Below, piece after piece: positions 1-35,103 of a stretch of DNA of 35,103 bases. The stretch spans positions 1-35,103 of the IMG/VR virus record IMGVR_UViG_3300033144_003015, one strand, 5' to 3'. A program made the translations under genes and the position numbers. This DNA is from a virus. Every line of letters starts with the position of its first letter. The first letter of the stretch is position 1. The notes under the pieces were generated by a model, which saw nothing but the letters and a program-made list of their open reading frames with translations, had not been told where the DNA came from and did no database searches.

Positions 1-5
1 TAGCA

Positions 6-101
6 ATGAAAGTAACTACGGGGTATTGGGTTTTAGTATTAATGTTAGCGGTTATGATCTTGTATATTTCCACATGGGGTTCTCCCCCGGAAAAAAAATG
101 A
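6..101 (+). CDS. Tiny single-span membrane peptide (31 aa), putative
   Basis: This ORF of 31 codons runs from ATG to TGA. Residues about 7 to 22 are hydrophobic (GYWVLVLMLAVMILYI), enough for one membrane span, and the short C-terminus ends in PPEKK. A second ORF of 18 codons (98-154) overlaps its stop as ATGA, a usual form of translational coupling, but that one has no recognisable content. The window starts with TAG two bases before the ATG, which may be the stop of an upstream gene. Small one-span proteins occur in phage lysis or membrane functions, but nothing here shows a specific role. It could also be a chance ORF. Confidence 0.35.
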   Translation: MKVTTGYWVLVLMLAVMILYISTWGSPPEKK

Positions 102-154
102 TGAAGATAAGAGTATTGGGGAGGTGGATAATGTGTAAGGTGGGGAAGGATTAG

Positions 155-185
155 TTTGGTAAAGTAAAATATATAACTATCTTTG
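155..185 (+). promoter_or_regulatory. Bacteroidota-type promoter
   Basis: TTTG at 155-158 and TATCTTTG at 178-185 match the Bacteroidota vegetative promoter (-33 TTTG, -7 TAnnTTTG) with a 19-base spacer. Transcription would start near 188-192. A terminator at 292-322 lies about 130 bases downstream, so the promoter appears to serve a very short unit. Confidence 0.6.
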
Positions 186-189
186 AATT

Positions 190-322
190 ATGAGAATTAA
201 AGTATCACATACAAAACTGCAACAACCGAAGCCTTTACGAAGGAAGGGAAAGCCGTATGTGATATAAACTAAAATATAAAAACACTGACAGCCTCCTTCC
301 TTAATTGGTTGGAGGTTTTTTT
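190..322 (+). ncRNA. Candidate small structured RNA
   Basis: The unit has its own promoter (155-185) and an intrinsic terminator (292-322), giving a transcript of about 130 nt. Inside it, TATCACATAC (203-212) and GTATGTGATA (255-264) are perfect inverted repeats closing a domain of about 60 nt. Within that domain CCTT-TACG-AAGG (232-243) can form a small hairpin. The same stretch holds a 25-codon basic ORF (190-267) whose ATG falls at the predicted transcription start, so a leaderless peptide is the alternative reading. No known RNA family was recognised. The RNA reading is favoured because the long inverted repeat is symmetrical and the peptide resembles nothing known. Confidence 0.45.
292..322 (+). 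terminator. Intrinsic terminator
   Basis: CCTCC and GGAGG pair around an inner TTCC/GGTT step, and a run of seven T follows at 316-322. It ends the small unit started at 155-185 and stands directly upstream of the tRNA cluster. The tRNAs would need read-through or a promoter that was not recognised. Confidence 0.7.
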
Positions 323-346
323 ATGTTCTTTTTTTAATGATTAAAT

Positions 347-422
347 AGGGGAGTTCCTAGCAGAGGCAATACGGGCGTGGTTTGGAACTACGTGTTCGCA
401 GGTTCGATTCCTGTCTCCCCTA
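347..422 (+). tRNA. tRNA-Pro (anticodon TGG)
   Basis: The cloverleaf closes with acceptor AGGGGAG (347-353) against CTCCCCT (415-421) and discriminator A422. The anticodon stem CGTGG/CTACG holds loop TTTGGAA with anticodon TGG. The variable region has five bases, and the T arm is GCAGG-TTCGATT-CCTGT. The D stem is weak (CCT/GGG). CCA is not encoded. It reads CCA and related proline codons. Confidence 0.85.
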
Positions 423-423
423 C

Positions 424-497
424 TGTGACAGAGGTAATCCGGGTGATTACGCCAGACTGTGAATCTGGAGGGTAGGGTTCAAGTCCCGATGTCACCC
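424..497 (+). tRNA. tRNA-His (anticodon GTG), irregular
   Basis: Anticodon stem CCAGA/TCTGG with loop CTGTGAA gives anticodon GTG. GTGACA (425-430) pairs with TGTCAC (490-495), and the T loop TTCAAGT is clear. C497 fits the C73 typical of tRNA-His. Oddities: the position facing C496 is T424, no G is encoded where histidyl tRNAs carry the extra 5' G, there is no T at position 8, and the T stem has an A-G mismatch. It starts one or two bases after tRNA-Pro, so both probably lie on one precursor. Confidence 0.7.
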
Positions 498-502
498 TAA
501 AT

Positions 503-576
503 ACCCCTTTAGCCCAATTGGAAGAGGCGCTGGTTTTAGAAACCAGATGTTGTAGGTTCGAGTCCTTCAAGGGGTA
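503..576 (+). tRNA. tRNA with Leu anticodon (TAG) on a class I body
   Basis: Acceptor ACCCCTT (503-509) pairs with AAGGGGT (569-575), followed by A576. T510 and A511 occupy positions 8 and 9. The anticodon stem CTGGT/ACCAG holds loop TTTAGAA with anticodon TAG at 537-539, which reads CUA (leucine). The variable region is only five bases (547-551), whereas bacterial tRNA-Leu has a long variable arm. The T stem has one T-T mismatch and the D stem one C-A mismatch. It is not an amber suppressor, which would need anticodon CTA. The amino acid actually attached is uncertain. Confidence 0.75.
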
Positions 577-622
577 CGAGGTTAGTTCGCACTAAACTCC
601 CGTGTTAAGAGGAAGTGCATAT

Positions 623-694
623 TGAGACATAGCATAGTGGTTAATGCAACGGGTTTTGATCCCGTTTACCGAGGTTCGATTCCTTGTGTCTTAA
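623..694 (+). tRNA. tRNA-Gln (anticodon TTG)
   Basis: Acceptor TGAGACA (623-629) pairs with TGTCTTA (687-693), discriminator A694. The D stem is GCAT/ATGC, and the anticodon stem ACGGG/CCCGT holds loop TTTTGAT with anticodon TTG. The T arm is CGAGG-TTCGATT-CCTTG. The weak first pair T1-A72 is typical of bacterial tRNA-Gln. It reads CAA, which is the codon repeated in the Gln-rich scaffold gene at 8502. Confidence 0.88.
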
Positions 695-702
695 CTCAAA
701 TA

Positions 703-738
703 AAAACCCCTTAAGCAATGTCAGACTTAAGGGGTTTT
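703..738. terminator. Bidirectional intrinsic terminator
   Basis: AAAACCCCTTAAG (703-715) and CTTAAGGGGTTTT (726-738) form a 13-bp hairpin with A runs on one side and T runs on the other. It can end the tRNA transcript (plus) and the gene at 803-1168 (minus). Confidence 0.85.
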
Positions 739-802
739 CTTGTACCAGATAGATTTCACTCTCCTTAGTCCCAAGACCATATTGAAGCGAATGCTAAGTT
801 AG

Positions 803-1168
803 TTATTTAATTATTAACTCAATCTCAGCGTTAGCTAGGTAAAAGTTTTGAAACTCATGTACGTATTTTAAACTCCGAATAGGAATAAAAGCTTCACCGT
901 CCGACATCTTAACCCCCACCTTTATCTCTTCGCTATCAATAGCAACAAAGACAACACTACCGTCTCTGAAAATTTTACTGGTAAATAAATCATAAATCTT
1001 AAACCCAAACTTCAAAAGCCATTCTTCTGTGAGGGGGATAGGTCTATAGTCTACACGTCCTTTGCTTAGTGAATTTATTCCTGGAGGAGAAACCTCCATC
1101 CACATCTTCCTGTTCCCGTCAGACCACCATTCAACAATGTTTCCAATTCTTAATTCACTTGCTTTCAT
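803..1168 (-). CDS. Conserved Bacteroidota phage/prophage hypothetical protein
   Basis: The protein has 121 aa. It begins MKASELRIGNIVEW, has a central PIPLTEEWLLKFGF motif and ends with KYVHEFQNFYLA. From memory this layout belongs to a small protein common in Bacteroidota genomes and phages: an N-terminal beta segment that looks SH3-like, a 'PIPLTEEWL..FGF' segment and a C-terminal 'KYVHxLQNLYFA' helix. Its function is unknown to me. It lies opposite the structural genes with a 520-base upstream gap that contains a leftward promoter candidate at 1605-1637, so its transcript may have a long leader. The terminator at 703-738 would end it. No signal peptide or membrane segment is seen. Confidence 0.75.
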   Translation of the reverse strand: MKASELRIGNIVEWWSDGNRKMWMEVSPPGINSLSKGRVDYRPIPLTEEWLLKFGFKIYDLFTSKIFRDGSVVFVAIDSEEIKVGVKMSDGEAFIPIRSLKYVHEFQNFYLANAEIELIIK

Positions 1169-1489
1169 AATTGTTTTTATTATATGGATTGATATGTTTT
1201 ATTTCACAACAAGACACAATTCACCCAAAAGTTAATATATTCTATTTACTTAGTTAATCCTTGTAGTTCAGGCATCACCCTCCCATCCGGTCGTGTGCTC
1301 AATCATCAATCTCCACTCCCCCTACCCCCTCGCCTCTTTCTTCTTTAAATTCTGGTTTTTATTTTTTTCGTTGCCACCACTGACAACATCCATTCTATTT
1401 CACTAGGAGAAACCGTCAAAGCAGAACGGCATAAGCTTACCTATACCATGGCCCTAACTATATTCTAAATGTATTTGAGTTTGTTGCAT

Positions 1490-1598
1490 AAAAAAATCCT
1501 TGTAGTTAGCTTACAAGGACTTTTTATTAATTGCAAGGAAGTATCCCTACTAGTAATATCGGTTTATTCATAAGCTAACTATGAACGCTCTATTGAGC
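1490..1598 (-). ncRNA. Candidate leftward leader or small RNA with terminator
   Basis: Transcription from the minus-strand promoter candidate at 1605-1637 would start near 1598 and meet the hairpin at 1497-1519 followed by a U run (plus-strand A run 1490-1496), giving about 110 nt. The early part of this RNA (1571-1581) is perfectly complementary over 11 bases to the terminator loop and inner stem (1503-1513), so it could form a pseudoknot or an antiterminator. Read-through would carry transcription to the minus gene at 803-1168. Whether this is a stand-alone RNA or a regulatory leader cannot be decided here. Confidence 0.4.
1497..1525. terminator. Hairpin terminator with pairing-capable loop
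   Basis: TCCTTGTA (1497-1504) and TACAAGGA (1512-1519) form an 8-bp stem with loop GTTAGCT. Seven A precede it (1490-1496) and CTTTTT follows, so it can act in both directions. The loop and the flanking stem bases are complementary to 1571-1581. Confidence 0.75.
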
Positions 1599-1604
1599 AG
1601 AACT

Positions 1605-1637
1605 CAAAAATAATCATTAATATCCTTTCCCTCCAAA
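1605..1637 (-). promoter_or_regulatory. Leftward Bacteroidota-type promoter candidate
   Basis: Read on the minus strand, TTTG (complement of 1634-1637) is followed after 21 bases by TATTTTTG (complement of 1605-1612). This matches the TTTG / TAnnTTTG form; the spacer is near the long end of what is accepted in Flavobacteriia. Confidence 0.45.
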
Positions 1638-1677
1638 CTTTTCTTCATATATTTACTATTAAATTAATTAATTATTT

Positions 1678-1689
1678 AAATTTTAAGCC
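1678..1689 (+). promoter_or_regulatory. A/T-rich translation leader shared with the capsid gene
   Basis: AAATTTTAAG stands two bases before ATGGC here and again before the major capsid gene at 9931-9947, with the same spacing. Bacteroidota genes often start translation from A/T-rich leaders without a Shine-Dalgarno site, so this is probably a strong initiation site. Confidence 0.45.
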
Positions 1690-2211
1690 ATGGCAAATTA
1701 CAGAAACCCTTTATTGACGGCTACCAACACGCTAACCAATGGCGCAGGAGCAGTCAATTTAGAAGAAGTATCCAGTATTGAAAAAACAGGAGACACAGGA
1801 ATTTTATTCGTATACGACTACGATAAACAAGAAAAAAACGTAGTGTGGGAGTTCGTAGACACATCTACAAGAGACACAGAGTTCGCTCTAATGGTCGTAA
1901 CAAGTACAGCTTGGGCTGCTACCACAGATGGAGCTTTTATCAGCTCAAGTGCTCAAACTATTGTTTTTAAGACAGGAGTTGACACAGTTAACGAAGAGTC
2001 TGTTAACTTAAACAGAGTAGCAAGAGTATCAACTAGCTCTCAAACCAACTTCTTAGGAGATGGTGGACAGGTAGTTTACACAATCACTTTTACAATTCAA
2101 GCAATCGATGCGTTGAAAGAGATTACTTGGCACTATGCTGCTCAGGTAGATAGAGACAACGTTTATGGTGAAGTTACTACAAACGCTGCTGGATTAGTGT
2201 TCTTAACATAG
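1690..2211 (+). CDS. Unknown protein, possible abundant virion protein
   Basis: The protein has 173 aa and no recognised family. It is rich in Thr, Val, Ala and Asn with alternating polar and hydrophobic residues that suggest beta structure, such as VVYTITFTIQAI near residues 130-141. It has no cysteine, signal peptide or membrane segment. It stands alone between two minus-strand genes with its own strong terminator (2237-2271), and its start context (AAATTTTAAG, two bases, ATGGC) is the same as that of the major capsid gene. That supports high expression, so a head decoration or other virion protein is a fair guess, but this is inference. The start is fixed by that leader; the stop is TAG. 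Confidence 0.8.
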   Translation: MANYRNPLLTATNTLTNGAGAVNLEEVSSIEKTGDTGILFVYDYDKQEKNVVWEFVDTSTRDTEFALMVVTSTAWAATTDGAFISSSAQTIVFKTGVDTVNEESVNLNRVARVSTSSQTNFLGDGGQVVYTITFTIQAIDALKEITWHYAAQVDRDNVYGEVTTNAAGLVFLT

Positions 2212-2236
2212 AATTCGTTTGGTTAGGTTTATATAC

Positions 2237-2271
2237 AAAAATCCCCTTAGTGTGGTTCTAAGGGGATTTTT
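2237..2271. terminator. Bidirectional intrinsic terminator
   Basis: AAAAATCCCCTTAG (2237-2250) pairs with CTAAGGGGATTTTT (2258-2271), giving a 14-bp hairpin with A and T flanks. It separates the convergent genes 1690-2211 (plus) and 2295-2843 (minus) and can serve both. Its stem core CCCCTTA is like that of the terminator at 703-738. Confidence 0.88.
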
Positions 2272-2294
2272 ATTTCATAAAAGTAAAGATGTTC

Positions 2295-2843
2295 TTACTC
2301 TTCCGTAGAGATATGCTTAGAGGTCACAGCATCTAATATAGATACTCCAGAACCCAAAGTCTTAAGAGTAGTCACTGCATCAAGCATATTATCAAAAGTA
2401 TGCACAGATACAGATTCTTTATCACTCCCCACGTTTTTTGTCACTACCCACTTATCTTTCCCTTCCTCCATTTTCTCAAAGTAGTTCCTCATAACCACCA
2501 TGTTATCCTTACGGTAGGTCCTCAACTTAAAACCCTCTACTTCAATAACTTGCTCTTCAAATCCGATATACTCAGGAATGAATGGTTCGTCATTAAGGAA
2601 CATCCCTAGAGCAAATGATGCCGCAATGTTTTCATCCATAAGAGTTTTCATCTCCTTCATCTTATCGATCATAGGGAGTATTACTCTTGTAGGTATGTCT
2701 TTTAGTTTCCCAGATTTGTTTTTTCTTAAAAACCCCAAGATCTCTTCTCCGGTAACATCTTGGTTTTCCACAAGCATTCCATACATGCCATCAATTAACT
2801 GCTCAGGAGATAATTGTTCTTTCTTCATTAATTCATCTTTCAT
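2295..2843 (-). CDS. Hypothetical protein, minus strand
   Basis: The protein has 182 aa, is charged and probably soluble, and was not recognised. The N-terminal third (SPEQLIDGMYGMLVENQDVTG, EEILGFLRKNK, then VILPMIDKMKEMKTLM) looks helical; the middle (EEQVIEVEGFKLRTYRKDN) looks like beta strands; the C-terminus is Ser/Thr/Val-rich. An internal ATG at codon 6 (MKKEQL) is an alternative start. It is divergent from the terminase gene with only 68 bases between starts. Upstream on its strand there is TATATTTA, one base off TAnnTTTG, so a promoter may lie there. Opposite transcription to the packaging genes suggests a separately timed, perhaps regulatory gene, without direct support. Confidence 0.75.
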   Translation of the reverse strand: MKDELMKKEQLSPEQLIDGMYGMLVENQDVTGEEILGFLRKNKSGKLKDIPTRVILPMIDKMKEMKTLMDENIAASFALGMFLNDEPFIPEYIGFEEQVIEVEGFKLRTYRKDNMVVMRNYFEKMEEGKDKWVVTKNVGSDKESVSVHTFDNMLDAVTTLKTLGSGVSILDAVTSKHISTEE

Positions 2844-2911
2844 AATACATAAGTTTTAATATGCTGTAAATATACCACTTTTTCCTTACCTTTATCAGTA
2901 ACGATTGGATA

Positions 2912-5434
2912 ATGAAAGAAGACAAAGAAGACTCTGCTCAAGAGAATGCAGAGGACATACTAGATATATTCGCTGAAGGATATGTCATGGATGCAACTCC
3001 AAAGCAGATAGAGAACGACACGATCGTTCCTTCTACAAGTCGTAGAACCGACTCCTTCGCTAACCGAGGAAACAACACTATATCAGAATCAAAAGTAAGG
3101 AGAGATGCAGAAAAAGAAGCTGCTAAAACTCCTCACGAAGACACCATGGTTACAGGTGACAGACTAAACATATTAAAATCCAATCTAAGAAAGGAACAGC
3201 AGGGAGAGTTCATCTATGGACTTTATGAGAAAGGACTACCTTTACTACAAGAGCAAATAGATTTATTGCTTGAATTAGGGCTTGTAACTGAAGAAGAGAT
3301 TACAGGTATTAAAAAAATAAAAGAGGAAGAGGAGGACGCTACCCCATTTGATCAGAGGAGCAACAATAAGGATGATTTTTCCAATGGAAGGAAGATCGGT
3401 GTTTATGAACATTGCGGGGAAGAGATAGACATAAAAGACTGGAAAGCAAAGTCAACTATTGAACACGATCCTCAGTTTGTAAAGTTCATTGACTCAATCA
3501 ATAAGAACGGTTTCCAAAAGAAGATATACTTCAAACCTCTCGCTGATTACATAAAGCAAGCGCACAACTGGCTATCAGAAAAAGACTACATACAAAACTA
3601 TAAGACATTTGATGAGAAGTGGGAATATTTCGAAAGAGAGAGTAAGCGGTGTGAAGATAACACTCTTTACTTTTTAGAGAAGTACTTATACCTGAAGGAA
3701 GCGGACATGGAAGACGCTTCAAGCATGAAGTATTATGCAAAGCCAGCTCATGAGGTAATGTTGTTCCTCGCGGATACAGGTTACAGTATGATGATCGGTA
3801 AAGCAAGACAGATTGCAGCTACAACCACCTTTTTAGGGTTCGGATTAAAGAAATTAGTGTTTACCAAGAACTTCTTCTTAAAGTTCGTTACAATGGATGT
3901 GGACACCGCTCAAGAGATCATGGATGATAAGCTTAAGTATCCACTGAATGAGATGCCTAGTTTTATCAGACCACATGTTGATGGTAACTCTAAAGATGGT
4001 TTAATATTCGGTAGGAAGATACCAGGAAAGAAGGGGTTGATAGGTGGAGCGAACTCAAAGTTCCATGTAGTTGCTCCGAGTGTATCAGCAATTAATGCAG
4101 GGGCTCCTCCGCTGGTTTTTGTCGATGAAGCGGGTTATATCAAGATGCTTGGTAAGATGCTTAGAGAAGCAAGACCTACCATGTTTAGGCAGAACCAAAG
4201 AACTGGTAAGTTGGAGATGGTAAGACAGTGTATTGTATGGTCCACTGGGGGTGTTGATGAAGGGAAGAACAAAGTGAAGACTAAATCTTTCGAGGAAGAG
4301 GTAGGGCATGCGCTTGAGAAATGGGAAGAAGGATCATACAGTTATGGTTTCGTGCCTATCTTCTTTGATTGGACCACAAGACCAGGTATAACCCAAAGCC
4401 ATTACGATAACGAGAAAAGGAATTACTCATCAGGAGCTGAATCAGAGAGGGAGCAAAGGATGAATCAGTTTAGGTTGACTTATCCTGAATGCTGGGAAGA
4501 CATGTTCCTTTCAGAGCAGACATTACTACTTCCTATATCTCAAATACAAGAGAATGAGAATAGGATCAATAAAGCTCCTGTTGAATTTAAACCACAACCA
4601 GGATACTTTGAACCAATAGTAGACACTACAGTAAAAGGAGGGAGAGGTTATTCACACGACTTCGGGGGGAAGATAACAGGTGCTAGGTTTATCCCTGTTG
4701 ACTACGATGACGATACCGCATCCGCGTTTATATTCCTACCTCCAGACAGAGGGTGGAAGAATAGGTACTACAAAGGAACGGATCCAATCATGCACGATAC
4801 AGGTACATCAAATATGGCAAGTGCTATAATTGATGTGAAGCTTAATACTATCTCCGCGATTGTAGATTGTAGACATGAAGACCATAAAGCAACCTTCCTC
4901 CAGTCATTCCTTTTGGGATTGTATTACAACATAGATGGTCACTCCAGAGGTATACCGGAATTGATCGAGTCTAACATTGGAATTGCATATACAGATTACG
5001 TAGACAGTTTGGGTTACTACAACACCTTGGTTTATAAAGATGAACTGCCTGACGCTTTTAGAGGCGGGGGACAAACAATCGGAATAGATAACAAGGGTAG
5101 AAGATCAGAATTTATAATAAGTAGAATGAGAGAGATGTTATTGTTGTACAGTAAGAATATATTCTTCCTTAAGGTATTCCAGCAGCTAAGAACCTTTGGA
5201 TGTACAATGACAGCATCAGGAAACATGGTATGGGCTGTTAGTGACAAGCGTAGGTATAAAGATGATGTTTTGTACGCGATTGTTTTTGCTTATATTTGTA
5301 GTATATGCTATGCAGATAGGGAGTTTAAGAAAGTTAGTCTATCAGGAAGAGGTAAGACTAGGATTACGTATGAACTACAAAGAGGTAGCGATGGTATGTT
5401 AACCAGAGTGCCTGTGAGTAAAAAAGGAAGATAA
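2912..5434 (+). CDS. Terminase large subunit (TerL)
   Basis: The protein has 840 aa and is the ATP-driven DNA packaging motor with headful nuclease. The ATPase part shows GKARQIAATT near residues 295-304, which fits a deviant Walker A with the lysine at the start, as in lambda gpA, instead of the usual GK[ST]. Walker B is LVFVDEAG near 398-405, and the coupling motif WSTGG follows near 448. The C-terminal RNase H-like nuclease shows acidic residues in KGTDP (about 622), IESN (about 685) and KDDVLYA (about 782). About 290 residues precede the ATPase, a long, charged and partly disordered extension (for example IKKIKEEEEDAT). It starts the packaging block and is followed after 3 bases by the next gene. 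The motif set and place make this call firm. Confidence 0.92.
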   Translation: MKEDKEDSAQENAEDILDIFAEGYVMDATPKQIENDTIVPSTSRRTDSFANRGNNTISESKVRRDAEKEAAKTPHEDTMVTGDRLNILKSNLRKEQQGEFIYGLYEKGLPLLQEQIDLLLELGLVTEEEITGIKKIKEEEEDATPFDQRSNNKDDFSNGRKIGVYEHCGEEIDIKDWKAKSTIEHDPQFVKFIDSINKNGFQKKIYFKPLADYIKQAHNWLSEKDYIQNYKTFDEKWEYFERESKRCEDNTLYFLEKYLYLKEADMEDASSMKYYAKPAHEVMLFLADTGYSMMIGKARQIAATTTFLGFGLKKLVFTKNFFLKFVTMDVDTAQEIMDDKLKYPLNEMPSFIRPHVDGNSKDGLIFGRKIPGKKGLIGGANSKFHVVAPSVSAINAGAPPLVFVDEAGYIKMLGKMLREARPTMFRQNQRTGKLEMVRQCIVWSTGGVDEGKNKVKTKSFEEEVGHALEKWEEGSYSYGFVPIFFDWTTRPGITQSHYDNEKRNYSSGAESEREQRMNQFRLTYPECWEDMFLSEQTLLLPISQIQENENRINKAPVEFKPQPGYFEPIVDTTVKGGRGYSHDFGGKITGARFIPVDYDDDTASAFIFLPPDRGWKNRYYKGTDPIMHDTGTSNMASAIIDVKLNTISAIVDCRHEDHKATFLQSFLLGLYYNIDGHSRGIPELIESNIGIAYTDYVDSLGYYNTLVYKDELPDAFRGGGQTIGIDNKGRRSEFIISRMREMLLLYSKNIFFLKVFQQLRTFGCTMTASGNMVWAVSDKRRYKDDVLYAIVFAYICSICYADREFKKVSLSGRGKTRITYELQRGSDGMLTRVPVSKKGR

Positions 5435-5437
5435 TGT

Positions 5438-6148
5438 ATGGATGTTTTTGAACAAGAAGAAAAAGAGAGAAGGGTAGCGGACAGATTAGCTGCAAGAGAA
5501 AAGAAGCACAGGTTTGATTTAGAAAAGATCAATCCTAATTCGTTATTCCTTCCTAAAGGAAGAGTTTCGTTACTTCAAGATTACCCAGAATTAAAAGAGT
5601 ACAACGCACTAAAAGCAATAAGAAACGACAAGTTAGTGTTTGCATGGTATTTAGGCTGTGAGGGATCTCCTGCTTTTGAATACTATTACTCTGAAGACCC
5701 TAAAGAAAAGATAGCAGCATTGTGGTTTGCGAAAGATAAATCAAGCTTCAGAATGAACGATATTGAGTTTCAAGAGTATGTTGATAGATCAACTTTGCCA
5801 GAAGATATATTAGAATGTATCGAAATATTTAATACCTTTAGGATTGGAGTTCGGGTAAGGATGAAGTTGATGGCAGAGAGCATGTTAGAGAACTTTGAGA
5901 AAGTTGTAAACGTAGATATTGACGGGCCTGACTTTGATATTGTTGACAAGGATGGTGCTGGTACAGGAGAAAGAGATTACGATAAAATAAAGAAATACTC
6001 AGATACTTGTTTGAGCATAAGAAACAAACTAACCGACCTACTTATACAAGTAGAGCATGGTTTTGGCGTTTCTGAAAGGACAGAAGAAAGCAGGCTTGAA
6101 GATGGACAGTCGTTCATTGACTTGAAACATGAATTGAATAAACAATAA
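5438..6148 (+). CDS. Unknown protein between terminase and portal
   Basis: The protein has 236 aa and no recognised family. It starts with a charged helix (EQEEKERRVADRLAAREKKHRFDLEK), has an aromatic segment around residues 65-105 (VFAWYLGCEG, FEYYYSEDPKEKIAALWFA), and ends with two likely helices (YDKIKKYSDTCLSIRNKLTDLLIQVEHG). There is no signal peptide or membrane segment. It is separated by 3 bases from both terminase and portal and so is certainly cotranscribed and probably works in packaging or portal assembly. A terminase partner is possible, but no DNA-binding motif is visible. Confidence 0.85.
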   Translation: MDVFEQEEKERRVADRLAAREKKHRFDLEKINPNSLFLPKGRVSLLQDYPELKEYNALKAIRNDKLVFAWYLGCEGSPAFEYYYSEDPKEKIAALWFAKDKSSFRMNDIEFQEYVDRSTLPEDILECIEIFNTFRIGVRVRMKLMAESMLENFEKVVNVDIDGPDFDIVDKDGAGTGERDYDKIKKYSDTCLSIRNKLTDLLIQVEHGFGVSERTEESRLEDGQSFIDLKHELNKQ

Positions 6149-6151
6149 AAT

Positions 6152-8440
6152 ATGACAACCCTTTCAATAGACGCTTCTAGGTTCGACAGACCAAACAGAA
6201 TCACAACACCTGACAACGAAAAAAACACACCAGAGTATCATGTTAGACAAGCAAAGTTTGCTATAGCAACCAACTCTCAGAATCAAAGAAGCTCTTTCCT
6301 TAGAAGGGTTCAGATTAACAAATCATTTTATAGAGGGGGAGACAGCCAGTGGATATTCCCTGAAGACACAGAAGCATTCTTAAAGGATGACACCAACCAG
6401 GAAAGAAACAGGATACGTGTTAATAATAATGTCATTAGACCGATAGTATCTCAATTCAAAGGAAATGCTAACAGGTTAGATTTAAACGCTACTACAGAGA
6501 TCATATCAGAAACAGCACAAAATAGGATGTCTGACGCTTTGAGTGAAAAGCTATTTAAGTACAAAGAAGTAATGGGATCTCCACCTCAATTCAAAGAAGG
6601 ACTTAAGGAAGCTTTTAACGTAGGAGAGTCTAAAGAGGAGACTGAAGAGATATTCATGAACGAGTATGGGGACGAGTATGTAAAGCAAGGAAACAGACTG
6701 ATCAACTTCGTAGAAAGAGTCAACAGGTTAGACCAGTATAAGATAAAAATAGCCGAAGAGCTTTCTTTATCAGGGCTTGCTGTAATGTATGGTTTTGAGA
6801 AGCGAGGACATTTAAAGTTCGAACCTATTGAGTCTGAGGACTTTATATTTGACAACTCTGCTCGAAGGTATGATTTGGCTGATTCTGATTTCATGGGTAT
6901 GGTTAAAAACATGCTTCCAACAGATCTTTACGAGACTTACAATTTACGTAAAGAGGACATGGAGGTTATAGAGAACTACGCTAACAACATAGGGTCAGCT
7001 AGTAGTCAGTCCACCATGAACGACAATGTTTTCTCCGCTTACAGTAGAGATAACATTAGCGGGCTTCAGATTCAGGTATTTAAGATTTACTTTAAGGACA
7101 CAGAAAAGCAAGATTGGGGTTATGTGATTGACGAGTACGGATACAATCACTTAGTTAGAATAAACTTCACACACACAGGAGAAAAAGCTCCGAGATACAC
7201 AGAGGCTGATCTAGTAGATTACCCAAAGACCTCTAGGAACGAGAAAATGTTTAAAGGAAAGAACATCGCTAGTGTATATAATGAAGTGTTAAGGTATTGT
7301 TATTTTATCCCATCAGAGTTTATTGCTTCAGCAGAACCGAATGATGATAAGAAAAAGAGGATAGCAGATATAGTTCTTGATTACGGAATTTGTCCACACC
7401 AAGGGGTTACGTTAGAAGATCCTAGCGAAGTTAAGTTTCCATTCAAGTGTTATACATGGGGTTATATTGACGGAGAGATAATATCTCCAATTGATGACGC
7501 AATAAGTCCTCAACGTTTCATAAACAGAGTGTTATCTGTTACAGAGTCTAATATTAATAACTCAGGAGGTTCAAATACAGTTATTGATGAAGATGCTTTG
7601 GATCCAGAAGAGGTTGCAGACGGAACAGCATCAAGAAACATTAAACAAGGCAAGCCTATCTTTGTAAGAAGTAAAGGTAAAGGGGTTCCTAACGTAATAG
7701 GTCATTACGACAACACTCCTAAAGAAGGTGTATACAAGATGTTTGACATCATTCCGGTAATGAAGGATGTTATTCAAAGTACAACTGGAGTGAACGAACC
7801 ACTGCAAGGAGGAGAACAAAAAGGTTCAGGAACTCAACTGGTAGGAGTTACAGAATTACTTATCCAAAGAGGGTCCTTGATGCAAGAGCCTTTCTATAAA
7901 GCTATTGAAGAGATATACATCCAAATGTACGAGATGATCGTTACTGACGGTAAGAAACTTTACGTGGAGAACGAAAGGTTAATCTCAAATATAGTAGGAG
8001 ACAAAGGAGCTCATGTATTTAAGTTGTCTAAAGATATTCTAAACGAAGACTTGAGAGTGTTTGTTAAAAGAGAAAACTCAGACGAAGCACTTAAATCTCA
8101 AGCTAACGAGATGCTTACAATATTCTTGGAGATGCAACTTATCGATCAGAAATTCTTCGCAGACTTATTTAACAGGTCCACACCGAACGAAGTATCAATC
8201 GAGCTTAGAAAGTTCACAGCAGCTAAAATAGAAGCTGACAAACAAGCTGCTGCAAGAGCAGAGCAACAAGCTGAAGCTGAAACTGTAGAACAAGAAGCTA
8301 ACGCTGCTGTAGCTATGGACGCTCAAGTAGAACAAGAGCAAAGAGCGGTACAAGGAGAGATAGCTAAGGATAATAATAAGTCTCAAAATAAGGAAAACGA
8401 GATGATTACTCAATCTGTTATAGACAAAGAAAATCCTTAA
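6152..8440 (+). CDS. Portal protein
   Basis: The protein has 762 aa and would form the ring at the capsid vertex through which DNA is packaged and released. Support: it follows terminase and precedes scaffold and capsid genes, its size is usual for podoviral and crAss-like portals, and it has family-like segments such as NVIRPIVSQFKGN (about residues 93-105) and GVNEPLQGGEQKGSG (about 546-560) followed by helices rich in QEPFYKAIEEIYIQMYEMI. The last 70 residues (about 690-762) are Ala/Glu/Gln-rich and probably coiled coil, as in the C-terminal barrel of long portals. No cleavage site is evident. Confidence 0.88.
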   Translation: MTTLSIDASRFDRPNRITTPDNEKNTPEYHVRQAKFAIATNSQNQRSSFLRRVQINKSFYRGGDSQWIFPEDTEAFLKDDTNQERNRIRVNNNVIRPIVSQFKGNANRLDLNATTEIISETAQNRMSDALSEKLFKYKEVMGSPPQFKEGLKEAFNVGESKEETEEIFMNEYGDEYVKQGNRLINFVERVNRLDQYKIKIAEELSLSGLAVMYGFEKRGHLKFEPIESEDFIFDNSARRYDLADSDFMGMVKNMLPTDLYETYNLRKEDMEVIENYANNIGSASSQSTMNDNVFSAYSRDNISGLQIQVFKIYFKDTEKQDWGYVIDEYGYNHLVRINFTHTGEKAPRYTEADLVDYPKTSRNEKMFKGKNIASVYNEVLRYCYFIPSEFIASAEPNDDKKKRIADIVLDYGICPHQGVTLEDPSEVKFPFKCYTWGYIDGEIISPIDDAISPQRFINRVLSVTESNINNSGGSNTVIDEDALDPEEVADGTASRNIKQGKPIFVRSKGKGVPNVIGHYDNTPKEGVYKMFDIIPVMKDVIQSTTGVNEPLQGGEQKGSGTQLVGVTELLIQRGSLMQEPFYKAIEEIYIQMYEMIVTDGKKLYVENERLISNIVGDKGAHVFKLSKDILNEDLRVFVKRENSDEALKSQANEMLTIFLEMQLIDQKFFADLFNRSTPNEVSIELRKFTAAKIEADKQAAARAEQQAEAETVEQEANAAVAMDAQVEQEQRAVQGEIAKDNNKSQNKENEMITQSVIDKENP

Positions 8441-8467
8441 TTTTAACTTCTTTTAACATTTTTTAAA

Positions 8468-8475
8468 TATATTTG
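8468..8475 (+). promoter_or_regulatory. Promoter -7 element before the scaffold gene
   Basis: TATATTTG matches TAnnTTTG and lies 27 bases before the start at 8502, in a 61-base A/T-rich gap, the largest gap in the head genes. The -33 region has only T/A-rich sequence without a clear TTTG, so the site is a partial match. It would drive the scaffold and capsid genes. Confidence 0.45.
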
Positions 8476-8501
8476 TTACAGGTATTTACGAAAAATGTAT
8501 T

Positions 8502-9923
8502 ATGACAGAAGAAAACGGAATAGCAGCTCAAGGAGCAGCACAGCAACAACAAGTGGTGAATCAAGAGGTTAGTAATCATTTAGCAGCAGCATTAGGAGGT
8601 ATCAACGGAAGTTCCGCTACCCCAGCTATGGATGCGTTAATAAGTAGCCAATCACAAGTTCAACAACCTACTGCACAAACTCAAGAGCAAGTAGTTAATC
8701 CTTTGGTTAACTCTAGCATGAACCAGCAAGGAGCTCCAGACGTTCCGGTTCAACAGCAACAACAAGGAAAAACATTCGCAGAACAGCAGCAAGCAATTGA
8801 GCAACAAAGAGCTCAGGAGCAAGCGCAGTTACAGCAAGATTATTTACAGCAACAAGCAATCCCTGGACAGCAACCAAATCAAAACGAATTGGTTAACTTG
8901 ACAGGTGACGAGCCTGGAGCTGGGCCTACAGATCAAAATCAAGCATTAGAGACTCCTGCCGCTAACCAAGAGTATATAGTAGACAATCCTTTATTAAAAA
9001 TAAAGCAACAGACTCAACCAGAAGCACAAGTCCCTAACCCCTTAGCTAATATTCAAGGAATAGATCAAGTAAATCAATACTTAGCATCTAAGATTCCAGG
9101 TATGGAAAATTTAGAAGCTTTGATTTCTAGTCATTCCGCTTTAACTCAAGCATCTCAAAGTGCTGGAGGAGTTCAAGCTGAATATGATCAGTTAGTTGGT
9201 GGTTTAAAGAACTTGCATCCTGACTTGATTGAGGCGATGAGATTAAATGAAGCTGGAGAGGATTTTAGAGGTTACTTAGCTTCTAATCCAAGTATAGATT
9301 ACACAACTCCTGATAAGGATTTGAACAAAAGGTCTTTAGTAGACGCTTTCTTTCCTGGAACAATTTCAGATGCAGACTATGATGCAGCGGACAAGAACAG
9401 TGAAAATTATGACGCTAACACTGAGAGATATGTAAGAGGTCAAGAGGAGAGAGCGTTAGAGAGGTTTAACAGTAATAAAGGACAATACAACACAAGAGTT
9501 GATGAATATATTGCACAGAAGCAAGGCAGAAATGCTGAGTATAAAGCTTCAGTAATTAAATCATCGGATAGTGTTAAAAATATATTTCCAGACGTTGAAG
9601 ATTCTTACATGAATAGCATTCAGGAAAAAGTCTTAAACAACGGAATAGACAACTTGTTCTATGATGATAAAGGAAATCTAAAAGAAGACGCAATGGCGAG
9701 ATTCGTGATGGCTTCTGACGATGGTAAGAATTTACTTACTGCGTTGCAGACTATAGCCCAGAATAAAGCTAAGACGGAAGCAAATTTAGACATCATCACT
9801 AGATCACAGAGAACCGCACCAGAACAAGGAGGGGCGGGTATGATGACAGATGTAAATGAAGATCGAGTTCAAGAGCACATAAAATCCTTAGTAGGGGGTG
9901 TGAATGTAGGTCAAAGATATTAA
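8502..9923 (+). CDS. Putative scaffolding protein, Gln-rich
   Basis: The protein has 473 aa. Residues 1-180 are extremely rich in Gln, Ala, Pro and Asn (for example QVQQPTAQTQEQVV, EQQQAIEQQRAQEQAQLQQ), low-complexity and likely disordered; the rest is charged and helical. No catalytic motif is seen. It lies directly between portal and major capsid genes, the usual place of the scaffold, and its acidic helical make-up fits one. A capsid protease is not indicated, as there is no conserved Ser/His motif. Gln codons are mostly CAA and CAG; the phage tRNA-Gln(TTG) at 623 would serve the CAA codons. Confidence 0.65.
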   Translation: MTEENGIAAQGAAQQQQVVNQEVSNHLAAALGGINGSSATPAMDALISSQSQVQQPTAQTQEQVVNPLVNSSMNQQGAPDVPVQQQQQGKTFAEQQQAIEQQRAQEQAQLQQDYLQQQAIPGQQPNQNELVNLTGDEPGAGPTDQNQALETPAANQEYIVDNPLLKIKQQTQPEAQVPNPLANIQGIDQVNQYLASKIPGMENLEALISSHSALTQASQSAGGVQAEYDQLVGGLKNLHPDLIEAMRLNEAGEDFRGYLASNPSIDYTTPDKDLNKRSLVDAFFPGTISDADYDAADKNSENYDANTERYVRGQEERALERFNSNKGQYNTRVDEYIAQKQGRNAEYKASVIKSSDSVKNIFPDVEDSYMNSIQEKVLNNGIDNLFYDDKGNLKEDAMARFVMASDDGKNLLTALQTIAQNKAKTEANLDIITRSQRTAPEQGGAGMMTDVNEDRVQEHIKSLVGGVNVGQRY

Positions 9924-9930
9924 TTCATTA

Positions 9931-9942
9931 AAATTTTAAGTT
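9931..9942 (+). promoter_or_regulatory. A/T-rich translation leader of the capsid gene
   Basis: AAATTTTAAG is followed by TT and ATGGC. The same block with the same spacing precedes the gene at 1690. It fits the A/T-rich initiation sites of Bacteroidota. Confidence 0.45.
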
Positions 9943-11238
9943 ATGGCAGCAGGTCAAAATCTTTATACGCCGGGACCACAGAATTCCCCGTATGGTTTAT
10001 TAAACACAAACGCCCAAGGGTCGTTTTACGGAGCTCAGAGTGGGTTCAGTGCTCAAGAGAGCAATTTAATTAAAAAAGCGATCAAGGAGGCAATCTTTGA
10101 TGCAGCTCCAGCACAGTACGATGCTTTGAAGTTAGCTTTCGCTCAGGCTCCAGTTGAGAAGCCAGGAGATGAATTTGAATACTTAGAAGTAAATTTCGGT
10201 AGAAATGCCTTAGAAATTGGTGTAGCAGCAGGTGGAGCAAGTCACGCGGCTGTAGTCGCTGTTCCTGGTGCGCAAGTAACTCAAGTTGTAACATTGGTGG
10301 CAAGTGCTTTAGCATACGCTTCAATTGACTTGATTATTTCTTACGCTGACGGTACTGAAGGAGTTATTCAGTCTATCGCTGGTAACAACATCACTATTGG
10401 TTCATTGACAAGTTCAGGTTTGTCAGCAGTGACGACTGGAGATACTTTCGCTATCAGATCAACGATCGAAGGTGACGGTATGGACACTTTCTCTGTATAC
10501 CAAAGAACAGAAACTGTAACTCGTTACAACTATGTTCAGTTCTTTATGAGGGCTAAGAGATGGGCTAAGGTTGAATTGCAAAAATTCATCAACCTAGGTA
10601 CTACTGATTATCTTGACGTAGATAAGAAGCAGAAAATGAAGCAACTTAGAGTTGATTTGTTCGCGTCTTATTTCAACGGACAAAGAGGTGAGTATCAAAT
10701 CGCTAACGGTATCATTGCTAAATCAATGGGAGGTATTTACCCAACAATGGTAGACGCAGGTTCTTTGAGTGCTAACCCAACCTTATCAGGTTTACAAACT
10801 GCTTTTGAGAAGTTAGCTTTCGCTACAAACTTCAAAGCAGAAGGAGCGACTAGATTTATCTACGCTACTGATGAGATGTGTTATGAGTTCTCAAAAATCT
10901 ACAAGCAACCAGGATTGAGATATGCTCCAAACAATGAGATAGCGAACTTAAACTTGAAAATGATTGAGTTAGGTACTCAAAAATGGGTTTTAGTTCCATG
11001 TGAATTGTTTAGAGAAAACTCAGTATTCCCTGATTCATGGAAGAAGAGAATCCTTTGTTTAGACATTGAGACTATCCGTCCGGTAAAAATGAAAGGACTA
11101 CCTACTTATGAGGTAGCTACTACATTGGACAGAAGGAACAATGGAACAAGAGAGAACTACCAAGATTGGTATTGTGGTGCTCAGCTTTCGCTAGAGTTTA
11201 ACAATCCATTAGGATGTTTCTCAATTGATATTCAGTAA
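9943..11238 (+). CDS. Major capsid protein
   Basis: The protein has 431 aa. It follows portal and scaffold, has a strong leader and is closed by the strongest terminator in the window, as expected for the most abundant head protein. The N-terminus is flexible (Asn, Gln, Gly, Pro), then an amphipathic helix (SNLIKKAIKEAIFDAA) and FEYLEVNFGRNALEIGV. Residues about 85-170 are Val/Ala/Gly/Thr-rich (VTLVASALAYASIDLIISYADG, IAGNNITIGSLTSSG) and look like a beta insertion in the HK97 fold. The C-terminal half has well-ordered segments such as KRWAKVELQKFINLGTTDYL and ETIRPVKMKGLPTYEV. The HK97 fold is assumed from position and size, not shown. Confidence 0.85.
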   Translation: MAAGQNLYTPGPQNSPYGLLNTNAQGSFYGAQSGFSAQESNLIKKAIKEAIFDAAPAQYDALKLAFAQAPVEKPGDEFEYLEVNFGRNALEIGVAAGGASHAAVVAVPGAQVTQVVTLVASALAYASIDLIISYADGTEGVIQSIAGNNITIGSLTSSGLSAVTTGDTFAIRSTIEGDGMDTFSVYQRTETVTRYNYVQFFMRAKRWAKVELQKFINLGTTDYLDVDKKQKMKQLRVDLFASYFNGQRGEYQIANGIIAKSMGGIYPTMVDAGSLSANPTLSGLQTAFEKLAFATNFKAEGATRFIYATDEMCYEFSKIYKQPGLRYAPNNEIANLNLKMIELGTQKWVLVPCELFRENSVFPDSWKKRILCLDIETIRPVKMKGLPTYEVATTLDRRNNGTRENYQDWYCGAQLSLEFNNPLGCFSIDIQ

Positions 11239-11248
11239 TAAATATCAC

Positions 11249-11284
11249 AAGGGGCCGAACACAAAGCTCGGCCCCTTTTTTTTA
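11249..11284 (+). terminator. Strong intrinsic terminator after the capsid gene
   Basis: GGGGCCGA (11251-11258) pairs with TCGGCCCC (11268-11275), followed by nine T. It is GC-rich against an AT-rich background. No promoter is evident before the next gene at 11304, so downstream genes may depend on partial read-through. Confidence 0.9.
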
Positions 11285-11303
11285 ATTAAATAACAGAAGT
11301 AAG

Positions 11304-12149
11304 ATGGCAATCAAGAAGACAAAGTTAGAAGATAAAGCAGTGAAAGAACCTGTGATTAACCAATCGACCGAAGAACAGGCAGAGCCTACTAAATCGGAAG
11401 GGTTAAGTTTAGAAGCTCAAAAGGCTTTTGACAAACAAAAAAAAGAATTAGATGAACTTAAAGATTTAGTAGCTAAGATTTCTACGAACCACAATCAAGT
11501 TCAAGCAAGCAGCGATACTGGAGCTATCATCGAAACGGTAATACGTGAGATGAACAAGAAGTCTGATGAAGAGAAGTATGGAGAAAGAGGAGAGAAGTAT
11601 GTTGAGGAAGCAGATCAAGACATTAATGATGTTTTAAAAGAAGGAGTTTCCTTCTTTGCTCATCAAGGAGGTTATGTCATTGTTGACGACTTAAAGAACA
11701 AGAGAAGGGTTGCTACACCGTTTAGGGAGGCGATCATTTTCGATCACTTTAAAACAAAAGTGATAGGAGCGGGAAAGAACCTGACGGTAGAGAACATGTG
11801 TAGATACACTTCTTACAGCAAAAAAGAAGTTGCATGGTTAAGAAACTCTAACTATTATGGGTGGAAGATATTTGATGATTCAAAAGCTGTTACTAGCACA
11901 CATGCTAAATTAGCAACTCACATCAGCAGGTTCCTTATGGGGGCAAGAGCAATGGATAAGCATCAAATGTTTAAAGCTTGTGAGAGTATGGGAATCGCAA
12001 TGTCAACAGATATTGAAAATATGAGATTACAGTACGCTCAGATATTAGCGGAGAAAGAGATAGAGAAAGAAGGGTTAAGCTCTGTGGCAACAGCTAAAGC
12101 AAACGCTATAGAAAAAGCGTTAATGGAAGGGCAGAATTTAAACGTTTAA
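11304..12149 (+). CDS. Unknown virion-region protein downstream of capsid
   Basis: The protein has 281 aa. Residues 1-100 are charged and likely disordered or coiled (QKAFDKQKKELDELKDLVAKI). The C-terminal part has a more ordered segment with VSFFAHQGGYVIVDD, PFREAIIFDHF, YTSYSKKEVAWLRN and a helical tail (HQMFKACESMGIAMSTDIENMR). It was not recognised as an enzyme. It sits between the capsid gene and the ring proteins. A head protein, such as a minor capsid or completion protein, is the best guess from position; it could also be an assembly factor not kept in the virion. Confidence 0.8.
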   Translation: MAIKKTKLEDKAVKEPVINQSTEEQAEPTKSEGLSLEAQKAFDKQKKELDELKDLVAKISTNHNQVQASSDTGAIIETVIREMNKKSDEEKYGERGEKYVEEADQDINDVLKEGVSFFAHQGGYVIVDDLKNKRRVATPFREAIIFDHFKTKVIGAGKNLTVENMCRYTSYSKKEVAWLRNSNYYGWKIFDDSKAVTSTHAKLATHISRFLMGARAMDKHQMFKACESMGIAMSTDIENMRLQYAQILAEKEIEKEGLSSVATAKANAIEKALMEGQNLNV

Positions 12150-12164
12150 AAATAACAACATATA

Positions 12165-12923
12165 ATGATACCAGTACAGGCAGTAGTTGACTTAATGAAA
12201 GCTGAGATAGACTCTGAAGGTTCTGAGAGGTATTTATTTGATCAAGACTTCAAGCCAGCCATCAATTCAGCAATTGATTGGTTGGTTTTTGTTTTCAATA
12301 GAGCTTTTGAAAACAACAAGTTTAGCGGAGAGCACTTGAACGATCTGATTAGAACTAGGCTTTGGGTAGCTAATAACTTTTCAAGGATTCAGTATGATCC
12401 AGCAGTTGTAGGTGATGGCTTTTGGAGTTATCTAGGAATACACCCTGAACCTGAAGTATATCCGGTGGGTAGCTTACCGCCAGCGATTCCAAATGACTAT
12501 ACCTCATTGTTTGTTCCTACAGTATCTTTTGTTAATTCAAAGTATAACGCTAACCTGATGACGTTAGAGAAGTGGAATGAGAATAGTGATAATGTTTTTG
12601 AAGCAGGGAACAACGTTCTTACTCAGTCAGGTTTAAAATCTTATGCTTATAAGACAACTGTAGACTACTCATCTACAAGTTATACTCAGGCGAAAGAAAT
12701 TGAGATAAGACCTGCTGTTCCTGGTCAGTTTGTTGCGGTAACTTATTTGAAGACACCTGATAATGTAAATTTAATTACAGACGACATTGAATTTCCTGAT
12801 GCAATAACAACATTAATTGTCAGAAAATCATTAAATTTCATAGCAACAAAACAGGGAGACAATACAACACTATTCGCAATAACGGAAAATGATGTAAATT
12901 CACTTCTTAAACTAATTAACTAA
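12165..12923 (+). CDS. Ring/adaptor protein candidate 1
   Basis: The protein has 252 aa. The N-terminal half is helical (KPAINSAIDWLVFVFNRAFENNKF, LNDLIRTRLWVANNF), the middle is beta-rich, and the C-terminus has IEFPDAITTLIVRKSLNFIATKQGD (about residues 209-233), a helix after a 'FP' turn that recurs in the next two genes. Such a build (helix bundle, beta sheet, C-terminal helix) fits head-tail adaptor proteins. Its stop overlaps the next start by one base (TAATG). In crAss-like phages several ring proteins lie between portal and muzzle, which is the model used here. Confidence 0.6.
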   Translation: MIPVQAVVDLMKAEIDSEGSERYLFDQDFKPAINSAIDWLVFVFNRAFENNKFSGEHLNDLIRTRLWVANNFSRIQYDPAVVGDGFWSYLGIHPEPEVYPVGSLPPAIPNDYTSLFVPTVSFVNSKYNANLMTLEKWNENSDNVFEAGNNVLTQSGLKSYAYKTTVDYSSTSYTQAKEIEIRPAVPGQFVAVTYLKTPDNVNLITDDIEFPDAITTLIVRKSLNFIATKQGDNTTLFAITENDVNSLLKLIN

Positions 12924-13669
12924 TGGTTTCTAATACTATACTAAGGTACGTTGTAGACGATATAGCTAAGGATCTGAAGCAGACCTTTAAAGAGAAGAGT
13001 ATTCAGAAGTCTCAGATTGCCTACTACGTAATGATTGTAGCTAATAGGTTAAAGAGTCAGCACATATCTAAGATTAGTTCAGGAGCCTACGTGCATGCTT
13101 TTACAGACCTTCCTGTTCACATCGAGCCAATAGGTAGTAACCCAAATAATATTGCGGGGAGAAAAAGAATAGTACTTCCAAATGCTATATACGACTTCCA
13201 TAAAGATGGAGGTATTGACTATTTATCTTACTGGGATAGAGAGGCTGTTTCTGTAGAGTGCATAGACACTCCTGAGTTCACTAGAAGAACATTCACTAGA
13301 ACAACTCCTAAAGAATCTGAGAGACTTTATTACGATAAGTATGAAAAGCCATCGGCTAGTAATCCTTATTACTACAGACAAGGTAAGTATTTATATTTGC
13401 TAGGACTAGAGTGTTCTGATGTAGCTACATTAGAGATAGGTATTTACTCAACATTTGATCCATTGACTAAAATAGACTTAGATGCGGAGTTCGAGTTCCC
13501 TGAAGAGTTGTTGTTGATATTAAAAAGACAAGTGTTAGATTTAGGTAGGTTCTCATTAAAAATGCCGCAGGACAGAGCTAATGATGGTATAGACAGTACT
13601 CTTTTAAGTGGAGCTAACGATCAGAAGCTGGTTAGTGTAAACGATCCTATTAATCAAACTCAACAGTAA
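12923..13669 (+). CDS. Ring/adaptor protein candidate 2
   Basis: The protein has 248 aa, coupled to the previous gene by TAATG. An N-terminal helix (YVVDDIAKDLKQTF, KSQIAYYVMIVANRLK) leads to a beta-rich centre (RKRIVLPNAIYDFHKDGGIDYLSYWDR) and to EFPEELLLILKRQVLDLGRFS near residues 192-212, matching the FP-helix feature of its neighbours. Position and fold pattern suggest another ring in the portal-tail neck. No enzyme motif, signal peptide or membrane segment is seen. Confidence 0.6.
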   Translation: MVSNTILRYVVDDIAKDLKQTFKEKSIQKSQIAYYVMIVANRLKSQHISKISSGAYVHAFTDLPVHIEPIGSNPNNIAGRKRIVLPNAIYDFHKDGGIDYLSYWDREAVSVECIDTPEFTRRTFTRTTPKESERLYYDKYEKPSASNPYYYRQGKYLYLLGLECSDVATLEIGIYSTFDPLTKIDLDAEFEFPEELLLILKRQVLDLGRFSLKMPQDRANDGIDSTLLSGANDQKLVSVNDPINQTQQ

Positions 13670-13675
13670 TAAGCC

Positions 13676-14488
13676 ATGGAATTTTCACCAAAAGAAATGT
13701 TGACCCCGAATGATATACTGTCAGAAGTTCTGATGTATACAGGTGAGCAGCGTTACGAAAATGTAACCAAAGGGTTTATTGTTTCTCAAATGAACAAGTG
13801 CTTAAAAGCTCTTTCTTATCATACGTTTTTCACGGAGACACACATGCACTTTGATTTAAACGACAAGAGGTTGATTGACATTCCTGCTGGAGTGTTTAAT
13901 ATTAAAGAGGTTTACTTGTTTAATGGAGATCAGTGTCATATAGGAGAGAACACGGCTAACGTTTATTGGAAGAGAAATTACTTTGCTCCAACAGGAAACG
14001 GAAGTGTCTCAAGAAACAAAGGTAATGACGGCAGTAATGGAAAAGATCCTTTTTACTCAAGCCAAAGCTCTTATTCGTCAATAGCGAGAGGTGGGTCAGG
14101 TATAAGTCAGCCAGGAACGACATTATCTAACACGACATTTTTTTACGGAGAATCTAACGGAACTTTAATGTTTAGCCCTAACTGTAGCACTTATTCTAAA
14201 GTAATGATTAAGTTCAGTGGGATATGGCAATTTGACGACAAGACACCGACCATACCAGCAGTCACTCAAGAAGTGCTTGTGGATTGGTGTACCGAAGCTG
14301 TCTTTAGAGCTAAAGTGCTGGTTAACCCTCAGTTATTCAGGACCATACATAAGGATGCTGAGATGAGATTAGGGTACAAGCCTGAGTCTTTTTATGGTAG
14401 CTGGTATAAAGCCAAGACTTTGTTGACTAAAATGGGGGGCAAGAAAAAAGAAGATTTAAAGGAGTATTTATCTCGATTAAACAGCTAG
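13676..14488 (+). CDS. Ring/adaptor protein candidate 3
   Basis: The protein has 270 aa. N-terminal helices (TPNDILSEVLMYTGEQ, KGFIVSQMNKCLKALSYHTFF) are followed by strands (DIPAGVFNIKEVYLFNG), a Gly/Ser/Asn-rich loop (about residues 102-150) and IPAVTQEVLVDWCTEAVFRA near 195-214, again the proline-helix element. The last part (MRLGYKPESFYGSWYKAKTLL) is helical. It ends in TAG three bases before the muzzle candidate. The role is inferred from position, the shared pattern and the crAss-like ring set. Confidence 0.6.
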   Translation: MEFSPKEMLTPNDILSEVLMYTGEQRYENVTKGFIVSQMNKCLKALSYHTFFTETHMHFDLNDKRLIDIPAGVFNIKEVYLFNGDQCHIGENTANVYWKRNYFAPTGNGSVSRNKGNDGSNGKDPFYSSQSSYSSIARGGSGISQPGTTLSNTTFFYGESNGTLMFSPNCSTYSKVMIKFSGIWQFDDKTPTIPAVTQEVLVDWCTEAVFRAKVLVNPQLFRTIHKDAEMRLGYKPESFYGSWYKAKTLLTKMGGKKKEDLKEYLSRLNS

Positions 14489-14491
14489 TAG

Positions 14492-17400
14492 ATGAACACA
14501 GAACACGGAGCCGAAGATGTTAGGTCATTTTCCAAAACAGCCAACTCTGACCGAGAGAAAGAATTTCTTGGAGCAAAAGACAATGGCGAGTTTATCAGTT
14601 CGAGAAATGCTAGAAACTATTCTAAAGACGGAAATACTGGTTCACTAGAAAAAATAAGGGGAGAAGGACTTCTTTTTCCTAACTCCAATCTATCTCCTAG
14701 CTATGTGTGCATAGGCACAGCAAACGTAAGAGGTCAAGCGGTAGAGTTCTGGGCCAGCCCTGTAAGCGGGGAGTTAGACTCAATAAGAGTGGAAGGTGCT
14801 GTAGTAGCATCTAATGATGCTCTGCTTTTTGACGTACAAAGAAATTTACAACTTGACACTAACGATAGGTGCGAAGGGGGGGAGGTATTTATCACTGACG
14901 ACTTCACTGTTCCAATGATATTTAACATTGAGGACATGGTTTCGAACATAGGTACTCAAAAGTACTTCACAGATTTCAATAGAAAGCTTTATGAGATTAA
15001 TCTTTCAGCTCCTTTAGATAAGCCAGTGTTCACCAAGCTAGTCACCGTAGGGGGAGGAGGAGGTCTTCCTATAGGGCAATATAGTTACGCATTGAGATAT
15101 GTAAGTGAAGCTGGAGATAGAACAAACTTAAGCCCTAGCACACCGTTAATACCTGTAGTACAGGATAATGGAGCTGCTAGTCCAGAATATCCGGGAACCA
15201 AAACTAGAGGTTCTGATGCTAACGTAGCTGTATCAACATCTTTCGGTATAGAGTTGAAGTTTAGAATAACAAATGAGCTTGAATACGATTCTATAGAGGT
15301 AATTAGATACGCTTGGAATGCAGGGACTCAATTAGGATTTACTCCTGATCCAAAAATAATTGGAAGGATTGATGTTTCTGGTATAAAGATAGGGACTGAC
15401 ACTTTTGTTGATCCAGTTAATTCAAACCTTGAAGAAACCATCCCTGAAGATGAATTAGATAATCAATTGATATTTATCGAAAGAGCTAAAGCTATTCGTT
15501 ATTTTGATAAGAGATTAGTCTTGATGAACTATTCAATAGCTGACAGGCAATTTAACCCTACGTTCACAGAAAGAAACGGAGAGGTCATGTTCCCCATAAT
15601 GGACGCTATGGAACATGAGGGTCATAATGATCCTCACAATCACACGTACAAGAAGTCTTATCCTAGCGGTGAGAGATTTGGATTCGCTATAAACGCTTAT
15701 GACGGAGTATCCGCAAAAGCATTTGCAGTACCTATAGATGGTTTTGGTAACTATCAATTCCCTAACAGGAGAGATGAGTTAGCTGCGGGATCCAATAGCG
15801 AAACTTACTCAACAGGAGCTGTTACAGCAGCAAACACTGCTGGGAACGTAACTAAAACATTTGAAGTATTTGATTTAGAGAACACTAAAGGGAAAGACAA
15901 TATATGTTCGTTTAAAGGTATTTTAGACGGGACTAACGCATTAGGAACGCCAGAAGGAACTAAGTCTTCAAGTAGCGTAACTAAATACTGCACAGAGGAC
16001 CCTGAGCGATCAGGAGCTATAAACACCGCAGGGAGAGTCGCAGCACCTTATGCTGTTTACCATCCTATAGGAGATTCGGATCCTTCTGTCTTTGATCACA
16101 ACTACAGAGTAAACGTTGCGGTTGATGATGGTAGCAATGAGTTAGATTACAATCCTGACATGTTTGGATTGAACTACTTCAGTAAAGGAATTGCTCTGAA
16201 CGGCATTGCTAAAAACACTATACCTGACTGGGTTAAAGCGTTTACTGTAGTTAGAACCGAGAGAGCGCAAAGAGTTGTTTGCCAGGGATTAGGAATGTAT
16301 TCTATGATTCCAGCAGACAGAGCGAACACAGCTACTACTATATATAACAAGTTAACAACTAAAAGCTCAAAGAAGTTTTGGTTTTATTCGCCTGACATTT
16401 CAGAAGGAGTTGTAAATCAGACTGTTGTAGAGGATATGAAGAATAATCCGCAGAACTATAAAATAGAATTTGTTTCTCCTTTAGGTTTTGCCTCAGAAGT
16501 TTATTCTTTCGACACAGACCCTCTTTACGGCCTAGATAGGCAAATAGACATGATGACCTACGCTAGGGTATTAAAAGATGCTGTAGGAGGTAAGGTTATT
16601 AACCCTGGAGAAGGAGTTATAGGAAATGCTGGATACACAGCTTACAACAAGTACAGAAACTCAAACGCTGTTAACGGGAACTTCTTTGGAACAGCAGAGG
16701 GAGGAAACAGAACAGCTCAACTTACTGATTTCTTTGAAATTGTAGAAGGTAGAGGTTCTTATTTTAGCATGGAGACTCAAGAGCAGATTTACAACCATAG
16801 CGGTACTGGAGGGAACAACGAGTTCGAGGACCAAGGAATGAAGGATTGGACAGAGCCTTTTTACATTATAAACATAATTCAAGAGGGAGCCAGTGTTGTA
16901 GATCAAAATATCGACAGCTACAAAGATACTGGAGCTTATGTCAAAATGGAAAGTGTTATAACTGAAGGATCTGCAACTGTTATTAATCCAAAGATTGAAT
17001 TAATAGACGAAAGGTGGGAAGATTGTATTCCTGCATTAGCTCCTGGAGATCCAACAGCGGGAGAAGAAAGATTTATATACGTGAGAGATGCTTCAGGTAA
17101 TGATTTGCCTTGGTACAATTACACGTATGAATCAGCAGCTCAACAAACAATTATAGTTAACGACATACTTACTAATGGATTCCACGTACTTCCTTCAACG
17201 ATCCAAGTTTACGGGGTGTACAATCATGATGTAGTAACCGATAGGGAAATTTATTTAGACTTAAACGTGCCTGGATTCAACACTATCCCAGTAGGAAGTG
17301 TAGTGCTTACTAAATATGACGAGAATGCTCCAATCAAAATATTCGGGGGAGATACAACTGTAGGGGATACAGTCTTCGCTCCAATAGACAAGAAGGTTAA

Positions 17401-19036
17401 CATGGAGAGGTATAATTTCTGGGACGCTGTTACTTTTGAGCCTCTTAGAGATTTGTTTTCGGCAGAAGATGTTAATAAAGGCTTTTCTTTTAACGTAGGG
17501 TTTCCTTATAGGGAATACCTTATGAATCCTAGACATTACGTAGCTAAAGATCCTAAAAACTTATTAGACAAGATACAGGCTGACATTGACTGTAAGCTGG
17601 GCTATCTAAGGCAGATGTGTGTAAGCTTCACAGTAGAGAGTAGGATAGCTACTCACTTTGCTTATAACGAGAACTACCCTAACGAGTTCTTTCCTAATAC
17701 TCATTATGTAATGCGTCCTAATAGGTACGATATTGCGCAATTTGCCGTTTCAACAGCAGACGGATATGAAGATAATAGTATACATCCTCAATACGAAGTT
17801 GATTACGGAGATGAATATTTAAACTGGGACTACGGAGGCATTAGGTTTATACAAAACTACAATATTGATTACTCACAGCAGAACATTGAAGAGTTTGTAA
17901 GTGAGCCTGATTTTGGATTTGAAGAGAGGACAGATTTTTGCACAGGGGTTGCTTGGAGTTTACCAAGATCAATCAATCAACAAGATTCTCCGGGGCTAAA
18001 ATCATTTCAAGCTCTAAATACCGTTCAGATAGAAGATGCTCAGGGAGAGATTAATTTAGCCTTTGACGCAACCACTGGAAAAGGAAGTAACATATATGCG
18101 ATCACCGACAGAGGAGTTTGCTTGTTGTTACACAATAAATCTATCCTTAGTGACGTATCAGGTACAGAGATAGGTCTGTTTAAAGGAAACAACTTCATTC
18201 AGCAAGAATATTGGTTAGATAGAAACATAGGAACTCCTGGTCATTTATGGCGGGGAGCAGCGGAAGGGTCGATAGGTATACGACAACTAACAGCTAGTGG
18301 AACAGAAGGGGAGATACAGAGAATAGAGGCTTTAGTGTTTGTTGACAATAGTTCAATATACAGGTTGGTGAACAACGGAGTTAAAGATATAGGTAGGGAT
18401 GGGTACTTTAGCGAGATAAATGAATTTGCTAAAGGAATACCATCAGGACAGCAAAACAGGCTTACAGCTCATTACAATGAGATTTACAACGAGTTTGTTA
18501 TTCAAGGAGAGTATCAAGACCCTAACAGCTTAGTACCGTTGCTTTTAGAAGATTCTTTTATGTATTCTTTTAATAATTCAGGATGGATTTCAAACTTTGA
18601 TTTTAGATTCGACAAATACTTACCTTCTAAAGACAGAGTTCTTGGAATGAAAGACGGAGAGTCGTATTTGTTAGATGAAGGATTTATTATAAATGGAGCT
18701 GCGATAATATTTGAAGCTGAAACAGGAAGCAGTGTTGCTCCATATAAAGAGAAAGAGTTTATTCGTATAAATGTTAACTCAAACAAAATTCCTACCAGGG
18801 TAGAATTTAAGAACGGAGACGACCAGTTATTGTGTGCTTTAGACCAGTCAATACAGGGTCCTCTGTATCTTAAGAAGTATGATGGCTTCGCGCAGTTCAT
18901 ACCTAGAAAAGATTTAGCAGTGTCTCCAGGACGAGAAAGAGTGCAAGACAGACTGCTAGTTTATAAAATTATTCATAATTTAGGAGAAGATTTCGTGCTG
19001 AAAGACGTAGTAACAACCTTTAAACTCATAAAATAA
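14492..19036 (+). CDS. Tail muzzle/nozzle protein (stabilisation-protein-like)
   Basis: The protein has 1514 aa and is almost wholly beta-structured by composition. Near residue 40 it has ARNYSKDGNTGSLEKIRG, and near 180 GLPIGQYSYALRYVSEAGDR followed by TNLSP, like Fn3-type strands in tail tube proteins. It follows the three ring candidates and precedes the internal proteins, the place of T7 tail tubular B or of the crAss-like muzzle. Its length fits the crAss-like muzzle far better than T7 gp12 (about 800 aa). It has an HNDPHNHTY stretch near residue 377 that might bind metal. No lysozyme motif was found. Spacing is 3 bases upstream and 1 base downstream. Confidence 0.7.
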   Translation: MNTEHGAEDVRSFSKTANSDREKEFLGAKDNGEFISSRNARNYSKDGNTGSLEKIRGEGLLFPNSNLSPSYVCIGTANVRGQAVEFWASPVSGELDSIRVEGAVVASNDALLFDVQRNLQLDTNDRCEGGEVFITDDFTVPMIFNIEDMVSNIGTQKYFTDFNRKLYEINLSAPLDKPVFTKLVTVGGGGGLPIGQYSYALRYVSEAGDRTNLSPSTPLIPVVQDNGAASPEYPGTKTRGSDANVAVSTSFGIELKFRITNELEYDSIEVIRYAWNAGTQLGFTPDPKIIGRIDVSGIKIGTDTFVDPVNSNLEETIPEDELDNQLIFIERAKAIRYFDKRLVLMNYSIADRQFNPTFTERNGEVMFPIMDAMEHEGHNDPHNHTYKKSYPSGERFGFAINAYDGVSAKAFAVPIDGFGNYQFPNRRDELAAGSNSETYSTGAVTAANTAGNVTKTFEVFDLENTKGKDNICSFKGILDGTNALGTPEGTKSSSSVTKYCTEDPERSGAINTAGRVAAPYAVYHPIGDSDPSVFDHNYRVNVAVDDGSNELDYNPDMFGLNYFSKGIALNGIAKNTIPDWVKAFTVVRTERAQRVVCQGLGMYSMIPADRANTATTIYNKLTTKSSKKFWFYSPDISEGVVNQTVVEDMKNNPQNYKIEFVSPLGFASEVYSFDTDPLYGLDRQIDMMTYARVLKDAVGGKVINPGEGVIGNAGYTAYNKYRNSNAVNGNFFGTAEGGNRTAQLTDFFEIVEGRGSYFSMETQEQIYNHSGTGGNNEFEDQGMKDWTEPFYIINIIQEGASVVDQNIDSYKDTGAYVKMESVITEGSATVINPKIELIDERWEDCIPALAPGDPTAGEERFIYVRDASGNDLPWYNYTYESAAQQTIIVNDILTNGFHVLPSTIQVYGVYNHDVVTDREIYLDLNVPGFNTIPVGSVVLTKYDENAPIKIFGGDTTVGDTVFAPIDKKVNMERYNFWDAVTFEPLRDLFSAEDVNKGFSFNVGFPYREYLMNPRHYVAKDPKNLLDKIQADIDCKLGYLRQMCVSFTVESRIATHFAYNENYPNEFFPNTHYVMRPNRYDIAQFAVSTADGYEDNSIHPQYEVDYGDEYLNWDYGGIRFIQNYNIDYSQQNIEEFVSEPDFGFEERTDFCTGVAWSLPRSINQQDSPGLKSFQALNTVQIEDAQGEINLAFDATTGKGSNIYAITDRGVCLLLHNKSILSDVSGTEIGLFKGNNFIQQEYWLDRNIGTPGHLWRGAAEGSIGIRQLTASGTEGEIQRIEALVFVDNSSIYRLVNNGVKDIGRDGYFSEINEFAKGIPSGQQNRLTAHYNEIYNEFVIQGEYQDPNSLVPLLLEDSFMYSFNNSGWISNFDFRFDKYLPSKDRVLGMKDGESYLLDEGFIINGAAIIFEAETGSSVAPYKEKEFIRINVNSNKIPTRVEFKNGDDQLLCALDQSIQGPLYLKKYDGFAQFIPRKDLAVSPGRERVQDRLLVYKIIHNLGEDFVLKDVVTTFKLIK

Positions 19037-19037
19037 C

Positions 19038-19763
19038 ATGGACCCATTAACGATAGCGGCTATAGGAAAAGGAGCAGGGGCAGTATTTGGAGCAATTCAA
19101 TCAGCCAGAGGTAAAATGAAGCAAAATCAAGCAGATCAAATGGGTCCTGGATTAGTAGATCCTAATCGAGCAAGAGATTTAGAGAGAGCAAGACGAAGAC
19201 AAGCTCAACTAGAATCTGGAACAGACACAACTACTCAACAAGCATTAAAAGAAGGAAGACAATCAACTAGAGCAACTCAAAGAGATTTAGCTAAGTCAAC
19301 AGGAGGGAACGTAGGAGGTACTGTAAGCGCATTACTTCAATCTCAAAGACTAGGAGGTAACATAGCTAATAACGCTTTTGCAGGAGCTGCACAAAGAGGT
19401 ATGGCTATGAGTAATATGGCTAACACTATTGCGCAACAAATATCTCAGAGAAAACTAGATATTCAACAATACAGAAGTGTTCAACGAAGAGCGGAAGGAG
19501 CTAGATTAGCTAAAGAAGGTTTTGCTAATTTAACAGGAGGATTGGTTAGTGGCTTATTGAGTGGTGGAGGATCTGGCAATCAAGGACTTCCAATAGCGCA
19601 AACTCAAGCTCCAAGTGTGAGTTCTCCAGTAACTACAGCGTTAGGAGCTGGACAGAACCTACAAGGTCAATTAGGAGGAAGCCCTGCTGATAGATTAAGA
19701 GCTGAGGGTAATTTAGATTTCGGAGCAATTAACAATGCTCAGATGGGAGGAGTGGACGCTTAA
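19038..19763 (+). CDS. Internal virion protein, T7 gp14-like in position and make-up
   Basis: The protein has 241 aa. It starts with a Gly/Ala-rich hydrophobic stretch (PLTIAAIGKGAGAVFGAIQ, residues 3-21), then basic Gln/Arg-rich helices (NRARDLERARRRQAQLE), a Gly/Asn-rich part (GGNVGGTVSALLQSQRLGGNIANN), another weakly hydrophobic segment (ANLTGGLVSGLLSGG) and a flexible C-terminus. Such small amphipathic proteins head the ejection-protein cluster of podoviruses and insert in the host outer membrane in T7 (gp14). The following two genes are larger, as in T7 gp15 and gp16. Similarity is in pattern and order, not proven homology. Confidence 0.6.
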   Translation: MDPLTIAAIGKGAGAVFGAIQSARGKMKQNQADQMGPGLVDPNRARDLERARRRQAQLESGTDTTTQQALKEGRQSTRATQRDLAKSTGGNVGGTVSALLQSQRLGGNIANNAFAGAAQRGMAMSNMANTIAQQISQRKLDIQQYRSVQRRAEGARLAKEGFANLTGGLVSGLLSGGGSGNQGLPIAQTQAPSVSSPVTTALGAGQNLQGQLGGSPADRLRAEGNLDFGAINNAQMGGVDA

Positions 19764-19774
19764 TAAAACGTGTT

Positions 19775-21664
19775 ATGGCATTAGAAGATCAAGTAAACAT
19801 TTCAACAGACGCTAACGCATCAATAGACCCTTTAGCTGGATCTGATTTAGATACACAGGCTAAACAAGCAGCATTAGAGCAACGAGCTTTACAAGCTGAC
19901 GCTTTGACTAGATCAAAACCTATAACTCAAGCGTTAGATAACTCTACTCAATCTGGAGCAAATGCGGGAATAACAAATCAAGACCTATTTCCTGGAATGA
20001 ACCAGCCTATAAATGTAGGTTCATCATCTAGTCAAACATTAGGGAGTCAACCTATATTCGTAGCGTCAGGACAGTACCTACCATTAAACGTATTAAACAA
20101 GAAGGAGGCAGCTATTGAAAAAGCTTCTCAAGCTAGACTTGCAAGGCAAATGAAGTTTGATCCGGGTAAAGCTGCCAAACTGAATAATCCTTTATACCAG
20201 CAGGAGTTAAACGATAAATTCGCTAAGGTGATAAATGACTTCACAGCAGAAGCTAAGTCGCTTCATGGTCAGGAATTTGATTTGGCTTTAGGTAGTCAAT
20301 CAACAGACATAGGGAGAAGATTTGCTACAGCCAAGAGAAACTTAGCTACACTAGCAGATCAGCAAAACGTGGTATTTGATAGAGTAGCCAAGGTGAATGC
20401 TGCAAAAGAAAAAGGAGGCGCAACTGTATATAGTCAAGACACTCAAGATAAAGCTTTCGATCTTCAGAACAGACTTAATGATTTTGCTACAGGTGGAGAT
20501 GTAGATGTAGTTGAGGCTATTGATGACTTCTACGGATCACATAACTTAGATACTTACCTTAATGATAACAAGATTCTATCTGGGGTAAAAGCTGATATAG
20601 CTTCAAGGGTAGCGAGAGGAGAGGATTATCACACGATAATTAACGAAGAGAAGTATGATAGGTTTATAGATGACTTCGCATCAAGTCTAACAAGTCCTGG
20701 AGGTCAGTACGAAGGAGACGACCTTGTTACCGAAGATGTAATCAAGAAAAACTTAGCTTCAAAACTAGGTAGAGGAGCTAAAGTCAAGAAGTCTATTAAG
20801 ATGAAACCGACTCCAGCTCACATAGGCAAAGCAAAGACCAAGAAAGAGCTTATTCAAGCTAGGTTTGAAACTGAGAGGGCGGTAATTAAAAACCCTAGTT
20901 CAGATTTAGCTAAGCAAACAGTGAACAGTTTAAGGGGTAAAGCGTACGCTAACGGTATATTGTCTGAGTCTGGGTATAGCACACCTAAAGATTTTGATAA
21001 GTCAAGAAATGCAGCAACTACTTTTGAGGAGTACTACAAATCGAATAAGGATAAAACGGAAGGCAGATTCATTAAAGACAACGTATTTGATAAAGGGGCT
21101 AAGAAAAAGATCGAAGAGATACTAAGCGAGGTCGGAATAAGATCAAACAAGATTGAAAAAGTAAAACTTGATAAAGATGATCCTAACAAAGTGTCTATAT
21201 CTGATCTTTCTGGAAAATCTACCGTGTTCGACATGAGCACAGACGAAGGCAAGGAAGCTTTTGAAGATTATATAATTACACTTTCTGGAGAGGACCCTAA
21301 ATTTAAGAACAAGACAGCTATTAAGGTAAATATATACGATAGGAGTCAAGTAGGTAAAAAGAAGGATAAGGTTGAATATTGGGATGTTGACGCTCCAGAA
21401 ACATGGGCTAACCTTAACGAGATACTAAATATTGATGCCGGAGAGGGTAATGAAGTAACTCAGCCAGAGCTTAATGTCAAAATTAAAGAAGCCGGACTAC
21501 TAGATTCGGGGTCTGGAGAAGGAGATCAACCAGATGTCGATAAAAGATTTGAAGCATACAAGGCTACTGAAGAGTACAAAGCTAGATTCAAAAAATGGCA
21601 AGACGCTAACAAAGAAGTGGATCCTAAGCAGATAGAAGCTGCTATTAAGCAACGATATAAATAA
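19775..21664 (+). CDS. Internal virion/cargo protein, T7 gp15-like in position
   Basis: The protein has 629 aa. The first 125 residues are Gln/Ala/Ser-rich and flexible. From about 125 on it is charged and mostly helical (QELNDKFAKVINDFTAEAKSLHGQ, KRNLATLADQQNVVFDRVAKVNAA, KKELIQARFETERAVIK). No cysteine, membrane segment or catalytic motif was found. It ends KQIEAAIKQRYK and is followed after 8 bases by the giant gene. The helical, periplasmic-tunnel type of T7 gp15 and the cargo proteins of crAss-like heads are the models; the assignment rests on order and composition. Confidence 0.55.
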   Translation: MALEDQVNISTDANASIDPLAGSDLDTQAKQAALEQRALQADALTRSKPITQALDNSTQSGANAGITNQDLFPGMNQPINVGSSSSQTLGSQPIFVASGQYLPLNVLNKKEAAIEKASQARLARQMKFDPGKAAKLNNPLYQQELNDKFAKVINDFTAEAKSLHGQEFDLALGSQSTDIGRRFATAKRNLATLADQQNVVFDRVAKVNAAKEKGGATVYSQDTQDKAFDLQNRLNDFATGGDVDVVEAIDDFYGSHNLDTYLNDNKILSGVKADIASRVARGEDYHTIINEEKYDRFIDDFASSLTSPGGQYEGDDLVTEDVIKKNLASKLGRGAKVKKSIKMKPTPAHIGKAKTKKELIQARFETERAVIKNPSSDLAKQTVNSLRGKAYANGILSESGYSTPKDFDKSRNAATTFEEYYKSNKDKTEGRFIKDNVFDKGAKKKIEEILSEVGIRSNKIEKVKLDKDDPNKVSISDLSGKSTVFDMSTDEGKEAFEDYIITLSGEDPKFKNKTAIKVNIYDRSQVGKKKDKVEYWDVDAPETWANLNEILNIDAGEGNEVTQPELNVKIKEAGLLDSGSGEGDQPDVDKRFEAYKATEEYKARFKKWQDANKEVDPKQIEAAIKQRYK

Positions 21665-21672
21665 AGGAAGTT

Positions 21673-24600
21673 ATGACAGATGTAAACGAAAGCTTAGTTG
21701 TTCCTGAAGGAGAAGATGACTTCTCTTTATCAGTAGAACCAACAATAGCTACAGAAACAGTTGCCTCACCAGAAGGCTTAGTTGTTCCTGAAGGAGAAGA
21801 GGCAGAAGTGCCAAAAAAAGTAAGTCCACTAGAAACAGGAGAAAGTCTAGTGGAACCATCTTTACCATCGGGTGCTCCACAAGGAGGTACTGGATTGGAT
21901 TCTCCATTAAGCGTAGATAATCAAGAACCTTTTAATGTATTAGGTCGTCCAACAGAAGAACCTTTGATCTTCCGTAGTGTTTCGGAAGAGAAAGCTGGTT
22001 TAGAGGAGGGATTAGTTAAAGCAAAGGATAAGCAAAACGAAGATCCTTTAGCTATAATAGAGGGTAGTGAAGCGCATCGTGATTTAGAAGCTGTATTAGC
22101 TCCTAGAATGACTACAGAAGAAGAAATTGAATCAACCTTAACTCAACTACAAGCAGATCAGAACGTTAGCCCTCAACAGCTAGAAGCTGCTGAGATAATG
22201 GCTTTACAGAAAAAAGATCTTTTATTAGAAAGGTTTAGAGATAGTGTTAACGAGGAAAAGAAAAAGGTATTTAAGAGCCAGTTAAGAAAAGTAAAAGAAG
22301 AGGCAGGGGATAGTGTTGGTGGTTTTATAGATAGAGAAAAGAGAGCCCTTGCTGACAACGATCCATTCATCATAGATGAGGTTAAAGAGGAGTATGATTT
22401 TAACAGGAAGATTGATCATTTAACTAGTAAGTATGTCGTAAACCTAGCGTTGACTAGAAACGTAATACCTCACAATGTTTACGTGAAAATAGCAGCTATG
22501 AATCGTTCTAAAAACAAGGATGAAGAGTTAGCTAACTACAAAAAAGACTTGCTAGATCAAATATCTAAGGATAATGAGGTTTTAGGTAATAGAATATCTG
22601 CTGAAGAGATTAAATCATTCTCACAGAAAGACATAGGAGAACTAGCTGCTATATCAGGATCATTAGCGGAGATAAGTGAACAGGTTAGTTCTGTTGAAGC
22701 TGAAAAGCAGGAGTTCTTAGCAAAGAAGCATAAAGGTATTGATAGTGACATCGCTAAGTTGAAAAAGAAGATTATTGACGATGAAAGCCTGAATGAGGAA
22801 GATAAACAATGGATTCGGGAGAAGGTAGCCAAGAAAGAAAAGCTTAAAGATTCATTTTATGAAAAGGATGGATCCAAAGCGGGTAAAGCTTTTGTTGGAG
22901 ACATTAAGGAGGGTAGTCATTCCTTCAACCTTTACAGAGAGATACTTGAAGACATTCCGGAAGACCTTTCTTCTAAAGAGAAGTTTGATCTGTTTTACAT
23001 TACCTTAAACAGAGTGTCAAAGAACAAGCTTAAAAAAGCTGGGATGATTGACGAGGATGGTAATTACGACAACAGCTCAGAGACGGCCTTAAGAGATCTT
23101 TTGGGTATTGAAGATGTTTTAGGTATTGATTTTAGAGGTTCAATGATCGGAGGTTTAACACCTATGAAAAAAGAAGCTTTAGAAACAAAAGGAAAGGTTG
23201 ACGACTTAACAAACCTATTCCTTAACAATACAGCTTACTCTAGTGGGAATTACTGGGATGAATTTTACGCAAGCTTCCTTGGAGGTTTGTACCCCGATTC
23301 AGCAAAAGCTGCTGGTGTAATTTCTGATACTCAAAGAGCAGGAGAAACTGTAGCTACATTAAGTGATTTCGGGATCACTGAAGATGAGAACATTAACAAA
23401 GAACACTTACAAGCTTTTAGTGATCTAGTTGCCTTTCCTGAAGAGACGCCAAAGCTTCAGTTAGTAGGTTCAACTTTAGGAGGGTCTTTTGCTATGATGG
23501 GTAAGCTAATGGCGGGAGGGGCAGCTCTAAGAGCCCTTAAAGTAGGTAAATTAGGAGCTTCTTTAACTAGGGCTGAGAAAGCTTTAAGCAAGACTAGAGC
23601 TGGTAAAATTGTCGCTAATTCAATAAAGCAAGGAGTTAATGCAGAGTTTTCCGGAGAATTATTTAACGATAAAGAAGAATTAGAATTTAAACAGTTCTTT
23701 GCTGGTCAAATGGCTGCTGATGTTGTTGAAGGGATGTTAAAAGGTGCTGGAGGAAAATTTGCCTCTACCTTAATTAAGAACTTAGGAGTGAATAAAAAGG
23801 CTGCTTTAGATTTTACTGGAAAGATATTTTCAAGAGCAACTGGTGAGTTCACCGAAGAAAGCATGCAGCAGATAGTCGGTGCTTATAATAAGTCAGACTC
23901 ATTCAAAGGTACAGTAGAGGAGCTTAGGAGACAATTCCCTGACATGGACAGTGTAACAGAGTTCGCTATCCTTACAGGTTTAATGGGGGCTACTTTTGGA
24001 CTCAAAACCTCTTATAGTGATGTTAGGCAGCGTTTAAAGGATGGTGGATACGATACATCCAAAGCTGATGAGATCATGGAGGAGATCGGAAAAGAGACTA
24101 AAAAAGCTGCTGAGATTATTAATGAAGGAAAGAAGGAGTCTAAAGCTGAAGCAGAACCTGTTACCGAAGCAGCAGAGGAAGCTGTTACTGAAGAGGTTAC
24201 TCCTGATGCTGAAATTACCGAAGAGGCTGTTACTGAAGAGGTTACAGCTCCTGAAGTTATCATTGACGAGACTGGAGAAACAGAATACACAAACAAAGAA
24301 GGTGAGTTTTTCAGTGAGGAGGAGATTTTGAATATAACTCCAGAAGAGGTGTCTGAGATGGTGATTAAAAACCCTTCAGAAGCTGTACAGCAAAAAGTAT
24401 CTCCAAAAGCAGAAATTGCGGAAGAGACTGTAGAGACAGTTCCTGAAGCAGAAATAGAAACTAAAACAGATACAGATGAAAGCGTACAGCCAAGCGAAAC
24501 CAAAACCGAAGACAAAACCAAGACCGTACAAGCCGAAGAAGTAGCTGGACAAACAGCAGTTAAACCTAAGTCAGGAGAAACAACCTCTCAAGATAAGGCA

Positions 24601-27600
24601 TGGGCCATAAATGAGATTAAGGATGGTGTTCTTGATTCAGTAGGTAATGCCTCTTTGGATGAGAGAATACAATTGCCTGGATTAACTTACAGCGAGACTA
24701 AAAAGGGAGCTAACGATATTAGGCAAGGAAAACTATCTTCATTACCAGCCAAAAAGGTATTTGCAGCTATGGCTCAAGCTAGAGTTGAGGGTGAATATAA
24801 ATTCGATCAAGGATCAGGGAAGAACATTATAAGTAAGACGGTTCCTATAGATAGCTCTAGGAGGGTTCAAACAGAAGAAGAGTTCTTGTCAGAAGAAGAT
24901 TTAGATGCTTTTTACGGTGAGAAAGCTGTAGAGCAAGACAGAGCAAGGCAAGTTGAGGAAGCTAGAATATCTTTAGCGGACAAAGTGCGTAAGCTTAAAA
25001 TAAAGAAGCCAGGAAGTTTGAGTGTAAGTTTAGGCCCTGATGCTATTTGGGACGGAGCTGTAGAGGTACTAGCTAAAAGTATTGAGGGAGCATCTACAGT
25101 GGCTCAGGCTGTCGAAAAAGCTATTGATTACATAAAGGCTACAGACTGGTATAAGAAGCAGTTACCAGACAAGAGAGCTCAGGTGGTCAAAGAGGTTAGA
25201 GCATCCCTTAATGATGTTGTAAGCACTCAAGAAGCTGAATCTGAAATTGAGTCTAAAGAGAAGGTAGCTGAAGAAAAAAGAAAAGAGATTGCTGAATTAG
25301 AAAAAGCTAGAAAGGCTAAGGAGAAAGTGAAAGATCAGAAAGAGCCTATTGAAGAAAAGAAAAAACCTGAAGCTGAGGAGTTTGAAGCTCCTGATGGAGA
25401 GACTGTAAAGATAGACAGAACCAAGATAACTCAAACTGATCCTAAAAGGAAAAAGAAATTAAGACAGCACTACAACAAGATAAAATCAGACCCTTCTGTG
25501 TCTCAATCATTGAAAGATGTTTTAGACGGAGATCCAAGGACTTATTACGACACACAGACTAACGTGTGGCAAGTAGGAACAGCTTTAGAGCTTGTTAATG
25601 CCTTTGCAAGAGATGGTGGTTTAGACTCTTTGTTAGAAGACGTGGAGAATAACTTCGCGGAATATGGAGCTGTAGGTATAATGATATTACAATCAGCAGC
25701 TCTTCATTACGAGTCACAAGGAAGAGAATCTGATGCTGAAGCTGCAATGGCTGCCAAAATAAGATTAATGACTATCGCTGGTCAAGTTCTGCAATCAGCC
25801 AAAATTACACTAGATCCAGGACAGCTAGAAGAGTTATCTAAAATATCTTCAACAGTTGCTATAAATATAAGGAGCGAGATTAAGGAATATAGAGATAGCG
25901 TATTATCTAAGAAGGTTGAAGGGGGTAAAACTAAAAAAGAAGAAATACTTCAAGGGATCACTAGCTTGGAGGATGCTATAAATGTAATAGCCGAAGGGAT
26001 AGCTAATAATGATCCTGCGGTTCAGAAAGCAATAGAGCAATTCTCAGGCAAGTCTAAAGTAACAAAAAGCGTAAAACCAGTTCAAACTCCTGAATACAAG
26101 GAAACTTTAAGGAAGGAACGTGAGAAAAGGAAGCAGATAAGAGCGGATGCTAAAAAGAACAAAGGTAAGTACTTCTATAGTTCATTCGGGGTTACTCCTG
26201 AAGGTATAGAGATGATCGGTGACTTAGCTGCCTCTTATGTTAGATCAGGGATTACGAATGTAAAAATGCTTGCTGATAAGATTAGACAAGTACTGAAGGA
26301 GGATTTCGATGTAGAGATTAGTGATGCTGACATTGAGAAGTCTTTCAAGAAGAAAAACATTTCCTCCATAGCTAAGACGCAAGAAAGCCAAGCTGCTTCA
26401 GAAGCACTTGCTAAGAAAGTTGTTAATGAAGTAAAGAGTAAAGGTTCGAAAACAGTTAAGGCTGTAGACGCTTTAGTTAGAACGTTGTTCTCTAAAGCAA
26501 AAGAATCATTACCGGAGAAGCAAAAGGATGACACTACTCAATCTTACCGAGAGAAGCTGGTAGAAGCTATGTCTCAACAAGAATTTAGTAGAGAGGTTTG
26601 GGATTCCGCTAAAAGGTCAGTAAGTCAAATGTTAGACGCTCAAGAATCTAACGGGGAAATAACAGGAGCTGAGAAAGCTCAGGTGTTAAAAGATTTAGAC
26701 TTGTTCTTTGAGGACAAAGTAGGATCTCCTTTTTCTAAGTCATTACTGGATAAAAGCATAAAAGAGCAGATTAAGTCTGACGGAGATAGAATCAACGAGA
26801 TCATAAAGGAGCACTGGACCAATAAAAAAGAGCGAGGACGATCGTTAGCCGAGAAAATAGTAGCTGACACTAACCTAACAGCAGAACAAGCGACAGAGTT
26901 ATCCAAAACGATTGAAGACAGATTCTCTTCCTTAATACAAGATCATGCTGAGAGAGCATTAGCTAAATCTTTAGGTGTAGACAAGTTGACTGGAGCTGTA
27001 AAGCTTAAGCATGGAGCTACGCTTAAAAACATTGTAGAAGCTATAAACTTAGGAGCGTTAACTCCTAACGCTTACTTGGATGCTTTTGGTCAAAGGTTTG
27101 GTTTCGGAACAATAACTAAAGGGGAGGTAGCTAAGATAAATGGATTCATTTATAATTTAACTATGCTTCCTAAAGGCAGTTCAGCCAGGGAGAAAGAAAT
27201 GATCAGATTAAGGTCGTTCCTTGAAAATATAAAGATGAGAAATGCTTCTACTTACAAAAAAGTAACAGCACTACTTAAAGAGTTCTTTATCAGGCACATA
27301 CTAGGGTCTTTATCTCCAGTAGTAAGGAGTGTTACAGGTTTAGCTATGGTAACTCCTTTCGTATTCTTTATGGAGGCAGTTAAGAACCCTAAGCTTTTCT
27401 TGAAAGAGGTTAAAAACATAGCTAAAGCTCCTTACAATGTAGTAAAGAAGCAAGCAACGAACACTAGATTGACTAACGCCATGTTCGAAGGAATAAAGAA
27501 AGATGGCTGGAACGTATTGAAAGATGCTTACAAGGAAGGTTTTGTAAATTACGACATAGCTCAGGAAGGGTTTAATGAAGGAGCGACTACAGGGTTCTTA

Positions 27601-29301
27601 GATGAATTACATAACACTCCATGGTCAGAAGTAAAAGGGCCAGGAAAAAAAGTACTGAAAGCAATCGAGACACCTGTATCAATGATGGTAAGATTACTTA
27701 TAGCTGGTGACGCTTTAGCTGATGCTGCGGTAAGGCCATTCTTCGCTCTAGTAGGAGCTTACAACAAGGTACTTATAGATACCGATGGAGGAACTTCTGT
27801 CTCAGAAAAAGAGTTTTGGCATCAAGTTGACGAGTATAAAGCTGCTGATGATGCAGCAAAAGAAGCTGCTGAAGCTCAAGCTGAAGTAGAGTTGCAGAAA
27901 CTAAAAGATAAAGGAGTTCCAACTAAGGACTTTAATCTTAAGCAAAGAGCTAGGGAGATACAGTGGGAAATGATGGATGCTGATGTGAGATTATTCGCGG
28001 AGAGAAAAGCAGGGGAGATAAGATTAGGTAACGATCCTACAGGAAGCTTAGGAGTTCTTTATAATTCAATAAAGAAGTTCAGTAAAAAATTCCCTCCATT
28101 GACTTACTTACTTCCTTTTGTAAGGATCCCGACTAATGCACTCCAGATGGCTACAGACTACACTCCAGTAGGGGCATTGAGGTCTATATTCGGAACAGGG
28201 ACATTCGTAGCTAAGAGCGATCCTCAGAACAAAACAATAATAGAGAAGGCTAGAGTAGGTAAAGACTTCTTAAAACCTTTTAGAAAGTCACAACAGGACA
28301 GAAAGGTGAAGGGAGGGTTATTGATGGATGACAGATTAGATTACTTATTAAAATCATCAATAGGAATGTTGGCAGGTAGCACAATCATGTATTTAGCTCT
28401 TGACGGATTAAATAAAGATGATGACGATGAAGATAACAGGTTTCAAATAACAGCAAAAGGAAAAGGTTATTACGGAGACAACATACCTTTAGAAAGAGGT
28501 AAGAGTAGGACTGGAGTAAGGCCTTATCACTTCAGAATGAAGGTTCCTTTCACTAACACTTGGTCCCCATGGATCGACTACAGAGATTCTCCACTTATCA
28601 TGTGGATGACAGCAGCAGGTTCAATATCTGATAGAATACTCTACGAGGAGAAAGAATTAATTCCTCTAGATGATGCAGGAAATAAACTGAGTACTGTGTT
28701 TGATCCTGACATTGGAGGTTCAGCAGCGTTAGAAGCTTTGGCTTCATTTAAAGAGCAAGCATACATGCAGGCTGTGTCTGAACTGATAGCTGCGGGAGAT
28801 AAGCTGGATACGGGAGCCAGCCAGTTTGTAGACAAAACGACAGGTTTAGTTACTAGATCAGCTAAGGGAACATGGTATCCATCTTTTTACTCTAAAGCAT
28901 ACCAGTACTACCAGACTGTAAAACAGTCAGACAAGAGCTTTGTAACTAAGGCTAGAGATAGTATATGGGAAAACATGTATCAAACAATGGCTAAAGACGT
29001 ATTCTTTTTAGACTTCATGCTTGATGATTACATAAATAACGCAGGAGAGAAGGTTCAAAGAAATACTAGTGCTATACCTATAGTTCCATCATCAATGATA
29101 AAAGGAGTTCAGGATTATGTAGGACAGTATGGAGCTGATCAGGTTCAACTTTCAGACGCTCTTCTTGAGGGAAGACCTAAAATATCTTTTAGCGATCTGT
29201 TTCCAGATGCTATGAGAGGTAAAACAATGGTCTATTCTAGTGACGAGAAAAAAGAGATTAGTTTAGACGATAAGATGAAGTTTGCAAAAGCCTTTATATA
29301 G
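21673..29301 (+). CDS. Giant internal/polyvalent virion protein (2542 aa)
   Basis: Order of parts: flexible acidic N-terminus with a repeated LVVPEGE (residues 8-14 and 36-42); charged helices to about 590; glycine-rich hydrophobic segments (about 596-625, 762-776); a Glu/Thr/Val-rich acidic linker (about 820-940) with internal repeats; a helical domain (LPGLTYSETKKGANDI, about 1000); two related helical modules (GAVEVLAKSIEGASTVAQAV, about 1126; EMIGDLAASYVRSGITNVKM, about 1513); a hydrophobic stretch (VRSVTGLAMVTPFVFFM, about 1885); and a C-terminal part with LLPFVRIPTNALQM (about 2145) and a likely membrane span SIGMLAGSTIMYLALDGL (about 2230). The C-terminal P-F-V-R-x-P-T-N signature recalls large phage polyvalent proteins. 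By order it matches T7 gp16, but no transglycosylase motif was found. The stop is TAG. Confidence 0.75.
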   Translation: MTDVNESLVVPEGEDDFSLSVEPTIATETVASPEGLVVPEGEEAEVPKKVSPLETGESLVEPSLPSGAPQGGTGLDSPLSVDNQEPFNVLGRPTEEPLIFRSVSEEKAGLEEGLVKAKDKQNEDPLAIIEGSEAHRDLEAVLAPRMTTEEEIESTLTQLQADQNVSPQQLEAAEIMALQKKDLLLERFRDSVNEEKKKVFKSQLRKVKEEAGDSVGGFIDREKRALADNDPFIIDEVKEEYDFNRKIDHLTSKYVVNLALTRNVIPHNVYVKIAAMNRSKNKDEELANYKKDLLDQISKDNEVLGNRISAEEIKSFSQKDIGELAAISGSLAEISEQVSSVEAEKQEFLAKKHKGIDSDIAKLKKKIIDDESLNEEDKQWIREKVAKKEKLKDSFYEKDGSKAGKAFVGDIKEGSHSFNLYREILEDIPEDLSSKEKFDLFYITLNRVSKNKLKKAGMIDEDGNYDNSSETALRDLLGIEDVLGIDFRGSMIGGLTPMKKEALETKGKVDDLTNLFLNNTAYSSGNYWDEFYASFLGGLYPDSAKAAGVISDTQRAGETVATLSDFGITEDENINKEHLQAFSDLVAFPEETPKLQLVGSTLGGSFAMMGKLMAGGAALRALKVGKLGASLTRAEKALSKTRAGKIVANSIKQGVNAEFSGELFNDKEELEFKQFFAGQMAADVVEGMLKGAGGKFASTLIKNLGVNKKAALDFTGKIFSRATGEFTEESMQQIVGAYNKSDSFKGTVEELRRQFPDMDSVTEFAILTGLMGATFGLKTSYSDVRQRLKDGGYDTSKADEIMEEIGKETKKAAEIINEGKKESKAEAEPVTEAAEEAVTEEVTPDAEITEEAVTEEVTAPEVIIDETGETEYTNKEGEFFSEEEILNITPEEVSEMVIKNPSEAVQQKVSPKAEIAEETVETVPEAEIETKTDTDESVQPSETKTEDKTKTVQAEEVAGQTAVKPKSGETTSQDKAWAINEIKDGVLDSVGNASLDERIQLPGLTYSETKKGANDIRQGKLSSLPAKKVFAAMAQARVEGEYKFDQGSGKNIISKTVPIDSSRRVQTEEEFLSEEDLDAFYGEKAVEQDRARQVEEARISLADKVRKLKIKKPGSLSVSLGPDAIWDGAVEVLAKSIEGASTVAQAVEKAIDYIKATDWYKKQLPDKRAQVVKEVRASLNDVVSTQEAESEIESKEKVAEEKRKEIAELEKARKAKEKVKDQKEPIEEKKKPEAEEFEAPDGETVKIDRTKITQTDPKRKKKLRQHYNKIKSDPSVSQSLKDVLDGDPRTYYDTQTNVWQVGTALELVNAFARDGGLDSLLEDVENNFAEYGAVGIMILQSAALHYESQGRESDAEAAMAAKIRLMTIAGQVLQSAKITLDPGQLEELSKISSTVAINIRSEIKEYRDSVLSKKVEGGKTKKEEILQGITSLEDAINVIAEGIANNDPAVQKAIEQFSGKSKVTKSVKPVQTPEYKETLRKEREKRKQIRADAKKNKGKYFYSSFGVTPEGIEMIGDLAASYVRSGITNVKMLADKIRQVLKEDFDVEISDADIEKSFKKKNISSIAKTQESQAASEALAKKVVNEVKSKGSKTVKAVDALVRTLFSKAKESLPEKQKDDTTQSYREKLVEAMSQQEFSREVWDSAKRSVSQMLDAQESNGEITGAEKAQVLKDLDLFFEDKVGSPFSKSLLDKSIKEQIKSDGDRINEIIKEHWTNKKERGRSLAEKIVADTNLTAEQATELSKTIEDRFSSLIQDHAERALAKSLGVDKLTGAVKLKHGATLKNIVEAINLGALTPNAYLDAFGQRFGFGTITKGEVAKINGFIYNLTMLPKGSSAREKEMIRLRSFLENIKMRNASTYKKVTALLKEFFIRHILGSLSPVVRSVTGLAMVTPFVFFMEAVKNPKLFLKEVKNIAKAPYNVVKKQATNTRLTNAMFEGIKKDGWNVLKDAYKEGFVNYDIAQEGFNEGATTGFLDELHNTPWSEVKGPGKKVLKAIETPVSMMVRLLIAGDALADAAVRPFFALVGAYNKVLIDTDGGTSVSEKEFWHQVDEYKAADDAAKEAAEAQAEVELQKLKDKGVPTKDFNLKQRAREIQWEMMDADVRLFAERKAGEIRLGNDPTGSLGVLYNSIKKFSKKFPPLTYLLPFVRIPTNALQMATDYTPVGALRSIFGTGTFVAKSDPQNKTIIEKARVGKDFLKPFRKSQQDRKVKGGLLMDDRLDYLLKSSIGMLAGSTIMYLALDGLNKDDDDEDNRFQITAKGKGYYGDNIPLERGKSRTGVRPYHFRMKVPFTNTWSPWIDYRDSPLIMWMTAAGSISDRILYEEKELIPLDDAGNKLSTVFDPDIGGSAALEALASFKEQAYMQAVSELIAAGDKLDTGASQFVDKTTGLVTRSAKGTWYPSFYSKAYQYYQTVKQSDKSFVTKARDSIWENMYQTMAKDVFFLDFMLDDYINNAGEKVQRNTSAIPIVPSSMIKGVQDYVGQYGADQVQLSDALLEGRPKISFSDLFPDAMRGKTMVYSSDEKKEISLDDKMKFAKAFI
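21692..21800 (+). repeat. 25-base direct repeat coding LVVPEGE
   Basis: A 25-base block is identical at 21692-21716 and 21776-21800, in the same reading frame and 84 bases apart. It begins GCTTAGTTGTTCCTGAAGG and encodes a repeated LVVPEGE near the N-terminus of the giant protein. Confidence 0.85.
24181..24245 (+). repeat. 20-base direct repeat in the acidic linker
   Basis: GCTGTTACTGAAGAGGTTAC occurs at 24181-24200 and 24226-24245, a 45-base period that keeps the frame. It encodes AVTEEVT twice in the acidic linker of the giant protein and probably arose by slippage or duplication. Confidence 0.9.
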
Positions 29302-29305
29302 AGAA

Positions 29306-29437
29306 TTGCTAGTAGATAATTTTGACAACCTTAAAGAATTATCAGATGAAGAGATAAAGTCAGAACTCCAATCCTTTAGAAGAGGAGTAATGGATGATTT
29401 ATTATCAGGTGATTTCGACTGGATGATGAGAAAGTAA
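29306..29437 (+). CDS. Small ORF (43 aa) after the giant gene, non-ATG start
   Basis: From TTG at 29306 the frame reads LLVDNFDNLKELSDEEI and goes on to end DDLLSGDFDWMMRK before TAA at 29435-29437. The acidic, helical sequence looks coding. An earlier TTG at 29282, inside the end of the giant gene, would give 51 aa; the first ATG (29390) would leave only 15 aa. The frame is +1 relative to the giant gene and opens at 29279, 23 bases before that gene's stop, so a frameshifted C-terminal extension is an alternative. Function is unknown. It is followed by a 67-base gap before the cysteine-rich gene. Confidence 0.5.
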   Translation: MLVDNFDNLKELSDEEIKSELQSFRRGVMDDLLSGDFDWMMRK

Positions 29438-29504
29438 AAAGTAATCCTCGTTAGTATTACAAATCTTTCATTTTTTTTGATAACTTTAACAATATTTAAC
29501 AGTT

Positions 29505-30047
29505 ATGGCATTAGGACTAAGAATAAACGCAGAGTTCAGTAAAACAGGGGTTATTGTTTATGATACAACTTGTAAGTACGATTCTTGCGCAAACAAGACT
29601 GGTTACGGAGCTCCTAACGAAACAGCAGCGGCAGCCATTTCAGCAACAGTAGAAATTACAATACCAGGGGTAACAACCCCAGTAGTAGTTACCGTATCCC
29701 CATACCTTCCAAATGAGAACGGTGTAGGTTTCGAGATCGACTATGTTGACTTAAATATCAGTGAAATTCCTCCAGGGGAATGGCATTTCAAGTATACAGT
29801 AAACTACGCAGGTGGCGTATCGTATGTTAAAGAGTGTTGGTTTTTAAACACTTGCCCTATCGATTGTTGCTTAGCGGAAAGAGTAAAGAAGATAAATGTA
29901 ACATGTGGAGGAGAATGCGATGCGGAGACGTTCAGGTTAATTAGCTTATTGAAAGGAGCTATTCAAAACCATTGTAGTTGTGATTACGGAAAGGCTCACA
30001 ATATAGCTACCTATGTCTATGAGAAATGTAAGTGTGGTTGTTGTTAA
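29505..30047 (+). CDS. Cysteine-rich tail protein (180 aa)
   Basis: Residues 1-115 look like an all-beta, Ig-like domain (SATVEITIPGVTTPVVVTV, EIPPGEWHFKYTVNYAGG). The last 60 residues hold most of the 14 cysteines: CPIDCC, CGGEC, HCSC and the C-terminal KCKCGCC, with a helix (AETFRLISLLKGAIQNH) between them. It has no signal peptide, so the cysteines are made in the cytoplasm and may bind metal or form disulfides later in the released virion. It opens the fibre module, and the following three genes also carry cysteine clusters. It was not recognised beyond the general type of small phage tail proteins ending in CGCC. Confidence 0.75.
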   Translation: MALGLRINAEFSKTGVIVYDTTCKYDSCANKTGYGAPNETAAAAISATVEITIPGVTTPVVVTVSPYLPNENGVGFEIDYVDLNISEIPPGEWHFKYTVNYAGGVSYVKECWFLNTCPIDCCLAERVKKINVTCGGECDAETFRLISLLKGAIQNHCSCDYGKAHNIATYVYEKCKCGCC

Positions 30048-30064
30048 ATTAAAAAATTATTAAA

Positions 30065-31153
30065 ATGGGATGTTCAGATTGTAGTAGTGGTTCAAGTTGT
30101 GGTGGTTCATGCGGATCCTCATCGTCATGCGGTGGAGATTGTGGACAGCCAAAAGAATATGTAACAAAGACAGGTATTCAAGGTCCTCCAGGACCAGCAG
30201 GACCGTCTAACGATAGATTTAGTTATTATGCTACATCTTCTAACACTATTGATATAGACGCTTTATATATAGCTCCAGCTCCAATCGCTATAGATGTCGA
30301 GATTAACAAAGCGTTTGTTGCTGGTGACTTTGTTAGAATAAGTGATATTCCGGGAGTAAGCTTAGCTAACGCTAACTACATCGAAGGAACCGTAACTTCT
30401 TATGATGAAACTACAGGAGCTTTAGTAGTTGATGGAGCTACTAACTTAGCTCAAGTTGAAGGCGGCTTGGCTTATAGAAAAATGGTAGGTACGGGGTCTA
30501 TTAGTTCTTGGTATATTTCTTTGATAGACGCTAAAAACATTAACGTATCTAACGAGAGTGTTTTAGTTTACTCTGCGAGGAGAGATTTCTCTAATGGAGG
30601 TATAACATATCTTGACATTACTAGTGATAACATCACGAACCCTGCTGAATTAGCGATAAACAAATTGGTTTTTGATTCTGCCGATGCAGACGTGACGGTT
30701 CTTGTAAATAAAAAGAACTCTCATTTTCGCGTTACAGACGAGACCACAGGACTATACGATGGTAGGCAGGTGAAAGCGATTGAGATACAGCTTCACGTAC
30801 CTCAACAAGACGGGTCTAACAACTGGATAACTCCAATTAACGTTAGCGGCACAGACATATATGAGACAGGATCAATTGCGGTTATAAAGCACGGTAACTT
30901 CCCTGATTACCTAATCAACCCTATGTCTACAGGAGAGATATATACAATGGCGAGTGTTCCTGTAGGTAGAGACACTGGAACTATATCAATAAAAGGTACT
31001 CATAGGAACTACGAGTTACAGCCTGTAGGAGCCTCTAATGGATATTTCTTTAAGTATATAAATAACACTGATTTGGCTGTAGTAGGAGGTAATGTGCCTC
31101 TAGCTCCAGGAGGAACTGGAGAAGGCTTTTACTCAATTAAAGTATATATATAA
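30065..31153 (+). CDS. Cys-rich, collagen-containing tail fibre protein
   Basis: The protein has 362 aa. Residues 1-27 are Cys/Ser/Gly-rich with cysteines at 3, 6, 12, 16, 22 and 26. A short collagen-like segment (GIQGPPGPAGP) follows near 38-48. Residues about 52-155 form a domain (SYYATSSNTIDI, AGDFVRISDI, YIEGTVTSYDETTGALVV, ISSWYISL) that is shared with the next gene and is common in phage fibres. The rest is beta-rich with no enzyme motif. Its stop overlaps the next start (TAATG). It probably trimerises through the collagen part and belongs to the receptor-binding apparatus. Confidence 0.75.
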   Translation: MGCSDCSSGSSCGGSCGSSSSCGGDCGQPKEYVTKTGIQGPPGPAGPSNDRFSYYATSSNTIDIDALYIAPAPIAIDVEINKAFVAGDFVRISDIPGVSLANANYIEGTVTSYDETTGALVVDGATNLAQVEGGLAYRKMVGTGSISSWYISLIDAKNINVSNESVLVYSARRDFSNGGITYLDITSDNITNPAELAINKLVFDSADADVTVLVNKKNSHFRVTDETTGLYDGRQVKAIEIQLHVPQQDGSNNWITPINVSGTDIYETGSIAVIKHGNFPDYLINPMSTGEIYTMASVPVGRDTGTISIKGTHRNYELQPVGASNGYFFKYINNTDLAVVGGNVPLAPGGTGEGFYSIKVYI

Positions 31154-32448
31154 TGAGTTGTTCAGGATCATGTGATTGCGGAGCTTGTTCCCCAGGTATT
31201 CAAGGGGCTAAAGGTATTCAAGGACCTCAAGGAGAACAAGGACCTCCAGGACCTCCAGGGTCAACAGGTGGTCAAGGTGTGCCAGGTAACGATGGGGGTG
31301 TAGGTAATAATGGTGTTGATGGTCGTGGTTATGACGCATCAAGCTCAACCTCTATAGATGTATTAGACACTTTAGCAACCTCAGCTTCACTTGCAATAAC
31401 CACAGAGAGAGCGTACACTCCTGGGGCAAGAGTAAGGGTCTCTGATTCATCTAACCCAGCAAACAACTACTTTGAAGGCGTAGTCAATACTCACAACTCT
31501 GTAACAGGAGATATGATAATAGATTCTATCGATGTAAAGGTTGGTTCTGGAACTTTTAGCTCATGGAATGTAAATTTAACAGGAGAGATAGGGTCGGCAG
31601 GAGCAACAGGACCTCAAGGCGTACAAGGTCCAGCAGGAGTTGCGGGACCTCAAGGACCTATAGGTAACACAGGTCCTGCGGGAACAAACGGTACTGACAT
31701 ATATGATAGTGGTTGGAAAGCTATAAATAACTATACTATAGGTCAAGGTTTTGGTTTAGCACCAATAGGCTGGGCTAACCCTCAGATAAGAGTTATAGGT
31801 AGAACTGTCTTTATAGATGGTATATTCATGATCCCTCTAGGAGAGAACGGAACCCCTACTAACTTACGTACTGATTACTTAGTGTACCCTAGCACAAACA
31901 AGACCGATGTAGCAACATACACAGGTACTGATGGAGGGTTTGCGTTGGCAGCTAGTGGTTCTCTTACATCGCAAACAGCTATGTTACCTTTAGAACTAAG
32001 ACCTTCAGTTGCGAATAGAGTATCAAGATCTCAACACTCTAGTAGGTCAGTACAAGACACAGCGGGTACTCACAGTGTAACATTGGACGCTATGATTAAA
32101 AGTGTTGACATACTTACTGACGGTAAGGTGTTTATCACTACACACAAGGATGTTGATGATTCTTCAGGAACGCCAATACCTAACTCAGCGATACATTCAA
32201 TTGTAACTAAAGCAACATCTGGAGAGTTCGTGCCTGATTATAGCGCATACAAAACTAGTTTTACTGGTACTGGTCCAGGAACGGACAATAGGGTTTCTAC
32301 AGCTCACGCTACAGCGACTTACCCAGCAACAATAGACACTGATGAAGAAACAGATTTAGGAGGGTTTTTCTTTGCTTTTAGGACAAGCTACCCTGTTTCT
32401 CAAGCTTACTCAGAAGCTCAAATAACAAACGCATTTGATTCAATATAG
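31153..32448 (+). CDS. Collagen-like tail fibre protein with N-terminal Cys cluster
   Basis: The protein has 431 aa. It begins MSCSGSCDCGACSPG with cysteines at 3, 7, 9 and 12, then about 14 Gly-X-Y triplets (residues 15-58). A domain (DASSSTSIDVL, PGARVRVSD, YFEGVVNTHNSVTGDMII, GTFSSWNVNL) is paralogous to that in the previous gene. A second collagen run of about 11 triplets follows near 144-178. The C-terminal 250 residues are beta-rich (WKAINNYTIGQGFGLA, VIGRTVFIDGIFMIP) and probably form the exposed trimeric tip. Collagen triplets in phage fibres drive trimer formation. It ends in TAG. Confidence 0.8.
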   Translation: MSCSGSCDCGACSPGIQGAKGIQGPQGEQGPPGPPGSTGGQGVPGNDGGVGNNGVDGRGYDASSSTSIDVLDTLATSASLAITTERAYTPGARVRVSDSSNPANNYFEGVVNTHNSVTGDMIIDSIDVKVGSGTFSSWNVNLTGEIGSAGATGPQGVQGPAGVAGPQGPIGNTGPAGTNGTDIYDSGWKAINNYTIGQGFGLAPIGWANPQIRVIGRTVFIDGIFMIPLGENGTPTNLRTDYLVYPSTNKTDVATYTGTDGGFALAASGSLTSQTAMLPLELRPSVANRVSRSQHSSRSVQDTAGTHSVTLDAMIKSVDILTDGKVFITTHKDVDDSSGTPIPNSAIHSIVTKATSGEFVPDYSAYKTSFTGTGPGTDNRVSTAHATATYPATIDTDEETDLGGFFFAFRTSYPVSQAYSEAQITNAFDSI

Positions 32449-32454
32449 TAACGT

Positions 32455-34194
32455 ATGAGTTGTGACAGTAAAATAGATTCTTTTCATAGTAAATCAAAAG
32501 GTTTACTTGCTGACCTGTCTTATGGGTTGTATAAAGAGGTTAACTTCGGTAATACGAAGAGGGCTAATGAGTACGCAAGAGACATTCAAAACATAGAAAG
32601 TATCTCTTGGTTGTTAGATAAGCATGAGAAATCTACTTGTGGGTGCGCTCCCGTTAGCTGTTTATGCACAGGAGCTAGTTCTAATCCTTCTTTTGGATCA
32701 GAGAGCTTCGTATCAAACACTTTAGATGTTAACGGACCTCCAACTACTAATGTAGAGCTTTGGAAGGGGATACTGTACAACAACAAGACAAAGCAACTCA
32801 TATCTGTAAGCTCAAGAGCTTTAGATGTTTACGACCCTGCTTGCGAGATCATCAATGGAACAAGGGCTGCTGTATGTAGGTTAAACGCTACAACTCACAA
32901 GTCTCTTAGGTTCTGGAGTTGGGAAGGTAATGTTCCTACTTTATTATTTGATACTGAAGAGATCTTCGATGGTATTCAAGAGTTTGAGTTGGTTAGCTTT
33001 TATTACAGCGAATTACATAACTCATATTTTTTAAAGACAAACAGTGACGCAGGATCTGTCACCGGACCTATAGTGATTAAGGTGTCCGCTGACTTTTCAA
33101 GTGTAGTGGTGTATAATGCTGGAGGTGTAAACGTAATTACAGCGTCAGACCCAAGCCCTGTGCTAATGGAGGTTGTAGACAGTTTGAATTTCATCTTTAT
33201 AAAAAGAGACGCTAACAACCTTGATGTTCACAGTTTAGTTGACATGTCCTTAATTAAGACGATCACTACTACAGGATTTCCTTATCAAAAAATGACGTGG
33301 AGTGAGTGTGAATGTAATTTGATTTTAACAGGAGGAGGAGATAGTGCTAACGGAGTTATTCATGTGGTTGATCATACAGCATTAACAGTTACTAATAAAC
33401 TTGACACAGCCCTCTACAAGAACAATACAAGCATTGTGACTAGCGGAGGAAAACTACTAGTTCTTTCTAGGGATGAGAATACATTTGAAATGGTATTCCA
33501 GAAATGGAATACGTGTGACGATATGACATTGCTAGAGTCGGTAAATACAGGAGTTTTAATGGGAGCTGGAACTCCAGGCTTTCAAGCCATACATTCTTTT
33601 ATAGAAGACGCTGACGGAAACATACTAGTAACTTATTTAACCGCTGTAGGAAGTGTAGCTCTATCTGTTTTTGACAAAGACTTTAACTTAAAGTTCACGA
33701 AAGACTTAGGCTTTGGATCGTTAGGAGCTAACATACCAAACTCTTGGACCAACACAAACATAAATTTTGCCGGAACTAATCTAATCATACATGATATTAA
33801 TCAGAATGGTGTCGGAGGGGTTACTTCATACTACCTAGACTACAGCGTGGACTCTTTAGAGATAGTCAACCCTACATGTGTAGTGCTTACAGACGAAGAG
33901 ATTTGTTCTTTAGTGAATAAGTTAGACGGTATAAAGAAGGTTAAAAAATACGGTTCAATCACCCTCAATAGCAGTTTAACTTTAGCGAGTAATTGTGATA
34001 GACAGTTTGTCTTTGATCAAAATACAGCATCTGCTGTGTGGACTATAAACCATAACTTAGGTTGTTTCCCTCAGTTGTTTGTTTTAGATACTTTAGGAAA
34101 CAGAATATACGGTTCTGAAGCTTACCCTGACAATAATACGGTAATAATAACATTCTCTGTTCCTATAGCGGGAACAGCTTATTTAACTTATTAA
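32455..34194 (+). CDS. Large tail fibre/adhesin with Cys motif and propeller-like body
   Basis: The protein has 579 aa. C3 and a helical N-terminus (SKGLLADLSYGLYKEV, RANEYARDIQNIESISWLLDK) lead to a cysteine group (62, 64, 69 and 71: CGCAPVSCLC). Residues about 95-480 contain repeated short beta units with Asp/Gly turns (LFDTEEIFDGIQEFELVSFYY, VIHVVDHTALTVTNKL, VALSVFDKDFNLKF) that look like blades of a beta-propeller. The last 65 residues form a common fibre end domain: SAVWTINHNLGCFP, VLDTLGNRIYG and TAYLTY. It probably binds the host surface. The propeller is inferred from the pattern only. Confidence 0.75.
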   Translation: MSCDSKIDSFHSKSKGLLADLSYGLYKEVNFGNTKRANEYARDIQNIESISWLLDKHEKSTCGCAPVSCLCTGASSNPSFGSESFVSNTLDVNGPPTTNVELWKGILYNNKTKQLISVSSRALDVYDPACEIINGTRAAVCRLNATTHKSLRFWSWEGNVPTLLFDTEEIFDGIQEFELVSFYYSELHNSYFLKTNSDAGSVTGPIVIKVSADFSSVVVYNAGGVNVITASDPSPVLMEVVDSLNFIFIKRDANNLDVHSLVDMSLIKTITTTGFPYQKMTWSECECNLILTGGGDSANGVIHVVDHTALTVTNKLDTALYKNNTSIVTSGGKLLVLSRDENTFEMVFQKWNTCDDMTLLESVNTGVLMGAGTPGFQAIHSFIEDADGNILVTYLTAVGSVALSVFDKDFNLKFTKDLGFGSLGANIPNSWTNTNINFAGTNLIIHDINQNGVGGVTSYYLDYSVDSLEIVNPTCVVLTDEEICSLVNKLDGIKKVKKYGSITLNSSLTLASNCDRQFVFDQNTASAVWTINHNLGCFPQLFVLDTLGNRIYGSEAYPDNNTVIITFSVPIAGTAYLTY

Positions 34195-34195
34195 G

Positions 34196-34540
34196 ATGCT
34201 TGACGGTATACAAATAAATAACGATGTAGACTTTAATAGCAATGAGGCTTTAAACATTAAGGCTCATATACGTAGTGACGACCCTATAGGTACTGATTTA
34301 GTCGCTGGTAAGTTTTGGTACAATACTACTAGTAATTCTTTGAATTATTACAATGGTACTAATGTTATAATACTGAACAATAGTTTCGCTACATACACTC
34401 ATAATCAAGGAGTTGCAGCTTCTGTTTGGAATATAGAACACAACCTTAACAGATATGTTCAGATAACGATAGTAGACAGTGGAGGTAATGTGGTGGAAGG
34501 CGCAGAGTCTTATGATGATTTAGTGGTAAAGCTTATTTAA
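34196..34540 (+). CDS. Short tail fibre protein with truncated end domain
   Basis: The protein has 114 aa. It has a fibre linker domain (VDFNSNEALNIKAHI, GKFWYNTTSNSLNYYNG), then the end domain seen in the previous gene (THNQGVAASVWNIEHNL, VDSGGNVVEGAESYDD), which stops early as LVVKLI. The expected end of this domain, FSGKAYLT and a stop, is present out of frame at 34519-34545, so a deletion with frame change has shortened the protein. It begins one base after the previous stop. Whether the short form still folds is unclear. Confidence 0.7.
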   Translation: MLDGIQINNDVDFNSNEALNIKAHIRSDDPIGTDLVAGKFWYNTTSNSLNYYNGTNVIILNNSFATYTHNQGVAASVWNIEHNLNRYVQITIVDSGGNVVEGAESYDDLVVKLI

Positions 34541-34545
34541 CTTAA
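34519..34545 (+). pseudogene. Out-of-frame remnant of fibre end domain
   Basis: Read from 34519, the codons give FSGKAYLT and then TAA, the usual finish of the VWxIxHNL end domain. The 15 bases AGCTTATTTAACTTA (34530-34544) are identical to 34176-34190, which encode the same end (AYLTY) in the previous gene. This frame has stops just upstream, so it is a relic and not a separate gene. Confidence 0.6.
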
Positions 34546-34569
34546 TAATAACAATTAAAACTAACAGTA

Positions 34570-35103
34570 ATGGCAAGGAAAATTCTAATCTCGTATGACT
34601 TCTCAGGAAATGAAGTTCAAAATGCATTAGTTCACGTATTAGCATCTCCACCTACAGCTTTAGGAGCAGGACAAGTATACTTTGACACAACAATAGGTAA
34701 GCTGGGTCAGTACGATGGATCTTCGTGGCATTACATATATGCTATTAACGATCTCGGAACAGCAACAACCGACCTGTGGTCCGCTGATAAGATTGCCGCT
34801 GCAATTGCCGCTGCGGTAACAGGTGGTATGGATTATATCGGAGGATATGACGCTGCTACAAACACTCCTGACTTAGATACTTCTCCTTCAGGAATAAGCA
34901 GCGGAGATACTTACACTGTAACTGCTGATGGAACATTCTTTACGGAGCCAGTAACGACAGGAGACTTTCTTATAGCTGAGCAAGACAATCCTACCACTTT
35001 AGCTCATTGGACAGTACTAGAGCGAAACTTAAACCCTGCAACCGAATCATCTCAAGGGACTACTCAAATAGCAACTCAAGCTGAGGTGACTACAGGCACT
35101 GAT
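34570..35103 (+). CDS. Tail fibre protein, partial at the window edge
   Basis: The frame is open from ATG 34570 to the end of the window (178 codons). It starts MARKILISYDFSGNEVQNAL and has GQVYFDTTIGKLGQYDGSSW (about residues 35-54), paralogous to the linker domain of the preceding small gene. Then comes GGYDAATNTPDLDT through DFLIAEQDNPTTLAHWTVL (about 92-153), a domain widespread in phage fibres, and TESSQGTTQIATQAEVTTGTD, a typical start of fibre repeats. More repeats and the receptor-binding tip probably lie beyond the window. A 29-base A/T-rich gap precedes it. Confidence 0.8.
   Translation, partial: MARKILISYDFSGNEVQNALVHVLASPPTALGAGQVYFDTTIGKLGQYDGSSWHYIYAINDLGTATTDLWSADKIAAAIAAAVTGGMDYIGGYDAATNTPDLDTSPSGISSGDTYTVTADGTFFTEPVTTGDFLIAEQDNPTTLAHWTVLERNLNPATESSQGTTQIATQAEVTTGTD

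Follow-up and report, generated by a model that had tools for sequence, protein, structure and literature searches.

Four consecutive cysteine-rich genes of a phage, at positions 29505-34194 of the 35,103-base virus record IMGVR_UViG_3300033144_003015 (hereafter the window, meaning the whole stretch of DNA that was analysed), fairly likely encode the collar on which the fibres of a short, podovirus-type tail dock, with fibre tips fixed to a hub by disulfides. The first product, a 180-aa protein with a beta-sandwich and a Cys-rich three-helix domain, is with high confidence hub protein A. We propose that it assembles with a hub B-like subunit, for which the helical part of the fourth gene's 579-aa product is the probable candidate, into hubs arranged round the tail barrel. 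The 362-aa and 431-aa proteins encoded in between would be trimeric fibres, whose N-terminal Cys tips may insert into the hub. Disulfides would form inside the hub, with a C122-C175 bond predicted, as well as between hub subunits by way of the terminal CxC and nearby Cys residues, and bonds between fibre tip and hub would fix the fibres covalently. We infer both the assignment of subunit B and the timing of oxidation. These proposals offer a function and a structural template for genes that are mostly unnamed in PHROGs and Pfam and that recur across diverse crAss-like phages. If they are true, fibres are covalently attached and exchangeable, fibre swapping amounts to the sharing of a Cys tip, and redox state is part of virion maturation.

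Cysteine clustering in the four genes is far beyond chance. The other 16 proteins of the window contain 38 Cys in 9184 residues (0.41%). At this background rate, P is 6e-14 for the 180-aa protein (7.8% Cys), 3e-9 for residues 1-30 of the 362-aa protein, 4e-7 for residues 1-15 of the 431-aa protein and 2e-5 for residues 1-75 of the 579-aa protein. A recount confirmed as exact the open reading frames and all Cys positions listed in an earlier note on this DNA. One correction concerns the 579-aa protein, whose Cys are not limited to clusters: nine further ones lie along the length in addition to C3 and those of CGCAPVSCLC (62, 64, 69 and 71).

The 180-aa protein as a tail hub protein

Relatives of the 180-aa protein, which we also call the base, were not detectable among annotated phages. 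Single-sequence searches of Pfam, PHROGs, the PDB and 50,697 phage records gave zero matches, and so did a peptide-pattern scan of IMG/VR. The first relative, IMGVR 3300037837_000037, was reached with a degenerate DNA pattern made from the base motif YDTTCKYDSCANKTGYGAPN, and a looser pattern yielded seven more loci. A profile derived from the pattern-found loci retrieved 72 IMG/VR loci with homologues of the 180-aa protein, which reduce to 43 non-redundant loci at 85% identity, the window counted in; the contigs of the relatives are fragments, the gene caller was simple, and the rows in the counts are not independent. A second profile, for the lineage of the window, recovered only the already known close relative, and a scan of 84,980 genomes, each of a bacterial or archaeal species, detected no base relatives with the patterns used. 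IMGVR 3300037837_000037 is the only close relative. It has the same four genes in the same order, at 46-60% identity, and retains 10 of the 14 clustered Cys of the 180-aa protein, 4 of the 6 of the 362-aa protein and all 4 of the 431-aa protein, together with C3, C62, C64, C69, C71 and C475 of the 579-aa protein.

The base gene (29505..30047, + strand) encodes a protein with 14 Cys, at positions 23, 28, 111, 117, 121, 122, 134, 138, 157, 159, 175, 177, 179 and 180. Its N-terminal FN3/Ig-like beta domain (residues 1-116; 29505..29852, +) carries the family motif YDxT..Y....N.TGYGAPN, and its C-terminal three-helix domain (residues 117-180; 29853..30044, +) harbours 11 Cys and ends in CKCGCC, as part of the terminal KCKCGCC of the protein. 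The beta domain with N.TGWGAPN is common to all 43 bases, and nearly all have the Cys-rich helical domain with a CxC-like end. C177 and C179 are nearly invariant, and C134 is present in 38/43. The AF2 model is confident (pLDDT 89.3, pTM 0.84). When the Foldseek top 1000 were ranked by a second look with VIA-align, the top PDB matches were 7qol_W and 7qoj_G (Z 9.6, rmsd 4.0-4.2, 150-153 of the 180 residues, spanning residues 5-176), and for nearly all other matches listed only the FN3-like half was aligned. Plain Foldseek against the PDB gave nothing below E 1e-3, and gp38 was absent from its top 50. The chain 7qoj_G is gp38, tail hub protein A (THA) of PhicrAss001, which shares with the 180-aa protein a two-domain fold made of a beta-sandwich and a helical C-terminal domain. 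In Foldseek against BFVD, the matches with E<1e-3 were the 'structural proteins' of phi17:2 and phi14:2, both Cellulophaga phages, and one protein without a name. The phi14:2 protein, g087, also matches the base family profile (E 5.6e-7) and is annotated as detected by virion mass spectrometry.

Profile comparison points to the same protein. Among 18 PhicrAss001 protein families, only that of gp38 matches the base by hhalign (E 9e-5 to 1e-4, probability 58-59%, over the C-terminal domain only), the next best having E 0.13. The match spans the helical domain, including CDC (C(D)C) as well as the CxC at the end. C163, C211 and C213 are invariant in the gp38 family and correspond to a Cys before helix 2 and a terminal CxC; the 180-aa protein shows this pattern with C134 and with C177 and C179, respectively. 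The relation of the base to gp38 is thus detectable only by profile and fold. As for gene order, in 34/43 loci the base gene is preceded by homologues of the genes for the MCP, gp33 and ring proteins, as is the case for gp38, unlike in the window and IMGVR 3300037837_000037, where the hub genes are found behind the cargo genes. On the strength of fold, profile and synteny in the relatives, we identify the 180-aa protein with high confidence as a THA. The earlier proposal that it is the docking base is borne out by its gp38 fold and signature and by the gene position in most relatives, the gp38 hub being known to hold fibre N-termini.

One might instead regard the base as a head-fibre or decoration protein, with its fibres standing on the capsid. 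PhicrAss001 does have head fibres, gp21 and gp29, and a homologue of AUX (gp36), detected in only 2/43 loci (L031 and L043), has the base gene directly behind it in both. However, the fold and the profile match a tail hub protein, gp38, whose own gene also follows AUX, and the base has no profile match to gp21 (HFT), which makes a place on the capsid extremely improbable.

By hhalign, the portal (E 4e-6) and TerL (E 1.6e-4) of the window match crassvirus families, both over part of their length, and the ring and muzzle proteins do so weakly; the MCP was not found by hhalign against the PhicrAss001 families. Weak hhalign matches in the region 12165..14488 (+), the first to gp34 (E 3e-3), the second and third to gp40 (E 8e-4 and 3e-3), suggest the identity of its products, and a 1514-aa candidate muzzle protein (14492..19036, +) is proposed from a weak match to gp44 (E 4e-3) and from its position. 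Given the matches of the portal and terminase, and more weakly of the ring and muzzle proteins, the window phage is probably a distant relative of the Crassvirales in which the hub genes have moved behind the cargo genes.

Fibres with cysteine tips and the fourth gene

The base gene is followed by two putative fibre genes. The first (30065..31153, +) codes for the 362-aa protein, which shares 47% identity with the corresponding protein of the close relative and comes after the base in both phages. Its Cys residues, at 3, 6, 12, 16, 22 and 26 only, are all in a Cys/Ser/Gly tip (residues 1-30; 30065..30154, +) that we propose to be the hub plug. The second (31153..32448, +) codes for the 431-aa collagen-like protein, which matches Pfam Collagen (PF01391, E 3e-11) and PHROG tail fibre families. 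Its tip (residues 1-12; 31153..31188, +) contains its only Cys, at 3, 7, 9 and 12, and leads into G-X-Y repeats.

Cys-tipped genes also cluster right behind the base in related phages, which answers favourably the question raised earlier of whether genes with such clusters occur together as a set. N-termini with at least two Cys in 20 residues were found for 45/113 genes at positions +1 to +3 of the base, 0/188 upstream genes and 5/103 genes further downstream (43 loci, p=4e-23). Short, mostly collagen-like MC..C fibres are present behind the hub gene in 26/39 phages with scorable neighbours, and in each phage the single conserved hub gene is followed by 0-2 genes for Cys-tipped fibres. When a base with at most 5 Cys in its last 75 residues is counted as Cys-poor, Cys-tipped fibres occur in 0/7 phages with a Cys-poor base vs 26/32 with a Cys-rich base (Fisher 1e-4); this association represents only about 4 independent changes, too few pairs for a tree-aware sign test to be able to reach significance, and that test met no contrary case. 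That Cys-tipped fibres go with Cys-rich bases is therefore suggestive only.

The earlier note had considered fibres without Cys next to a kept base as evidence against docking through the clusters. Such cases exist, as 6/32 loci with a Cys-rich base have no fibre with at least two tip Cys, and both PhicrAss001, where residues 1-30 of gp22 are free of Cys, and phi14:2, whose tailspikes have none in their N-termini, fit the description. Most of these cases involve different fibres, and no Cys-poor base has a Cys-tipped fibre. As the example of gp22 shows, fibre docking without tip Cys is possible. The Cys-rich fibre tips are new relative to the solved PhicrAss001 hub, and a search of open-access papers gave no earlier account of Cys-tipped fibres on a gp38-type hub.

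Cysteines beside collagen helices usually register the triple helix, as in cystine knots. The tip Cys might accordingly form inter-chain knots within the fibre trimer that register a collagen helix, the hub disulfides being a separate matter. Once THB-like genes are set aside, 30 of 33 Cys fibre tips indeed run straight into at least four G-X-X repeats, and knots and tip-hub bonds could coexist. Nevertheless, a register device has no need for hub Cys, and Cys tips are absent in 7/7 phages with a Cys-poor base; moreover, no repeats were detected in some fibres with Cys tips (L044 and L083). We consider it unlikely that knots account for the tips.

As for the fourth gene (32455..34194, +), the chances are about even that its 579-aa product is a hub protein B (THB) with a large beta-rich insert. 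The protein has a 49% identical counterpart in the close relative. In most relatives, the base is followed by small helical Cys proteins with the plan helix-helix-NCLTEEE-helix-CxC, and in several THB-like proteins (L021, L022, L030, L033 and L047) helix three comes after a beta-rich insert. The layout of the 579-aa protein, with a helical N-terminal part (residues 1-71; 32455..32667, +) that contains C3 and CGCAPVSCLC, then the insert, then a helix, CVVLTDEEICSLVNKLD (residues 475-491; 33877..33927, +), that looks like helix three of these proteins, corresponds to a helix-helix-[insert]-helix plan. The 579-aa protein matches the helical family at E 0.11 unspliced and at E 0.001 with the insert removed by eye, which biases the latter value, and the helical family in turn matches gp39 weakly in an hhalign-type profile comparison (E 0.009-0.016). 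The AF2 model of the 579-aa protein, with pLDDT 42, was left out of the fold search. Its C-terminal module of about 60 aa (residues 515-579; 33997..34191, +), which matches PHROG 30556 and others, is also found in unrelated Dinoroseobacter, Rhodobacter and Streptococcus phages. The helical family profile matches the helical domain of the 180-aa base as well (E 9e-4), and this likeness between base and THB would suit a pseudo-threefold hub taking a trimeric fibre.

Disulfides, metal and oxidation

Locking by disulfides or by a shared metal had both been suggested for the clusters, and we favour the disulfides. C122 and C175 are both present in 27 of the 43 bases, both missing in 16 and never found singly. 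On the tree, each has undergone eight changes, always together with the other, though only three of these pairs of changes are on well-supported branches. As the two Cys strictly covary, a C122-C175 disulfide is predicted. Disulfides within the hub are likely, and those between tip and hub moderately so.

The other suggestion was that the clusters bind a metal, zinc or an iron-sulfur cluster, shared by tips and base. For an iron-sulfur cluster, gpL of the lambda tail tip offers a precedent, and CxC/CxxC motifs at protein ends, beside helices, could bind metal in the reducing cytoplasm. Nevertheless, the spacings of the tip Cys vary freely between lineages (C2-C4-C5, C2-C5, C3-C6, C3-C7-C9-C12 and others), which fits poorly with the set geometry of a metal site, C122 and C175 appear and disappear only together, and cryo-EM shows disulfide bonds in the homologous gp38 hub. 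A shared metal is thus disfavoured, and we judge it very unlikely.

As to when the bonds close, oxidation after lysis as a maturation switch is rather doubtful. Thioredoxin-family genes gave 2 matches in 16 related records, which may be fragments, and none in the window record, and a phage-encoded oxidant was set aside on these grounds. It is tempting to speculate about a widespread, covalent mode of crAss-like docking, in which tips lock into a disulfide-bonded A/B hub, the bonds close after release, and the ejected proteins are Cys-free to avoid cross-links. We regard this general picture as possible, if somewhat on the unlikely side.

Comparison with known systems

The nearest solved system is PhicrAss001, where the collar that surrounds rings R1 and R2 consists of twelve A2B hubs, each of two gp38 and one gp39 (PMC10172136). 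Each hub holds residues 1-26 of gp22, a trimeric fibre, as seen by cryo-EM (PMC10172136), and barrel and hubs are stabilised by disulfides that connect hubs with one another and with the ring (PMC10172136). With this hub (7qoj/7qol; THA gp38, THB gp39) the window shares the two-domain hub A fold, the Cys-rich helical C-terminus ending in CxC and, in most relatives, the gene position and a small helical partner gene nearby. A disulfide-stabilised collar, predicted for the window, would be a further common feature. In contrast, the fibres of the window begin with 4-6 Cys followed by G-X-Y repeats, whereas gp22 is Cys-free over 30 residues; the putative hub B part of the window has a large insert, and its hub genes lie behind the cargo genes.

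By fold and profile, the base is related to the structural proteins of phi14:2 (g087, S0A0T4) and phi17:2 (R9ZWW9). In phi14:2, g087 follows a putative structural gene, g088; its C-terminal domain has fewer Cys than that of the base, and the neighbouring tailspikes are without Cys tips.

Covalent attachment of fibres has a parallel in the disulfide-linked receptor-binding proteins of Agrobacterium phage Milano, TSP gp124 (through Cys15) and STF (through Cys38). There, the three chains of the tailspike bond by Cys15 to BW1, BW3 or the sheath (PMC10811340), so that the chains of one trimer reach different partners. In the window phage, too, Cys residues lie near the fibre N-terminus, in the putative tail-binding arm, and would bond covalently to tail proteins. 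Unlike the window phage, Milano has a contractile tail, unrelated proteins and only a single Cys in each arm, not a cluster, and its bonds are shown by structure, whereas those of the window are predicted. With their Cys-rich tips, the fibres of the window phage are probably locked covalently, as in Milano.

Cysteine-free proteins upstream of the hub genes

Immediately upstream of the hub genes, three consecutive genes (19038-29301) encode proteins of 241, 629 and 2542 aa that contain no cysteine in 3412 aa (P ~2e-10 at the cysteine rate of the other non-cluster proteins). Their counterparts in the only close relative, IMGVR 3300037837_000037, are likewise devoid of cysteine. In PhicrAss001, the crAss-like phage with a solved tail hub, gp46 has no cysteine and gp47 has none in its first 1293 residues. 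Given their gene position, the three proteins are likely cargo or ejection proteins. It is possible that thiols are selected against in proteins ejected by an oxidised virion.

tRNA genes and the downstream region

Four consecutive tRNA genes (Pro, His, Leu and Gln) are found at 347-695. The 579-aa protein ends with a C-terminal module of ~60 aa, TINHNLG.FP... (33997-34191), which occurs again in the next gene (34196-34540). Also present in Dinoroseobacter, Rhodobacter and Streptococcus phages, it appears to be a mobile tail module. The two genes downstream of the cysteine cluster (34196-35103) share an N-terminal stretch, phrog_8309, and both encode cysteine-free proteins; we consider them putative additional fibre-like genes, not part of the cysteine set.

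Base variants and gene order in relatives

In the IMG/VR locus L009, the homologue of the 180-aa base is a 306-aa variant with an internal insert (L009:6952-7869), preceded by a 2313-aa open frame without cysteine. In two other loci carrying a base homologue, L033 and L035, the hub B-like gene directly follows the base and there is no Cys-tipped fibre. L033 also harbours homologues of the ring proteins R2 and R1 at +6 and +8 from the base, respectively, and this R2-then-R1 placement downstream of the base is the order found in PhicrAss001.
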